A stretch of DNA of 64,000 nucleotides from Niastella caeni (GTDB lineage Bacteria > Bacteroidota > Bacteroidia > Chitinophagales > Chitinophagaceae), in contig NZ_STFF01000006.1 of assembly GCF_004834005.1 (NCBI RefSeq), positions 1 to 64,000 on the forward strand, written 5' to 3'. The first letter of the stretch is position 1; each line of letters begins with the position of its first letter. A program made the translations under genes and the position numbers. Below are positions 1 to 64,000 of this stretch, in pieces. A model generated the notes under the pieces. The model was not told where the DNA came from, did no database searches, and worked only from the letters and a program-made list of their open reading frames with translations.

Positions 1-2
1 GC

Positions 3-281
3 CGTACGCACTGGCTTTATTTCGGAGATGACGCTCGTACTCATATACAGCTATTCCCTAATCCAGCGTCTGATCAGATAACGATCCAGTTGTCCCGTTC
101 TCTCAGCCGAAAGGCGACGGTGAAGCTGGTTAGTTACCAGGGACAGGTTTTACATGCTTATGAATTGAACAATATCGGTCAGCCGTATAAACTGAAACTG
201 CCCACGCTGGCCAAAGGGGTATACCTGGTACTCATAGAGGGAGAGGAGATCCGTGAACATGTTAAGCTCATGATACAATAA
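3..281 (+). CDS. C-terminal part of a T9SS-sorted secreted protein (5' end outside window)
   Basis: The reading frame is open from the left edge to the TAA at 279-281, so this is the tail of a longer gene; an apparent TTG start at 90 is only an internal codon. The visible 92 residues contain LFPNPASDQITIQL, then a beta-rich stretch with KGVYLVLIEG near the end. This is the layout of the type A sorting domain that directs proteins through the type IX secretion system of Bacteroidota, where the domain is cleaved off on the outer membrane. The function of the missing N-terminal part cannot be seen. A strong hairpin follows at 295-330. Confidence 0.8.
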   Translation, partial: RTHWLYFGDDARTHIQLFPNPASDQITIQLSRSLSRKATVKLVSYQGQVLHAYELNNIGQPYKLKLPTLAKGVYLVLIEGEEIREHVKLMIQ

Positions 282-294
282 TATTTCGAACGAG

Positions 295-330
295 AAAACG
301 CCTTCAAATTCAACAATTTGAAGGCGTTTT
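295..330. terminator. Bidirectional terminator between convergent genes
   Basis: A perfect 16-bp inverted repeat (295-310 and 315-330) with a 4-nt loop has A-rich and T-rich ends (AAAACGCC...GGCGTTTT). It lies between the convergent stop codons at 281 and 344 and can end transcription from both sides. Confidence 0.85.
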
Positions 331-343
331 AGTTTTTCAACCT

Positions 344-3300
344 TTATTGTTTCATGAACTGTAAAACTTGCTTTTCGTCGCCACTTTGCAAATACATAAA
401 ATACATACCTGGTTTTAAATTAATAACAGGTATGGTTAACTTTTGCGTTGTGATTAATACATTGTTTAGTTGTTTCACCATTTGTCCGGTGCTGTTTACG
501 ATCTGTACATTCATGTTTGTGTAATTTTTATTCAACAACAAGCATAACTCATTGGCCGCAGGGTTGGGGAATACAATAATTTCAGTGGTGCTGATATTTT
601 GCAATAAACTGATATTACTGTATTCTATATTTCCATTGGTAAACACGATTTTTATCCGGTAATACAGTTTGAGACCGATTGCGTTAATATCGGTAAAATT
701 ATAGCTGGCTGCACCTCCCGTATTATTGGCATTCAATTTTCCCGTTTCCTTAAAATCAAAACCAGAACTGCTTTTTTCAATTATATAACAGCAAACGTCC
801 GATTCTTCATCTACCGAAAATTTCACCTGTGCCGTAACGCCCTTACGTAGCCATTGTGTGTTGAAGGCGGTAATATGTAACGGCAATGGTACTATTGATA
901 AATAAGCCTGGTCAGGTACATACCGCCATGGACCGTATACCTGCCCGGTAATGGCTGTAACGGGATTGTATTTTACCCTTGTTCTTATTTTAGTGTAAAA
1001 ATTGGCTGCGGTTACTACTTTTGCCACTACATTTTTCAAGGCTATCCCTGATACACCCAGGCTGGAATAGTTGTTTTGTGCCGAGGTAAACACTACGCTG
1101 TTGGTAATGGGTGTACCGCTGTATGCATTATAACTTACCCGGGTTTCCCAAACCAATTTGCCTTGTTGATTGCCCAGGAACGAACGGGCAAATAACCCCG
1201 TCCCGAAATTGGTATTACTAAAATTGCTGCTGTTTATTGGCGTATTTAAATCGGTATTGTATAGATCCATGTTATTGCGCATATTGTTACCAGCGCTGTT
1301 TCCATTATACACAAAGACAGCCCCTTCATTCGTTTGACCGTTACTGTACTGATGAGCTCCAACAATTACATCGCTATACCCGTCGCCGTTTACATCGCCA
1401 CCGCATACCGAAGCACCAAAAGAAGCACTCCCCTGGTTGCTTTCCAGCATAGCTGCGGCAGTTGTTTGAATGCCGGTGGGTGAACCATGGTAAACAAAAG
1501 CCCCCCCTTCATTCGTTTGACCGTTATCGTAACCGTTTGCGCCAACGACTATATCGCCGTACCCATCGCCGTTTACATCGCCCGCACCGGATACCATTCG
1601 TCCTGTTTGTGATCCACCTCCGCCAGTATAAGCATTATCCTGGTTGATTTCCAGTATAGCAGCAGCAGTTGTATTGACGCCAAAGGAAGATCCATGGTAA
1701 ATGAAGGCAGCGCCTTCGTTGGTTTGACCATTATCATAAAATTTAGCACCTACGATCACATCGCTATACCCATCACCGTTCACATCGCCTGCGCCGGATA
1801 CCGACCAGCCAAATAAAGCAGATGCCTGGTTGTATTCCAGCATCGTGGCGGCAGTTGTATTGATGCCGGTGGCAGACCCGTGATAAATAAAGACGACGCC
1901 TTCGGCAATTTGCCCATTATTATAACTGCCCGCACCAACGATTATATCGCTGTACCCATCGCCGTTCACATCACCTGCGCCGGATACCGATGAGCCCAAA
2001 CCTCCGCTTGCCCGGTTGCCTTCTATCCTGGCCGCAGTAGTTGTATTGATACCGGCGGAAGAACCATAGTAAATAAACGCTGCACCTTCATTGGTTTGCC
2101 CATTATCGTAATTTGTAGCACCAACAATAACATCACTGTACCCATCGCCGTTCACATCGCCCGCACTGGATACCGATGTGCCAAAATATTCAGTATTCTG
2201 GTCTCCCTCTACTATAACAGGAGCAGTTGTATTGATGCCGGTAGAAGATCCATAATATATATACGCCCGGCCTGCATCAGTGAGCCCATTATCGTAATGG
2301 TCAGCACCTACGATTATATCGCCGTATCCATCCCCGTTCACATCACCGGCACCGGATACCGACCACCCAAAAAAAGAAACCGTCTGGTTGCTTACCATGA
2401 TAGCAGCAGCAGTTGTACTAATACCGGAAGATGAACCATGGTATACGAGAGCAGCGCCCTGGTTATTAGAGTAAAAAAAAGCTCCGACGATAATATCGCT
2501 GTACCCATCGCCGTTGACATCGCCCGCACAAGCTACTGAAATCCCGGAATTAGCACCATTCAAATTGCTCTCCAATACCGCAGCAGCAGTTGTTTTGATG
2601 CCGGAGGAGGCGCCATGGTAAACAAAAGCGGATCCTTCATCAGTTTGTCCATTATCGTATAAATAAGCACCTGTAATTATATCGCTGTACCCATCGCCGT
2701 TTACATCGCCGGCACTGGATACCGAATAACCAAAACTCGCATAGGCCTGGTTGCTTTCAAGGGATACAACAGTAGTACTGCTGATACCTATGGCTGAACC
2801 CTGATAAATAAAGGCCGCACCTTCGTCAATTTGTCCATTATCGTATAAATAAGCACCTGCAATAATATCGCTGTACCCATCGCCGTTTACATCCCCCGCA
2901 CAAGCTATCGACCGCCCATAATAGGCGCCGGCCTGGTTACTTTCCAGCATAACTGCGGCAGTTGAATTGATGCCGCCTGAAGATCCATGATATACAAAGA
3001 CAGCACCTTCGTCAATTTGTCCATTATCGTATAAATAAGCACCTGCGATTATATCGCTGTACCCATCGCCATTTACATCGCCTGCACTGGATACTGAATA
3101 GCCTAAATTCGCTGTGTCCTGGTTGCTTTCTATCATAGCGGCGGCTAATGTATTGATGCCGCTGGAAGATCCATGATATATAAACGCAACTCCTTCGTTA
3201 GTTTGACCATTATCGTATAATGGAGAGCCCACTATCACCTCACTATACCCATCGCCATTTACATCACCGGCGCCTGATACCGAATAGCCCAAATTAGCAA

Positions 3301-4711
3301 CATCCTGATTGCTTTCCAGCATAGCAGGGGCCACAGTACTGATGCCTGTGGATGAACCTTGATATATCAAAGCAACTCCTTCATTGGTTTGCCCATTATC
3401 GTATAAAGGAACGCCCACGATCACATCACTATACCCATCGCCATTTACATCACCAGCCCCGGATACCGAAAATCCAAAAAAAGTAGAGTTCTGGTTGCTG
3501 TTGCTTTCCAGCATCGTTGCGGCAGTTGTATTGATGCCGTTCCCCGATCCATGGTACACAAAAGCGGCCCCCGCATCGGTGTGCCCATTATTGTATAGTG
3601 GCGCTCCCACGATCACATCACTAAATCCATCGCCATTCACATCACCAGCCCCGGATACCGCAAAGCCAAAATTAGCATTGTCCTGGCCACCTTCTATCAT
3701 TGCTGCAGCAGCAGTACTGACACCTGTGGAGGAACCGTGGTATATAAAGGCAGCACCTTCATTAGCTTGTCCATTATCGTAATTGTAAGCTCCAACAATT
3801 ATATCACTATACCCATCGCCGTTTACATCGCCGGCACTGGAGACTGAATAGCCCAAATTCGCATTGTCCTGGTTGCTTTCTATCATGGCAGCCGGCGCAT
3901 TACTGAGCGGGTCAATGGTGATGGGGTAAGCAGCATCTTTACTTTGTACGTGTACGCAGTAATGCATATTATCTTTTTCAAAAAAGGCTTCCAGCGGCCG
4001 GCCATTGGCATCCCACACTTTTAATTGGTCGTAGTTCAATACCACACCGCTTTGCTTATGCAGAAATTGTAAACGGTCTTTTTGCATACGTTGCTGAAGA
4101 TTGGTAGATACACTGAAACGAAGTTTAAGGTCACCTTGTTTCGAAAGCGGTTGCTTTACCACAAAGTTCTGCCGCAATCCATTCTCATTATTTATGTATT
4201 GAACAACTATATTACCTGCATCGTATTCAGCCTTATTGCCATTGATCTGCCACTGGCCTTCACCTACCTGGCTTCTATCAAGGTTAAAGGCTACTTCCCA
4301 GTTGGGTAAACCGGAATATCTTATTTCATCCGTTGTAGTTGTTGCTTCCATTTTTCCAACCGGCGCTTTGGTGGTTCCGGGTTGCACCGTAAAACCATTG
4401 CTATTATAATGAAAGTAAAAATTGTTCTTCCTGTTGTAGGTAGTATATGTAGCAGAATCATTTCCGCGAGAAAATTCATATTCTTTCTTCTGCAATTCTT
4501 TCACCACATTGTTGAACCAGCCATTTTGTTTGAGCATTTTAACCTCCTGGTTCTCTGCCTGATTTTTCTGCGCTGTCAACAAATTAACTACATAGGGTTG
4601 TTCCTGGCACAACTTTACATCATCAGATAAATTTTTTTTTGTTTCAAATGATGTTGGAACTACAGGCAATACCAAAAGGGCTGCCAAAGCGTATAAGGGA
4701 TTTAGCATCAC
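344..4711 (-). CDS. Large secreted FG-GAP repeat protein with T9SS sorting domain
   Basis: A 1455-residue protein that starts with a hydrophobic leader (LYALAALLVLPVVP). Residues about 30-265 form an N-terminal domain I do not recognise. Residues about 270-1140 hold 14 copies of an FG-GAP/integrin-alpha-type repeat, each about 60 residues, with the core AGDVNGDGYSDIIVGA; the DxNxDGxxD part is the calcium-binding loop of this family. A linker region follows, then a C-terminal sorting domain (IIVFPNPAANELCLLL ... NLKPGMYFMYLQSG). Such proteins fold as beta-propellers and act at the cell surface or outside the cell, often in adhesion or binding. Fourteen blades would fit two seven-bladed propellers. 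The gene lies downstream of the two-component pair at 4929-7380 on the same strand, with a 217-bp gap, so co-regulation is possible but not shown. The DNA repeats at about 180-190 bp make this region prone to copy-number change. Confidence 0.9.
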   Translation of the reverse strand: MMLNPLYALAALLVLPVVPTSFETKKNLSDDVKLCQEQPYVVNLLTAQKNQAENQEVKMLKQNGWFNNVVKELQKKEYEFSRGNDSATYTTYNRKNNFYFHYNSNGFTVQPGTTKAPVGKMEATTTTDEIRYSGLPNWEVAFNLDRSQVGEGQWQINGNKAEYDAGNIVVQYINNENGLRQNFVVKQPLSKQGDLKLRFSVSTNLQQRMQKDRLQFLHKQSGVVLNYDQLKVWDANGRPLEAFFEKDNMHYCVHVQSKDAAYPITIDPLSNAPAAMIESNQDNANLGYSVSSAGDVNGDGYSDIIVGAYNYDNGQANEGAAFIYHGSSTGVSTAAAAMIEGGQDNANFGFAVSGAGDVNGDGFSDVIVGAPLYNNGHTDAGAAFVYHGSGNGINTTAATMLESNSNQNSTFFGFSVSGAGDVNGDGYSDVIVGVPLYDNGQTNEGVALIYQGSSTGISTVAPAMLESNQDVANLGYSVSGAGDVNGDGYSEVIVGSPLYDNGQTNEGVAFIYHGSSSGINTLAAAMIESNQDTANLGYSVSSAGDVNGDGYSDIIAGAYLYDNGQIDEGAVFVYHGSSGGINSTAAVMLESNQAGAYYGRSIACAGDVNGDGYSDIIAGAYLYDNGQIDEGAAFIYQGSAIGISSTTVVSLESNQAYASFGYSVSSAGDVNGDGYSDIITGAYLYDNGQTDEGSAFVYHGASSGIKTTAAAVLESNLNGANSGISVACAGDVNGDGYSDIIVGAFFYSNNQGAALVYHGSSSGISTTAAAIMVSNQTVSFFGWSVSGAGDVNGDGYGDIIVGADHYDNGLTDAGRAYIYYGSSTGINTTAPVIVEGDQNTEYFGTSVSSAGDVNGDGYSDVIVGATNYDNGQTNEGAAFIYYGSSAGINTTTAARIEGNRASGGLGSSVSGAGDVNGDGYSDIIVGAGSYNNGQIAEGVVFIYHGSATGINTTAATMLEYNQASALFGWSVSGAGDVNGDGYSDVIVGAKFYDNGQTNEGAAFIYHGSSFGVNTTAAAILEINQDNAYTGGGGSQTGRMVSGAGDVNGDGYGDIVVGANGYDNGQTNEGGAFVYHGSPTGIQTTAAAMLESNQGSASFGASVCGGDVNGDGYSDVIVGAHQYSNGQTNEGAVFVYNGNSAGNNMRNNMDLYNTDLNTPINSSNFSNTNFGTGLFARSFLGNQQGKLVWETRVSYNAYSGTPITNSVVFTSAQNNYSSLGVSGIALKNVVAKVVTAANFYTKIRTRVKYNPVTAITGQVYGPWRYVPDQAYLSIVPLPLHITAFNTQWLRKGVTAQVKFSVDEESDVCCYIIEKSSSGFDFKETGKLNANNTGGAASYNFTDINAIGLKLYYRIKIVFTNGNIEYSNISLLQNISTTEIIVFPNPAANELCLLLNKNYTNMNVQIVNSTGQMVKQLNNVLITTQKLTIPVINLKPGMYFMYLQSGDEKQVLQFMKQ

Positions 4712-4928
4712 AGAGTAGTTTAAGCTATTGAATTGTATAATTATGAACAGTGAATAATGATTGCTGGTGCAATCATGTTCAAATAATTAGGATAGGCAAT
4801 TACGATATGGCACGAAATTACTTTCAGGCAGAACCCGCAACAATACCTGATGTCAGGTATTTTGGTTCATATACTTAACCGATGATATATTTAACTGTGA
4901 GGGATAATATGAGGGGACTTTCAGATCA

Positions 4929-5552
4929 TCACAATTCATAAATAAATCGAAGAAAATCATTTTCGCCTTTCAGTCCGGCTTTTAACTTTATGTTCTTTCG
5001 ATGTGTTTCAACAGTATAAAAAGAGAGGTTAAGCTTTTCGGCAATCTCCTTGGTTTTTAAACCCGCTTTTATCAGGGTAATGACTTCCAGTTCGCGCGGA
5101 GAAAGTTTCAATGCTTTTAAAAAATTGTCGTCGGCATGATTGCTTTTCCCAGAAGTATTTGGAAAGTAAAAGCCGCCTGAATGCACTGTTTGAATAGCCA
5201 GTATCACATCCTCAGCAGAAACCGTTTTAAATAAATACCCGCGTATGCCGGATTTCCGGAATGTTTCGGTATACCGTTCTTCATGGTACATACTCAGGAT
5301 CAATATCTTCAGGTTGGGATGATTTTCAAGCAACAAACGGGTCAGTTCCAGCCCATTGATATAAGGCATATTGAAATCTACAAGCACTATTTCAGGTTCC
5401 AGTTCTCTGATAGCCCGTAAGGCTTCGCGGCTATCATATATCCTCGATAGCACTTCAATGCCGGGTTCCGGCTGCAACATGGCACATAAACCGTCGCTAA
5501 AGAGCCGGTGGTCGTCAATGATCAGTATTTTAATTTTTTCATTTGTTGTCAT
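4929..5552 (-). CDS. NarL/FixJ-family response regulator
   Basis: A 207-residue regulator. The N-terminal receiver domain shows the acidic pair in ILIIDDHRLFSDG, the likely phospho-acceptor Asp in IVLVDFNMPYINGLEL, and the switch-region Lys in RGYLFKTV. The C-terminal LuxR-type helix-turn-helix reads LSPRELEVITLIKAG and KEIAEKLNLSFYTVETHRKN. The frame is open to 5612, but the Met at 5552 is the better start: it is preceded by a purine-rich GGAG about 8-10 nt upstream, and the receiver domain begins directly after it. It overlaps the 3' end of the histidine kinase gene by 14 nt, which points to translational coupling and a cognate pair. Targets are unknown; the FG-GAP protein gene downstream is a candidate. 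Confidence 0.93.
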   Translation of the reverse strand: MTTNEKIKILIIDDHRLFSDGLCAMLQPEPGIEVLSRIYDSREALRAIRELEPEIVLVDFNMPYINGLELTRLLLENHPNLKILILSMYHEERYTETFRKSGIRGYLFKTVSAEDVILAIQTVHSGGFYFPNTSGKSNHADDNFLKALKLSPRELEVITLIKAGLKTKEIAEKLNLSFYTVETHRKNIKLKAGLKGENDFLRFIYEL

Positions 5553-7380
5553 AAGGGATCTCCAGTATAACGAGCGTACCATTACTGTCGCTTTCAAAAT
5601 TAAGTCTTGCACCGATATAAGCAGCTCTGTGCCTGATATTTTTCAAACCAATGCCCTGCTCTGAACCGTTACCGGCTTTTGCCATCCCGCTTCCATTGTC
5701 TTCAACCATCACTACCAGACTTTTATCCTGGTAAATGACCTGAATAAAAGCCGCTTTGGCCCCGGCGTGCTTAATGATGTTCGTAATAAGTTCATTTACG
5801 ATGCGGTAAATAAACAGTTCTGTAACCGGATTTAGTTTTACCATGCTACCTGTTTGTACAAAATCAAAAGATATAGCAGGATGTTCTATAAACTTATTAA
5901 CGGTATGCCGCAAAATATCGGGCAGTTCGTATTCATTAAAGTTTATATGCATCAGGTTATGACTGATATTCCTTATATCGTGGAGAATAGTTTCAATTTC
6001 CTTTTCTATAACCGGGTAATCTTTTTTAAGGACCAGCATGTTTTTAACCGCTGCAAGGGAGTTGCCTACTTCATCGTGCAGATCACGGGCAATGCGCTCC
6101 CGCTCATCTTCCTGTATCGTGATGATCTGTTGTTGAACCTTATTTAGATCGACCTGAACCCTTAGTTTTTCTTTAATGGCTTTTGAAAAATGGAAGCCCA
6201 TTCCTAACACCATGCATAATATTTCAATGAGTGGGGTAAAGAAATAAATATCGGTATTCTGGTTCACACCGTCTATCCATTGCAGATCGGCCAGCATTAA
6301 TATAGATGCTATGATCAGGGTTGATAAAAAACCTGACAGATACAGGTATACGACCAGATCTTTACTGGCGATTCGAATGCAGATGGAAAAAAGAATAAAG
6401 GCATTAACAAAGAATATAATATAATAGGAGAAATAACCAAGCCACCAGCGTATGGCATCAGGCAATGGCAAAAAGAGGAGCGCTATCGCTATCAGGCAAA
6501 ACAACCAACCGCTGCAAATGCCTGTGTAGTACAGCCATCTGAAGCGATGTGATTTGAGATTTAATAATACAACAGTGAATAAACAAGACCATCCCACCAG
6601 CCAGTAATAAAAGATTGTAGTGAAGGTATTGATCATGGGTTGATGCTGTTTATCAGATATAAATGCATGCATCAATCCTGAATTAGCCAGTAATAGTGTA
6701 AAAAAACTCAGGCAATAAATGCTATAGTATAAATATACCTTATGCGCAATAAAAAAATATAAAACGAGCCCCACCAATGCCGCCAGTACGATCATACCTT
6801 CAATAAAACAAAACGCCATGCTAAACAGGTATTCATAATTCTGAAAATAACGCTTTGTTTGCAGGTTAAGAATATTGGCATGCCGGCCAAACTGCCGCTG
6901 TGTATATAAATAGCACGTAATTGTATCATTCTTTTGCAAAAAAAGGTTATAGACAAAATGCAGGGAGTAAAAGGGTCTTTGAGACATCTTCAGAAAGTGC
7001 CCGGTAAGCGGATATTTCTCCAGGGAGTTATGCCGCATCACATACAATTGCACACTATCTACCCGGTTTTGCTGAACTTTCAATACCCAGTTTATATTGT
7101 CAGAAGAATTGGTAAGAGTAAATTTACACCAGCCGGCCGGCCAGTGAAAACCATAATGCACATCCTGTTTGTATTGATTTTGTATAAATTGCTCCTGTGA
7201 GGCGTTGCGAACCTTTTCGATATCATGTATGCCGGTATGCTGGTTGGTATATAGCCATACACTGGAGTTGAGTACAACGTTATCTTCATTGTTTTTCAAT
7301 GTAACTATGGGCTGGCCATAAAAAATGGAAGGGTTTATACAAGCAACAAATAATAATAATTTCAAATAGACTGTTCTCAT
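5539..7380 (-). CDS. 7TMR-DISM sensor histidine kinase (HisKA_3 type)
   Basis: A 613-residue membrane sensor. After a leader peptide (LLLFVACINPSIFYG) comes an extracytoplasmic domain of about 160 residues resembling 7TMR-DISM extracellular domain 2, then a block of about seven transmembrane helices (roughly residues 185-400). A short coiled-coil linker leads to the HisKA_3 dimerisation helix with the phospho-acceptor His in RIARDLHDEVGNSLAA (about residue 430). The C-terminal ATPase domain has the N box NELITNIIKHA, the G1 box VEDNGSGM and the G2 box GIGLKNIRHRA. It should phosphorylate the response regulator that overlaps its 3' end. The 7TMR-DISM sensory domain in this phylum is thought to bind carbohydrates or related ligands; the actual ligand is not evident. 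Confidence 0.92.
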   Translation of the reverse strand: MRTVYLKLLLFVACINPSIFYGQPIVTLKNNEDNVVLNSSVWLYTNQHTGIHDIEKVRNASQEQFIQNQYKQDVHYGFHWPAGWCKFTLTNSSDNINWVLKVQQNRVDSVQLYVMRHNSLEKYPLTGHFLKMSQRPFYSLHFVYNLFLQKNDTITCYLYTQRQFGRHANILNLQTKRYFQNYEYLFSMAFCFIEGMIVLAALVGLVLYFFIAHKVYLYYSIYCLSFFTLLLANSGLMHAFISDKQHQPMINTFTTIFYYWLVGWSCLFTVVLLNLKSHRFRWLYYTGICSGWLFCLIAIALLFLPLPDAIRWWLGYFSYYIIFFVNAFILFSICIRIASKDLVVYLYLSGFLSTLIIASILMLADLQWIDGVNQNTDIYFFTPLIEILCMVLGMGFHFSKAIKEKLRVQVDLNKVQQQIITIQEDERERIARDLHDEVGNSLAAVKNMLVLKKDYPVIEKEIETILHDIRNISHNLMHINFNEYELPDILRHTVNKFIEHPAISFDFVQTGSMVKLNPVTELFIYRIVNELITNIIKHAGAKAAFIQVIYQDKSLVVMVEDNGSGMAKAGNGSEQGIGLKNIRHRAAYIGARLNFESDSNGTLVILEIPYDNK

Positions 7381-7538
7381 TTCAAAGCAGTAGCCTTTTT
7401 CATATAAAATGTCCGAATGTTTATTTTGTAATTGTCGCTGATAGCCTTGCCGCCAACAATTGCATTTCCTCTATTATACGCCATTTTTTAGTGTGAAACA
7501 ATATTTTAAGCCATTCAGTAAAAAATCACGCAGATTGG

Positions 7539-7775
7539 ATGAACCTGTTTTTATTGATCTTCGCTTCACATAACATTTTTTTGTTGGAAGAAAAGGATTT
7601 TATTCGCAAGGTTTGGTTCACCGAGAAAAGCAAAGCTGGGCAGGTTTCTCTTTATTCCGCCATTGATTTTGACAGTGCCACATTAAGAAAGGGAGCAAGC
7701 CTGATCAATGCATATAGATCTGGCAGGCTTGGCGCAAAACCCAATTTGGGCTCACCATATTTAACTTCAGAATGA
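7539..7775 (+). pseudogene. 3' fragment of an AAA-type ATPase (RloA-like), decayed
   Basis: Only 78 codons remain. The translation resembles the C-terminal end of the ATP-binding RloA/AAA_15-type proteins: LLIFASHNIFLLEE matches the switch-His strand after Walker B, then VWFTEKSKAGQVSLYSAIDF, and a tail RSGRLGAKPNLGSPYL like the family's GRFGAIP end. No Walker A or Walker B segment can be found upstream; the 157 bp between this fragment and the kinase gene has no matching frame. The stop codon is one base before the ATG of the next ORF, as expected for a former two-gene operon. I read this as the remnant of an anti-phage or abortive-infection module that lost its 5' part. Assignment is by motif recall, not by a search. 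Confidence 0.6.
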
Positions 7776-7776
7776 C

Positions 7777-8055
7777 ATGACCAGGAAGCCAAGACGAATT
7801 CCGTCCAAACCCAAGGTCGCCCTTGTCGGAGATGGTCAGACGGAGCAGATCTATTTTGCCAATGTAAACGATACAGACAGACCGTCAGACCTGGATCTTT
7901 TTCCGGATTTGCCTATGAAGCCGGGCTCCTACAAGAGCGTCTTGAACAAAGCAGTACAGCTTGTTGAAGAATATGAATACGAAAGAGTGTACGTTCTTAT
8001 TGATATGGACAAGGTGATCAGCGACGGCCAGCGAGGAAACGAAAAATGCCCCTAA
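7777..8055 (+). pseudogene. N-terminal fragment of RloB-family protein, truncated
   Basis: A 92-codon ORF. KVALVGDGQTEQIYFANV resembles the RloB opening strand and the EG(E/Q)TE-type motif, and ERVYVLIDMDKV resembles the DxD acidic motif, both typical of TOPRIM-like RloB nucleases. Full RloB proteins are about 190-220 residues, so the second half is missing. The reading frame stops inside a short palindrome (8047-8062). With the ATPase fragment just upstream, this forms an RloA-RloB order, known as a defence pair linked to restriction systems and abortive infection. Both halves are damaged here, so the system is most likely inactive. Confidence 0.6.
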
Positions 8056-8062
8056 CGGGGCA
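8047..8062. terminator. Short GC-rich hairpin at the broken end of the rloB fragment
   Basis: TGCCCC/GGGGCA stem of 6 bp with loop TAAC. It contains the stop codon of the truncated rloB frame. It may be a weak terminator; there is no clear T tract. Confidence 0.35.
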
Positions 8063-8345
8063 CTTTCGCACGAAATTTTATAATGCTAAATGCAATGCTC
8101 ATAGTTATACATATCGGGCAAACCCCAAATCTAAAAAAAGTCAAGACGGCTTTTTTATACCAGGGTAGATTAGTGGGAATTATTGGACAACTAACTCCAT
8201 CTCCTTCATATTCTTTAATGCCCCAAATATTGATATTTTCTTTCATTATTGTAAGCTTTAATTATCCCAAAAAATGGTAAATGCATAATGTTGTTAAGAC
8301 GATTGATATTATGCACAAAATTATTTTCGTTCGCTTTGTCATCGT

Positions 8346-8828
8346 TTACTTGTTTAAAAGATTGCCAATTATTTGATTCATTTCAATGTTGGCAATCGCT
8401 AAGCTTTTTTCGCTCAATACTTTCCGCGTTTTGGCATCAATAAAAGTTACTATGCCTGTTGCTATTGATCTGTTTTTGCCATGTATAAAGCCACAGACTT
8501 GCATCATTCTGCCTACGCCTTTTCGCCTGGTTTCGTAAATCTGCATGTAAAGGGAAGATCTTTTTAGCTCGGCCTTTGACTTTTCAATGGTCGAATCATC
8601 CGTCAAATCATTCGTGATAATCACCAATCCTTTTGAGGCATAGGGAATAATGTTTTTGCCAAATCTTTCGCCATTGGCTTTGCATATACTGCACCAATCG
8701 GCTCGATTTATGACTGCAAATATTTTGGATGGATAGACAGTCGGTTGAATACCGTTAGTCTCTTGTCCGTGAGACAAGAAAGTAATTGACATTGAAAGGA
8801 GGCTGAAAAATGTTTTTAATTTGTTCAT
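8346..8828 (-). CDS. Exported thioredoxin-like protein
   Basis: A 160-residue protein when started at the second Met (8828), which gives a good signal peptide (KTFFSLLSMSITFLSHG); eight extra codons upstream are possible but less likely. A thioredoxin-like fold is suggested by the CxxC motif in RADWCSICKANGERFG near residue 50 and by the strand GLVIITNDLTDD. The active-site CSIC differs from the usual CGPC. A third Cys is found in MMQVCGFIHG. The role is probably periplasmic thiol-disulfide exchange or metal handling. It is 57 nt downstream of a small sigma factor gene on the same strand, so the two probably form an operon. Confidence 0.65.
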   Translation of the reverse strand: MNKLKTFFSLLSMSITFLSHGQETNGIQPTVYPSKIFAVINRADWCSICKANGERFGKNIIPYASKGLVIITNDLTDDSTIEKSKAELKRSSLYMQIYETRRKGVGRMMQVCGFIHGKNRSIATGIVTFIDAKTRKVLSEKSLAIANIEMNQIIGNLLNK

Positions 8829-8885
8829 TTTATCGTTTTTTGATATAAACATTTATACCAAATTAAACGAAGTATCACCCAGGCA

Positions 8886-9428
8886 TTAAAATTTATTTCC
8901 GCTTTCCTTTCTAATCTGTTCTATGCATTTGTATTTTTGATTTGATGCGGTGTGTTTATTTTTCCAGCCCATTTTTAACATTAGCCTATCCATAGGCTCG
9001 TTTAAGAAAAATATAGCTTTCAAAATGCGTTGGCAGTTGGCGGTAATTTTATCAAGCCAGGTCGCTAGTTTTTCTTCTTTGCAGTTTTGGTTGGCTTCCG
9101 AATCGAAATTTATTGTCTCAATTTCATCGACAGTAATACCAATAATGAAACCTTTTTTGCTTCTGATTTTTTTTAGCCAAAGATTTTTGGATATAGAAAA
9201 AAGGTAAGTCTTTAACGAAGAGGTCAGAATAAAATCGGGTCGCCTTAATTTATCAAGCAAAACTAAAATAGACTCTTGAAAAATATCCTCGGCATCCTGA
9301 TCATTGCCACTATTTTTCTTTATATAATTAGCTGTCGAAGGAAAATGAGCTTTGTATAGCAAATTGTATGCATCATTTTCTTCCATCCTCAATTTATCAA
9401 GTAATATATTATCTGCTATTTCTGGCAT
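8886..9428 (-). CDS. Small ECF-type sigma-70 factor
   Basis: A 180-residue protein. Region 2 is visible in YNLLYKAHFPSTANYIKK, DQDAEDIFQESILVLLDKL and LKTYLFSISKNLWLKKIRS. Region 4 is short and divergent: CQRILKAIFFLNEPMDRLM followed by KHTASNQKYKCIEQIRKES, where a helix-turn-helix is expected. No FecR-like anti-sigma gene follows; instead a thioredoxin-like exported protein is next on the same strand. A redox-linked control is possible but is only an inference. The start at 9428 fits the usual N-terminal helix. Confidence 0.8.
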   Translation of the reverse strand: MPEIADNILLDKLRMEENDAYNLLYKAHFPSTANYIKKNSGNDQDAEDIFQESILVLLDKLRRPDFILTSSLKTYLFSISKNLWLKKIRSKKGFIIGITVDEIETINFDSEANQNCKEEKLATWLDKITANCQRILKAIFFLNEPMDRLMLKMGWKNKHTASNQKYKCIEQIRKESGNKF

Positions 9429-9641
9429 ATTGACTTAGAATTTTAAAGGTTAATACCACTTATTTGATATTATCACCCAGAACTTTTATAAATATTATCA
9501 AACTTGGCAGTAATCAAGTAAATAGCCCTAACTATTTTGGTAACGGTCCAAGGGCTTCATTGGGGATACGAACCTTCTCATTGCTTGATAATAAGACAAT
9601 TAATACAAATCGGTTAATTTAATTAAAAGTATTCGAAATTT

Positions 9642-9671
9642 AAAAAACCTTCAAGGTCAACGACTTGAAGG
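9642..9671 (-). terminator. Terminator of the SusCD/TlpA/M16 operon
   Basis: Eight-bp stem CCTTCAAG/CTTGAAGG with an 8-nt loop; on the minus strand it is followed by a run of Ts (AAAAAA at 9642-9647 on the plus strand). It sits about 50 bp past the stop of the M16 peptidase gene. The rest of the 9429-9724 gap holds nothing I recognise. Confidence 0.7.
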
Positions 9672-9724
9672 CTTCAATTTTCCGCGGGCCTGTAGGTTAC
9701 AACTTTCGAACCTGTTGAAATATA

Positions 9725-12664
9725 TTAAAATCCAAACAGCTCGTTTACCGACAAGGTCTGTAACGTTCCATATTTCTTTAATTCGTCGGGATTGATCCGT
9801 TTGTCGGATGCAATTACACAATATGTATAGTGCTTCCCTGAAAGTGTTTCTTTATGAAATTTATAAACGTCGTCTAAGGTCAGGTTGCCGTATTGAGCAT
9901 AATTATCCTTACGAAGATCATGATCTATCCCTTTTTGTTGTGCTGTAAGATAATCTGTAATGATCGCATCTTCTGTGATCCTTTCCGTCTCTATGTTCTT
10001 CATCAACCCTGATTGGGCGTTTTTAAAGCTCCCTTCCGTTTTTGGCAGTTCGTTTAAAAGCTCATTCATGCCTGCAATGGCATCGTTCATTTTATCGGCC
10101 TGACATCCCACATATGCAACCATTGAAAAGTTATCATTTTTCTTTTCCGGTATACTGATCTGTGCATAGGTGGCATATGCCAAAGCTTTTGATTCTCTGA
10201 TGGTAGAAAAAACAACAGATCCCATGTCTCCTCCAAAATAACTGTTGAATAAATTTATCAATGCTTCCTGCCGGGAGTCATATGCCGACAAATTTTTCAC
10301 CCAAAAGATCTCTGACTGTACCGCATCATAATTTGTGAATAACACTTTATTGCTTTCCTGCGGTACACGTTCAAATTTTGCAGCCTCGGGAGAAGGTAGC
10401 CAGGAAGAAGGCAGCTTATGCAGCTCCTTAACTTTTTTGATTAAACCGGCAACCGGCTGCGGGCCGTAATAACAGATTCTATGCTGATAATTGAATAAGG
10501 CATGCAATACATTGGTCAGGTCTTCCGGTTGTAATGCTTTAAGCTCATTATTCGACAGGGTATAATTAAAGGGGTTGCTCGCACCATACATAGCATAGGA
10601 TTGCAAAGCCCTTGCGATCGCACCTTTGTTCAACAGACTGTTTGACCGGGCTTTGAATAAAGTATTTTGCAGGCCCTGCAATGCCTTCAGATCTGGTTTG
10701 CAATTTTTCAGCAACACTGAAAAAAGGCTTACTGCTTTATCAAAATTCTCATTCAAACCTGTTATAGAAATAGTTGTTTGCTCGCCTCCTGTGTAAATGT
10801 TGAAACTGCAGGCGAGATTGTAAAACTGCTTGCTGATCTCCTCAGAAGACCACTTGTCGGTGCCTAAATATTCTAAATACTGCGCAGCTACAGGTAATAA
10901 TTTATTGTTCCTGTTTCCCATATCGAACCGGTATGATAGCTCAAACAGCTCATTTTCCCTGTTTTGAACGTACAGTACCCCGGCGTTTGACAGGTTGGTT
11001 TTTTGAAGGTCTTTATCATATTCAACCCAAACCGGCCTGATTGCGGGAAATGGTGTTTCAAGAATGGAATGAACAAAGGGGGATGTTTTGTCTTCATTGG
11101 TCACTACAGGCGTAATAGGAGGTTTATCTACCTTCACCGTGTTTTTATCCTCGCCTTTTCTTTTATAAAGTATCACATAATTCCTGTCGGTAAAGAACCG
11201 GTTGGCGAATGCAACGAGTTCTTTTTTCGTCACCTTACCCATTTCTTCTGTCATGGCTATGGCTTTATTCCATTCCAATCCTTTAAATTTAATGAACTCA
11301 TCCACCAGGTTTTCGACACGGCTCGCGTTATTCTTCAGGGATTGCAACTTGTCTAATTTATTATTGGCCACAACTGCCCTGATCAACGATTCATCAAAAT
11401 GCCCGCTTTTCAGGTCTTTCAATTGCGCATGTATCAATTCCTTTGCGTCATCAAGACTTTGCCCCTGCCCTGGTGAAGCCACCAGAAAGAATACGCCATA
11501 ATCATTGAACTGCCACAGTACAGCGCCTGCGCCTAACACTTTTTGTTGTTTATTCAGGTTCAGATCGATCAGGCCTGCTTTCCCATTGTAAAGTACTGCG
11601 GATGCCAGGTTCGCCAATAAAGCATCCCTTGTACCTGCCGGCGCCGAGCGATACAGCAAGCGTATACTTTCTGCCGTTGGGCCAAACACTTCTTTAACGA
11701 CGGGCCCTTCAATATCCTTCTCTTTAGTTCCCTGGTATGCCTGCAGCGGTGCAGGCCGCATATAAGCAAACTGGCGGTCTATTTTTGCGATCAATTCATC
11801 AGCATTAAAATCACCCGCCATGATAATAGCCATATTATTGGGCACATAATACTTCTTATAATATTCTTTAATAGCCTTTATTGATGGATTCTTCAAATGC
11901 TCAATGGTGCCAATAGTGGTTTGAAGTCCGTAATTATGCGTGGGAAACACAGTCGAGAACATGGCTTCCTGCATTTTGTTATTGTCATTGTCCAGCGCCC
12001 TGTTCTTTTCTTCATATACGGCTTCCAGCTCGGTATGAAATATTCTTAGAACGGGGTTCCGAAAACGTTCAGCCTGTATGGCCAGAAACTTATCAATGGC
12101 ATTGGCCGGAATATCTTCTTCATACACTGTTTGTTCAACGGAAGTATAAGCGTTGGTTCCCTGGGCGCCCAGGGCCGTCATCATTTTGGAATACTCGCCG
12201 GCGATAGCAAACTTTGCCGCTTCACCGGAAACTTTATCTATCTCCTTATAAATTTCCCTGCGTTTCGCATCGTCTTTTGTTGAATTATATTGTTCATATA
12301 AATTCTCAATCTTCAAAAGCAATGGTTGCTCCTTTTCCCAATCCAGTGAACCGTATTTGTCGGTACCCTTAAATAATAAATGCTCCAGGTAGTGGGCTAA
12401 ACCAGTATGGTCTTTGGGATCATTGTTGCTGCCTGTTCTTACAGCGATCCTGACTGCTATGCGGGGTTCTTTTGTGTTTTTGGAAAGAATGACCGTGAGG
12501 CCATTCTTCAAAGTATAAAAACGGGTTCCGGTTGGGTCGTTGGTCACATACTTATAATTGTACCCGCCAGCAGCTCCCTGCTTCCAGTCGTAACTTTTCT
12601 GGGCATATGTTGCAATAGAAAAAAAGATCGATAATAAAACCGAACAATATATTACTCTTATCAT
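9725..12664 (-). CDS. M16-family zinc metallopeptidase (insulinase/pitrilysin type), exported
   Basis: A 979-residue protein with signal peptide (VLLSIFFSIATYAQ). The first catalytic half has the inverted zinc motif HYLEHLLFKGT (HxxEH) near residue 90 and the distant metal-binding Glu region LEAVYEEKNRALDND near residue 220. The second half (from about residue 500) is a related domain without the zinc motif. This two-domain chain is the M16 layout, in which the two halves close around a peptide substrate. The enzyme should act in the periplasm on oligopeptides. It is the last gene of the leftward operon, only 6 bp after a TlpA-like gene, and is followed by a terminator. Its place behind SusC/SusD suggests that it degrades what the transporter brings in. 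Confidence 0.93.
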   Translation of the reverse strand: MIRVIYCSVLLSIFFSIATYAQKSYDWKQGAAGGYNYKYVTNDPTGTRFYTLKNGLTVILSKNTKEPRIAVRIAVRTGSNNDPKDHTGLAHYLEHLLFKGTDKYGSLDWEKEQPLLLKIENLYEQYNSTKDDAKRREIYKEIDKVSGEAAKFAIAGEYSKMMTALGAQGTNAYTSVEQTVYEEDIPANAIDKFLAIQAERFRNPVLRIFHTELEAVYEEKNRALDNDNNKMQEAMFSTVFPTHNYGLQTTIGTIEHLKNPSIKAIKEYYKKYYVPNNMAIIMAGDFNADELIAKIDRQFAYMRPAPLQAYQGTKEKDIEGPVVKEVFGPTAESIRLLYRSAPAGTRDALLANLASAVLYNGKAGLIDLNLNKQQKVLGAGAVLWQFNDYGVFFLVASPGQGQSLDDAKELIHAQLKDLKSGHFDESLIRAVVANNKLDKLQSLKNNASRVENLVDEFIKFKGLEWNKAIAMTEEMGKVTKKELVAFANRFFTDRNYVILYKRKGEDKNTVKVDKPPITPVVTNEDKTSPFVHSILETPFPAIRPVWVEYDKDLQKTNLSNAGVLYVQNRENELFELSYRFDMGNRNNKLLPVAAQYLEYLGTDKWSSEEISKQFYNLACSFNIYTGGEQTTISITGLNENFDKAVSLFSVLLKNCKPDLKALQGLQNTLFKARSNSLLNKGAIARALQSYAMYGASNPFNYTLSNNELKALQPEDLTNVLHALFNYQHRICYYGPQPVAGLIKKVKELHKLPSSWLPSPEAAKFERVPQESNKVLFTNYDAVQSEIFWVKNLSAYDSRQEALINLFNSYFGGDMGSVVFSTIRESKALAYATYAQISIPEKKNDNFSMVAYVGCQADKMNDAIAGMNELLNELPKTEGSFKNAQSGLMKNIETERITEDAIITDYLTAQQKGIDHDLRKDNYAQYGNLTLDDVYKFHKETLSGKHYTYCVIASDKRINPDELKKYGTLQTLSVNELFGF

Positions 12665-12670
12665 TATAGC

Positions 12671-13798
12671 TTATTTAAAAATTACAGCCAGTTTGGCTTC
12701 TAACATTTTTCCCATCAGGGTCTTCCCAACAATAACGCCGTTGGGATCAATTAAAAAATTCTGAGGAATTGCCTGCACGCCGTATAATTTTGCCGCCGGG
12801 CTATCCCAAAACTTCCCGTCAGAAAGCTGTAACCATGGAAGCCCATCTTTTTTAATAGCGGCTAACCACGCTGCTTTACTGTCAGACTTGTCTAGAGAAA
12901 CACCAATGATCGTAAAATTCCGGTCTTTAAATTTGTTGTAGATATTAATGAGGTTGGGGTTTTCAGCGCGGCACGGCCCACACCAGGAAGCCCAGAAGTC
13001 GAGCAGTACATACCTGCCACGAAATGATGAAAGTTTAACCAGTTTACCTTCCGTATCGGGTATTTCAAAGTCAGGCGCTGGTTGCCCTATTGCTGTCGCT
13101 CTCATCTTTTCCAGGTTATCGGCCAATTTTTTACCGTCCTTACTGTTTTTAACTTCCGGTGACAATCCGTCAAATAAAGGTTTAACCATACTATAAGGCT
13201 GTTCATAAGCGATCTTGGGAAACAATTGCAAACCCAGCATGGAGGAAGGGTGCGTTTTTATGAACCTTACGTATGCGTCCATTGTCGCATCACTAAACCT
13301 TTTCCGAAAACCCTCCAGCATGGTCTCATAATCCGGCGTGTTCTGTGGTGATATTTTCCCCTCCATAAACATTTTGTCTTCGGCTGTCATATTTGAGCAA
13401 GCGGCATCCACAAGGTTGTTCAAATCGTTATCATCGTTATTATAGGGAGTTCCGGTTACCTGCGAACCAATAACGGTGGCTCCTTTCGCCGCAAACTTAA
13501 TCATACCAGGCTCTATATAAACCGGTCGTTGTTCCATACTATTGGTTCTCCCCACGCCTTTGGTATCAAAGATCAGTGTGGCCATTACCGGCGTATTGGT
13601 TGCCTTCCCGGTGAATTTAAAAAAACCATTTTTCAACACAACCGAATCTATAATAGCGGCATCCCCCATGCTATACTCCAGGTATGCCTTGGCTGGTTTA
13701 TTAAAAGTGCCATATCTGCCATCGATTATAAATCCTTTACTGCTCTGACCAAAAGCAGTCAGCCGTATCATTGCCAGTACTATAATTAATTTTTTCAT
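12671..13798 (-). CDS. TlpA-like thiol-disulfide protein with N-terminal DUF4369-type domain
   Basis: A 375-residue exported protein with a short leader (LIIVLAMIRLTAFGQ). The first 120 residues look like the DUF4369 beta domain common in Bacteroidota TlpA proteins (IDGRYGTFNKPAKAYLEYS, KNGFFKFTGKA). The C-terminal redoxin domain, from about residue 235, has the active site DFWASWCGPCRAENPNL and the cis-Pro in AIPQNFLIDPNG. The likely role is disulfide reduction or exchange in the periplasm. It lies between another TlpA-like gene (57 bp upstream) and the M16 peptidase (6 bp downstream). Confidence 0.9.
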   Translation of the reverse strand: MKKLIIVLAMIRLTAFGQSSKGFIIDGRYGTFNKPAKAYLEYSMGDAAIIDSVVLKNGFFKFTGKATNTPVMATLIFDTKGVGRTNSMEQRPVYIEPGMIKFAAKGATVIGSQVTGTPYNNDDNDLNNLVDAACSNMTAEDKMFMEGKISPQNTPDYETMLEGFRKRFSDATMDAYVRFIKTHPSSMLGLQLFPKIAYEQPYSMVKPLFDGLSPEVKNSKDGKKLADNLEKMRATAIGQPAPDFEIPDTEGKLVKLSSFRGRYVLLDFWASWCGPCRAENPNLINIYNKFKDRNFTIIGVSLDKSDSKAAWLAAIKKDGLPWLQLSDGKFWDSPAAKLYGVQAIPQNFLIDPNGVIVGKTLMGKMLEAKLAVIFK

Positions 13799-13855
13799 TG
13801 CTTTTATAAGTCATTTGTTTTGAAAACAGGCGTTGCGATCAGGAAGCCAGCGAAC

Positions 13856-14773
13856 TTATTTAAATAATTCCTCCAGCCTGGCTTCGAGCGCTTTTCCATG
13901 CAGGTTCATTACAATTATATTTCCCTTTTTATCGATCAGGAGATTTTTGGGAATAGCTGTAATACCATATTTTTTGCTGATGGGTGAATCGAATCCTTTA
14001 CCGTCGCTGAGGTTGGTCCAGGGGTAGCCATCTTCCCGGATGGCTTTTTTCCACCTGGCGGCATCCGTATCCAGCGAAACGCCTATTACGCCCAGCCCTT
14101 TCGCTTTGTATTTTTTGTACAATGGCAACAACGCCCTGGCCTGTGAACGGCAAGGCGCACACCAGCTTGCCCAGAAATCGATGAAAGTATATTTGCTGGC
14201 GGCCGTGATGGTTTTGGTAGCCACTTTTTTCCCTTCCGTATTCGCCATGATAAAATCTTCATATTGCAGGATCACGGCTGGTTTATCAGGAGCCGCCGCA
14301 ATTTTTTCTTCCCCGGCACCTGGGGATGCGCCCTCTTTATCGTTTACCACCAGCGTATACGCTGCGGAGGAAGGCGGCAAACACATTTCATCGGTGCATG
14401 CCATGTATTTGATCCGGAAACGTAATGTCGTTTTCTGGTCGGCTTTCAACTGAATGGTTTGCGAAAAAGTAACGCCTCCTGCATAATACGCCACCCCGCT
14501 ATTTGACGGTTCAACCCCTTTTTCCTCCAGCTTCCCGATCAGTTCCACATTGGGATCTTTCTCAAACGTAATCGTGGTAGGCATTCCTAACCCGCCTGCA
14601 AAAGTCTGCGGATAGATGTGAAACGGTTCATTGATCGATGCCGTGAAATGTATTATATAAGTGCGTGGTGCAGTAGAATCACTATTAAATTTCCAGGAAA
14701 CCGGGTGGTTGTCCTGAGCCTGGCCATGAAAAACTGCCAGGCTCGCTAACCACAAAAAAATCATCGATCTCAT
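13856..14773 (-). CDS. Fusion of DsbD N-terminal-like domain and TlpA-type thioredoxin
   Basis: A 305-residue exported protein with a signal peptide (IFLWLASLAVFHGQAQ). Residues about 20-140 resemble the periplasmic alpha domain of DsbD: a beta sandwich with the paired cysteines in YMACTDEMCLPPSSA, matching DsbD's C-x5-C followed by PP. The second half is a thioredoxin fold with DFWASWCAPCRSQARALL and cis-Pro in AIPKNLLIDKKG. It lacks the membrane electron-transfer domain of DsbD, so it joins an electron acceptor module directly to a thioredoxin. It could relay electrons between a membrane DsbD and substrates of the locus. Neighbouring genes are 22 bp upstream and 57 bp downstream. Confidence 0.85.
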   Translation of the reverse strand: MRSMIFLWLASLAVFHGQAQDNHPVSWKFNSDSTAPRTYIIHFTASINEPFHIYPQTFAGGLGMPTTITFEKDPNVELIGKLEEKGVEPSNSGVAYYAGGVTFSQTIQLKADQKTTLRFRIKYMACTDEMCLPPSSAAYTLVVNDKEGASPGAGEEKIAAAPDKPAVILQYEDFIMANTEGKKVATKTITAASKYTFIDFWASWCAPCRSQARALLPLYKKYKAKGLGVIGVSLDTDAARWKKAIREDGYPWTNLSDGKGFDSPISKKYGITAIPKNLLIDKKGNIIVMNLHGKALEARLEELFK

Positions 14774-14795
14774 ATTGTATGCATTGAGTTACTTA

Positions 14796-16091
14796 TTACC
14801 CTTTATACCTTGCTTTGGTGATCTCTACCATTGACTTCAGCTTATAATATTCCCGGTCGGTGGAACCGGCATAGCCGGAGCTGTAGAACCGGATATTTCC
14901 CAACGGATCAAATACGATTTTGGTGGGCGTTCCCTGAACATCATAGGCTTTGTTGTCCTGATCCTGCAACACATCGAGCGTTATACCCTTCTTAGCTACA
15001 AATGATTGTACGGTGGCCTGTTCTTCGAACAGGTTCACTACGAATAGTTGAAAAGCCTCTTTTTTGTAATCAGCCACCACCCGCTCAAAGCCACTGAATG
15101 CGGCCACACAGGGCGTACACATGGTAGTCCAGAAATCCAGCGCCAATACTTTTCCTTTATAGTTACCCAACTGAACGGGTTTGCCATTCAGATCCACCAT
15201 CACAATATCTTTCACCGGTTGTTTGGCCTGGAAGAGCTTCATGGGTTTCGCGTCTTTACGTTGATTGGGAAAAAATCCATCTAAGGTTGTTTGGGGAGAA
15301 GCGATGTATAATTTCGCCACTTCTTTATAACATTCCTGGTAGGCTTCCTGCTGTAGTTCTTTGAGGTATTTTTCAAATCCTTTGTCGGAACCTTTCACTT
15401 TGGTGTACACCTGTCTGAAGGTATTCACCATAACGGGTTTTGAATCCGCCTCGCGGAAAGCTTTGCTTAAGGTATCGAATGCCACCTGGTGTTTCCCCGC
15501 TGCTGACAACACGATGGCATACCGGTTCAGGTAATTGGCTCTGGCATCCCTGAAATATTTCATATCGCGCATCCCGTCTTTCACCTCCGAAGAACCGGCC
15601 AGCATTTTTTCGGCGATGGCTATGTTTCCCAATTGGGCATTCACCGCGGCATTTATTTCCATGACAGGCTGCGTTCTGCCGATGGGATCACTGATTGTTC
15701 CGTCTGTTATGTCTTTCAATATTCCTGCCGACACTTTCTCCAGTTCGGCCGGGTTCTTATTGGCATCCAGCAGGTATTCCATGGCATAGGTAAGATACAT
15801 GAGCTGCAATACATTGAATTTCGGTTTGGTGTTCTTGTAATACCAATACCGTTCAAAGTTTCCATGTGAAAGCCATCCCAGCGCCAATTGCGCCCGGTAT
15901 TCCTCATACATGGATGGTTTGGCAGGGTCAATGGGAGTTGCCTTCAACATTTCGTCGTATTGCTTCTCCTGATCTTCTACGTTCACGATCAAAACAAAGT
16001 CTTCAAAATTATAATTCGTGGGTTTTACCTGCTGCGCAAAAACAGGGCTCGAAATCAATAAAAGCAAAATTATCCTTTTCATATTCTTCAA
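14796..16091 (-). CDS. TlpA-family redoxin with helical N-terminal region
   Basis: A 431-residue exported protein (leader RIILLLLISSPVFAQQ; the Met at residue 4 is an equal start candidate). Residues about 30-280 are mainly helical, TPR-like, without a family I can name. The C-terminal domain from about residue 290 is a redoxin with active site LALDFWTTMCTPCVAAF and cis-Pro in GTPTKIVFDPLG. CTPC replaces CGPC. It is 7 bp downstream of susD, so it is probably translated from the same transcript. It is the first of three consecutive thiol proteins in the locus. Confidence 0.88.
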   Translation of the reverse strand: MKNMKRIILLLLISSPVFAQQVKPTNYNFEDFVLIVNVEDQEKQYDEMLKATPIDPAKPSMYEEYRAQLALGWLSHGNFERYWYYKNTKPKFNVLQLMYLTYAMEYLLDANKNPAELEKVSAGILKDITDGTISDPIGRTQPVMEINAAVNAQLGNIAIAEKMLAGSSEVKDGMRDMKYFRDARANYLNRYAIVLSAAGKHQVAFDTLSKAFREADSKPVMVNTFRQVYTKVKGSDKGFEKYLKELQQEAYQECYKEVAKLYIASPQTTLDGFFPNQRKDAKPMKLFQAKQPVKDIVMVDLNGKPVQLGNYKGKVLALDFWTTMCTPCVAAFSGFERVVADYKKEAFQLFVVNLFEEQATVQSFVAKKGITLDVLQDQDNKAYDVQGTPTKIVFDPLGNIRFYSSGYAGSTDREYYKLKSMVEITKARYKG

Positions 16092-16098
16092 ATTTGTA

Positions 16099-17553
16099 TT
16101 ACTTATTCTCAGTTAACCCCTTGTTTTCGGCCAACATGCGTTCGCCGAATTTCAGGGCAAATCGTTCAGGCTTCAGCGTATAGGTGGCCACTACATTGCC
16201 TGCATCATCATAAAGCTTGTGTGTATATTTAACCGTATTGCTGTAAACCGGGTCTACTGAAAGCCGGCGCATATCCATCCAGCGCATGCCCGAGGTGGCG
16301 AATTCACGAATACGCTCATCGAGAATGAAACGAACCAGCGCTTCTTTATTACTTGCTGTGTTCACTGGTACAGCTACGATATTTGCAGGCATTCTTTTGG
16401 CGCGCAACACTTCCAGGTCGCTCTTTGCGCCCGTAAGGTCACCTGCCCTTGCTTTTAACTCGGCCCGCATCAGGTACAGGTCGGGTAACGAAGGGCCTAC
16501 CTGCAATCCGCTGAATAACGCAGCGGAGTAACGCCGCATGCCACCGGGAAATATTATACCCGGATCGAACATTTCTGTTTCGGAGAACAACAGCAGCCTG
16601 TAATCCATAGGATCGTACAAGGCCGCTGTTTCGGGTGAGAACACATAAGTATTAGCCTGCTGAAATTGAAAATTGATCATGCTGAGATTGTACATCACCT
16701 CCGTATTATTGGCGGCCAATGGAAAGTTGGAAAGCCCGAAGCCGAAGTCGGGGAACCAGGAGTCGATGTTGTTTTCGTCCAACACGATATTGTAATCGTA
16801 TAACTCCAGGGGGATCGTGGCCTTGCCCAGTTCAGCAAATCCCGCATCCACATGTGTTCTGGATTCATTGAACTTTGCCATATACAAATAAACACGGGCC
16901 AGGAGGAGTTCGGCCGCCACCCGCGAAAATTTTCGCCGGTGGGTCAACGGCTCCAGATCAGGCAAGGCATCTGCAAGGTCTTTTAGGATGAAATCATAGC
17001 TTTCCTGCACGGAAGCCCGTACAAATGAAGACTGGGTTACATCTGCTTTGGTAAGCAGTGGCACACCCGGGTCGGTAGCTGCGGTAGCTGCATTATAAGG
17101 CAACGAATAATCATTGAGAAAATAAAGATAGCAAAGCGCCCTGCCTACTTTGGCCTGCGCCAGGATCGCCTTTTTTTGCTGATCGGTACCACCCTGCGAC
17201 TGCATCACTTCGTTGATGACCTTATTGAAGGTATAGATGCTGGTGAGATGCCAGGTTTCGGATGGAAGCTGATCTTCATCATACACCCTGTCTTCATACC
17301 TGAATAACCGTTGCGACCTGATGGCGGCGGCATCCATATAAGATTGCTGGGCGGCCATTTCATCACCCAGGTACAAAGAGGGAGCGTAAAGCACCTGGAG
17401 CGCTACAGCGTTCATCAATTGTTCATAATCGAGCGTTGTTTTTGCTATGCGCGAACCCTTGGCCTCAATTTCCAAAAAGTCTTTGGAACAGGCGGTTTGA
17501 AGAAGCAGCCCTATAAAAAAAAATGGTATTGATATTTTATGAATTGATCTCAT
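16099..17553 (-). CDS. SusD/RagB-family substrate-binding outer-membrane lipoprotein
   Basis: A 484-residue lipoprotein: signal peptide with lipobox LLQTAC, lipidated Cys at about residue 22. The N-terminal part has TPR-like helices (KVGRALCYLYFLNDYSLPYN) and the end has the conserved WMDMRRLSVDPVY region of the family (LDERIREFATSGMRWMDMRR). SusD proteins cap the SusC channel and capture the substrate at the cell surface. It follows the SusC gene by 20 bp and is followed 7 bp later by a TlpA-like gene. The substrate cannot be read from sequence; the neighbours contain no glycosidase, so a peptide is more likely than a glycan. Confidence 0.93.
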   Translation of the reverse strand: MRSIHKISIPFFFIGLLLQTACSKDFLEIEAKGSRIAKTTLDYEQLMNAVALQVLYAPSLYLGDEMAAQQSYMDAAAIRSQRLFRYEDRVYDEDQLPSETWHLTSIYTFNKVINEVMQSQGGTDQQKKAILAQAKVGRALCYLYFLNDYSLPYNAATAATDPGVPLLTKADVTQSSFVRASVQESYDFILKDLADALPDLEPLTHRRKFSRVAAELLLARVYLYMAKFNESRTHVDAGFAELGKATIPLELYDYNIVLDENNIDSWFPDFGFGLSNFPLAANNTEVMYNLSMINFQFQQANTYVFSPETAALYDPMDYRLLLFSETEMFDPGIIFPGGMRRYSAALFSGLQVGPSLPDLYLMRAELKARAGDLTGAKSDLEVLRAKRMPANIVAVPVNTASNKEALVRFILDERIREFATSGMRWMDMRRLSVDPVYSNTVKYTHKLYDDAGNVVATYTLKPERFALKFGERMLAENKGLTENK

Positions 17554-17573
17554 AATTGTAAAGCTGGTTTTGA

Positions 17574-20500
17574 TTAAAGAGTGAGGTGTGCGCCAACGGT
17601 AATGGTACCCTGTCCTGTACGGATATTCCGGTAACCATCAGGCGATTGAAACTCAGGGTCGATGCCGAAATTATTTTTCTTCCAGAGCATGAGATTCGAT
17701 ACCTGTGCCCGGAACGTCAATCCCTCTGCGCCTATCCGTTGTACAAAACCCTTTTCGAGGGAGTAGGAAAGCGTGATCTCCCTGATCTTTGCGTAAGAAG
17801 CGTTAAAGGAGTTCAGATTTGAGTACTGATAATATAAATCATTTCTGGCATTCGCGATACTGCTGTTATAGGCAAACCTCGGGATATTGGTTTTGTTTTC
17901 GTCGCCCGGTGCCTTCCAACGATTGGCGAATTCGGGTTGAATGTTATTTTGATACAGAGGTTCACTCCACACCCGGTTGAAATCACGGAAAAGCACATGT
18001 CCTACATTGAAACTGATATTAACGCCTAACTGAAAACCTTTGTAAGTAAACGTATTGAACAACCCGCCGGTCCAGATCGGTTGAGAAGTTCCCGCCAAAT
18101 GAACATCTTCCCGTTTGGAACCGTTCTTTGCAGACAATATTTTTCCATCGGCCTGAATGATCTGGGGATCGCCGGATGCATTCAGCCCGCCATTTATAAA
18201 CTCGAATAACGCATACGCAGGTTTTCCTTCCGCGAAAGCGGAATTGATCATACCTGTACCGGTGGTGATGGCAGTAGCATTGGCCATCCGGGTTATTTTA
18301 TTTTTATTGTAGGCCACATTCAGCACGGTGATCCAGCCGAAATTTTGTTTATTGATGTTGATGGAGTTCAGGCTGAATTCGATGCCTTTATTCTCGAGAT
18401 CGCCATAATTGCCAATAACGGTAGCATACCCTGTGAGGGGGGCCGTCATCAGGGGGCCGATGAGGTAGGTAGTTTTTTTCACATAAAGATCAATCGACCC
18501 GCCGAATCTCGATCTGAAAAAAGTAAAATCCAACCCGGTATTGTAGATCTTTGTCCCTTCCCAGGAAAGCTTATCGTTCCCGGGTGTTGCCACTATTAAA
18601 CCCACGCCATTCACATAGTTAACGTTTGAAGAAGCCTGCAGAATATCGAAAGAGGCGGCTTGTGCCGGCCGGGGCGCATTACCCGTTATGCCATAAGTGA
18701 ATCGTACGTTCAGCCGATTCACCCAGTCCACCGATTTCATGAAGGCTTCGTTATTCAGCAACCATTTGCCGCCAATGCTGTACACCGGTCTGTTCTGTGC
18801 GGATTTGGCAAGGCCGAATAAATTACTCTGATCAATTCTCCAGCTCGCATTCAACGCATACCTGCGATCATACATATAACCTAGTGTAGAATAATAGGAA
18901 GTCGTTCTGGCCACAGCGCCTTCGCCCCCCCTTACGTTATTACTGTCCAATACCCTTGTTCCACCGGGTATGGTGCCGGTAATTCCCTTCATCAGCATAT
19001 CGATATTTACAGGCCGGCCAACCTGCAACTGGTCATCCCAACCGTAATAGATAGCTTCAGCAGTAAGCGGCGTAATACTGGTGGCTTCCTGACCAAACAG
19101 TACCGTCAACTGATGCGGATCCCAGTTCCGGTCGAATACCAGTTGGTTTCGAACCGTCCAGTTTTTTTGTGACGCATTCTTAACGGTGAGCATGCCGCCA
19201 TCTTTCGGCAACCAATACGTGGGATTACTGGTACTGGTAGGAGACTGCGTAAACTTAACCAACTGGTCCCTTACCACATAACTTTCCTGGTCCTGTGTCA
19301 AACGGCTGTTCCTTGAAAACGTCTGGTAGCCATACGTACCTTCAAAGCGAAGGCCTTTCAATATTTGCAATCGGGCGCTTCCTACTACCCGGCCCGCAAT
19401 CAGATTGCTCTTTGCGTGCGCCCGGTTCATTTCATCTATGGGTACATAATCGAGGTTAACCCGGCTTCTGGCAGCGTAGTCGAGCCTGAGCGAATCGCTG
19501 TAACTACCGAGAAAGTTTACTGCCAGGGGATTCCCTGCATGATCGCGAAAACGCTGGTAAGGCACAAACGATACGTCGGGAGCCGTAATGCCGTTACCGA
19601 GATTGCCAGCACTTGCTACGGTATTTGTAAGATCGGTTATTAATGACAGTTGTAGTCGCTTGTTAAGATTGAAATCCTGCCGAAGGTTCAATTTATAGGT
19701 ATTGTTCTTCTCTCCGCGGGTGCTGCTTTGAATGCCGGTATAGCTCACCGATCCGTAAAAACTGTACACGTTCCCACCTCCTGAAAGCGAAACCGTATGA
19801 TTGGTGGTGGCCGCCTTTCTATAAAAAACATCAGCGATCTCTCCCCTGTTATCAAGGCTTGCCAGGCTGTCTAAACTTTTATCAGCCTGCTGTGGGGTGA
19901 TCAGTCCGCGGTACTGGTCATACTGGATCTGTAGATGCGGGGGAACGGGAACGATCGACTGCACCGAACTCCAGTTATTATACGGTGCATATTGCGGAAA
20001 GATCTCTTTGGCAACGGCAATAAATTCCCGGCTGTTCAATTTGGGAACATATGCGCGGTCGGGCCTGCCCTGGAAATTATAATACCCATCGTATTCAACC
20101 CGAAGTTTTTGTGCTGCTTTACCTTTTTTGGTAGTAATAACGATCACGCCGTTGGCGGCTTTGGCGCCCCAGATAGAAGCGGCAGACGCATCGCGCAGAA
20201 TGGTGATGTCTTCAACGTCCTGCGGATTGATGTTAGAAATAGGATTAGATATATTGAATACATTGTTACGGGAATCATCGCTGGTGTTATCGGAGGGCAA
20301 TTCCACCCCGTCTACCACGATCAGCGGCGACCTGGTAGAATTGAGCGAAGTTAACCCCCGGATCAGCAAGGGCTCTCCGCCGGGTGCGTTGTTCACTACC
20401 ACCCCGGGTGCTAACCCATCCAGTCTTTGCAGAATGTTGGTACTGCCCGACCGGGTGGCAACAGTAACCATGTCTACTTTGGCCACCGAACCGGTATTTC

Positions 20501-21203
20501 GCTCCCGGGTAATTTTCTGGTAGCCTGTAGAAACCACTTCTGCCAATTCAAGCACCTGTTCCGAAGGAACAAGCACAACCGTTATCACTTGTGCATCTGT
20601 TATTATAATTTCCTTTTCATTGAAGCCAACAAAAGTTATTAAAAGCACTTCTCCTTTTTCAGCTTCCAGTTTAAACATGCCATTCTCATCACTCACCACC
20701 ACTTTTACGCTTCCTTTTACCCGGATGGTGGCCCCTCTTAAAGGATTCTTATTATTATCTGTTACCTTTCCTGTTACCATTATCTTTTGCGATGGAGAAC
20801 CAGAAAATTTCACCTCTTTTTCGCGCATCACTACCACATTGCCCTGCTTCATCTCAAAAGTGAGTTTCTCCGGTTTCAAAATGGCAGTCAAAAAATCAGC
20901 CAGCGGCATCTGGCGCGCATCGATTGTTACAGGGTTCGTATTCTTTATGTACTCATCATTGTAAAAAACAGTAACGCCGGTTTGTTTTTCAACGATCTTG
21001 AAAACATTCCGCAAAGGTTCCTTCTGTAAATTCGCTGTAACAGATTGCGCCAGTCCTGCAGCCTGCACCTGAAATAAAAAGGCAGTTAATAAAACAATTG
21101 TCAGTTTCATTGCTAACAGCGTTTTGGTTGAAACCGTCGGGTAGCTACAGGCACAACGGGCCGTTCCAGGCCACGACGGCTGGTTTAAAGCAGAAAATGT
21201 CAT
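17574..21203 (-). CDS. SusC/RagA-family TonB-dependent transporter with STN domain
   Basis: A 1209-residue outer-membrane transporter. Two starts are possible: 21203, or the Met at 21110 that leads directly into the signal peptide LTIVLLTAFLFQVQAAGLAQ; extended N-termini of this kind are frequent in the family. After the signal comes an STN (secretin/TonB N-terminal) signalling domain (NVFKIVEKQTGVTVFYNDEY), then a carboxypeptidase-D-like plug extension (VTGKVTDNNKNPLRGATIRV), the TonB plug (NILQRLDGLAPGVVVNN; DVEDITILRDASAASIWGAK, close to the SusC signature) and the barrel. The STN domain fits control through the FecR anti-sigma protein encoded upstream. The 264-bp gap to fecR contains a perfect 18-bp inverted repeat. 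Confidence 0.94.
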   Translation of the reverse strand: MTFSALNQPSWPGTARCACSYPTVSTKTLLAMKLTIVLLTAFLFQVQAAGLAQSVTANLQKEPLRNVFKIVEKQTGVTVFYNDEYIKNTNPVTIDARQMPLADFLTAILKPEKLTFEMKQGNVVVMREKEVKFSGSPSQKIMVTGKVTDNNKNPLRGATIRVKGSVKVVVSDENGMFKLEAEKGEVLLITFVGFNEKEIIITDAQVITVVLVPSEQVLELAEVVSTGYQKITRERNTGSVAKVDMVTVATRSGSTNILQRLDGLAPGVVVNNAPGGEPLLIRGLTSLNSTRSPLIVVDGVELPSDNTSDDSRNNVFNISNPISNINPQDVEDITILRDASAASIWGAKAANGVIVITTKKGKAAQKLRVEYDGYYNFQGRPDRAYVPKLNSREFIAVAKEIFPQYAPYNNWSSVQSIVPVPPHLQIQYDQYRGLITPQQADKSLDSLASLDNRGEIADVFYRKAATTNHTVSLSGGGNVYSFYGSVSYTGIQSSTRGEKNNTYKLNLRQDFNLNKRLQLSLITDLTNTVASAGNLGNGITAPDVSFVPYQRFRDHAGNPLAVNFLGSYSDSLRLDYAARSRVNLDYVPIDEMNRAHAKSNLIAGRVVGSARLQILKGLRFEGTYGYQTFSRNSRLTQDQESYVVRDQLVKFTQSPTSTSNPTYWLPKDGGMLTVKNASQKNWTVRNQLVFDRNWDPHQLTVLFGQEATSITPLTAEAIYYGWDDQLQVGRPVNIDMLMKGITGTIPGGTRVLDSNNVRGGEGAVARTTSYYSTLGYMYDRRYALNASWRIDQSNLFGLAKSAQNRPVYSIGGKWLLNNEAFMKSVDWVNRLNVRFTYGITGNAPRPAQAASFDILQASSNVNYVNGVGLIVATPGNDKLSWEGTKIYNTGLDFTFFRSRFGGSIDLYVKKTTYLIGPLMTAPLTGYATVIGNYGDLENKGIEFSLNSININKQNFGWITVLNVAYNKNKITRMANATAITTGTGMINSAFAEGKPAYALFEFINGGLNASGDPQIIQADGKILSAKNGSKREDVHLAGTSQPIWTGGLFNTFTYKGFQLGVNISFNVGHVLFRDFNRVWSEPLYQNNIQPEFANRWKAPGDENKTNIPRFAYNSSIANARNDLYYQYSNLNSFNASYAKIREITLSYSLEKGFVQRIGAEGLTFRAQVSNLMLWKKNNFGIDPEFQSPDGYRNIRTGQGTITVGAHLTL

Positions 21204-21376
21204 AACTTGGTTCTGGTTTGGTTGATAATAAGCAGTTGTCTCGAAATAATAATTGCTTTATTGACTGGCCTGTTATTCACCGGAGATGTTCTCAGCATCT
21301 TCGGTTTTTTTATCAGGCAGCCTGTTGGTTATTTCATCTGAAAATATTAATTGTTGTTTGGCCAGATGGATCTTAC

Positions 21377-21426
21377 CATGACAAAATTTTCATTGCCCTG
21401 TGTGTCATAATGAAAATTTTGTCATG
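21377..21426. repeat. Perfect 18-bp inverted repeat between fecR and susC
   Basis: CATGACAAAATTTTCATT at 21377-21394 is repeated in reverse complement at 21409-21426 with a 14-nt spacer. It lies in the 264-bp gap between the FecR gene and the SusC gene. It may end or stabilise the sigma/fecR transcript, or be an operator of the susC promoter. There is no long T run, so a simple intrinsic terminator is less likely. A second small palindrome, TCATCATGATGA, is at 21433-21444. Confidence 0.7.
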
Positions 21427-21467
21427 GACGATTCATCATGATGATATTTTAAGTTTTAAATTTTGAG

Positions 21468-22685
21468 TTATCCGGGGAGTATGACCAGCTTCCTGTTTCC
21501 TTCCAATTTGTAGCGAAGCCCAACGTTCCCGAGGAAATAAAGAACATCGGTAAAAGGCAGGCTTCTCTTAATGGTGCCGCCAAGCTGCAACCTGGGCACC
21601 GGTTGTTCATACACCACCTCAATATCATACCATCTTGCCAACTGCCGCATAGCTTCTTCCAGTGGAACATTTTCAAAATCGAATACGCCTGCTTTCCAGG
21701 CAACAACAGCAGCTACATTTACATCGTTGTATACCCTGATAGGGTCATTCCCTTTCGTCATCAGCGCCTGCTGTCCCGGCGAAAGCACTTTGAACAATTG
21801 CGTATTGGCCTGGTTCACTCCTACCTTAACTGATCCCTGCAGCAGGGTTGTACGAACAGCTCCTTCATTTTCATAAGCATTCACATTAAAATGGGTACCG
21901 AGCACTTCAACCCAGGTGCTTCCATTAACGTCTACCCTGAAAGGAGTAGAAGCTTTATGGGCTACCTCCAGGTATACTTCGCCTGCAACGTGAATCAATC
22001 TTTCTTTGCCGGTGAATGCTATAGGATAACGGATGGAACTTTCTGCGTTCAACCAAATGTTCGTTCCATCTGAAAGTTTTAGCTGAAATTGTTTACCCTT
22101 CGGAGTAGAGATGGTGTTGTATAGTACTTTGGAGCCGGTTCCTTCATAAAGCAATACGCCATTCCTGATACTGGCAACAACGCCACCCTGTAAGGCTATG
22201 TTACCATTTTGTATGGTATCTAAAAGTACTTTTGATCCATCAGCTAATGTAAGTAAAGTGCCCGTTTTCCCAGGCTGTACATTTTCGGTTGATCGCACGA
22301 TCTCAGCAGGTGAGTTTCCCTTTTTATTCTGAAACCAGCCGTAAACGCCAATACCTGCTATAAATGCTATGGACGCTGCTACCGCCCACCATTTTCGTAT
22401 AAAATGAACCCGGTGAACAGGAGCCATCGTTGGAACTACCTCATTTTCATCAGGCAATGACCTGGCTGGATAGCGGTCAAGGATATTCCTGATCATCATT
22501 TGCTGTTGCTCGTCGCTGAACTGCCCTTCGTCTTCCATTTTTTCCCATATTTCCTCAAGGGCAGGAATGATATCCCGTTCGGCAGAGGCAACTTGTAACA
22601 TTTCGATAAGCTCCTGTTTTTCAGCTTCTACGAACTGATCTTTTGCCCACAGTTCCAGCAGTTGCAGTAGTCTGTGATTCACCAT
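21468..22685 (-). CDS. FecR-family anti-sigma factor with DUF4974 C-terminus
   Basis: A 405-residue single-pass membrane protein. The cytoplasmic N-terminal part (residues 1-120) should bind the sigma factor. One transmembrane helix (WWAVAASIAFIAGIGVYGWF, about residue 125) follows. The periplasmic FecR domain is seen in TLADGSKVLLDTIQNGNI, GTNIWLNAESSIRYPIAF and GEVYLEVAHKASTPFRVDV. The C-terminal 70 residues match the DUF4974 domain (DFENVPLEEAMRQLARWYDIEV), which probably contacts the STN domain of SusC. It is 86 bp downstream of the sigma gene. Confidence 0.93.
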   Translation of the reverse strand: MVNHRLLQLLELWAKDQFVEAEKQELIEMLQVASAERDIIPALEEIWEKMEDEGQFSDEQQQMMIRNILDRYPARSLPDENEVVPTMAPVHRVHFIRKWWAVAASIAFIAGIGVYGWFQNKKGNSPAEIVRSTENVQPGKTGTLLTLADGSKVLLDTIQNGNIALQGGVVASIRNGVLLYEGTGSKVLYNTISTPKGKQFQLKLSDGTNIWLNAESSIRYPIAFTGKERLIHVAGEVYLEVAHKASTPFRVDVNGSTWVEVLGTHFNVNAYENEGAVRTTLLQGSVKVGVNQANTQLFKVLSPGQQALMTKGNDPIRVYNDVNVAAVVAWKAGVFDFENVPLEEAMRQLARWYDIEVVYEQPVPRLQLGGTIKRSLPFTDVLYFLGNVGLRYKLEGNRKLVILPG

Positions 22686-22771
22686 TCAACTAATTTATTA
22701 TTATGGATATAAGGCTTCTATATGATAGGAGTAGGCTTTTGTAAAAAAGGGGGTATGCGATCGAAAAAAAA

Positions 22772-23371
22772 TTACAATTTCCTGATCAGGAACGCAATTA
22801 TGATGTTCAGGCCATAGTTCCTGATATAATCAACGATAGAGGAAGAGGCGATCTGAAGATATTTTTTTACTGTTTCCCGGCTGATGTTCATTTCCAGTGC
22901 TATTTCGGCATATTTCTTCCCTTCTAACCGGGCTAGTATCCAAACTTTCTTCTGTTGGGGCGGAAGCCGGTCAATAGCGTGCTGAACCAGGCTATCATAG
23001 GCATCTTTTAATGAGGCCTGATCCCTGACTTCAGGATTATCTAAACTGGTTTGGGTAAGCTGATGCCATTCCTGCCTTTTCCGGTTCTCACGGTCAATAT
23101 TCTTCAGCATCCGCACGGCATGATGCCTGGAGATCACAAATAGCCAGGAACGAAAACTTTCCACGCCTTTGAGTGATTCCCTGGTGAGCCATAGTTGGGT
23201 GAAAATCTCCTGCACTACATCGGAAGCTATATCCCGGTCTTTGGTTAGTTTGACCAGGTAGGTAAAAAGCAGGCCGGAATACATATTCACAAGCATGGAA
23301 AAAGCCTGTTCATCTCCTGTGGAGATCTGCAGAAGCAACTGGCGTTCACTATGCTGATTTATTTTTGACAA
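22772..23371 (-). CDS. ECF RNA polymerase sigma factor controlling the SusCD locus
   Basis: A 199-residue sigma-70 factor of the Bacteroidota expansion type. Region 2: AFSMLVNMYSGLLFTYLVKL, DVVQEIFTQLWLTRESL, FRSWLFVISRHHAVRML. Region 4: AIDRLPPQQKKVWILARLEG then KKYAEIALEMNISRETVKKYL as helix-turn-helix. It heads the order sigma-FecR-SusC-SusD, a known cell-surface signalling arrangement: substrate in SusC signals through STN and FecR to release the sigma factor, which transcribes the uptake genes. Confidence 0.93.
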   Translation of the reverse strand: MSKINQHSERQLLLQISTGDEQAFSMLVNMYSGLLFTYLVKLTKDRDIASDVVQEIFTQLWLTRESLKGVESFRSWLFVISRHHAVRMLKNIDRENRKRQEWHQLTQTSLDNPEVRDQASLKDAYDSLVQHAIDRLPPQQKKVWILARLEGKKYAEIALEMNISRETVKKYLQIASSSIVDYIRNYGLNIIIAFLIRKL

Positions 23372-23472
23372 TTAAAATTGGCTAGTGCTGGTATTCCTGC
23401 AATACTATTAAAAAATTCACATATTAGGACGTGGCAAATACAAAAAGCCCGATCATATCCTTGGTTTACACC

Positions 23473-23739
23473 TCAACTATATTGAGTGTATAAAGAAACA
23501 GTGCTGTTAAAGTAGACCCCTAACAATTTGTGGCCCTTTATCACTTTTGGCTCGTTGTCAAATGCACCCGTCATTACTCTTTTATATGTTTCAGTATTTT
23601 CTGTTCCCGACCCATAACCAAAAACAAAGGAAATCTTATCGGGACTGCCATCATCCATTTTGGTAATGTATATTTTCTAACCAGGAGCTTCAAATGTTAA
23701 TTTGCCTCCATTTGCCTTATCGGGCCTTGCATGACGCAT
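23473..23739 (-). pseudogene. Remnant of an unrecognised gene with an in-frame amber codon
   Basis: An ORF of 61 codons starts at 23658, but the same frame continues upstream to a Met at 23739, interrupted only by one TAG. The upstream part reads RPDKANGGKLTFEAPG then stop, and the downstream part KIYITKMDDGSPDKISFVFG. The continuity of protein-like composition across the stop suggests a former gene, with the stop possibly from a TGG Trp codon. The rest of the gene is absent. I do not recognise the family. Confidence 0.45.
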
Positions 23740-23880
23740 ATAACTTTTGCCACATATTTGTCTTTGTGACCTTTATTCGCCCCGTTAGTTTATTTCAGCC
23801 GTTCAACACCTTAAACCGATTGCTCACTGTTTTATAGTCTCAACAATACAAAGTCCTTGATAATTTGGACCCGAATTGTA

Positions 23881-24111
23881 ATGGCAACGACAAGTGGAGT
23901 ATACTCGCTTTACAACAATGCTACCGGCTTTTACAACACTGCTGTTGTAGTGTCGCTGGTAAAGGCAGTACAGGAATTAAATAAAGAAGCAGCATCGCAA
24001 TAACAGATCATTGCTGAAAAAAACAAAAAAATAGAATTGCAGGATAAAAAACTGGCAGCGCTGCAACAACAACTGGATAACATAAAACAATTGCTGCCCG
24101 GTTTCAAATAG
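23881..24111 (+). pseudogene. Degenerate paralogue of the downstream Peptidase_S74 adhesin
   Basis: The frame from ATG 23881 to TAG 24109-24111 has one internal TAA at 24001. It encodes a hep/Hag-like repeat end (YSLYNNATGFYNTA), directly joined to the end of the coiled-coil tail (VSLVKAVQELNKEAASQ, stop, QIIAEKNKKIELQDKKLAAL, DNIKQLLPG). The intact gene 47 bp downstream ends in VPLVKAVQELSKEVETLKKE ... LDELKQLLKALK. The remnant therefore looks like a copy from which the middle, including the S74 chaperone domain, was deleted, followed by a stop mutation. Confidence 0.75.
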
Positions 24112-24157
24112 CACGCACAACTCACCCAATATAATATTAAAAACAAAACCAGAAAAA

Positions 24158-25579
24158 ATGACAAAACGTTACATCGGCCTAATGGCCCTGTTAGTATTTA
24201 TGACACCTTGCCTTGCGCAAAATGTGGCTATTAATGAAGATGGTTCTATACCACACGCTAAAGCAATACTTGATGTAAAATCGCAAAACAAAGGGATATT
24301 AATCCCCCGCATGGGCACAACCAACCGGTTGGCTATTAAAGCACCTCAGGGTTTACTGGTGTATGACACCACCACCAATTCGTTTTGGTACAGCATAGGA
24401 TTAGGATCTGATTCCGTAGCTATCTGGAAAAAGGTATCAGCCTCCAGTGGTGATTTTCTAACGGCAGCGGCAGCGGCAACCGACCCCTGGCTGTTAGGGG
24501 GCAATACGGTTGACAGTACCAATTTTTTGGGAACCACTAACGCAATGCCATTGAAGATAAGAGTTAATAACGAGCCTGCAGGTCATGTTGATCATGTAAG
24601 GAAAAATACCTTTTTGGGGTTCCAGGCCGGTAACCCAAATGTGGTTGCTGCCGATTCACCGGCAACCGGTAATACGGCAATCGGATTCCGTGCGTTAAAA
24701 ACCAACACCGCAGGACAATATAACACAGCCATTGGAGAAGCCTCACTTTTTTTTAATACAAGGGGAGATTTTAATACGGCGAGTGGCTATGGTGCATTGA
24801 ATAAAAATTTAACCGGTAACGAAAATACCGCAGCAGGATGGGCTGCAATGAATAATAATACCAGGGGAAGTGGCAATACAGCTACCGGAGTAGGCGCGCT
24901 GATGCTGAATGTTTCTGGCCATAATAATACCGCCGTTGGCTATTGGTCATTATATAAGAATGGGCATGGATCGAACAATACGGCCATAGGATATAAAGCA
25001 GACGTAACTATCGACAGTTTAACAAATGCCACCGCTATAGGATATGATGCAAAAGTGAATGCCTCTAATAAAGTACGCATAGGCAATAGCGCAGTGACCG
25101 CCATTGAAGGATCGGCGCCTTTTAGCGTTGTCTCCGATGGTCGTTTTAAATTCGAAGTAAAAGAAGATGTAAAAGGCCTTGATTTTATTTTACAACTGCG
25201 CCCCGTTACATACCGGTTTGATGTAAAACGGTTCCAGACATATACCGGCCAAACTGCCAATAACCAGGCAAACACAGCCGGATACCAGATTATGCAGGCA
25301 GCATACAATGAAGCCGACGCGATTCGTCGTACAGGATTTATTGCCCAGGAAGTAGAAAAAGCCGCTGTTACATCGGGTTACAATTTCAGCGGTGTTTTAC
25401 GGCCCAAAACATCCCGGGAACACTACAGCCTCAGCTACGAATCATTTGTAGTGCCATTGGTAAAAGCAGTGCAGGAATTAAGCAAAGAGGTAGAAACCCT
25501 GAAAAAAGAAAATAGTAAAATAGCAGACCTGCAACAGCAGCTCGATGAGCTTAAACAATTGCTGAAAGCGTTAAAATAG
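24158..25579 (+). CDS. Secreted trimeric adhesin/tail-fibre-like protein with Peptidase_S74 domain
   Basis: A 473-residue protein with signal peptide (IGLMALLVFMTPCLAQ). Residues about 160-300 contain YadA/hep-Hag-like head repeats of the form GNTAIGFRALKTNTAGQYNTAIG, recurring about six times. The C-terminal part is an intramolecular chaperone of endosialidase (Peptidase_S74) type: VVSDGRFKFEVKEDVKGLDF, LRPVTYRFDV and RRTGFIAQEVEKAA, where the Ser-Asp pair is the family's self-cleavage region. The protein ends in a heptad coiled coil (VKAVQELSKEVETLKKENSK). Such proteins trimerise; in Bacteroidota they are found as surface or secreted proteins as well as phage fibres. No phage genes are nearby. 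A broken paralogue is directly upstream. Confidence 0.85.
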   Translation: MTKRYIGLMALLVFMTPCLAQNVAINEDGSIPHAKAILDVKSQNKGILIPRMGTTNRLAIKAPQGLLVYDTTTNSFWYSIGLGSDSVAIWKKVSASSGDFLTAAAAATDPWLLGGNTVDSTNFLGTTNAMPLKIRVNNEPAGHVDHVRKNTFLGFQAGNPNVVAADSPATGNTAIGFRALKTNTAGQYNTAIGEASLFFNTRGDFNTASGYGALNKNLTGNENTAAGWAAMNNNTRGSGNTATGVGALMLNVSGHNNTAVGYWSLYKNGHGSNNTAIGYKADVTIDSLTNATAIGYDAKVNASNKVRIGNSAVTAIEGSAPFSVVSDGRFKFEVKEDVKGLDFILQLRPVTYRFDVKRFQTYTGQTANNQANTAGYQIMQAAYNEADAIRRTGFIAQEVEKAAVTSGYNFSGVLRPKTSREHYSLSYESFVVPLVKAVQELSKEVETLKKENSKIADLQQQLDELKQLLKALK

Positions 25580-25668
25580 CGATAAGGGGGCAGATTAGTC
25601 AGCATGCACGTCTGCCCTGCTATTCGCAGGGAAAATATTTAATTCATTGCTGCAATTAAAATCATTTT

Positions 25669-26829
25669 ATGATTCGAAAAAAATGTATAGGGAACGTAAC
25701 ATTAAAATTGCTGGCGGCGCTATCACCGGTTTGGGTAAACGCCCAGGGCATTTACATTGGCGCCGGGGCCAACCTGGTTGCCAACGGAAATGTAAAAATT
25801 GTATTGAATAACGCCGGCCTTGTAACAAATGGAAATTTCACAGCCGGTCAAAGCAACGTTATTTTTTCAGGAACCGCAAGTTCAATTCAACCTTCTGTTG
25901 GAGGAAATTCGACTGCCTCTTTTAACGATGTTACTATCAACCGGTTTTTTAATAAAGTGGTGTTAAATGGCGATATAACCATTCAGGGTGTACTTACTTT
26001 AGCACAGGGCAATGTGGAATTAAACAACCATACCCTCGATCTGATTACCACAGGTAGTATAACCGGAGAAAAACTTACTTCGCGTATTACAGGCGTTGGC
26101 GGAGGAGCAGTTCGTAAAAGTATCGACCTGAATGCACCACAGGCCATTAACCCGGGTAATATTGGCATTGCTATAACCAGCGCTGCCAGCCTGGGCCAAA
26201 CGGTAATTACCCGAACGCATGTTCCGCAACCGATGCCGAATGGCGCAACAGGCATTAAACGTGTTTTTTCAATAACACCCGCTAACAATACAGCACTAAA
26301 CGGTACCATCAGGTTCAATTATATAGATGCAGAGTTCAGTGGAGTAAGTGAAAGTAACCTGGTTTTTTGGACCCGCGCCAACGTGGGAAGTAACTGGCTG
26401 TTAATGAAAAGAGATAGTATTAATACAACATTAAATTTCGTAATAAAAAGCGGTATTGAAAATTTCGCGGAGTATACATTGGCTCCCGAAATAGCAGACG
26501 AGAAACTTACTTCAACAACTAATACTGTAACGAGGGTATCAACAACTACCAATGATCAAAAAGTTTTGCCCTATGCGCTTCAAACATCGGCGCATATATA
26601 TCCTAATCCTTTACAGGAGCAGTTTGTTGTAGAAATTACAGGCAACCACGATAAAGAGTTGGTAATTGGCCTGTATAACCAATACGGCCAGTTATTACAA
26701 ACGAAAAAAACAGCATGCAAAGCCGGAGTCAATCGAATACCATGGAATATGAGCAGCTATGCCAACGGAATTTATTATCTGGTATTTGAAAACGAGGGAA
26801 TGAAAAGTATAAAAGTTGTAAAGCAATAG
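25669..26829 (+). CDS. T9SS-sorted secreted protein of unknown function
   Basis: A 386-residue protein with a leader (LLAALSPVWVNAQG). Residues 25-140 are beta-rich and Gly/Asn-rich (GIYIGAGANLVANGNVKIVLNN), resembling a beta-solenoid. A second beta domain follows (HVPQPMPNGATGIKRVFSI). The last 80 residues form a type A sorting domain: HIYPNPLQEQFVVEI ... NQYGQLLQTKKT ... YANGIYYLVFENE. It is thus exported by T9SS and exposed or released. It lies 89 bp after the S74 adhesin gene, so both may be expressed together. Confidence 0.85.
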   Translation: MIRKKCIGNVTLKLLAALSPVWVNAQGIYIGAGANLVANGNVKIVLNNAGLVTNGNFTAGQSNVIFSGTASSIQPSVGGNSTASFNDVTINRFFNKVVLNGDITIQGVLTLAQGNVELNNHTLDLITTGSITGEKLTSRITGVGGGAVRKSIDLNAPQAINPGNIGIAITSAASLGQTVITRTHVPQPMPNGATGIKRVFSITPANNTALNGTIRFNYIDAEFSGVSESNLVFWTRANVGSNWLLMKRDSINTTLNFVIKSGIENFAEYTLAPEIADEKLTSTTNTVTRVSTTTNDQKVLPYALQTSAHIYPNPLQEQFVVEITGNHDKELVIGLYNQYGQLLQTKKTACKAGVNRIPWNMSSYANGIYYLVFENEGMKSIKVVKQ

Positions 26830-26877
26830 GTGAATATTGGTGAATGGTCAATGGTGAATGAATTGACCATTCACTTT
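26830..26877. repeat. Word-iterated inverted repeat between convergent genes
   Basis: GTGAATGGTCAAT at 26840-26852 is repeated exactly in reverse complement at 26862-26874. The left side also iterates the word GGTGAAT three times. It lies between the convergent stops at 26829 and 26920 and could end both transcripts. Confidence 0.75.
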
Positions 26878-26919
26878 TATAAAACCGATACGCTTCATTT
26901 AATAGCTGTTGAAAAGAAT

Positions 26920-28170
26920 TTATCTGCGCTTCGTATCATTCCGTTTGCCAAGAATCAACCCCTGTTGTGGCTTCCTCAGAATTATGCTATTTTCATCCAA
27001 AAGGGTTTTAATTGGTGTTTCTGCTATACTATCAAGTAATTGATTTTTCAGATGAAAAGTTTTTAAACTGTCATTAACCTGATGCCAGGTAACAATTTTA
27101 CACTTACAGCTTGCATTTTCTACGGTGTTAATGACTTCTTCTATAGCGCCGCCTTTCCCTTGCTTTATATAAACTTCCCTGATACCTACAATGTTGTTCC
27201 TGGCGCCAACATCAAAACTCCAGGAAGCTGAAATAACAGGAAGATACTTTCTTTCATTATTCAACTGCATCAATGAATGTCTTGGCGATTCAATATCGCC
27301 GGTATTGTTCTTAATATGAGAATGAAGCGAAACAAGATAAGGCGCTTCGAATTGCGCATAGCCGATATGATTGAAACTGGCTCCATATCTGTTGTAAATA
27401 AAATACCCGTCTTTATACCTTATATCCACTACATTAGAAACAACCAAATGAAAGCGGTTGGGGTCCGAACTTCTTGCCTGCGGCGAACCTGTGTAACATA
27501 GCCAAACGCCCTCAAGACTGTCAATCTCTGCCTGAGTTGGCTGATAAGGAAGCAGGTTCATATCCTTTTTGACAGTGTTCCATTTGTTTCTTGTTGAAAT
27601 CCACTGATATGCCGAAAAAAGCATTGCGGCAAATACAACTGTTAAAACAATTGATAAGTTCTGCTTTATTTTCTTATATGATTTGCCGGCGTTTTGCAGT
27701 AGCGCTTCATTTTCTTTTTTGAGCGCATTAATTTCTATGGTAAGGGTTTCTAATTTAGATAGACCCGAGGGAGATTCTATGCCTATTACCATGTTGCTGT
27801 CTTTCGGGTTTTTCCCAAAGCCTTTTCGCCCCACAGAATAGATATAAATATAACAGGCTTCTACTAAAAAGGGTCTTGGGTTATTCACCAGCCCCAGCGA
27901 AGCGTCTTTAACCTGGCTCGCTGTTATATCATACTTCCGGGAAGGATACTCTAATTTATTGGGATTGTAATCGGGAGAATATACATCATGGTCCAGTGTA
28001 TCGGCCGTATATGGCAACTGGTTACTGATCTCACTCAGTTTTTTTGATACCGCTTCGTAATTTTTACGGTTGGTATTTCTGGTGATAAGGTTTCCTGTCT
28101 CTGATTCGTATTTCTCAAAAACCCTTGCAAGTAAATAGACTATTTCTTCTTTACCTGATTTTAGCTTCAT
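26920..28170 (-). CDS. Single-pass membrane protein of unknown function
   Basis: A 416-residue protein that I do not recognise. Residues 1-125 are soluble and mixed helical (KEEIVYLLARVFEKYESETG; KNYEAVSKKLSEISNQLP), possibly a regulatory or DNA-binding module. Residues about 140-165 form a short coiled coil (LETLTIEINALKKENEALL), followed by one transmembrane helix (LSIVLTVVFAAMLFSAYQWI, about residues 173-192). The remaining 220 residues are beta-rich and likely periplasmic (VWLCYTGSPQARSSDPNRFH). A cytoplasmic-TM-periplasmic layout would suit a signalling protein. It is divergent from the TonB receptor/GH3 pair, with inverted repeats in the shared 185-bp gap, which fits a regulatory link but does not prove it. 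Confidence 0.7.
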   Translation of the reverse strand: MKLKSGKEEIVYLLARVFEKYESETGNLITRNTNRKNYEAVSKKLSEISNQLPYTADTLDHDVYSPDYNPNKLEYPSRKYDITASQVKDASLGLVNNPRPFLVEACYIYIYSVGRKGFGKNPKDSNMVIGIESPSGLSKLETLTIEINALKKENEALLQNAGKSYKKIKQNLSIVLTVVFAAMLFSAYQWISTRNKWNTVKKDMNLLPYQPTQAEIDSLEGVWLCYTGSPQARSSDPNRFHLVVSNVVDIRYKDGYFIYNRYGASFNHIGYAQFEAPYLVSLHSHIKNNTGDIESPRHSLMQLNNERKYLPVISASWSFDVGARNNIVGIREVYIKQGKGGAIEEVINTVENASCKCKIVTWHQVNDSLKTFHLKNQLLDSIAETPIKTLLDENSIILRKPQQGLILGKRNDTKRR

Positions 28171-28200
28171 AACATATTTGAAATCACAGGGATTTAAAAT

Positions 28201-28279
28201 TTCGGAAATTTTAAAGGTTTCCGAAAGATAAAATTTATTTCAGAAATGAGATTTTTAATTCAAAACAAATTCCGAAACC
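28201..28279. promoter_or_regulatory. Operator-like inverted repeats in a divergent promoter region
   Basis: TTCGGAAA (28201-28208) and TTTCCGAA (28218-28225) form an inverted repeat with a 9-nt spacer. AAAGGTTTCCGAA (28214-28226) recurs in near-exact reverse complement as TTCCGAAACCTTT around 28267-28279. All copies lie between the divergent starts at 28170 and 28356, so a regulator binding here could act on both genes. Confidence 0.45.
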
Positions 28280-28355
28280 TTTTGAGGCAGGTCCTGGTAT
28301 AACGGCTCGCTATATTGCGCACTGAAACACTATTCAGCCAAAACAAACTTGCTAT

Positions 28356-31067
28356 ATGACAAATATTAAAAACAATTATTTGTTTCACAAACTGTTTTTT
28401 TGTGTGTTGCTTTTTTGCTTAACCCAAATTGCAATAGGTCAGGGCAAAACAATAAACGGCAATATATACGGAGATAAAGATGAACCGCTTGCAGGGGTTA
28501 CCGTTACTGTTAAAGGGAAAAAGAAAGCGGTAACAACCAACAGTGAGGGAAAATTTACTATTAGTGCAGAGCGGGGAGATGTACTGGTTATTACTTCTAT
28601 AGGTTTTTTATCATATGAAATACCTGTAACATCAGAAATCTATTACACCGTAAAGCTAAAAACCAATCCTGCAGGCATGGGGGCTGTTACAATTATCGGC
28701 TCCCGCGGTAAGCCTCGTACAGATGTCAATCGACCTGTACCGGTTGACGTTATCAGCTCAAAAGAATTGGAAAATACAGGACAGGTTGACCTGGGCCAAC
28801 AGGCGCAGTTTACATCGCCATCCTTCAACTCCTCAAAAAATGCTATCAACGGTTTAACCAGTTATGCAGATCCTGCTTCCCTGAGAGGCATGTCGCCCGA
28901 CCAGTCGTTAGTGCTGGTTAATACAAAAAGAAGACACCAGTTTTCGGCGGTGAATAATAATGTAACAGTAGGTAAGGGTACCGTGGTAACAGACTTAAAC
29001 GGAATTCCATCGCTGGCGGTGGAACGTTTGGAAATTTTAAGGGATGGGGCAGCCGCACAATACGGTTCTGATGCAATTGCCGGGATTATCAATCTTGAAT
29101 TGAAAAAAACAATTAAAACCGGAACTTTCAGAACCCAGTTGGGTATTAATAAAGAAGGAGATGGCGCTACCGTAATGACAGCTATAAATTATGGCTTTGG
29201 CCTGGGTAAGCCCCAAAGCTATTTGAACCTTACCTTACACTATCAATACGTTGGGGAAACAAACAGGATCGATCCATACACGGGTGTAATCTATAATAGC
29301 AACCGTTCTTTAGACACTGTTATCCGTAATAAAAATGGGGTATGGCCTACAGATAAACCAGCCTATGTAAGTAAATACGGCAGCAGTCAAACAAAGTCGT
29401 ACCAGGCTTTTATGAACCTTGGCTATCCTTTGGGAAAAAACTGGACACTGTATAGTTTTGGCGGCACTTCGAAGAGAGATATTCTGGCCTATGCTTTTTT
29501 CAGGTCGGCCCGTGCTAATGATGCCAACTCCGATTCGGTACTTTTTCCGCATGGATTTGCACCGGAAGGGCCGGGTAATTCGGTCGACTATTCATTATTT
29601 GCCGGGGTAAATAAAAAGGCTGAAAAAGGCTGGAACATTGATTTGAGTTCAGGTTATGGATTGAACTACCTGGATTTGTTTGCTAAGAACACCGCCAATC
29701 CATCAATGGGCGCTGCCTCACCCACCAGCTTTTATATTGGCAGATATACTTTTGGCCAAAGTACTACCGAAGCTACGGTTAGCAAAAATTTTAATGGTGC
29801 GTTAGGAACAAAGTCAATTAACCTGGCGCTGGGCACTCAGTTGCGTATCGATAACTTTAAAATTAAAGAAGGAGATACTGCCTCCTATATTGCAGGGCAG
29901 CTGGCATCTGCGTCGGTACCCGCCGCCAACAGAAAGAACCCGGGCAGTACCGGCAGGTCTGGCATATCTCCTGCAGATGCAAGCAACGAAAGCCGAACTA
30001 ACATAGGCATATTTGCAGATATTGAAAGCGACATAACAGATAAATTTTTAGTAGCGCTTGCCGGTCGCTATGAAAACTATAGTGATTTTGGCAGCAATTT
30101 ATCCGGTAAGCTGGCAACCCGTTACAGGTTTGCAAAAGGATTTGCCCTAAGAGCTTCTGTAAACCGTGGATTCAGAGCGCCATCATTACAACAGGTTAAT
30201 TTCGGTCTTACTACAGGTGTTTTGCAGGGAGGTGAAGTAACACAGTCATTACAAATACGTAGTAAAGATCCACGGCTTGCACAGTTAGGTATAGAATATC
30301 CAAAACCGGAACTAAGCTGGAATTATAATGTAGGTATAACTGCAAAAGCGGGCAACAATGTATTGTTTACGTTAGATGCGTATCAAATTGATGTTACCGA
30401 TAAAATTATGGTTTCGGAACAATTAACGGTAAGCAGCGCCATTCCTGCTTTGCTTGCGGCATTTCCTGCCAGTACGGGAATAAAACAGGTGACTTTTTTT
30501 ACCAACAACATTAATACCAGTACCAAAGGCATTGATTTCGTTGCCAGTCTTAAACACACATTTAAACCCAGGCATTTTCTAAGCGGCAGCATTTCGTTCA
30601 CGGCAAATAAAACAGAAATTACTTACCAAAAGCCAACCCCGGAACAATTACAGGCCGGAGCCACAATTACTGTTAAACTGATAGATACAATAACTGTTTC
30701 AATAATCGAAACATCACAGCCACGGACCAAAGTATTGGCAAGTGTGGCTTATCAAATGAATAAGCTTACTATAACTACAAAAGCAACTTACTTTGGAAAG
30801 GTAGTTGCCTGGGAAAAGCCAACCGGATTGCCGCACCGCAGCCAAACGTTTTCGGGAAAAACTTTAATAGATGCAACGGCAGGGTACGATATTTCTCAAA
30901 AACTTTCTGTAACGATCGGAGCCAATAACCTGTTCGATGTGTATCCCGATAAAGTAAATCCTGACTACGCTTCTTATAACAGCGGACAAACACCATATAC
31001 GCGAAACGCAAACCAGTTTGGATTTAATGGCGCCTATTATTACACTACACTAAATTTGAAGTTTTGA
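28356..31067 (+). CDS. TonB-dependent receptor with carboxypeptidase-like N-terminal domain
   Basis: A 903-residue outer-membrane receptor with signal peptide (KLFFCVLLFCLTQIAIGQG). Residues about 32-110 are a carboxypeptidase-regulatory-like domain (INGNIYGDKDEPLAGVTVTV). The plug follows (PRTDVNRPVPVDVISSKEL; LAVERLEILRDGAAAQYGSD; AIAGIINLELKK), then the barrel with a final aromatic strand (GAYYYTTLNLKF). There is no SusD-like partner and no STN domain, so it is closer to siderophore/vitamin-type receptors than to SusC. The GH3 glycosidase gene 51 bp downstream suggests a glycosylated small-molecule ligand. Confidence 0.92.
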   Translation: MTNIKNNYLFHKLFFCVLLFCLTQIAIGQGKTINGNIYGDKDEPLAGVTVTVKGKKKAVTTNSEGKFTISAERGDVLVITSIGFLSYEIPVTSEIYYTVKLKTNPAGMGAVTIIGSRGKPRTDVNRPVPVDVISSKELENTGQVDLGQQAQFTSPSFNSSKNAINGLTSYADPASLRGMSPDQSLVLVNTKRRHQFSAVNNNVTVGKGTVVTDLNGIPSLAVERLEILRDGAAAQYGSDAIAGIINLELKKTIKTGTFRTQLGINKEGDGATVMTAINYGFGLGKPQSYLNLTLHYQYVGETNRIDPYTGVIYNSNRSLDTVIRNKNGVWPTDKPAYVSKYGSSQTKSYQAFMNLGYPLGKNWTLYSFGGTSKRDILAYAFFRSARANDANSDSVLFPHGFAPEGPGNSVDYSLFAGVNKKAEKGWNIDLSSGYGLNYLDLFAKNTANPSMGAASPTSFYIGRYTFGQSTTEATVSKNFNGALGTKSINLALGTQLRIDNFKIKEGDTASYIAGQLASASVPAANRKNPGSTGRSGISPADASNESRTNIGIFADIESDITDKFLVALAGRYENYSDFGSNLSGKLATRYRFAKGFALRASVNRGFRAPSLQQVNFGLTTGVLQGGEVTQSLQIRSKDPRLAQLGIEYPKPELSWNYNVGITAKAGNNVLFTLDAYQIDVTDKIMVSEQLTVSSAIPALLAAFPASTGIKQVTFFTNNINTSTKGIDFVASLKHTFKPRHFLSGSISFTANKTEITYQKPTPEQLQAGATITVKLIDTITVSIIETSQPRTKVLASVAYQMNKLTITTKATYFGKVVAWEKPTGLPHRSQTFSGKTLIDATAGYDISQKLSVTIGANNLFDVYPDKVNPDYASYNSGQTPYTRNANQFGFNGAYYYTTLNLKF

Positions 31068-31118
31068 TAATTGTACAAACAAGAGTGTTTGTTAAGGCTA
31101 GTATACAAAAGAAAGCAG

Positions 31119-33521
31119 ATGAAATATTTTAAGATCCTGTATATGCAGGTAATCATTGGTAAATTTACTTTTCTATCTTTTACGGTACTTCTTTTTATTA
31201 AACATGCACTCATTGCCCAATCGCCGGATAAGGTTGATTATTACAAAAAAGCTGCACAACAGGTTAGGCAAATGACACTGGAAGAAAAAGTGTCATTGTG
31301 TTCGGGGCTCGACCACTGGAACACCAAACCGGTTGAACGGTTAAACATTCCTTCTATTCGTGTTGCAGATGGACCCAATGGTGTGCGAAGAGCAAGCGGC
31401 TCAAGTTATAATTCGGTGGCGCTGCCGGCAACTTGTTTCCCAACAGCATCTGCATTGGGGGCGTCGTGGGATACGGCATTGGTAAGAATTACAGCAGAGG
31501 CTATTGCTGAAGAATGCCGTGCGTTCAATATTCAAATTCTTTTGGGGCCCGGAGTAAATATGAAGCGTTCCCCAATGGGGGGAAGAAATTTTGAATATTT
31601 CTCTGAAGACCCGGTTCTATCAGGTAAGCTGGCCGCAGCATACATTAAAGGCATACAGAGCCGGGGCGTAGGCACTTCACTAAAACATTTTGCTGTAAAC
31701 AATCAGGAATTTGAAAGATACAGCTACAATGCTGTGGTGGATGAACGAACAATGCATGAATTATATCTAACTCCATTTGAAATTGCAGTAAAAGAAGCAC
31801 AACCATGGACAATGATGTGTGCTTACAATAAAATAAATGGTGAACTGGCTTCAGAAAATTCCATACTCTTACATGATATTCTAAAAAAACAATGGGGCTT
31901 TAAAGGAATTGTAATAAGCGACTGGGGAGCTGTTGACAACCGTATAAAAGGTATAGAAGCGGGATTGCATCTGGAGATGCCGGGCAACGATGGTGTGAAT
32001 GACAGGATATTAATGGAAGCAGTTAGAAATGGCTCATTACCGGAAAGCAGACTTGATGAAATTGTAACTGAACTGGTGGCAATAACTGATATAGCAAAAG
32101 ATGCATTTCGTATAAATACATTGCCCGACCAGCAAAAGCAACATGACCTGGTTCGGAAAATAAGCGGCGAATGTATTGTGCTGTTAAAAAACAAGGATAA
32201 TATTTTACCGCTTCCTGCTGCAAAGATCAGGCAGTTAGCGGTTATTGGCGCCTTTGCCATGAACCCTCGTTTTGAAGGCTCCGGCAGTTCAAAAGTAACG
32301 CCTGCAATAGTTGATACGCCATTTAAAGAAATAAAAAAACTTTCCCTCAAAAACAGTACCGTGAGTTACGCAGCGGGCTATACACCTGAAGCAACAACTT
32401 CTGATACATTGATTGAAGAAGCAAAAGCTAATGCCCGGAAAGCCAATGTTGCCATAATATTTGCAGGCTTGCCCGATGTATACGAGGCAGAAGGTGTTGA
32501 CAGAAAAAATATTAAGATGCCTGAAGCTCATATAAGGCTGATTGAAGAAGTGACAAAAGTTCAACCGAATACTGTTGTTGTATTAATGAATGGCGCTGCA
32601 ATAGAAATGCCATGGGCCAATAAGGTAAAAGCGATTGTAGAAGCATGGCTTGGTGGTCAGGCAGGTGGAGGTGCAATAGCCGATGTACTGTACGGAAAAA
32701 TAAACCCATCAGGTAAATTATCGGAAACTTTCTGGAACAGAACGGAGGATACTCCGGTTTATCCTGGTTTTCCTGTAAAGGATAAAACAGCATTGTACGG
32801 CGAAGGTATTTTTGTAGGTTACCGTTATTGCGATAGTAAAAAAATCACTCCGTTATTTCCATTCGGATATGGCTTAAGTTATACTACGTTTGCTTATTCC
32901 GGAATAAAAACAAATAAAACTTCGGCACAGGATACTACTGAAATTATAATTGAATGCAAGGTCAGGAATACAGGTAAAATAGCAGGAATGGAAATTGTTC
33001 AATTGTATGTTCGAAATGAAAACGAGGAAATGATCAGGCCCGAAAAAGAATTGAAGCATTTTGCAAAAGTCTTATTACAACCCGGGGAGGAAAAAACGGT
33101 ACATTTTAAATTGAACTTCCGGGACTTTGCTTACTACGACCCCCAGGTACATGCCTGGCAAACAAGCAATGGGAAATATATCATTCTCGCTGGCGGCTCA
33201 TCCCAAAATCTGCCATTGAAAACACAAATTAATATTTCACCGGCAAACATGCTTTATCCAAAACTTACCCGTTACTCCATGCTGAAAGAGTTTGCCAAAA
33301 ATCCAGCGAATAAAGCCTTGTATAATGAGTTGATGAATGTTGCATTATCTACCAGAACCGAGCTTACTGCTACCGGAAACGAAACAGAACAGGAGCGTAA
33401 AGGAAGATTGGTCAGGTTTACTATAACCTTTAATAATATGCCGGTGTATAAATTAATAGCCCGAACCAAAGGAAAGTTTACTGAAGATATGTTGGCAGAG
33501 ATTATAAAACGGGCAGAGTGA
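31119..33521 (+). CDS. Exported GH3-family beta-glucosidase-type hydrolase
   Basis: An 800-residue enzyme if started at the ATG 31119; the frame is open 16 codons further to a TTG at 31071. A leader segment (FTFLSFTVLLFIKHALIAQ) indicates export. The N-terminal (beta/alpha)8 domain has RVADGPNGVRR, GPGVNMKRSPMGGRNFEYFS, KHFAVNNQEFERY and the nucleophile Asp in GIVISDWGAVDNRIKGIEAG. The second domain contains NVAIIFAGLPDVYEAEGVDR with candidate acid/base residues, and the C-terminus is the fibronectin-III-like domain (IVQLYVRNENEEMIRPEKEL). GH3 enzymes remove beta-linked terminal sugars. It sits 51 bp behind a TonB receptor gene, most likely in one operon. Confidence 0.93.
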   Translation: MKYFKILYMQVIIGKFTFLSFTVLLFIKHALIAQSPDKVDYYKKAAQQVRQMTLEEKVSLCSGLDHWNTKPVERLNIPSIRVADGPNGVRRASGSSYNSVALPATCFPTASALGASWDTALVRITAEAIAEECRAFNIQILLGPGVNMKRSPMGGRNFEYFSEDPVLSGKLAAAYIKGIQSRGVGTSLKHFAVNNQEFERYSYNAVVDERTMHELYLTPFEIAVKEAQPWTMMCAYNKINGELASENSILLHDILKKQWGFKGIVISDWGAVDNRIKGIEAGLHLEMPGNDGVNDRILMEAVRNGSLPESRLDEIVTELVAITDIAKDAFRINTLPDQQKQHDLVRKISGECIVLLKNKDNILPLPAAKIRQLAVIGAFAMNPRFEGSGSSKVTPAIVDTPFKEIKKLSLKNSTVSYAAGYTPEATTSDTLIEEAKANARKANVAIIFAGLPDVYEAEGVDRKNIKMPEAHIRLIEEVTKVQPNTVVVLMNGAAIEMPWANKVKAIVEAWLGGQAGGGAIADVLYGKINPSGKLSETFWNRTEDTPVYPGFPVKDKTALYGEGIFVGYRYCDSKKITPLFPFGYGLSYTTFAYSGIKTNKTSAQDTTEIIIECKVRNTGKIAGMEIVQLYVRNENEEMIRPEKELKHFAKVLLQPGEEKTVHFKLNFRDFAYYDPQVHAWQTSNGKYIILAGGSSQNLPLKTQINISPANMLYPKLTRYSMLKEFAKNPANKALYNELMNVALSTRTELTATGNETEQERKGRLVRFTITFNNMPVYKLIARTKGKFTEDMLAEIIKRAE

Positions 33522-33904
33522 AATAGTGAATGGTTTAATCAACAACTAATTTATGAAGGCTGGCGGAAAGAGAGGGATAGCTGCGCTGATCCCCGGGTGT
33601 GGGTATCAACTTTCGAACCGGTTTGTTGAGGAGCTTAATAATATTGCAGATTTCCGCAATGAGTATTTTATAAAAATTCAAACATTTACGTGAAAAAGGC
33701 ATATATGTCGGAGATGGGGATTGTGTTCGAACAATTCGCTTCTTATCTGAATACTTTGCTCTTTGCGTCTCCTCCGCACCTTTACGGTCCTCTAAACAAT
33801 GCAAAAGCCAGACGCTTATCACCCAAAACACTTCACTCACGTACCCGCTTTTTCTGCACTGACAATAAAAGCCTTACTTTGATTTAAAGAAGTATACAAT
33901 CTTT
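33522..33904. other. Gene-free interval with a partial tRNA-Ser 3' end copy
   Basis: The gap between the GH3 gene and the LytS-type kinase holds one recognisable element: 33564-33579 matches 16 nt of the tRNA-Ser gene end and its first flanking base (38180-38195), followed by a hairpin GGGAT...GATCCC (33575-33594). No other gene or signal can be supported; short ORFs here are not protein-like. Confidence 0.55.
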
Positions 33905-34966
33905 TTGAAACCTAAAACAACCATATCTCTTTACTGGAAATGCCAATTCATCGGCTGGGCGATCGCTTCATTATATTGGGGCTATGCCGCTTTTGTAACA
34001 ACCATAAGTTTCAGCTTTAAAGTGGCAATGGTCGATTTTGTGTTAGATATAGTAGTTGGCATACTGCTTTCAAATGGCTACCGGCATTTTGCACTAAAAG
34101 CAAAATGGGATCAGTTAAAACTAAAACCGCTGGTATGGCGAATTACACCGGCTGTTATAGTGCTGGCCTTGCTGTACATGATATTGATTACAGGTAAATT
34201 GTATCTGGCCCGTTTATGGTTCTTTCCCCAACTCAATATCCGTTTCAAAGAATTTTTTATTTTAAACTGGCTCACCGTTTTTATTACAGGAACACGACTA
34301 ATGAGCATTTGGGTATTGGCTTATCATCTTTATCACTATGCTCATCGCGAAATAACTACTACCAAAGAAAATGCCCGGTTAATGGTTGTTGCCAAAGAAG
34401 CGCAGTTAAACAATCTTGCTGCTCAACTCAATCCTCATTTCTTTTTCAATTCGTTAAACAATATAAAGTTCCTTATAATAGAAAACCCAATAGCAGCCAG
34501 AAGAGCCATTGATCTGTTATCTGATCTGCTACGGAATTCATTGTACGGCAAAAGCGAGAAGCTGGTGTTGGCGAAAGATGAAATCAGTCTGGTAAAAGAC
34601 TACCTCGAACTGGAAACGCTTCGTTTTGAAGAGCGATTGCAGGCAAATATTATAGCAGATGGGGCAATTGAAGAATCATACATTCCTCCTTTATGTATTC
34701 AAACCCTGGTTGAAAATGCTATAAAACATGGCATAGAAAAAAGGAAGAACGGCGGACTGGTAGAGGTAAAAGCCGAAAAGAAAGAAGGCTATATACAAAT
34801 AAGTGTACAAAACCCCGGTAAGCTGAGTAATGCCCATCAGCCTGGGCTTGGATTAAAGAACCTTGAAGAAAGATTGCTTTTGCAATACAATGGAAAAGCA
34901 ACATGCAGCATAAAAGAACTGCCCGGTGAAAAGATTTCTGTAACCATTTTAATTCCTATAGCATGA
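33905..34966 (+). CDS. LytS/YehU-type sensor histidine kinase
   Basis: A 353-residue membrane kinase. The start is a TTG; no ATG is available because a stop lies just upstream in frame. Four to five transmembrane segments occupy residues 10-150 (CQFIGWAIASLYWGYAAF; ITPAVIVLALLYMILITGKL). The His_kinase domain has AQLNPHFFFNSLNNIKFLI with the phospho-acceptor His, and the ATPase part has LCIQTLVENAIKHGIEKR and GLGLKNLEERL. It overlaps the response regulator gene by 4 nt (ATGA), a classical coupled pair. The sensed signal is unknown. Confidence 0.92.
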   Translation: MKPKTTISLYWKCQFIGWAIASLYWGYAAFVTTISFSFKVAMVDFVLDIVVGILLSNGYRHFALKAKWDQLKLKPLVWRITPAVIVLALLYMILITGKLYLARLWFFPQLNIRFKEFFILNWLTVFITGTRLMSIWVLAYHLYHYAHREITTTKENARLMVVAKEAQLNNLAAQLNPHFFFNSLNNIKFLIIENPIAARRAIDLLSDLLRNSLYGKSEKLVLAKDEISLVKDYLELETLRFEERLQANIIADGAIEESYIPPLCIQTLVENAIKHGIEKRKNGGLVEVKAEKKEGYIQISVQNPGKLSNAHQPGLGLKNLEERLLLQYNGKATCSIKELPGEKISVTILIPIA

Positions 34967-35661
34967 AAAAGATCAGGGTTATTGTTATTGACGATGAGCG
35001 TTCTTCGCGCGAAGAATTAAAAGGGATGCTAAAAAACTATCTTGAATTTGAAGTGGTGGCTGAAGCAAAAAACGCCGATGAAGCAAAAGAACAGATTGAA
35101 GCTAAACAGCCCGATTTACTATTGCTCGATATAGAAATGCCCGAAAAAACAGGGTTCGAATTACTTGAATCGTTAGAACATGCGCCCGCTGTTTTATTTA
35201 CTACCGCCTATAACCAGTATGCAGTACAGGCTTTTGAAATAAATGCACTCGATTACCTGGTGAAACCTATCAGGGAAGAGCGCTTGGCAAAAGCCATTGA
35301 AAAAGTAAGAAACAATATAGGTATTGCACTCGTCGACCGGCAGATATTTATAAAAGATGGAGAGCAATGCTATTTTATACGATTGAACGAAATATATTTA
35401 ATCGAATCGCTCGACAATTATTCGCGTTTATATTTCAGGAAAAAGAAACTGGTGCTCAAACGCTCTCTCAGGCAATGGGAACGACTGCTCGATACACATA
35501 TCTTTTTCAGAATCAGCAGAACGCAAATTATTAATACCAATCATATTCAAGAGATTCACAACATACCTGGTAACCGCCTTAAAATAAGCCTGAAAACAGG
35601 CCAGTTACTGGAAGTATCGGGCCGTCAATCGGTCAAATTCAAAAATTTAAATGGTATTTAA
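34963..35661 (+). CDS. LytTR-family response regulator
   Basis: A 232-residue regulator. Receiver domain: RVIVIDDERSSREELKG with the acidic pocket, LLLLDIEMPEKTGFELLE with the phospho-acceptor Asp, and DYLVKPIREERL with the Lys of the switch region. C-terminal LytTR DNA-binding domain (about residues 125-232): EIYLIESLDNYSRLYF, FFRISRTQIINTNHIQEI and LLEVSGRQSVKFKNL. It is the partner of the overlapping LytS-type kinase. The CocE-type hydrolase gene 29 bp downstream is probably co-transcribed. Confidence 0.94.
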   Translation: MKKIRVIVIDDERSSREELKGMLKNYLEFEVVAEAKNADEAKEQIEAKQPDLLLLDIEMPEKTGFELLESLEHAPAVLFTTAYNQYAVQAFEINALDYLVKPIREERLAKAIEKVRNNIGIALVDRQIFIKDGEQCYFIRLNEIYLIESLDNYSRLYFRKKKLVLKRSLRQWERLLDTHIFFRISRTQIINTNHIQEIHNIPGNRLKISLKTGQLLEVSGRQSVKFKNLNGI

Positions 35662-35690
35662 CCCGGTATCATTTTACAAATAGTATAGCC

Positions 35691-37943
35691 ATGAAAAAAA
35701 GATGCAGTCTTTTATTCCTAGGCATTATTGCCAGTATAGGTTCTTATGCCCAACAGTTATATTTTCCCTGGCTGGCTACTGCCGACAGTAACCAGCTGGC
35801 TGAAATAATGCCGCTTTTGTCGCAAAAAGTAAAGGCCGTTTACCACGAGACAAATGAAGAAAATTACCTCGCCAATTTATTCAAGTTGCAAATAGTTGCT
35901 CAGGATTATAAAGCTGCCAATGCTACAATCAGAGCTTACAGAAAAGCAATTAAAGCAGGTAATATGGTTTTACCCGGTCTCTCCGCCATTCAGTTTGAAT
36001 TATATGATAGTGCTAAACAAATAGCGACGCAAGGTGACTTTGAGAACCTTTTCACCAGCCTGTTACACAAATTATATCACAATTGGGATGACAAAACGGC
36101 CTTTCAAATTTCCACCGCATTCATCTCAAGATACGGGGTAGATGAATTGCTCATTGAATTGAATCAATCGCTTGCCAAACAAAAGGGACAAGATAGCATC
36201 TCCATAAACGATGCCTTAACTGTTTGCAGAAGTTTTTGCTTATACCAGGTTTATAAAAATATTGAACCGCTCGCAGCCCCTTTCCTTGCAAAGGAAGATG
36301 CTAAACGATATATCACCGATAGCGTGCTTATTAAAACAAAACAAGGCGTCAATTTATCGGCCATAGTGGTTAGAAAAAGAAGTATCACCATGCCACAGCC
36401 AACTGCCTTGCTGTTTACTATTTATGCGGGGCCTTTTAATTGGTACCAGGCAAAAGAGGCCGCGGCCTATGGATATGCTGGGGTTGTAGGCCTTACAAGG
36501 GGAAAAGGCCAAAGCCCCGATGAAATTGTGCCTTATGAACATGAAGTAGATGACGTAAATGCCGTTATTGACTGGATAGCCCATCAATCCTGGAGCAATG
36601 GCAAAGTAGGCATGTATAGCGGAAGCTACAATGGGTTTGCACAATGGGCCGCCACCAAACATTTGCACCCGGCACTTAAAACAATTGTCCCTTATGTGGC
36701 GGCCATTCCGGGGCAGGGATTACCCATGGAAAATAATGTTTTCATAACCGCCAATTACGGCTGGGCTTTTTATGTTACCAATAATAAATACCTCGACGAT
36801 AAAACGTATAATGATCCGCAACGCTGGATTAATATGCAAAACAAGTGGTATGCGAGCGGGATAGCATACCGCAAAATAGACAGCATCGATGGCACACCCA
36901 ATAAATGGTTGCAACGTTGGCTGAAACATCCTGCATATGATGAATACTGGCAGCATATGGTGCCTTATAAGCAGGACTATGAACACATTAACATTCCGGT
37001 GCTTACTATTACAGGCTATTACGACGACGGACAAATTTCAGCACTCCACTATTTAAAAGAGCATTATAAATACAATAAAAATGCTAAGCACTACCTCATT
37101 ATCGGTCCGTACGATCATTTTGGAGCGCAACGAGGTGGTATTCCAGAACTACGTGGTTATACGGTTGACCCGGTAGCCCTGATCAGTACCCCGGACATCA
37201 CGTTTCAATGGTTTGATTATATATTAAAGAATGGCCCAAAGCCTGCTATTATTCAGGATAAAATCAATTACGAAGTTATGGGCGCCAATACCTGGAAGCA
37301 CGTCTCATCTCTCAAAAAAATGCACAATACCTTTCTTACTTTATATCTCTCCGATATAAAATCGGGTGACCACTATCAATTATCTGAAAAGAAGCCCGAT
37401 CACACCGGGTTCCTTCCGCAGGAAGTAGATTTTGCTGACAGAAATTCTTCCAATAATAATTATTACCCCGATCCTATTGTTATTGATAGCCTCGATGCCG
37501 CACACGGGCTGGTATTTATAACCGAACCTTTTAACGAACCCATTTCTGTTAATGGCGCCTTTCAAGGACAGTTAAAGGCAAGCATCAATAAAAACGATAT
37601 GGATATAGGTATTACATTATATGAACTAATGACCGATGGCAGATACTTTCATTTGGCGTATTTTCTGGGTAGAGCAAGCTATGCCAAAGACTTGACGCAA
37701 CGAAAATTACTGCTGCCTGGTCTTATAGAAACAATTCCTTTTGAAAGAAGCCGTATGGTAAGCCGCCAGCTAAGTAAAGGAAGCAGGTTGGTGATTGTTT
37801 TAAATATTAATAAAAATCCTTTTAGTCAAATAAACTACGGTACCGGTAAAGACGTAATCGACGAAACCATTCTCGATGCAAAAGAACCTTTACGTATTAA
37901 ATGGTACAACAACAGTTTTATAAAAATACCGGTTTGGAAATAG
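35691..37943 (+). CDS. Exported CocE/NonD-type alpha/beta hydrolase (S15-like)
   Basis: A 750-residue protein with a signal peptide (SLLFLGIIASIGSYAQ). Residues about 20-200 form a helical domain with no clear family. From about residue 215 the alpha/beta-hydrolase core follows: the nucleophile Ser in KVGMYSGSYNGFAQW (GxSYxG type), Asp in ITGYYDDGQ and His in IIGPYDHFGAQRG. The C-terminal part from about residue 540 is a jelly-roll-like beta domain as in X-Pro dipeptidyl-peptidase C-terminal domains. Members hydrolyse esters, amides or acyl groups; the substrate is not evident. The two-component genes just upstream suggest regulated expression. Confidence 0.88.
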   Translation: MKKRCSLLFLGIIASIGSYAQQLYFPWLATADSNQLAEIMPLLSQKVKAVYHETNEENYLANLFKLQIVAQDYKAANATIRAYRKAIKAGNMVLPGLSAIQFELYDSAKQIATQGDFENLFTSLLHKLYHNWDDKTAFQISTAFISRYGVDELLIELNQSLAKQKGQDSISINDALTVCRSFCLYQVYKNIEPLAAPFLAKEDAKRYITDSVLIKTKQGVNLSAIVVRKRSITMPQPTALLFTIYAGPFNWYQAKEAAAYGYAGVVGLTRGKGQSPDEIVPYEHEVDDVNAVIDWIAHQSWSNGKVGMYSGSYNGFAQWAATKHLHPALKTIVPYVAAIPGQGLPMENNVFITANYGWAFYVTNNKYLDDKTYNDPQRWINMQNKWYASGIAYRKIDSIDGTPNKWLQRWLKHPAYDEYWQHMVPYKQDYEHINIPVLTITGYYDDGQISALHYLKEHYKYNKNAKHYLIIGPYDHFGAQRGGIPELRGYTVDPVALISTPDITFQWFDYILKNGPKPAIIQDKINYEVMGANTWKHVSSLKKMHNTFLTLYLSDIKSGDHYQLSEKKPDHTGFLPQEVDFADRNSSNNNYYPDPIVIDSLDAAHGLVFITEPFNEPISVNGAFQGQLKASINKNDMDIGITLYELMTDGRYFHLAYFLGRASYAKDLTQRKLLLPGLIETIPFERSRMVSRQLSKGSRLVIVLNINKNPFSQINYGTGKDVIDETILDAKEPLRIKWYNNSFIKIPVWK

Positions 37944-38004
37944 TCAAAGTTTAGCTCAAGGATGAGCTAATCACGTGGAAATAATTCTATCGAGTAGGAA
38001 GTAA

Positions 38005-38034
38005 GGAAAGAGAGGGATTGCCTTCGGCGATCCC
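38005..38034. repeat. Partial copy of tRNA-Ser 3' end with attached hairpin
   Basis: GGAAAGAGAGGGATT at 38005-38019 is identical to 38182-38196, the 3' part of the tRNA-Ser gene. It continues into a hairpin GGGATTGCC/GGCGATCCC (38014-38034). The copy at 33564-33594 has the same arrangement. Both are direct repeats of the tRNA end, as expected for attachment-site remnants or for a tRNA-derived repeat family. Confidence 0.6.
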
Positions 38035-38047
38035 TGGAGGGGGAGCT

Positions 38048-38180
38048 AAAACGCAAGTTCAGCAGTGCCGCACTTCGTGCGGTTTTTTATGCCCCTCCCG
38101 CTCACCCGAGCACGCTCGGTGCGCGTTAGGGCCATAAAAAATGCCCAGCCAAAGGCTGGGCACTGCTGAACCTGCGTTTG
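38048..38180. repeat. Nested palindromic element with two opposed terminators
   Basis: A 21-bp inverted repeat (38049-38069 and 38159-38179, one mismatch) encloses further hairpins. CCGCAC/GTGCGG (38068-38082) plus TTTTTT is a plus-strand terminator. GCCCAGCC/GGCTGGGC (38143-38161) plus A tract to the left is a minus-strand terminator, right behind the tRNA-Ser gene. An inner pair TTTTTTATG/CATAAAAAA and the small hairpin CCGAG/CTCGG lie between. The element ends exactly at the tRNA 3' end. It may be a MITE-like unit or a composite bidirectional terminator. Confidence 0.7.
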
Positions 38181-38268
38181 CGGAAAGAGAGGGATTCGAA
38201 CCCTCGTACCGAACAAGCCGGTAAACGGTTTTCGAGACCGTCCCATTCAACCACTCTGGCATCTTTCC
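38181..38268 (-). tRNA. tRNA-Ser (anticodon CGA)
   Basis: An 88-nt gene with acceptor stem GGAAAGA/TCTTTCC, discriminator G, a long variable arm as in class II tRNAs, and T arm GAGGG-TTCGAAT-CCCTC. The anticodon stem ACGGT/ACCGT encloses loop CTCGAAA, giving anticodon CGA (reads UCG). No CCA is encoded. A minus-strand terminator-like hairpin follows at 38143-38161. Confidence 0.93.
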
Positions 38269-38280
38269 TGAAGAACTTAA

Positions 38281-38670
38281 AATTAAACTGATTCCCTTAA
38301 TCCGGCAAAAGTTTCATGCCACCCCACAACCGGTTATTATACTCAGCTTCCTCTTTGAAAGAGGGATCATATAAGTTCCCGTATTTATAATGATTTTTAA
38401 AAACTACGTATACGTATCTCTGTTTACTGCTTTTTACAGGTAGCTTCGCGTATGTTTACGTATATGCATCTCAGGTAAATTCAATAACTTTAATAAAGGC
38501 GTACACTTCATTCCGGAATTATTCCATCTCTTTTAATCCGGCTCCTTTTTCATTTATTCCATATTGAGATCATTATTCCCTACAGCGAATAATGAGGAAG
38601 CTCCCGAAAATCCTTAACAGAGTAGGGCGCAAAGCCTGAATGCGTGAATAAAGGCACCTAAATCTTCTTT
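38281..38670. other. Gene-free upstream region of the lipoprotein gene
   Basis: About 390 bp between tRNA-Ser and the lipoprotein gene. The only structure I see is a 12-bp palindrome TACGTATACGTA at 38405-38416, which may be a protein-binding site. No supported ORF. Confidence 0.4.
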
Positions 38671-39591
38671 ATGAACCGATTAAACCTTACAACAATTGTC
38701 TTTGGCCTGTTAACCATTGCTGCCTGTAAAAAAAGCATTACTGCAGATCGATCGTCATCGGCCTTAACTGCCAACAAAACGAACAATGCAATGGAAGAAT
38801 GTCAGCCTACCATGTATAACCTGGCTGTTGATTCTGTTTCTGGTGCTTCCTATATTTTTAAAGTGGCGGGGTCACCCGGGGCCGGCCCTATAATTGTAAC
38901 CCCCTATGTGGTAAGCGGCACCAACCAACTGAAAGATTGCGGCGGTAACCCCATCCTGAATGCCAGTGGATTAGCGTATGATCCGGCAACCGGTATTTTT
39001 TATGGTACAACCGGCATAACAGGGTCTGTACCCAACGCCATTTTTAGATTTATCGACCCCAATTGCGTAAGCATAACGCCAGCCACCAGCACTTGCGGCA
39101 TTGCACTCAATTTAAGCGATGTGGAAAGAGATCAAACTACAGGTGCCTATTACGCCATTAACCGGGGCACTGCAGCTCCGAGTAACCGGATCGTAAGGCT
39201 GGGATTGCCTGGCGCCCCATCGGTAAATTGTTTGCCCAACCCTTTGCCCATTGGACTGAGAGCGCGTGGTTTAACCTTTGACTGTAACGGTCAGTTATAC
39301 GTGATGCATACCAGTGGAAATACTGGTACAGTTGTGTTTGTCAACAAAGCAACAGGCCTGAATGGCGCCACTTTCCCATACCCGGGCCCCATTACCACCT
39401 CTGCAGCAGTTCCTACCCCTGATTTAGGGTTACACTTCGACTGCAATTGTATTGGTCGTTTTGTTACCGGTAGTTATAACCCGGTTGCCACTACCCGCAT
39501 GACAGATGGGCTGCCAACAGGGCTGGGAGGTCCCATTTACAACACGGCGCTTAACGTATTGAAACCTACCGTTGATTTCGCCCGACCTTAA
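38671..39591 (+). CDS. Putative lipoprotein with beta-propeller-like repeats
   Basis: A 306-residue protein with signal peptide and lipobox (IVFGLLTIAAC, Cys at about residue 19). The mature part has repeated short motifs typical of propeller-like proteins (NASGLAYDPATGIFYGTTG; LSDVERDQTTGAYYAINRG; ARGLTFDCNGQLYVMHTSG; PDLGLHFDCNC), about 50-60 residues apart, and seven or more Cys. It is probably an outer-membrane or periplasmic lipoprotein with a partial propeller fold. No function can be assigned. Confidence 0.75.
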   Translation: MNRLNLTTIVFGLLTIAACKKSITADRSSSALTANKTNNAMEECQPTMYNLAVDSVSGASYIFKVAGSPGAGPIIVTPYVVSGTNQLKDCGGNPILNASGLAYDPATGIFYGTTGITGSVPNAIFRFIDPNCVSITPATSTCGIALNLSDVERDQTTGAYYAINRGTAAPSNRIVRLGLPGAPSVNCLPNPLPIGLRARGLTFDCNGQLYVMHTSGNTGTVVFVNKATGLNGATFPYPGPITTSAAVPTPDLGLHFDCNCIGRFVTGSYNPVATTRMTDGLPTGLGGPIYNTALNVLKPTVDFARP

Positions 39592-39766
39592 GTTTTCGAT
39601 GGAATAATTCCGGTATGATTTGCCAAAAAACAAATATTTGACTTCTATCTTATCCCCAAAATGGTCAATTGGTTTACAGAAAATTCACCCGGTTTTGGGA
39701 TAAAATGTCCGGCCTTGGTTTCCGCTGGTGGGTTTGGTGCATTTATACCGATTTTTTCGAACAGAC

Positions 39767-40126
39767 CTACCGATTCATCAGCTTTATCCACTCCTTCACC
39801 ACCTTCTGCAAATTTCCTTTATGCGCTTTTACTTCTTCCATAGAACGGAATTTTGCATATGCCTTCCCTTTAGGCGCCGGTTCAAGAACACCCGTTTTAT
39901 CGCTTAATAACTCACCTTTGTGAAAGATCACGGCCACATAATCAGTAACCCGTGGATTAAATGTGGCCATAGGCTCTTTGTAGTCGAAACTGGGACCGCC
40001 CCATTTTACATCTTCTTCCAATTTAGGACTGGCCTCGCGGATAATTTCTATCACCGCTTCCATTTCTGCTTTTAAGGGATGTTTGAGTTTGCTTACAAAA
40101 TCATCGATCTTATTTGTTTTTGTCAT
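39767..40126 (-). CDS. DUF1801 (YdhG-like) protein
   Basis: About 119-122 residues; starts at 40126 (TKTNKIDDFV) and 40135 are both possible. The sequence matches the DUF1801 family: REASPKLEEDVKWGGPSFDY, then FHKGELLSDKTGVLE and a C-terminal helix VVKEWIKLMN. Family members are small cytoplasmic proteins, some linked to iron handling, without a settled function. A 9-bp inverted repeat (40128-40136/40148-40156) lies around the start and may be an operator or a terminator of the Crp/Fnr gene upstream. Confidence 0.85.
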   Translation of the reverse strand: MTKTNKIDDFVSKLKHPLKAEMEAVIEIIREASPKLEEDVKWGGPSFDYKEPMATFNPRVTDYVAVIFHKGELLSDKTGVLEPAPKGKAYAKFRSMEEVKAHKGNLQKVVKEWIKLMNR

Positions 40127-40204
40127 CTGTTTCATCTTTTTGTTTTTGATGAAACAAAAGTATACAGGGTCAAAAACCTGTCCATTGATGTATGTTAAGA
40201 AATG

Positions 40205-40798
40205 CTATTTAAGGCCCTTTTTGGTCAAATCCTTTCTAACCCTGCTCAAGCCTTCGGGCGTAATGCCCAAATAAGAAGCGATCATCCATTGTGGCACACG
40301 AAGCGATAAGTTGGGATAGCGCTTTAAAAAATCAAGGTACCTGGTTTCTGCAGTAGCGCTGAGTAATTGCATAATGCGCTTTTGCAAATGCCGTACATGA
40401 TTGTGTAAGGCCCTATGGTTATTTTCGCGGTATGTTTTACTTATTTCAGAGGCTGCATTGATAAATTTTTCGTCCATTACAACCACTTCCGAATCTTCGA
40501 TGGCATCTATAAAATATTCACCTGGCTGGTTGAAATAGGAGCTGCTTCTGTCGCTCACTATCCAGCTTTCAGGTGCAAAATGAATAATATGCTCTTTGCC
40601 CTGGTCATCGATAGTGAACTGTCTTAGAAGCCCCTTCTCAACAAAAAAAATGGCTGTGCATATCTGGCCTTTATCTATGAGAGATTGTCCTTTTTTGAAC
40701 TGTTTGGATTTGGGAATGTAAGGCAGTTTCATCATTTCTTCATCCGAAAGGCCAGCTTTATCATTCAGGTATATTTTAAAATTGTTGGAGGCCATCAT
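40205..40798 (-). CDS. Crp/Fnr-family transcriptional regulator
   Basis: A 197-residue protein when started at the Met-Ala-Ser-Asn region (40798); a start at 40816 is less likely. The N-terminal cyclic-nucleotide-binding-type beta barrel is visible (FKKGQSLIDKGQICTAIFFV; EKGLLRQFTIDDQGKEHII; GEYFIDAIEDSEVVVMDE). The C-terminal helix-turn-helix reads VPQWMIASYLGITPEGLSRV. This matches the common Bacteroidota Crp-like regulators, which often lack the residues for cAMP binding. It precedes the DUF1801 gene on the same strand. Confidence 0.92.
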   Translation of the reverse strand: MMASNNFKIYLNDKAGLSDEEMMKLPYIPKSKQFKKGQSLIDKGQICTAIFFVEKGLLRQFTIDDQGKEHIIHFAPESWIVSDRSSSYFNQPGEYFIDAIEDSEVVVMDEKFINAASEISKTYRENNHRALHNHVRHLQKRIMQLLSATAETRYLDFLKRYPNLSLRVPQWMIASYLGITPEGLSRVRKDLTKKGLK

Positions 40799-40889
40799 AG
40801 GGCACAAGGATAACAAATTATAGCCTTAGAGTTTATTTTTTATTGCCGGAAAACGGTAAAATTATTAATGCGTATGATAAAATGATTAT

Positions 40890-41204
40890 ATGAAGATCAA
40901 CCAGCAAAAACAGGTTGTCATATCGGCCGCCGCGGTTGCCTTGATCATCTTTATCAAAAGCCTCTTACCCCTGGTGATTAACCTACGGGCTTTTCGCCTG
41001 CCAAATGCAGCACGCATGTATGAAATTCTCGACTCGTTAAAATACCTGCTGGTTTTTTGGACCGGGGTATTGACCCGGCTTTATGCTGTAAAACGAACAT
41101 CTGTCGTATCAACCGTAAGGGGGTTCCGATCGTTAGTATTCAATGGGTTAAACGATTTCACCCACCCCGGTCCGGTTTTAACTCATATAACCACAAAAAA
41201 CTAA
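40890..41204 (+). CDS. Small hypothetical membrane protein
   Basis: A 104-residue ORF divergent from the Crp/Fnr gene. One or two hydrophobic helices are visible (VVISAAAVALIIFIKSLLPL; LKYLLVFWTGVLTRLYAV). The C-terminal 40 residues look less protein-like, so the gene may be frameshifted or chance. No family recognised. Confidence 0.35.
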   Translation: MKINQQKQVVISAAAVALIIFIKSLLPLVINLRAFRLPNAARMYEILDSLKYLLVFWTGVLTRLYAVKRTSVVSTVRGFRSLVFNGLNDFTHPGPVLTHITTKN

Positions 41205-41355
41205 TAGCTGACTTTCGTTATATAATCCGGGAAAATAAAGGAATAAAACACCTGATTTTGTCACTAAATGCCCGCCCGGCCTTGGTTTTCCATTCCATTT
41301 TTTGTAATTTCCCTTAAATGATTGTTCACCAAAACGTTCACCAAAACATTGCTGT

Positions 41356-41793
41356 ATGAATAAAAAAGTGGCCGATGTTCTGCTTCGTAAAGGAAGCCAT
41401 ATTACTACCGTTACTCCAGGAACTACCGTACTGGAAGCATTGCACATCATGGCCGATCAAAATATCGGTTCCGTGATGGTATTGGAAGATGGCCACTACC
41501 TGGGCATTGTTACTGAACGTGATTATTCGCGCAAAGTGGTGGTGAAAGGTAAATCTTCTACCGACACCAAAGTAAGCGAGATTATGTCTAATGATCTCCC
41601 GCGCGTTACTGCCAACGATTCAATTGAATATTGCATGCAGCTAATGTCTGACAAAAACATTCGTTACCTGCCCGTATTCGACGAATCACAGGTAACCGGT
41701 ATTATTTCCATTAACGATGTGGTAAAAGAAACGATCCTGGCGCAACAGGAAACCATTTCCCAATTAAAAGACTACCTGCATTCAAGCTTATAA
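41356..41793 (+). CDS. CBS-domain pair protein
   Basis: A 145-residue cytoplasmic protein composed of two CBS motifs: HITTVTPGTTVLEALHIMAD with GSVMVLEDGHYLGIVTERDY, and LPRVTANDSIEYCMQLMSD with IRYLPVFDESQVTGIISIND. Such stand-alone Bateman modules bind adenine nucleotides and modulate other proteins by energy state. Its partner is unknown. A bidirectional terminator follows. Confidence 0.92.
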   Translation: MNKKVADVLLRKGSHITTVTPGTTVLEALHIMADQNIGSVMVLEDGHYLGIVTERDYSRKVVVKGKSSTDTKVSEIMSNDLPRVTANDSIEYCMQLMSDKNIRYLPVFDESQVTGIISINDVVKETILAQQETISQLKDYLHSSL

Positions 41794-41830
41794 ATAGCCG
41801 GCAGGCCATACTATCCTGAGAAGACACTGC

Positions 41831-41865
41831 AAAAAATGTCCCGTGCCAGCACGGGACATTTTTTC
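41831..41865. terminator. Intrinsic terminator after the CBS gene
   Basis: Stem AATGTCCCGT/ACGGGACATT with loop GCCAGC, flanked by A6 on the left and T6 on the right, so it can work on both strands. Confidence 0.85.
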
Positions 41866-41985
41866 AATATTGAATATTGAACCGAAGAAAATCGAATGTA
41901 GAAGTTAATACAATTTAATAATTTTCATTTTCTGCATTTCACTTCGGCGTTCAAAATTGAATATTCGATATTCATTATTCTTCAT
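41866..41985. repeat. Word-iterated inverted repeat before mutS2 stop
   Basis: Left arm CAATATTGAATATTGAACCGAAG and right arm CTTCGGCGTTCAAAATTGAATATTCGATATTC are near reverse complements, with internal iteration of the word AATATT. The right arm runs to the stop codon of the leftward mutS2 gene. Confidence 0.6.
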
Positions 41986-44089
41986 TCTGCTTCTCCGTTA
42001 CCACCACCAAATCATCTACCGACACCGTAATAGGCATCAGCCCCAGTTGTACCACCGCTTTCTTACCCCTTAATTCCTTCACCTCCCCTACCTGGTGGTT
42101 TTTCTTCATCAGCACCTTATCACCTATCTGCACCTCACCGCCTACTTCGTCGTATTTTGAATTGAGCTTTTTCTTCACCTTCTCGGTTACCTGCTTCTGG
42201 TGTTGTTTGAACAACAACGCATGCATCTGCTTTATCAGCTCCCTTTTATCCTCCTGTACCTCGGCCTTTTTCCAGTCGAACACCAATTGCTTCAACGTGC
42301 GCTCCATATCCTTCAGGTAAGCAATGCGATCTTCGGTTATACGGTTCTGCTGTTTCAATAATTCTACCTGCTGCCGGTGTTTCTCCTGGTTTAATACCTG
42401 CTGCATTTCCTTATGCAGCTTTTCATTTTCCTTGATCAGTTTCGACAGTTCCTTTTCTTTCTTCTCAATTTCACGCAGGTCCTGCTCAGTCCGGTTCAAC
42501 AGTTTATCGAGCCTGAAATGATCTTCTTCAACAAGGCTGCGGGCCCGGTTAATTAACCGGGCATCGAGCCCAATGCGCTCTGCTATGGAAAACGTATACG
42601 AGCTTCCTGGTTTTCCAATGGTGAGCTTATATAAAGGCAACAGGTTATTTTCGTCAAAAGCCATTGCCCCGTTGATAATGCCTGGTGTTTTGTTGGCCAT
42701 TACCTTCAGGTTCAGGTAGTGAGTGGTAACAATACCCATGGCATGTTTATGGCCCAGTTCTTCCAATATAACTTCGGCAAAAGCCCCCCCCAGGTGTGGA
42801 TCACTTCCGCTGCCTAATTCATCAATAAAGAACATGGTTTTGCCACTGGCATTTTCAATAAAATGCTTCATGTGCAACAGGTGTGAGCTATAGGTACTCA
42901 ACTCAAACTCCAGGCTTTGGGTATCGCCAATATGTATCATGATCTGCTTGAAGATCCCAAACGCCGAAGTGGGATGTACCGGTACCAGCAAACCGCTTTG
43001 TATCATCAGTTGTAATAAGCCCACCGTTTTCAACGTAACGGTTTTACCGCCTGCATTCGGACCTGAAATAACCAGGATACGCCTTTTCTCATCCAAAGTT
43101 AAATCAACCGGAATAGTCGCTTTTTTCGTTTTCTGATGATACAGGTATAATAAAGGATGATAGGCCTTCACCAAATGCACATGCGCTTTATCATGTAACT
43201 GCGGATACTCCCCATTCATATCCAGCGCCAGTTTCGCCTTGGCTTGTATAAAATCATATTCGCCCAGTACCTGGTGCCAGGTTTTCAGCAAGGGGGCATA
43301 CATCGATAAGCGGGCAGTTAATTGCTGCAAAATGCGGTACACTTCGCGCCGTTCTTCATTTTCCAGGGAAAATATTTCATTGTTCAGTTCAATGGTCTCT
43401 TCCGGTTCAATAAAGGAGGTGCGGCGGGTATCGCTTTCGCCATGTAAAATGCCTTTTACCTGGCGCTTTTGTTCTGCAACGATCGCCACTACACGCCGGC
43501 CATTCAGGAACGCTTCATCGATATCTGCTGTATACCCTGCTTTGCTGAGTTTCTGCACGATCTTGTCGAACAGGCGACGCAGTTCGGTACGGCGCCGGTA
43601 CAAACTGCCGCGGATGCGGGCCAGATCTTCCGATGCATTGTCTTTTACTTCGCCATTTTCCAATAACACATCATCGATCAGTTCCATGATCACCTTTTCG
43701 TAATAGGTGTCGCCGATCACTTTTACCAATGCAGGATAAGCTAATCGCCGGTCACTATCGAACCAGCGGAAAATATTCTGCATGCCTTCGGCCAGTTTAC
43801 GCACCAGCATAAACTGTTCACCGGTCAATACGGCGCCGGAAATGCCGAGCAATCGCAACTCTTTGGCTAAATTCAGCACGTAATCGTTGGGGAAATACAT
43901 GCTGTGCTGTATCAGTAATTTATATTCGTGGGTCTGCTGTAACTCCAGTTCAATAAATTCCTTACGGGTATGAATGCGCAATTCCTGCGATTTAACTTTC
44001 GCATACTCCGTTTTACAATGCTCTTCCAGCAATGTCTTCACCTTATCAAACTCTAGCTGTGATAACGCCGATTCAGGAAAAAACTTCAT
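41975..44089 (-). CDS. mutS2: MutS2-family ATPase without Smr domain
   Basis: A 704-residue MutS-like ATPase. It starts with the MutS2-type core helices (ALSQLEFDKVKTLLEEHCKT). The ATPase has Walker A in ISGPNAGGKTVTLKTVG and Walker B in MFFIDELGSGSDPHLGGAFA; the signature TTHYLNLKVMAN follows. A long coiled coil (about residues 515-610) and a KOW-like beta domain (GDKVLMKKNHQVGEVKELRG) come next. The chain then ends at residue 704. Typical MutS2 proteins are about 780-830 residues with a C-terminal Smr nuclease domain, which is missing here. MutS2 acts in suppression of recombination and in ribosome collision rescue in other bacteria. Confidence 0.9.
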   Translation of the reverse strand: MKFFPESALSQLEFDKVKTLLEEHCKTEYAKVKSQELRIHTRKEFIELELQQTHEYKLLIQHSMYFPNDYVLNLAKELRLLGISGAVLTGEQFMLVRKLAEGMQNIFRWFDSDRRLAYPALVKVIGDTYYEKVIMELIDDVLLENGEVKDNASEDLARIRGSLYRRRTELRRLFDKIVQKLSKAGYTADIDEAFLNGRRVVAIVAEQKRQVKGILHGESDTRRTSFIEPEETIELNNEIFSLENEERREVYRILQQLTARLSMYAPLLKTWHQVLGEYDFIQAKAKLALDMNGEYPQLHDKAHVHLVKAYHPLLYLYHQKTKKATIPVDLTLDEKRRILVISGPNAGGKTVTLKTVGLLQLMIQSGLLVPVHPTSAFGIFKQIMIHIGDTQSLEFELSTYSSHLLHMKHFIENASGKTMFFIDELGSGSDPHLGGAFAEVILEELGHKHAMGIVTTHYLNLKVMANKTPGIINGAMAFDENNLLPLYKLTIGKPGSSYTFSIAERIGLDARLINRARSLVEEDHFRLDKLLNRTEQDLREIEKKEKELSKLIKENEKLHKEMQQVLNQEKHRQQVELLKQQNRITEDRIAYLKDMERTLKQLVFDWKKAEVQEDKRELIKQMHALLFKQHQKQVTEKVKKKLNSKYDEVGGEVQIGDKVLMKKNHQVGEVKELRGKKAVVQLGLMPITVSVDDLVVVTEKQNEE

Positions 44090-44141
44090 ATAATTATCTC
44101 TTCTCGAACCGGCAAAGGTAAGAAGAATGTTTTTGGTTTGT

Positions 44142-44175
44142 CCTGCCGGCAGGCAGGTTTATGGTTTGTGGTTGC
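44142..44175. repeat. Short word repeat at the end of a membrane-protein gene
   Basis: CCTGCCGGCAGG palindrome (44142-44153) followed by GGTTTATGGTTTGTGGTT, the same word that opens each unit of the 173-bp array at 46.7-47.4 kb. It supplies the stop codon of the leftward gene at 44159. Confidence 0.5.
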
Positions 44176-44611
44176 CGATTGGCTTTTTCACTGTTTGTAC
44201 AACAAAATATATCAGAAAAATAACCTGAACTGCCAGGCAGCTCCAGCCCGCCACCATTCCCAACTTATTCCGGAAGATCATTGCATCCAGGTCTGCATCG
44301 GTATATCCTGCCGCATTGGAAGGACCACCTGACAATCCGGCAAATAGGAATAGCCCTAAAGACACCAGCGTAAGCATACTATAAATAAGTACAACCTTTT
44401 GATGTACCAACCGGTGCCGTTGTCTTATGCGCTTAAAAAGAAGAATAACAATAAGCAGCCATAATGCAAACCAGCCTGCAACAGCCGCGCTGGATATAAG
44501 ATAATAAGTATCGTACAAATGAATATCAATTGTTGTATCACTATACTTCGATGCACTATAAAACAACAGCACCAATACCGGTAAAAACAAAAAATTCTCA
44601 ATCTTTTTCAT
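44159..44611 (-). CDS. Small four-helix membrane protein
   Basis: A 150-residue protein with about four transmembrane helices (FLFLPVLVLLFYSASKYS; AVAGWFALWLLIVILLF; VVLIYSMLTLVSLGLFLFAG; MVAGWSCLAVQVIFLIYFVV). The segment IDIHLYDTYYLIS recalls the VHDTYY motif of haem-copper oxidase subunit I, but the chain is far too short for an oxidase. No function can be assigned. The last codons and stop lie in a repeated word (GGTTTATGGTTTGTGG on the plus strand). Confidence 0.65.
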   Translation of the reverse strand: MKKIENFLFLPVLVLLFYSASKYSDTTIDIHLYDTYYLISSAAVAGWFALWLLIVILLFKRIRQRHRLVHQKVVLIYSMLTLVSLGLFLFAGLSGGPSNAAGYTDADLDAMIFRNKLGMVAGWSCLAVQVIFLIYFVVQTVKKPIGNHKP

Positions 44612-44767
44612 ATAAAATCCAAATAGCTGGCCGTAATATTACTAATCATCGTTTGATCCTACAATCTTCTTTTAATATATTTACGAATACTAATATATTA
44701 AATTACCCGTTTACCCTTTTTAAACTTTCCTTTTAATAACCCGTCTGAACAACAAACCATTTAAATA

Positions 44768-45637
44768 ATGAAGCATCTTTTACCCGGAGTGCTTATTTTA
44801 TTAAGTTTTAGCACTTTAAAAGCCCAGGATCAAACACCCGACTCTACCGGTTTACCCGGCGACAATTTCAGCCTGCAAGGCGCCCTTGAATTGTTTAAAA
44901 AGGCTGGTTCCCCTGAAGAATTTGAAAAATTATTGAATACAGAAGATAGCAAGGTCAATAACCTCGACCTTAACGAAGATGGCAACACCGATTACATTAA
45001 GGTGGTGAGCAAACGCGAAAATGATGTGCAGATCTTCGTTTTGCAGGCATTGGTTTCTGAAAAAGAAAGCCAGGATGTGGCTGTGATTGAACTGGAAAAA
45101 ACAGGTAAAGAAAACGCCGTGATCGATATTGTGGGCGATGAAGACATTTTTGGTGAAGAAACCATTGTTGAACCCGGCGATAGCCAGGACAATGCTTTCA
45201 ATGAAGGCTTTTCTTCCCTGGCCGGCGGTCCGAATATGGAAATAGCGAGCATGGCTTCACCAGCAGGCATTGTGGTGAACGTGTGGGCATGGCCCTGCGT
45301 TCGTTTTGTATATGCGCCTTCGTATGCACTGTGGGTGTCTCCTTTTAGCTGGCGCGCCCGCCCGGTTTGGTATCGCCCGTGGAGACCGTTGGCATGGCAT
45401 GTGTACCGCCCGTACCGGTATCATTATCGCCCGCGTTATGCAGTAGTGACCACCCGCCGGGTTGTAGTGGCGCCCCGCATTTACCGGCCAATGCGCGTTA
45501 CCTCAGTAACCGTTACAAAACGTCATCACGTAGCAGTGAATAATTACCGGGTTACCCGTAAAACCACTACCGTGCGCACGCATCGCGGCAGAACGATTAG
45601 CAGAACACATACTACGGTTAGAAGAAGAAGAAGATAA
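44768..45637 (+). CDS. Secreted two-part protein with Arg/Tyr/Trp-rich basic tail
   Basis: A 289-residue protein with a signal peptide (PGVLILLSFSTLKAQ). Residues about 30-150 form an acidic domain containing NNLDLNEDGNTDYIKVVSK, similar to an FG-GAP or EF-hand-like calcium loop. Residues about 170-289 are highly basic and aromatic (WRARPVWYRPWRPLAWHVYR; TTVRTHRGRTISRTHTTVRR), ending in RRRRR. The charge contrast suggests binding to a polyanion such as LPS, DNA or exopolysaccharide, or self-association between the halves. No named family recognised for the tail. Confidence 0.75.
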   Translation: MKHLLPGVLILLSFSTLKAQDQTPDSTGLPGDNFSLQGALELFKKAGSPEEFEKLLNTEDSKVNNLDLNEDGNTDYIKVVSKRENDVQIFVLQALVSEKESQDVAVIELEKTGKENAVIDIVGDEDIFGEETIVEPGDSQDNAFNEGFSSLAGGPNMEIASMASPAGIVVNVWAWPCVRFVYAPSYALWVSPFSWRARPVWYRPWRPLAWHVYRPYRYHYRPRYAVVTTRRVVVAPRIYRPMRVTSVTVTKRHHVAVNNYRVTRKTTTVRTHRGRTISRTHTTVRRRRR

Positions 45638-45644
45638 AGGCCAA

Positions 45645-45770
45645 TGAGATAATGTGATAATGAAATACAGCTATAGTAAATGCTTACGCTTGAGCTTCGA
45701 ATTATATAGGAACTGCCGAACGGGAAGAATTATCAGATTATCACATTATCAAATTTTCAAATTGCATTGA
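45645..45770. repeat. Word-iterated inverted repeat
   Basis: Left arm GAGATAATGTGATAATGAAAT and right arm ATTATCAGATTATCACATTATC are near reverse complements, each iterating GATAAT/ATTATC. The spacer carries TGAGCTTCGAATTA (45691-45704), the exact reverse complement of 14 nt found in every unit of the 173-bp tandem array. Confidence 0.65.
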
Positions 45771-45791
45771 ATATCCAGTATAGTTACACAG

Positions 45792-45818
45792 ATCCCGCCA
45801 ATGGCGGGATTTTTTATT
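45792..45818 (+). terminator. Intrinsic terminator
   Basis: Perfect 8-bp stem ATCCCGCC/GGCGGGAT with loop AAT followed by TTTTTATTT. A 21-22 bp direct repeat (TCTCCACTTTTTCTCTTCCC, two copies) follows at about 45826-45870. A TATTTTTG box at 45897-45904 may be part of the msrA promoter. Confidence 0.8.
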
Positions 45819-46045
45819 TCCTTATATCTCCACTTTTTCTCTTCCCTTCTCCACTTTTTCTCTTCCCTGCCCGCTACTAAGCAACTTACTACTCACTATT
45901 TTTGTAATTTGTTAACATCTGCAACAGCACAGGCAGCGTATATAATGTGTTTTGTTAAGTAATTGATAAAAGCAAATCAATGTCGGCCAGCTTGCAAAAA
46001 AGCGCTTGTTTGCCGGTTTAACTTACACGAACGAATAACATTACG

Positions 46046-46732
46046 ATGCAACAACTGTTAAAACATTATGGCATGAAGCTGTTTTTCACCGGTGCGCTGG
46101 TTACATTGGCTACCTTGTTTTCCTGTGCGCAAAAACAAAATGCAAAAAAGAATATAAGTAAGGATATGACAACGAATACAAATGGTTCTGCAAACACACC
46201 CACCGATACCGCCACCTTTGGTACCGGCTGCTTTTGGTGTACGGAAGCTATCTTTCAACAATTGGATGGCGTTATTAAATCTACCTCCGGCTACAGCGGC
46301 GGGCACGTTGACAACCCCTCCTACAAAGAAGTATGCGCCGGCACTACCGGTCATGCGGAGGTTATTCAGGTAGTGTATGATCCTAAAAAGATCAGTTATG
46401 ATGAGTTACTGGAAGTATTCTGGAAAACCCACGATCCCACCACGCTTAACAGGCAGGGTAACGATGTAGGTCCGCAATACCGCAGTGTTATTTTTTATCA
46501 CAACAACGAACAAAAAGAAAAAGCGGAGAAATACAAGGTGGATTTGGATAAGAGCGGCGCTTTTAATGATCCCATTGTGACGGAGATCTCTCCATACAGC
46601 AAATTCTATGCGGCTGAAAATTATCACCAGGATTATTTCAACCAGAACGGTTCACAACCCTACTGTAATTTTGTGATCAGACCGAAGGTTGAGAAATTTC
46701 AGAAGGTGTTTAAAGACAAATTGAAACATTAA
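46046..46732 (+). CDS. msrA: Peptide methionine-S-sulfoxide reductase, exported lipoprotein form
   Basis: A 228-residue MsrA with an N-terminal signal and lipobox (GALVTLATLFSCAQ). The catalytic motif GTGCFWCTEAIFQQLDGV starts at about residue 56. GYSGGHVDNPSYKEVCAG, GHAEVIQVVYDP, DVGPQYRSVIFYHN and AENYHQDYF are the family's conserved segments. It reduces methionine S-sulfoxide in oxidised proteins, here probably in the periplasm or at the outer membrane. Length beyond the catalytic domain is explained by the leader. It is followed by a 173-bp tandem array. Confidence 0.95.
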   Translation: MQQLLKHYGMKLFFTGALVTLATLFSCAQKQNAKKNISKDMTTNTNGSANTPTDTATFGTGCFWCTEAIFQQLDGVIKSTSGYSGGHVDNPSYKEVCAGTTGHAEVIQVVYDPKKISYDELLEVFWKTHDPTTLNRQGNDVGPQYRSVIFYHNNEQKEKAEKYKVDLDKSGAFNDPIVTEISPYSKFYAAENYHQDYFNQNGSQPYCNFVIRPKVEKFQKVFKDKLKH

Positions 46733-46737
46733 TATCA

Positions 46738-47420
46738 GTTTATGGTTTGTGGTTTATGGTTTATGGTTCTTTAATTCGAAGCTCACTTTTATCCGTTTCA
46801 GGCTTTATGTCAATAACAGAACTCGACATTCAATAATGAATGCCCAAAGCGCGGAGCAACCACAAACCTCAAACCATAAACTACAAACCGTTACTCAATA
46901 TCTGTTTATTGTTTGAGGTTTATGGTTTGTGGTTTATGGTTCTTTAATTCGAAGCTCACTTTTACCCGTTTCAGGCTTTATGTCAATAACAGAACTCGAC
47001 ATTCAATAATGAATGCCCAAAGCGCGGAGCAACCCCAAACCTCAAACCATAAACTACAAACCGTTACTCAATATCTGTTTATTGTTTGAGTTTTATGGTT
47101 TGTGGTTTATGGTTCTTTAATTCGAAGCTCACTTTTACCAGTTTCAGGCTTTATGTCAATAACAGAACTCGACATTCAATAATGAATGCCCAAAGCGCGG
47201 AGCAACCACAAACCTCAAACCATAAACTACAAACCGTTACTCAATATCTGTTTATTGTTTGAGGTTTATGGTTTGTGGTTTATGGTTCTTTAATTCGAAG
47301 CTCACTTTTACCCGTTTCAGGCTTTATGTCAATAACAGAACTCGACATTCAATAATGAATGCCCAAAGCGCGGAGCAACCACAAACCTCAAACCATAAAC
47401 TACAAACCGTTACTCAATAT
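46738..47420. repeat. Tandem array of four 173-bp units
   Basis: The anchor TTAATTCGAAGCTCACTTTT occurs at 46771, 46944, 47117 and 47290, exactly 173 bp apart. Each unit starts with GGTTTATGGTTTGTGGTTTATGG and ends with words in reverse complement (CCACAAACCTCAAACCATAAAC), so each unit is itself an inverted repeat. Copies differ at only a few positions (for example ATCCG/ACCCG/ACCAG), indicating recent expansion. The last copy runs into the stop codon of the leftward peptide-binding-protein gene (47410-47412). Confidence 0.92.
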
Positions 47421-49035
47421 ACGTATGTCTCAATTCCAGTAAATTCAATCCATTAGTCTTGAATTGCTGCACTTTGGGACTTACCAACCTGATCACTTCA
47501 TCGTACCACAATGGCACCACGGGCGCATCATCTATCACTAATTGGTCCATTTGCCGGTACAATTTATATCGCAGGCTATCATTCTCTGTTATCATTGCCC
47601 GCTCATACAAAGCATCAAACTGAGGATTGTGATAACGGGTATAATTAGGCGGCGCCGGGTTATTGCTGTAAAAAACGCTCAGGTAATTTTCCGCTTCGGG
47701 AAAATCGGCGATCCAGCTTCCGCGAAAGAACAGGGCTTCCGATTTGGCGGTGTGTTCCAGCAACAGGCTTTTAGGGATCACTTCTACCTGAATTTTTATC
47801 CCGATCTCTTCTAACTGCCGGGCAATAAAACTGGCAATGTCACTGTATGTGGCAATAGTCAACAACTTTATTTCCGGTAACCCTTCCCCATCGGGAAAAC
47901 CGGCCGATTGCAGTAACTCGCGCGCCCTGGCCGGATTGTATGTATAGCCCTTTACAATACCCGAATCAAAAGAAGGCAGTCCGGAAGGAATGAACCCGCT
48001 TTCAGCCGGCATACCTTTCGAATTGTACAGGTACATGATCATCTTGCGCCGGTCGAACCCGTAATTGATCGCCTGCCGCACCTGTTTAATGCGCAAGGGA
48101 GAAGCGCTTACCAGCGGATTATCTTTTTCCATCAGGATACCCAGATATTCGGTATTCAGGAAAGAATGTTTTGATAAGATGATCCTGTTCTGCCAGTCTT
48201 TACGCAACTGCCCTTTTTTTGTCAGGATCTCATCTTTAAAAGAAGGATCGATATCGTTAATAAAATCCAGTTTGCCTTGCTGGAACAAGAGGAACTCGGT
48301 GGCCTTACTGTCAAAAAAAGTGATCTTAATGCCATCCAGGTACGGCAAGGGCATACCTGTACTGTCGCGCTCAAAATAATTTTCATTCTTCTGCAGGATC
48401 ATCGCCTGCCCTTCTTCCCAGGCCTTGAACTTAAACGGACCGGTACCACAGGGATGGCTGCGGAAATCGGCGCCGTACTTTGTGATCACTTCTTTTGGCA
48501 CAACAGAGCAATATTTCATACTCAGCAAACCCAGTATGGGCGCAAAAGGCGTTCGTAATGTCAACTGAAAGGTAGAATCGTTCAACGCCCTGAAACCATG
48601 CTGGTCGTTTACACGGTCGTTAAAGATCCAGGCGCCGCTGCTGGCGGTGGCCGGGTCTGTAATGCGGTTAAAACTGTATTCTACATCATAAGCCGTCAAT
48701 TTGCGGCCCTTTCCCTGGGGAAAGGCAGGGTTATCGTGAAAGAAAACATCGGGCCGTAAATGAAACGTATATACTTTCCGGTCAGCCGAAACATCCCAAC
48801 TATAGGCCAGCGAAGGAACGATCTGCAGGTCATCGTTGGTTTCTACCAACGTATTGTATAGCTGATGAACGGCCCAGATGATGGACTGGTTTTTGGCAAA
48901 TGCAGGGTCAAGAGTGGCAATGCCGGTAGCTTCGTTGTAATGAAACACCTGTTTATTACCGCTCGTACGACTGCCGCATGCATTCAATAAAATCACCCCG
49001 AAAAAGACCGCAAAAAATATAACTTTACCATTCAT
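47410..49035 (-). CDS. Oligopeptide/dipeptide-type substrate-binding lipoprotein (SBP_bac_5)
   Basis: A 541-residue lipoprotein if started at the Met at 49035, which gives a standard signal with lipobox (IFFAVFFGVILLNACG). The frame is open to 49068, but the extra 11 codons are made of a repeat word (GCAAATT), so they are probably untranslated. Family 5 binding-protein features: GIATLDPAFAKNQSIIWAV, LVPSLAYSW-like IVPSLAYSWDVSADRKVYTF, LTAYDVEYSFNRITDP and RQAINYGFDRRKMIMYLYNS. No permease or ATPase gene lies beside it, so it either serves a remote ABC transporter or has another role. Confidence 0.9.
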   Translation of the reverse strand: MNGKVIFFAVFFGVILLNACGSRTSGNKQVFHYNEATGIATLDPAFAKNQSIIWAVHQLYNTLVETNDDLQIVPSLAYSWDVSADRKVYTFHLRPDVFFHDNPAFPQGKGRKLTAYDVEYSFNRITDPATASSGAWIFNDRVNDQHGFRALNDSTFQLTLRTPFAPILGLLSMKYCSVVPKEVITKYGADFRSHPCGTGPFKFKAWEEGQAMILQKNENYFERDSTGMPLPYLDGIKITFFDSKATEFLLFQQGKLDFINDIDPSFKDEILTKKGQLRKDWQNRIILSKHSFLNTEYLGILMEKDNPLVSASPLRIKQVRQAINYGFDRRKMIMYLYNSKGMPAESGFIPSGLPSFDSGIVKGYTYNPARARELLQSAGFPDGEGLPEIKLLTIATYSDIASFIARQLEEIGIKIQVEVIPKSLLLEHTAKSEALFFRGSWIADFPEAENYLSVFYSNNPAPPNYTRYHNPQFDALYERAMITENDSLRYKLYRQMDQLVIDDAPVVPLWYDEVIRLVSPKVQQFKTNGLNLLELRHTYIE

Positions 49036-49138
49036 AATATGCAAATTAGCAAATGTGCAAATTAACAAATGGGATTCTCCGGATCCCGGCCTTCAATTTT
49101 CACATTTTCACATTTTCCAATTTGCTAATTTGCTAATT
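49036..49138. repeat. Word-iterated inverted repeat in a divergent gap
   Basis: Left arm iterates GCAAATTAGCAAATGTGCAA; right arm iterates TTGCTAATTTGCTAATT and CACATTTTCACATTTTCC. The arms are near reverse complements around a short centre (GGATTCTCCGGATCCCGG). It fills the entire gap between the divergent starts at 49035 and 49152, so it must overlap both promoters. Confidence 0.7.
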
Positions 49139-49151
49139 AAATTATACCCTT

Positions 49152-50867
49152 GTGATCAATATAAAACAAACCAGCATATCTCTCACTTTTTCATTTCTCG
49201 TTTTTTATTTTTCATTCCTCATTCTCATTGCTACTTCCTGCGCCGCACAACCGTTAAGCAATAAAAAGCAATATAGCCGCCAGGATACCTTGCGGGGTAC
49301 TATTACACCCGAAAGGGCCTGGTGGGACGTATTACGGTACGATCTGCAGGTTACGCCCGACTACGCCACTAAAACCATCAGGGGAAAAAACAGGCTCACT
49401 ATACGGGTTAAAACGCCTTCTGACAAAATGCAGATCGACCTGCAGGAACCCTTGATCATAGATAGTATTTTTTTAGTGGTTAATGCCGGCAGCGCCTCAG
49501 GCGGTAAAACCAACCTGGCCTTTCAGCAGGAAGGCAATGCCTGGTTTGTTACCATGCCTGCATTAACAGACAATTCAACCCAGGTAATTGAAGTGAGTTA
49601 CCATGGCAAACCCCGGGAAGCGGTTCGCGCCCCCTGGGATGGTGGCTGGATCTGGAGCAAAGACAAACAAGGCCGGCCCTGGATGACCGTAGCCTGCCAG
49701 GGACTGGGCGCCAGTGTATGGTACCCCTGTAAAGACCATCAAAGCGACGAACCCGACAACGGCGCCAGCTTAAGCATCATCGTTCCCGATTCGTTAATGG
49801 GGGTTGCCAACGGCCGGCTGGAAGCGAAAACCCCGAACAACAATGGCACTACCACATATACCTGGCAGGTGAAGAACCCTATCAATAATTATAACATTAT
49901 TCCATACATTGGTAAATACGTTACCTGGCACGAAGATTTTGCCGGTGAAAAGGGCAAACTGGATTGCGATTACTGGGTGCTGGATTATGACCTTGACAAA
50001 GCCAAAAAGCAATTCAGGCAGGCGCCCGCCATGTTGAAGTGTTTTGAATACTGGTTTGGCCCCTACCCTTTTTATGAAGATGGGTATAAGCTGGTAGAAG
50101 CCCCTCACCTCGGCATGGAACACCAAAGCGCGGTGGCGTACGGAAACGGTTTCCAGAACGGTTACCTGGGCCGCGATCTGTCGGCCAGCGGCTGGGGCAA
50201 CAAATGGGATTTTATTATTGTGCATGAAAGCGGCCACGAGTGGTTTGCCAACAGCATCACCACTAACGATATTGCAGATATGTGGGTGCACGAAGGGTTT
50301 ACCAATTATTCAGAAACGCTGTTCACAACCTGCGAATTTGGGGTAGAAGCGGGCAATGCCTATTGCATTGGCACCCGCCAGTTGATCCAAAACGACATTC
50401 CTATCATCGGCACTTATGGCGTGAACCAGGAAGGCAGCGGCGATATGTATTATAAAGGAGGCAATTTGCTGCACCTGATAAGGCAGCTCATCAACAACGA
50501 TTCTACATTCCGCGGCATCTTACGCGGACTGAACAAAACCTGGTATCATAAAACGGTTACCACCAAAGAAGTGGAAGACTATATCAGCCGGCAATCGAAC
50601 ATTGATCTTTCAAAGGTCTTTGATCAATATCTTCGCACCACCCAAATTCCGGTGCTGGAATATTCAATAAAAGGGAAAGACCTGAAATTCCGCTTTACCA
50701 ATTGCATTAAAGGTTTTAGCATGCCGGTAAAAGTAAAATTAAGCAATGAAGAAAAATGGATCCGCGTCAATGAGGAATGGACCATTATTTCGGGGAATGC
50801 CAGCACGGCCAATTTCAATGTAGACAAGAATTTTTATATCAATGCGAAGAAGGTCAATTGGCAATAA
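49152..50867 (+). CDS. M1-family zinc aminopeptidase, exported
   Basis: A 571-residue enzyme. The only usable start is a GTG at 49152; a signal segment follows (FLVFYFSFLILIATSCAAQ), with the Cys allowing a lipobox. The catalytic zinc motif is VHESGHEWFANSIT (HExxH) followed by the distal Glu in WVHEGFTNYSETLF. The GxMEN-like motif reads LGMEHQSAVAYG. An N-terminal beta domain precedes it. Length is short of the 850-900 residues of PepN, because the C-terminal helical domain is missing, as in many Bacteroidota M1 members. It probably trims peptides in the periplasm. Confidence 0.93.
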   Translation: MINIKQTSISLTFSFLVFYFSFLILIATSCAAQPLSNKKQYSRQDTLRGTITPERAWWDVLRYDLQVTPDYATKTIRGKNRLTIRVKTPSDKMQIDLQEPLIIDSIFLVVNAGSASGGKTNLAFQQEGNAWFVTMPALTDNSTQVIEVSYHGKPREAVRAPWDGGWIWSKDKQGRPWMTVACQGLGASVWYPCKDHQSDEPDNGASLSIIVPDSLMGVANGRLEAKTPNNNGTTTYTWQVKNPINNYNIIPYIGKYVTWHEDFAGEKGKLDCDYWVLDYDLDKAKKQFRQAPAMLKCFEYWFGPYPFYEDGYKLVEAPHLGMEHQSAVAYGNGFQNGYLGRDLSASGWGNKWDFIIVHESGHEWFANSITTNDIADMWVHEGFTNYSETLFTTCEFGVEAGNAYCIGTRQLIQNDIPIIGTYGVNQEGSGDMYYKGGNLLHLIRQLINNDSTFRGILRGLNKTWYHKTVTTKEVEDYISRQSNIDLSKVFDQYLRTTQIPVLEYSIKGKDLKFRFTNCIKGFSMPVKVKLSNEEKWIRVNEEWTIISGNASTANFNVDKNFYINAKKVNWQ

Positions 50868-50990
50868 ACAATTTTCAATAGACAATTTGCAATAAGCAAT
50901 TGGCAATCCTGAAAAACAAACTCCTGCATTTGCTTGCAGCTTACAGCTTGTAGCTTGCAGCCGGTTTTCGCGAGGTAAAAAATTGTAGTG
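50868..50990. repeat. Degenerate word repeats
   Basis: Iterated CAATTTGCAATAAGCAATTGG-type words (50868-50908), then AGCTTACAGCTTGTAGCTTG (about 50938-50957). Same style as other arrays in this half of the window, but without clear matching arms. Confidence 0.45.
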
Positions 50991-51013
50991 AACTTCGAAC
51001 CAAGAATTAAACA

Positions 51014-52507
51014 ATGAGCATACGGCGGCAAAGTATTATTTCTTCTTTTCTGGTGTATATAGGATTTGCGCTGGGTTTGTTTAATACCTACCTGTATGCA
51101 AAAGGGTTTACAGAAGCACAGTATGGGCTCATTGGCACCTTTATCGCTTTTGCCAACATCATGTTATCCTTCTCCAATGTTGGATTATCATTTTACATCT
51201 ATAAATTCTTCCCCTATTATAACGATAATCTGCCGCCCCAAAAAAACGACATGATTACCCTGGCCCTGGTTACCAGTTTAACGGCCTTTCTGTTTGTGGT
51301 GATCAGCGGTATCGTTTTTAAAGACTTCTTTATCCGTAAATATTCCGAAAACTCCCCGGAGATCGTATACTATTATTACTGGCTTTTTCCTTTTGGCCTG
51401 GGGCTTTCCATATACACGATCTTTGAAGCTTATGCCTGGCAGTTGCGCAAATCGGTGGTCACTAATTTCCTTAAGGAAATTTTGTGGCGCCTGTTTGCCA
51501 CCATACTCATCGTGCTTACGTTTATGCGTGTCATTAAAGACTTTGATGTGTTCATCAAAGTGTATGCTTTCACCTATATGGGCATCGCACTCACATTGCT
51601 GATCTATTTGCTCGCTAAACGCCAGGTCTACTTCACATTTAACATAAGCCGGGTAACAAAAAAGTTTTACAAAAAAATAGTAGGTGTAATCGTTTTCATT
51701 TGGGCAGGCAACTTTGTAATGAATTTATCGCAGGTATTCGACACCCTCGTAATTGGTGCTGTTGTGGCAAACGGAATGACCTTTGTTGGCATTTACACGC
51801 TGGCGCAAAATATGTCGAGCATGGTGTACGCGCCGCAACGGGCTATTATTTCAGCTTCTATTCCAGCTTTGTCACAGGCCTGGAAAGACAAGGACTTTGG
51901 CAATATCAATCGTATTTACCAACGCAGCAGCATTAACCAGTTGATCTTTGCCATTGCCATGTTTTCCCTTATATGGCTCAACTTTACCGATGGCGTACTT
52001 ACTTTCCATTTAAAGCAGGGTTACCTCGATGCGCGGATTATTTTTCTATATATAGGGCTTTCCAAAGTAATTGATATGGGCACGGGCGTTAACGGGCAGA
52101 TCATTGGCACCAGCATTTACTGGAAAGTCGAATTCATAAGTGGTATAATCCTGCTGCTGATGACACTGCCATTGAATTATATTCTCACCAAACAATTAGG
52201 TGCGGTTGGCCCTGCCATTGCCAATCTCATTTCAATGACTGTTTATAATGCCATCCGATACTTTTTCTTATTGAAGAAATTCAACTTGCAGCCCTTTACT
52301 GCAAAAACGATGTATGCAATATTGTTGGGTGTAAGTTGCTATATCGTTTCATACTTGCTTTTTAACAATTACCAGGGTATTGGCTGGATCATTCTTCGCA
52401 GTAGTGTATTCACTTTGCTCTATGCAACAGGTGTTTTGTTGCTCGATCTTTCTCCTGATGTATTACCGGTGTGGTCCTCTATACGAAAACGTTTTCGTAA
52501 GCCATAA
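51014..52507 (+). CDS. Polysaccharide flippase (Wzx/MATE-like)
   Basis: A 497-residue polytopic protein with about 12-14 transmembrane helices (IISSFLVYIGFALGLFNTYL; MITLALVTSLTAFLFVVISG; LLGVSCYIVSYLLF). The pattern LYAKGFTEAQYGLIGTFIAF and ADLISMT-like IANLISMTVYNAIRYFFLL resembles the oligosaccharide flippase family, which moves lipid-linked glycans across the inner membrane. No glycosyltransferase genes are nearby, so its pathway cannot be told. Confidence 0.85.
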   Translation: MSIRRQSIISSFLVYIGFALGLFNTYLYAKGFTEAQYGLIGTFIAFANIMLSFSNVGLSFYIYKFFPYYNDNLPPQKNDMITLALVTSLTAFLFVVISGIVFKDFFIRKYSENSPEIVYYYYWLFPFGLGLSIYTIFEAYAWQLRKSVVTNFLKEILWRLFATILIVLTFMRVIKDFDVFIKVYAFTYMGIALTLLIYLLAKRQVYFTFNISRVTKKFYKKIVGVIVFIWAGNFVMNLSQVFDTLVIGAVVANGMTFVGIYTLAQNMSSMVYAPQRAIISASIPALSQAWKDKDFGNINRIYQRSSINQLIFAIAMFSLIWLNFTDGVLTFHLKQGYLDARIIFLYIGLSKVIDMGTGVNGQIIGTSIYWKVEFISGIILLLMTLPLNYILTKQLGAVGPAIANLISMTVYNAIRYFFLLKKFNLQPFTAKTMYAILLGVSCYIVSYLLFNNYQGIGWIILRSSVFTLLYATGVLLLDLSPDVLPVWSSIRKRFRKP

Positions 52508-52970
52508 AAGCTCACTTAACAAGTGCCATAATCGCTTTTGCAATTACAATTGTTTTAACAATAAATGTCAAACCAACGTTGATAAGTGTCCCAATGCCTT
52601 TTATAATATTTATAAACGTGTAATCACCACTTTTAAAGAACACCTTGTTTTTATATGGAAACCCTTAGCGTGCTTTCATACTTTAGTATATTTTCACTGA
52701 TAACAATCGATTGCGTGATGCTTTCGCCTCTTTTCTGTCGTTACTTTGATAAAGAATTAGGAAAAGAAATGGAGTTCTTGGAAAAAGTTTCTGAAAAACC
52801 AGATCGTAGCAAATAAAGAATCATAGTCCCGATGAAACCAGAACGTACCCAATAGAATAATAACAGTCCCTGATGAAATAGATTAAAATCCGTAGCTATC
52901 AGTATCCGTTTTTAGTTCGTATCCCTTTGATTACTGCATCTCAAATTCGATCACAATTAAAGGTCCATTT
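52508..52970. other. Interval with one possible small ORF
   Basis: Apart from the 53-codon ORF at 52655-52816, the stretch holds two similar short segments (CATAGTCCC-GATGAAA near 52826 and ACAGTCCCTGATGAAA near 52865). No terminator or RNA is evident. Confidence 0.4.
52655..52816 (+). CDS. Possible 53-residue small membrane protein
   Basis: ATG at 52655, TAA at 52814-52816. The translation starts with a hydrophobic stretch (LSVLSYFSIFSLITIDCVML) and ends in a charged helix (DKELGKEMEFLEKVSEKPDR), a layout typical of small membrane proteins. No homology is known to me, and no clear ribosome-binding site is visible, which is normal for this phylum. It could be chance. Confidence 0.35.
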   Translation: METLSVLSYFSIFSLITIDCVMLSPLFCRYFDKELGKEMEFLEKVSEKPDRSK

Positions 52971-53414
52971 ATGAAAAGCTTGTCATTCACTCTAAACACC
53001 GCCGCTCCGGCCATTGCTACCAGTACGTCAACAGCAACCGTATCACTTCACCAACTCGTTGACCAGCTCATGGATAGTTTCATTCCATTGGCAGTAAACC
53101 AAAAAAGTTTTATCATCAACGACGTTGACAAATCGTTTCAGCTACATGCCGACGAGCAGGTATTGGCTTTTGTAGTAGGAAATCTTTTAAACAATGCCAT
53201 CACCAGTTCGCAAAGTGTTTGCATTCGTATTGAGGCAGTGAGAAAACCAGAAGGTATTCAGATCATGGTGCGGAACAATGGTTCTCACTTTTACAGCACT
53301 GTAGCCCATGGTTTTTCGCAGGTGGTAGCCGCTGCACGCAGTTTGGGTGGAAATATAAACATCTATAACCAGCGTCACGAGGGAACGGTTATTACATTGT
53401 CGATGGCAGCCTAA
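52971..53414 (+). CDS. Stand-alone histidine-kinase-like ATPase domain
   Basis: A 147-residue protein with only a GHKL/HATPase_c fold: N box AFVVGNLLNNAITSSQ, G1-like IQIMVRNNGSHF, and a terminal strand GGNINIYNQRHEGTVITLSM. There is no dimerisation helix with a phospho-acceptor His, no sensor and no neighbouring receiver. The G1 Asp is replaced by Asn (NNG instead of DNG), so ATP binding may be weakened. It could be an anti-sigma-like kinase, a degenerate sensor remnant or a partner protein. Confidence 0.7.
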   Translation: MKSLSFTLNTAAPAIATSTSTATVSLHQLVDQLMDSFIPLAVNQKSFIINDVDKSFQLHADEQVLAFVVGNLLNNAITSSQSVCIRIEAVRKPEGIQIMVRNNGSHFYSTVAHGFSQVVAAARSLGGNINIYNQRHEGTVITLSMAA

Positions 53415-53884
53415 AACCAATTGGCAATAAGCAACTGGCAGGCAAAAACCAATTGGCAATTCTTCAACTTGCGCCTCTGTGCTCCAACGCTAAAGCTGGC
53501 GCAAGCGTCTAAAGCCTCAGCGAACACGCGCAGGCTCAGGAGCAATTGGCAAGCTTAAACAAATAGGCAAGCAATATACCCGATCCAATAACCTATAGTC
53601 AATATACCGCTCAATGGTGATAGCCGGAAGGTAAGCAGCAAGGAAGTAAGAAGTTCGAAGATTGAATGACTAATGTAACAAGTAGGTGTGAACTATAAAC
53701 TGACTGGCGACCGGCGCCTTGTTATCGTCGATTTTTTAAATATCTTTCGAAATCCGTGTTCTATACCCCCTATGTTCACCGGGGCATAGTCTGTACCCTG
53801 AAAACTAACTTTCCAAGGTTGAAAGCGGAAAGCAAATACCTGAAACCTGTAATTAAACGGCAACTGGCGCCCGGCAACCGGTAA
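53415..53884. other. Gene-free interval rich in degenerate word repeats
   Basis: Contains CCAATTGGCAATAAGCAACTGGCAGG with AACCAATTGGCAAT (53418-53460), CAGGAGCAATTGGCAAGC (53540s) and CGGCAACTGGCGCCCGGCAACCGG (53859-53882). Arms are less regular than in other loci. No ORF or terminator is supported. Confidence 0.4.
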
Positions 53885-54667
53885 CTAATTAATTCTCCCC
53901 CCACCCACAAACCTGGCCTTATAATAATCTTCATCCAGGTCGCTGATCATTACGCCACTACTCGTAGCAGCATGTACAAACTTATTATTACAGAGGTAAA
54001 TGCCTACATGCGAGATACCGCCTTTAGGGCCGCGGGTTTTAAAAAATACCAGGTCGCCCTGCCGTAATTTCTTCTTTTTAATTTTCGCGCATTGCCCGTA
54101 TTGGTCTTCAGACCTTCTGGAAAGCTCCACGTTATAATAGGAATTCATAAAAGACCGGGTAAATCCGCTGCAATCAACCCCCTGGCGGCTATCGCCCCCA
54201 TACTTGTACCGGGTGCCATACCAGCTTTCGATCAGCTCCAGCAATTTATTATCATTGATCATCTCCACCGGTATATCAAGCAAAATGGCATATTTAAACT
54301 GCAAAGGCGCGCTGAGTTCAATACCGATGGCTTTGCGATTTTTACGCGGCAGTTCGTTGATTATATTTTCTTCATCAGGCGTAAGCGCGGCCAGCTTTTG
54401 GGTGGGACTGGTAACTCGTTTTGTTTTGCCCGCAGTAGATGTAGTGGAAGAACTTTTAGTAGTTTTTGAACCTTTCTTTTTATCCTGGTTTATTTCATCG
54501 TCCTCAGCACCGGTTCCGGCTACAATATCTTCTAAAAACTCAGGATCGCCCACCGGGATAACAGACGTATCCGCCATCGCCCTTTCCCACTTTGCGGGAG
54601 AAAACGGGTAACGCGCAGCCGCCGGAACGGCTAACAGGACGGATAAAATAATGATCAGATACTTCAC
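53885..54667 (-). CDS. NlpC/P60-family cell-wall endopeptidase
   Basis: A 260-residue exported protein (leader YLIIILSVLLAVPAAARY). The middle 100 residues are a low-complexity Ser/Thr/Lys linker (KKGSKTTKSSSTTSTAGKTK). The C-terminal C40 peptidase domain has the catalytic Cys in GVDCSGFTRSFMN, His in GGISHVGIYLCNNKFVHA, and the fold's KLRQGDLVFFKTRGPKGG. Such enzymes cut D-Glu-(m)DAP links in peptidoglycan. It is a single gene. Confidence 0.93.
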   Translation of the reverse strand: MKYLIIILSVLLAVPAAARYPFSPAKWERAMADTSVIPVGDPEFLEDIVAGTGAEDDEINQDKKKGSKTTKSSSTTSTAGKTKRVTSPTQKLAALTPDEENIINELPRKNRKAIGIELSAPLQFKYAILLDIPVEMINDNKLLELIESWYGTRYKYGGDSRQGVDCSGFTRSFMNSYYNVELSRRSEDQYGQCAKIKKKKLRQGDLVFFKTRGPKGGISHVGIYLCNNKFVHAATSSGVMISDLDEDYYKARFVGGGRIN

Positions 54668-55140
54668 AGGCTGGAATTAATATTTACTATCCCCTCATTC
54701 ACAATCTGTTAACCACTTTTGCCCGTTAGCAGATCACGATCAATTCACGCAAGGGTCAAAAATAGCAAATACATTGCCAAATGCATAATCAAAAGCTGAA
54801 CGCTTAACGCTGAAGGCTTAACGCAGCCTCTCTACATTCGGGCAGGTTTTGCAAACTGCCTTTGCCTCGGGCCTTTAGCGTTGTGCGTTCGGCCTAATTA
54901 ATTTATTCAGGCCCTGTTCATAAAATTTTATCCCGTTCACAATTGAATAAAGAACTTTATACCACAATTTCGTGTTTTTATTCAGGGAAGTTTCCTATTG
55001 GAAATGAACAACTTAAGACTAAAGGACAACATTAAAGAAATAGGAACCCGAAGTAAGAGGTAGGTATATTCAGGTTTTCTCCAATATCCTTAAGATCAGC
55101 AAAGAACCAATTAAACAAACATATTCATTAGAAGAAGCAC
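54668..55140. other. dnaE upstream region with a word-iterated inverted repeat
   Basis: Left arm AGCTGAACGCTTAACGCTGA (54794-54813, followed by AGGCTTAACGC) pairs with right arm GGCCTTTAGCGTTGTGCGTT (about 54869-54888); roughly 19 of 26 aligned positions match. A smaller hairpin GGCAG/CTGCC is at the centre. Nothing else recognisable up to the dnaE start. Confidence 0.55.
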
Positions 55141-58782
<3,642 letters not shown>

Positions 58783-58844
58783 GTTCTGTACAATGATAAA
58801 GAACTGACAGGAGTGGTAAAACAATTGGAATGGCATAAAATTAG

Positions 58845-58972
58845 ACATTTAAGGCACAAGAAACAAGGTACTAGAATTAAGGCACAAGGAACCCGAAACC
58901 GTAGATGCCGGGTTTTATCGGGAACTCCGAAATTTATTACTTGTACCCTGTACCTTGCACCTTGCACCTTAA
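58845..58972. repeat. Word-iterated inverted repeat between dnaE and trxA
   Basis: Left arm TTTAAGGCACAAGAAACAAG with GGCACAAGG; right arm CTTGTACCCTGTACCTTGCA followed by CCTTGCACCTTAAATT. About 23 of 36 positions match when the right arm is reversed and complemented. The right end overlaps the likely trxA promoter. Confidence 0.65.
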
Positions 58973-58985
58973 ATTAATAACTTTA
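58955..58985 (+). promoter_or_regulatory. Candidate Bacteroidota-type promoter of trxA
   Basis: TTG at 58955-58957 and TAACTTTA at 58978-58985, 20 nt apart, close to the -33 TTTG and -7 TAnnTTTG boxes of this phylum; 20 bp before the trxA ATG. The -33 box lies inside the word repeat. Confidence 0.4.
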
Positions 58986-59004
58986 CACACTAAAATATAC
59001 ATAT

Positions 59005-59322
59005 ATGGCTTTAGAATTCACAGACACAAACTTTCAGGACAAGGTCCTTTCTTCAGATAAATTAACAGTAGTAGATTTTTGGGCTGAGTGGTGTGGTCCC
59101 TGCCGCGCTATCGGGCCGGTTATTGAAGAATTATCGAAAGAATACGACGGCAAAATAAACGTAGGTAAGGTAAACGTTGACCATAACCCACAGTTATCAA
59201 TTAACTATGGTGTTACTTCTATCCCTGCTATCCTTTTCATTAAAGGCGGTAAAGTGGTAGATAAGCTGGTAGGCGCACAACCTAAAAGCAACTTTGTAAA
59301 AAAGATAGAACAGCATATATAA
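59005..59322 (+). CDS. trxA: Cytoplasmic thioredoxin
   Basis: A 105-residue classical thioredoxin: VVDFWAEWCGPCRAIGPVI with the CGPC active site at about residues 31-34, cis-Pro in TSIPAILFIKGGKVVDKLVG, and the usual C-terminal helix. It has no signal peptide. It reduces disulfides in cytoplasmic proteins with thioredoxin reductase. A paralogue with signal peptide follows after a terminator. Confidence 0.96.
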   Translation: MALEFTDTNFQDKVLSSDKLTVVDFWAEWCGPCRAIGPVIEELSKEYDGKINVGKVNVDHNPQLSINYGVTSIPAILFIKGGKVVDKLVGAQPKSNFVKKIEQHI

Positions 59323-59353
59323 GCACGTTACCAGTATCGTTTTAATAAAAAGG

Positions 59354-59380
59354 CGGTTCCAGATTTGGGACCGTTTTTTT
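59354..59380 (+). terminator. Intrinsic terminator of trxA
   Basis: Seven-bp stem CGGTTCC/GGGACCG (one G-T pair) with loop AGATTT and a T7 tail. Confidence 0.75.
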
Positions 59381-59467
59381 AACATTATTACTTCCCTACC
59401 CGCTATAACATGTACTAATCTTTACATATCTTTCGTTCTGAATTCGAATAATCAATTAAACACGTAC

Positions 59468-59911
59468 ATGAAAATACCTTATTTATTTTCGTTTATAATA
59501 CCCGTTATGATCCTGTTTGTTCCGGCTGATCATCAAACTGCCAATCGTGGATCTGCTGAAAATAGCATAGCCGTGAACAATGATACCAAAGGCGGCGCTG
59601 TAGAATTCACCGATGCAAACTTTCAGAGCAAGGTCCTTTCTTCTGATAAATTAACCATAGTAGATTTTTGGGCCGAGTGGTGCGGTCCCTGTCGTAAGAT
59701 GGGCCCGGTAATAGAAGATCTGGCAAAAGAATACGGCAGTAAAGTGAATATAGGCAAGTTAAACGTGGATCACAATCCGAATGTTTGCATGAAGTATAAA
59801 GTTACATCCATCCCTACCATCCTGTTCATAAAAAACGGGAAAGAGGTAGACAGGGTTGTAGGCACTAATCCTAAGAAAACATTGTTAAAAATGATAGAAC
59901 AGTATAAGTAG
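59468..59911 (+). CDS. Exported thioredoxin, paralogue of trxA
   Basis: A 147-residue protein: hydrophobic leader (YLFSFIIPVMILFVPADH), linker to about residue 42, then a thioredoxin domain about 60 per cent identical to the upstream protein (EFTDANFQSKVLSSDKLT; DFWAEWCGPCRKMGPVIEDL; TSIPTILFIKNGKEVDRVVG). An extra Cys (NVCMKYKV) is present. It probably acts in the periplasm. The close similarity, also at DNA level in the first half, indicates a tandem duplication followed by gain of a signal peptide. Confidence 0.93.
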   Translation: MKIPYLFSFIIPVMILFVPADHQTANRGSAENSIAVNNDTKGGAVEFTDANFQSKVLSSDKLTIVDFWAEWCGPCRKMGPVIEDLAKEYGSKVNIGKLNVDHNPNVCMKYKVTSIPTILFIKNGKEVDRVVGTNPKKTLLKMIEQYK

Positions 59912-60255
59912 CATGTAGCTATAAATATCTTAATAAAAAGCGATCCATTACAGGGTCGCAGTTCAGCGTAAAGAGAAAAAGTTAACCCATACTGGTTACT
60001 GGTTTCTGGCAACTGGAACAACGAAAAAGGCCGTCTCGCATTTTTGGAGACGGCCTTTTTTCAATTTGTACTTCTTTATTGTCAATTAAAATATATCCTT
60101 TATATTGCTACAGCATACCCTAATTTTGCTGGCCATGGTTCGCGTTTATTCTTTCCTGACGGAATAAACACGAACCATTGTAAATTTTATACGTGTAAAC
60201 AATACTATCATATCGCTAAAACTGTTATCTTTTTCAACTACACCAAAATATTACT
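59912..60255. other. Interval with terminator and word repeats
   Basis: Between the exported thioredoxin and the nucleoside transporter. ACTGGTTACTGGTTTCTGGC with AACTGG (59990-60016) is an iterated word; the terminator at 60024-60061 follows. The rest up to 60255 is A/T rich, with an inverted pair GGTTCGCGTTTATTC/GAATAAACACGAACC (about 60138-60176). Confidence 0.5.
60024..60061. terminator. Strong bidirectional terminator
   Basis: Fourteen-bp stem AAAAAGGCCGTCTC/GAGACGGCCTTTTT with a 9-nt loop. Confidence 0.88.
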
Positions 60256-61551
60256 ATGACCCCTGTACTTGAAAACATTGTCCGCGGCGCCTTAGGTATG
60301 TTCTTCCTCATTCTTGTTTGTTTCTTATTAAGCAATAACCGAAGGGCCATTAACTGGCGGCTGGTGGGCATTGGGGTGGTAGCCCAGGTGTGTTTTGCCC
60401 TGGGGGTATTAAAAGTAAACGTCATTAAAATAGTCTTCGGCTGGGTATCCGATAAATTTGTTGAACTGATAAACATCGGTCACAAAGGCATCGAATTCAT
60501 CTTTGGTAACCTGGCCGATCCCAAGGGCAGTTGGGCTTTTATCTTTGCCGTACAGGTGCTGCCCAACATCATCTTCTTCGCCGCATTGTCGGCCATGTTG
60601 TATTACCTGGGCATTCTGCAAAAGATAGTGTATGTATTTGCGTGGATGTTAAAGAAACTGGGCATCTCAGGGCCGGAGAGCGTTTCTACGGCAGCCAATA
60701 TTTTCCTGGGTCAAACGGAAGCGCCGTTGATGATCAGGCCTTTCCTCGATAAAATGAACCGTTCTGAAATGCTGTGTATCATGGTGGGCGGTATGGCCAA
60801 TACGGCTGGTAGTGTGCTGGCAGCGTATGTTGGCTTTTTAGGCGGAAGTGACGTTGTGCAGCAAAAGTATTTTGCCCTGCACATGTTAAGCCAGAGTATC
60901 ATGAGCGCCCCGGCCGCCATTGTGGTATCGAAGGTGTTGTTCCCCCAGAATGAGACCATCATTAAAGAATTGAAAGTACCGAAAGAAAAGATCGGCGACA
61001 ACTTTTTAGATGCCATTTCACTGGGCACCACCGATGGGTTAAAGCTGGCGGTAAACGTAGGCGCAATGCTGATCGTGTTTACCGCGCTGATGTATTTGTG
61101 CAACTGGATCCTCGGTTCCGTTGGCTACTGGTTCAGCATCAACGATGATATTGCCCGCATAACACATGGCCGTTATGAATCCTTATCGTTGCAAATGATC
61201 CTGGGTTATGTGTTCTCCCCTGTTGCCTGGCTCATAGGCGTTAACAGCCATGAAATGGTGCAGGTGGGACAGTTGTTGGGTGAAAAGACCATCCTCAATG
61301 AATTTGTGGCATATATGTCGTTTGGCTCCATGAAAACGACCGGACAAATAACAGATCCCAAATCTATATTGATTGCCACTTATGCCTTATGTGGCTTCGC
61401 CAACTTTGCTTCTATTGGCATCCAGATCGGGGGTATCAGCCAGTTGGCGCCTAATCAACGCCGCAACCTCACCGAACTGGGTGTAAAAGCGCTCATAGGC
61501 GGTACCATTGCCTGTTTGATGTGTGGCACCATAGCCGGCGCCCTAATGTGA
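60256..61551 (+). CDS. CNT-family nucleoside transporter (NupC type)
   Basis: A 431-residue inner-membrane protein with about 8-10 helices. Family segments: INWRLVGIGVVAQVCFALGV, LPNIIFFAALSAMLYYLGIL, FLGQTEAPLMIRPFLDKM (nucleoside/sodium-binding loop with QTEAP), GGMANTAGSVLAAYVGFLGG and YALCGFANFASIGIQIGGIS. It takes up nucleosides with sodium or protons. It is a single gene, and its length is usual for the family. Confidence 0.95.
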   Translation: MTPVLENIVRGALGMFFLILVCFLLSNNRRAINWRLVGIGVVAQVCFALGVLKVNVIKIVFGWVSDKFVELINIGHKGIEFIFGNLADPKGSWAFIFAVQVLPNIIFFAALSAMLYYLGILQKIVYVFAWMLKKLGISGPESVSTAANIFLGQTEAPLMIRPFLDKMNRSEMLCIMVGGMANTAGSVLAAYVGFLGGSDVVQQKYFALHMLSQSIMSAPAAIVVSKVLFPQNETIIKELKVPKEKIGDNFLDAISLGTTDGLKLAVNVGAMLIVFTALMYLCNWILGSVGYWFSINDDIARITHGRYESLSLQMILGYVFSPVAWLIGVNSHEMVQVGQLLGEKTILNEFVAYMSFGSMKTTGQITDPKSILIATYALCGFANFASIGIQIGGISQLAPNQRRNLTELGVKALIGGTIACLMCGTIAGALM

Positions 61552-61559
61552 TAACGGAA

Positions 61560-61655
61560 TACAGTTCTAAGTTCTGAGTTTGTAAGTTCGTTAGTTATTG
61601 AATCTATTATTTCGAAACTAAATAGCTTACAAACTCAATAACTAACTCGTTGCCT
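61560..61655. repeat. Word-iterated inverted repeat
   Basis: Left arm: GAGTTTGTAAG then GTTAGTTATTGA. Right arm: CTTACAAACTC then TCAATAACTAAC, the two reverse-complement words in a shifted order. It lies between the nucleoside transporter gene and mqnE. Confidence 0.65.
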
Positions 61656-61688
61656 TTATGCCTCCTATGCCTTGTTGCCTTTTTCACG

Positions 61689-61696
61689 TAACTTTG
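61689..61696 (+). promoter_or_regulatory. Candidate -7 box for mqnE
   Basis: TAACTTTG fits the Bacteroidota -7 consensus TAnnTTTG, 46 bp before the start codon. No good -33 TTTG at the expected distance. Confidence 0.35.
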
Positions 61697-61742
61697 TGCC
61701 CGTTTTAATTGTTACACACACGGAAGCGAAAATCCAGATCAA

Positions 61743-62912
61743 ATGAGTACTAACATTCAGCAGGTTATTGCAGCAGAACAGAATCCGGCCCTCCGCACCA
61801 TTGGTGAAAAGATAATGAACCGGCAGCGAATTACCCCGGAAGATGGCTTGTTGTTATTTGAGAAAGCCGGTCTGCCCTTCGTAGGCGCACTGGCCAATTT
61901 CGTGCGCGAACGCCTGCATGGTGACACCACTTACTTCAATCGCAATTTTCATATTGAGCCCACCAACGTGTGTGTGTTTGCCTGTTCTTTTTGTTCTTAC
62001 TCCCGCTTGTATGCGCATCGTGAAGAAGGCTGGGAACTTACTACCGACCAAATGTTGAACATTGTAAAAGGTTACGATGGTAAACCAGTTACCGAAGTGC
62101 ATATTGTTGGCGGTGTTCACCCTAAATTAACACTTGAGTTTTTTGCCGATCTGTTACGCAAAATAAAAGCCCACCGGCCCGAATTACATATTAAAGGTTT
62201 TACACCGGTTGAGCTGGACTATATGTTCCGCAAAGCCAAAATGAGTGTTGAAGATGGCATGAAATACCTGCACGAGGCCGGACTGGATTCCTTACCCGGC
62301 GGCGGTGCGGAGATCTTTGCACCTGAGGTCAGGGAAAAGATCTGTGCCGATAAAGTTGATGCCATCGGTTGGTTGAAAATTCATGAAACCGCCCACCAAC
62401 TCGGTATGCATAGCAATGCCACTATGTTGTATGGCCATATTGAAGAGTTCCGTCACCGGATAGATCATATGGAACGGTTACGCCAGCTACAGGATAAAAC
62501 GGGCGGCTTTAATACATTCATCCCGCTTAAGTTCCGCAATAAAGAAAACGACATGAGCAACGTGCCGGAGTCGGGCGTAATTGAAGATATGCGCATGTAT
62601 GCCATTGCTCGATTGTATATGGACAATTTCCCGCACCTGAAAGCCTACTGGCCTATGCTGGGTAGGCATAATGCACAGCTTACGTTGTCTTTTGGGGTGA
62701 ATGATATCGACGGCACCATCGACGATTCTACCAAAATATACTCCATGGCCGGTTCAGAAGAACAAAACCCGGCTATGACCACGGCACAACTGGTAACGCT
62801 GATAAAACAGGCTAAAAGAAAACCTGTTGAAAGGGATACCTTGTATAAGGTGATACACGACTATAGCAACATGGATGTGAACCAGATTGATGTGAATCCG
62901 CAAATGAATTAA
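61743..62912 (+). CDS. mqnE: Aminofutalosine synthase, radical SAM
   Basis: A 389-residue radical SAM enzyme. The [4Fe-4S] motif is NVCVFACSFCSYSR (CxxxCxxC) near residue 75. GGVHPKLTLEFFADLL, DSLPGGGAEIFAPEVREKIC, HSNATMLYGHIEEFRHRIDH and GGFNTFIPLKFRNKEN are characteristic of MqnE rather than MqnC. It joins the enolpyruvyl-benzoate product of MqnA to SAM-derived adenosine in the futalosine route to menaquinone. Other mqn genes are not in the window. It is flanked by word repeats on both sides. Confidence 0.93.
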   Translation: MSTNIQQVIAAEQNPALRTIGEKIMNRQRITPEDGLLLFEKAGLPFVGALANFVRERLHGDTTYFNRNFHIEPTNVCVFACSFCSYSRLYAHREEGWELTTDQMLNIVKGYDGKPVTEVHIVGGVHPKLTLEFFADLLRKIKAHRPELHIKGFTPVELDYMFRKAKMSVEDGMKYLHEAGLDSLPGGGAEIFAPEVREKICADKVDAIGWLKIHETAHQLGMHSNATMLYGHIEEFRHRIDHMERLRQLQDKTGGFNTFIPLKFRNKENDMSNVPESGVIEDMRMYAIARLYMDNFPHLKAYWPMLGRHNAQLTLSFGVNDIDGTIDDSTKIYSMAGSEEQNPAMTTAQLVTLIKQAKRKPVERDTLYKVIHDYSNMDVNQIDVNPQMN

Positions 62913-62995
62913 GAAAAGCTGCAAGCTTCAAGCAATCCAGCTGCATGCAATTTAGTCTTCGCTTGTGGCTTATAGCTAGCAGCTTGTAGCTGCAT
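62913..62995. repeat. Word-iterated inverted repeat between mqnE and sdaA
   Basis: Left arm AGCTGCAAGCTTCAAGC; right arm GCTTGTGGCTTATAGCTAGC then AGCTTGTAGCTGCA, near reverse complements with iteration of the word AGCTTGTAGC. It separates convergent genes and touches both stops. Confidence 0.65.
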
Positions 62996-64000
62996 TCAAC
63001 ATTCAGGCAAACTCAACGGAATATGCACTGCCAGTCCGCCTTCGGCGGTTTCCTTGTATTTATGGCTCATATCGATGGCCGTGTTCCACATGGTTTTGAT
63101 AACGGCATCGAGTGATACTTTGGCGAAATCGGGTGTGCTTTGCAGTGCCAGTTGAGAAGCGGTAATGGCTTTAATAGCGCCCATGGTATTTCGTTCAATG
63201 CAGGGGATCTGCACCAGTCCGCCTATAGGATCGCAGGTCAGTCCCAGGTGATGCTCCATGGCGATCTCCGCAGCCATCAGGGCTTGGCGTTGACTGCCCC
63301 CCAATACTTCGGTTAATCCGGCAGCCGCCATCGCAGAAGATACGCCGATCTCAGCCTGGCAACCACCCATAGCGGCCGAGATGGTAGCGCCTTTTTTAAA
63401 GATGCTGCCGATTTCAGAAGCGGTCAGCATGAACTGCATTACCTTATCATCATTGTATCCATCGCAGAAAACGACAAAATAGTGCAATACCGCCGGAATA
63501 ACGCCGGCAGCGCCATTTGTGGGCGCGGTAACTACCCTGCCGAATGAAGCATTCTCTTCATTTATGGCCAGCGCAAAACAACTCACCCAGTCGAGAATGT
63601 ATTTAAAATCATTGCCACCTGAGCGAATGGCCTTTATCCAGGAGGCATAGTCTTCATACGTTCTGCCCTGTAACAGCTTTTTATTGAGATCGGCGGCCCT
63701 GCGCTTCACCTGTAAGCCACCCGGCAACATGCCCTGGCTATGGCAACCGCGGTACATGCATTCTTTCATCACCTGCCATATTTGCAATACCCCCTTGCGG
63801 GTAGCTTCCTCACTGCGCCAACTGTTCTCATTTTCCATTACCACTTCACTGATGTGTAACCCGGTTTTACGGCACCAGTGCAAGAGGTCATCTGCGGTGT
63901 TGATTGGGAAAGGTAATTGCACCGCAGCGGCAGCCGTTGTGCTTTCATTTTCCTGCTGCACAAATCCGCCGCCTACCGAATAGTAGGTAGAAGCGAACTG
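62996..64000 (-). CDS. sdaA: L-serine ammonia-lyase, iron-sulfur type (5' end outside window)
   Basis: The alpha (catalytic) domain of an Fe-S L-serine dehydratase. The frame continues past the apparent GTG start at 63961 to the window edge with [14 protein letters not shown], the known junction from the beta domain, so the gene is cut by the right border. Conserved elements: [46 protein letters not shown] and [20 protein letters not shown]; the three Cys in the last two segments should hold the [4Fe-4S] cluster. It converts L-serine to pyruvate and ammonia. A full protein would be about 450-480 residues, of which about 335 are visible. Confidence 0.94.

Follow-up and report, generated by a model that had tools for sequence, protein, structure and literature searches.

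SusCD transporters are regarded chiefly as importers of glycans, and RagAB and the BT_2264-type SusCD complexes are presumably peptide-binding. In the Fus system of Pectobacterium (FusA/FusC) and in YddB/PqqL of E. coli, a TonB-dependent transporter is encoded together with a periplasmic M16 peptidase composed of two halves (PMC6793856). Among relatives of the Fus-type systems, the protease has been gained and lost, and other proteases or redox enzymes are found instead (PMC6793856). The published survey of such protease-associated import covers Proteobacteria and names SusC only as a distant comparison (PMC6793856). In the open-access literature, we found no description of SusCD with M16 or TlpA as a system, and in the one paper there that brings SusD and TlpA together with disulfides, TlpA is a single table entry; since subscription papers lie mostly outside this literature, the result is weak evidence of novelty.

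The window analyzed here is a stretch of 64,000 nucleotides from Niastella caeni (contig NZ_STFF01000006.1). ORF calls with Pfam and NCBIfam matches reveal eight genes on the minus strand, running from position 23371 to 9725 in exactly the order originally predicted:

22772 to 23371, minus strand: ECF sigma factor, 199 aa (Sigma70_r2 1.9e-11, r4_2 8.7e-14).
21468 to 22685, minus strand: FecR-type anti-sigma factor, 405 aa (FecR 3.5e-18, FecR_C 1.8e-13).
17574 to 21203, minus strand: SusC-type TonB-dependent transporter with an STN domain, 1209 aa as called, where an internal ATG may be the true start (TIGR04056 561 bits, STN 8.4e-9).
16099 to 17553, minus strand: SusD-type surface lipoprotein, 484 aa, lipobox Cys22 (SusD-like_3 4.4e-17, SusD_RagB 2.3e-11).
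14796 to 16091, minus strand: TlpA1, an all-helical N-terminal region and a ResA-like thioredoxin domain with CTPC (AhpC-TSA 3.4e-15).
13856 to 14773, minus strand: TlpA2, a DsbD-alpha-like domain (C126-x4-C131) and a thioredoxin domain (C205-A-P-C208) (Thioredoxin_8 4e-20; DsbD_N 1.2e-5, which barely passes the cut-off).
12671 to 13798, minus strand: TlpA3, DUF4369 and AhpC-TSA with CGPC (DUF4369 1.1e-13, AhpC-TSA 2.3e-28).
9725 to 12664, minus strand: M16 peptidase, a two-half clam-shell with H91-x2-E94-H95 (HYLEH) (M16 6.7e-26; M16_C 7.8e-33, in two M16_C stretches).
9644 to 9675, minus strand: intrinsic-terminator-like hairpin downstream of the M16 gene (12 pairs, loop of 8, T-rich tail).

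The hairpin stands where a terminator had been claimed. The claimed compactness applies to the part from SusC to M16, with gaps of 20 bp (SusC-SusD), 7 bp (SusD-TlpA1), 22 bp (TlpA1-TlpA2), 57 bp (TlpA2-TlpA3) and 6 bp (TlpA3-M16), and less to the regulator side, where the gaps are 86 bp (sigma-FecR) and 264 bp (FecR-SusC); the sigma/FecR pair is thus somewhat separate from the compact part. As the original prediction had stated, the operon encodes no glycosidase, and the domain search found no carbohydrate-active enzyme of any kind among its genes, although one would be expected in a polysaccharide utilization locus. No RNA regulator was found between positions 7000 and 25000 at Rfam gathering scores. 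On the same strand, 296 bp behind the M16 gene (8346-9428), lie genes for a second ECF-type sigma factor and for a secreted-looking protein of 168 aa with a WCSIC motif. The G+C content of this pair is 0.33-0.37, as compared with a window value of 0.43. Comparison with nine close loci gave no match for the WCSIC protein and, for the second sigma factor, a single match of 27%, in locus L064. Farther along (344-7380, minus strand), genes for a LuxR-type regulator and for a histidine kinase of the 7TMR-DISM type lie beside one for an FG-GAP repeat protein of 1455 aa that has a type IX secretion tail.

The SusC barrel gene directly adjoins that of the SusD lipoprotein, as in SusCD import systems, and the STN, FecR and ECF sigma domains are all present, so that trans-envelope signaling is predicted. 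Nine solved chains match SusC, RagA and BT_2264 among them, and 8YPT/8YPU is the best solved match of both SusC and SusD. While the pair resembles RagAB and the BT_2264-type complexes in this respect, the identity is distant and other SusC homologues match equally well, and the comparison does not separate peptide transporters from glycan transporters. As in Fus and YddB/PqqL, the transporter gene is linked to a full-length M16 peptidase with an intact zinc site. Unlike those systems, the window encodes SusC with a SusD lid, control by STN, FecR and sigma factor, and thiol-disulfide proteins as the constant partner. Since its transporter belongs to the SusC/RagA type (the TIGR04056 score compares with a cut-off of 368) and not to the FusA/YddB family, the window system does not count among the Fus-type systems, although its mode of action may be similar.

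A search of GTDB contigs with the SusD alignment found 163 relatives, and the best 80 of these were read with flanks of up to 10 kb. ORFs in the relatives were called by script, by which short genes may be missed and frames split (L074, L108). The 80 loci come from Chitinophagaceae, Sphingobacteriaceae and Flavobacteriaceae, and in nearly all complete ones sigma factor, FecR, SusC and SusD come first. A TlpA-like gene is the first gene after SusD in 73 of these 80 loci, a count that overstates independence because the loci share descent, and for which we claim no p-value. One to five TlpA-like genes are present in 75 of the 80 operons. In the window genome as background, a same-strand AhpC/TSA-family gene lies within 2.5 kb downstream of only 5 of 95 SusD genes (0.44 expected by chance), and two of those five are the window locus and a C10 paralogue of the same SusD subfamily. 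The recurrence of the SusC-SusD-TlpA core indicates that the gene order is not due to chance, and comparison of 73/80 with 5/95 indicates a far closer association with thiol genes for this SusD subfamily than for SusD generally. Judged by gene content, dozens of related bacteria share this pairing of the importer family with thiol enzymes. The C10 paralogue (G000:C10:62000-81900, L054) has one TlpA with CRPC and no M16. In L171 (G000:C14:280000-290000), L125, L135 and L136, SusCD is followed by an ABC ATPase and an ABC2/ABC_transp_aux membrane protein, without TlpA, and MutS-like ATPases occur in these cassettes of L171, L125 and L135.

Genes for further peptidases are present in the operons, of the S8 (L114, L134), trypsin-PDZ (L068, L070, L073) and Met-zincin DUF4953 (L109, L126) types. 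In total, 15 of the best 80 of 163 loci carry a peptidase, as against one with an adjacent glycosidase. These counts bear on the view that the window holds an ordinary glycan utilization locus whose glycosidases are encoded elsewhere. SusCD with sigma factor and FecR is indeed typical of glycan loci, and the lone operon-adjacent glycosidase among these relatives, a GH95 enzyme in L123, follows TlpA; however, the preponderance of peptidases disfavors this view, which we consider most improbable. Glycosidases in place of the thiol genes, which the original prediction had named as contrary evidence, were not found in the best 80 of 163, and even in L123 the TlpA gene is retained.

All three window TlpA proteins combine a thioredoxin fold with a CxxC motif (CTPC in TlpA1, CAPC in TlpA2 and CGPC in TlpA3), and a reductase role is predicted for them. 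In the TlpA1 model (pLDDT 89), an all-helical region precedes a ResA-like part, which superposes on ResA with Z 16.6 and an rmsd of 1.9 over 134 residues. TlpA structures solved as complexes with copper proteins are matched by TlpA1 as well; among the matches listed, the thioredoxin part alone is covered, and none extends to the helical region. In TlpA2, C126, C131, C205 and C208 are invariant among 13 orthologues. Since the C-x4-C of its first half is presumably the active-site type of DsbD-alpha, TlpA2 could accept electrons from membrane DsbD and pass them on. The window genome encodes DsbD-TM once and the DsbD_N domain only twice, including the copy in TlpA2. Several operons of the relatives, L079, L098, L102 and L103 among them, contain genes for DsbD-TM or DsbD_N proteins. 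These features, together with the ResA-like fold and CxxC, are shared with the ResA/TlpA/DsbD chain; in contrast to that chain, the thiol genes of the window go with a SusCD importer rather than with the maturation of cytochrome c. Across the related operons, CxxC is present in 143 of 151 TlpA-like proteins, and the motifs are reductase-like, chiefly CGPC, CTPC and CAPC. By a simple rule, most of the 151 proteins have a non-lipoprotein signal peptide, which suggests that they are soluble in the periplasm.

The cysteine content of the operon proteins narrows the possible clients of these enzymes. In the window, the sigma factor and FecR have no cysteine, SusC has only residues 17 and 19 and none in its mature part, and SusD has the lipobox Cys and one more, which makes an internal disulfide impossible in FecR, SusC and SusD. 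SusC is also nearly free of cysteine across the relatives: of 74 loci, 56 encode a SusC that lacks cysteine beyond residue 110, and 72 a SusC with no more than one there. Since the transporter has no disulfide to be reduced, the client would be the cargo or other envelope proteins. Members of the TlpA/ResA family often act on targets within the cell, for example cytochrome c and copper sites, and the TlpA proteins might accordingly assist the folding or repair of endogenous envelope proteins, unrelated to the cargo. However, the candidates within the operon are cysteine-poor, and the M16 peptidase, which has five cysteines in the window, is usually missing from the operons. We therefore regard this explanation as very unlikely, and a role of TlpA as a folding helper for SusCD is disfavored by the same counts. 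The client of the thiol proteins is probably the cargo.

Along its entire length, the M16 model (pLDDT 86) matches 9ldy, FusC, PqqL and the insulin-degrading enzyme (IDE), with a Porphyromonas zinc protease included among the matches. The residues H91, E94, H95, E212, E219, R823 and Y830 are shared by all of 13 M16 proteins taken from loci of this kind. By sequence, the protein is a member of a general Bacteroidia M16 family. Among nine other genomes of the genus, eight have one copy of this family, 58-59% identical to the window protein, and one has none, while the window genome holds both the genus-wide copy and the operon copy. On these counts, the operon M16 is an extra paralogue of the housekeeping M16 of the genus. 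The M16-containing gene order, for which conservation across Chitinophagaceae had been anticipated, is not conserved: M16 is present in 9 and missing from 71 of the best 80 of 163 operons, the closest ones included. None of five Chitinophaga loci with an 81-86% identical SusD has M16, though three TlpA genes are present there; tblastn of nine close loci found no M16 remnant, and a conserved M16 in the Chitinophaga locus was rejected. The operon M16 genes require at least five label changes on the M16 tree, a quick-method tree in which some long branches meet, so that the exact number is unsure; as placed on this tree, they stem from several lineages. In L131 (Filimonas zeae), TlpA and a full M16 form a single ORF of 1377 aa (L131:12640-16773), and the equivalents of both parts are neighboring genes in L128. 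In L082 and L089 (Pedobacter), the SusCD operon has one TlpA gene followed by two M16 genes in tandem. Judged by its distribution, M16 is accessory and lies outside the conserved core of these loci. Since it is missing from so many loci, proteolysis may happen elsewhere or not at all. IDE, which is related to this M16, cleaves insulin with its disulfides intact, and thus reduction need not serve the M16 peptidase.

The thiol proteins could act on small disulfides or on metal centers. In the first case, the system would take up small disulfides or thiol conjugates, such as glutathione disulfide or cystine peptides, and M16 would be incidental. The presence of a single TlpA in 34 of the best 80 of 163 loci, and the lack of a peptidase in most of the 80, are consistent with this. 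However, SusCD systems are known for large ligands, and the recurrence of four peptidase families and of a TlpA-M16 fusion also argues against small disulfides, which we consider distinctly unlikely. In the second case, the cargo would be a small metal or cofactor protein or a metallo-peptide (a ferredoxin or a copper peptide, for example); the thiol proteins would reduce the metal site or its Cys ligands, and M16 would destroy the carrier, as in Fus. Fus and YddB/PqqL likewise pair a TonB-dependent transporter with M16, and redox enzymes of the cytochrome c peroxidase family occur in several protease-less clusters (PMC6793856). FusC and PqqL are among the best full-length matches of the M16 model, and the copper-protein complexes matched by TlpA1 point in the same direction, but no metal-transport gene was noticed among the identified operon genes. 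We regard metal-bearing small proteins as unlikely cargo, yet as a serious alternative.

Our preferred reading is that this SusCD operon, under its own regulation, serves to import a disulfide-bearing polypeptide, either a peptide or a small protein, that is reduced by the TlpA proteins and cut by M16; we consider the chances of this reading about even. SusD would take up the cargo at the cell surface, and loaded SusC would signal through STN to FecR, freeing the ECF sigma factor. The cargo would enter through SusC, powered by TonB, and the three soluble TlpA proteins would reduce its disulfides in the periplasm. TlpA2 would obtain electrons through its own DsbD-alpha domain from membrane DsbD, encoded in one copy elsewhere in the window genome, and the M16 clam-shell would cleave the opened chain last. 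In this scheme, we infer what class of substrate is imported, which way the electrons flow, that the proteins reside in the periplasm and that reduction precedes cleavage. The SusCD-TlpA recurrence, the intact catalytic motifs, the Cys-poor transporter, the repeated recruitment of peptidases and DsbD, and the TlpA-M16 fusion support import and reduction. The original prediction is supported in part by the same observations, as regards uptake of a peptide or protein and its reduction; the M16 gene has proved accessory. Nothing favors the toxins, bacteriocins or defensins named there over any other disulfide-bearing polypeptide.

By analogy, the locus is best read as a SusCD importer of proteins or peptides that is combined with a reductive branch and an interchangeable protease and would work like Fus and YddB/PqqL. 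More tentatively, and somewhat short of an even chance, the SusCD-TlpA cassettes may represent a widespread, undescribed class of Bacteroidota importers for reductive scavenging of disulfide-bonded polypeptides, with a swappable protease (M16, S8, trypsin-PDZ or Met-zincin) and sometimes their own DsbD supply. A SusD subfamily with a thiol reductase as its constant partner and repeated gain of peptidases would make protein and peptide scavenging a second business of SusCD, and the question of non-glycan SusCD cargo becomes testable in cultured strains of Chitinophaga, Pedobacter and Sphingobacterium.
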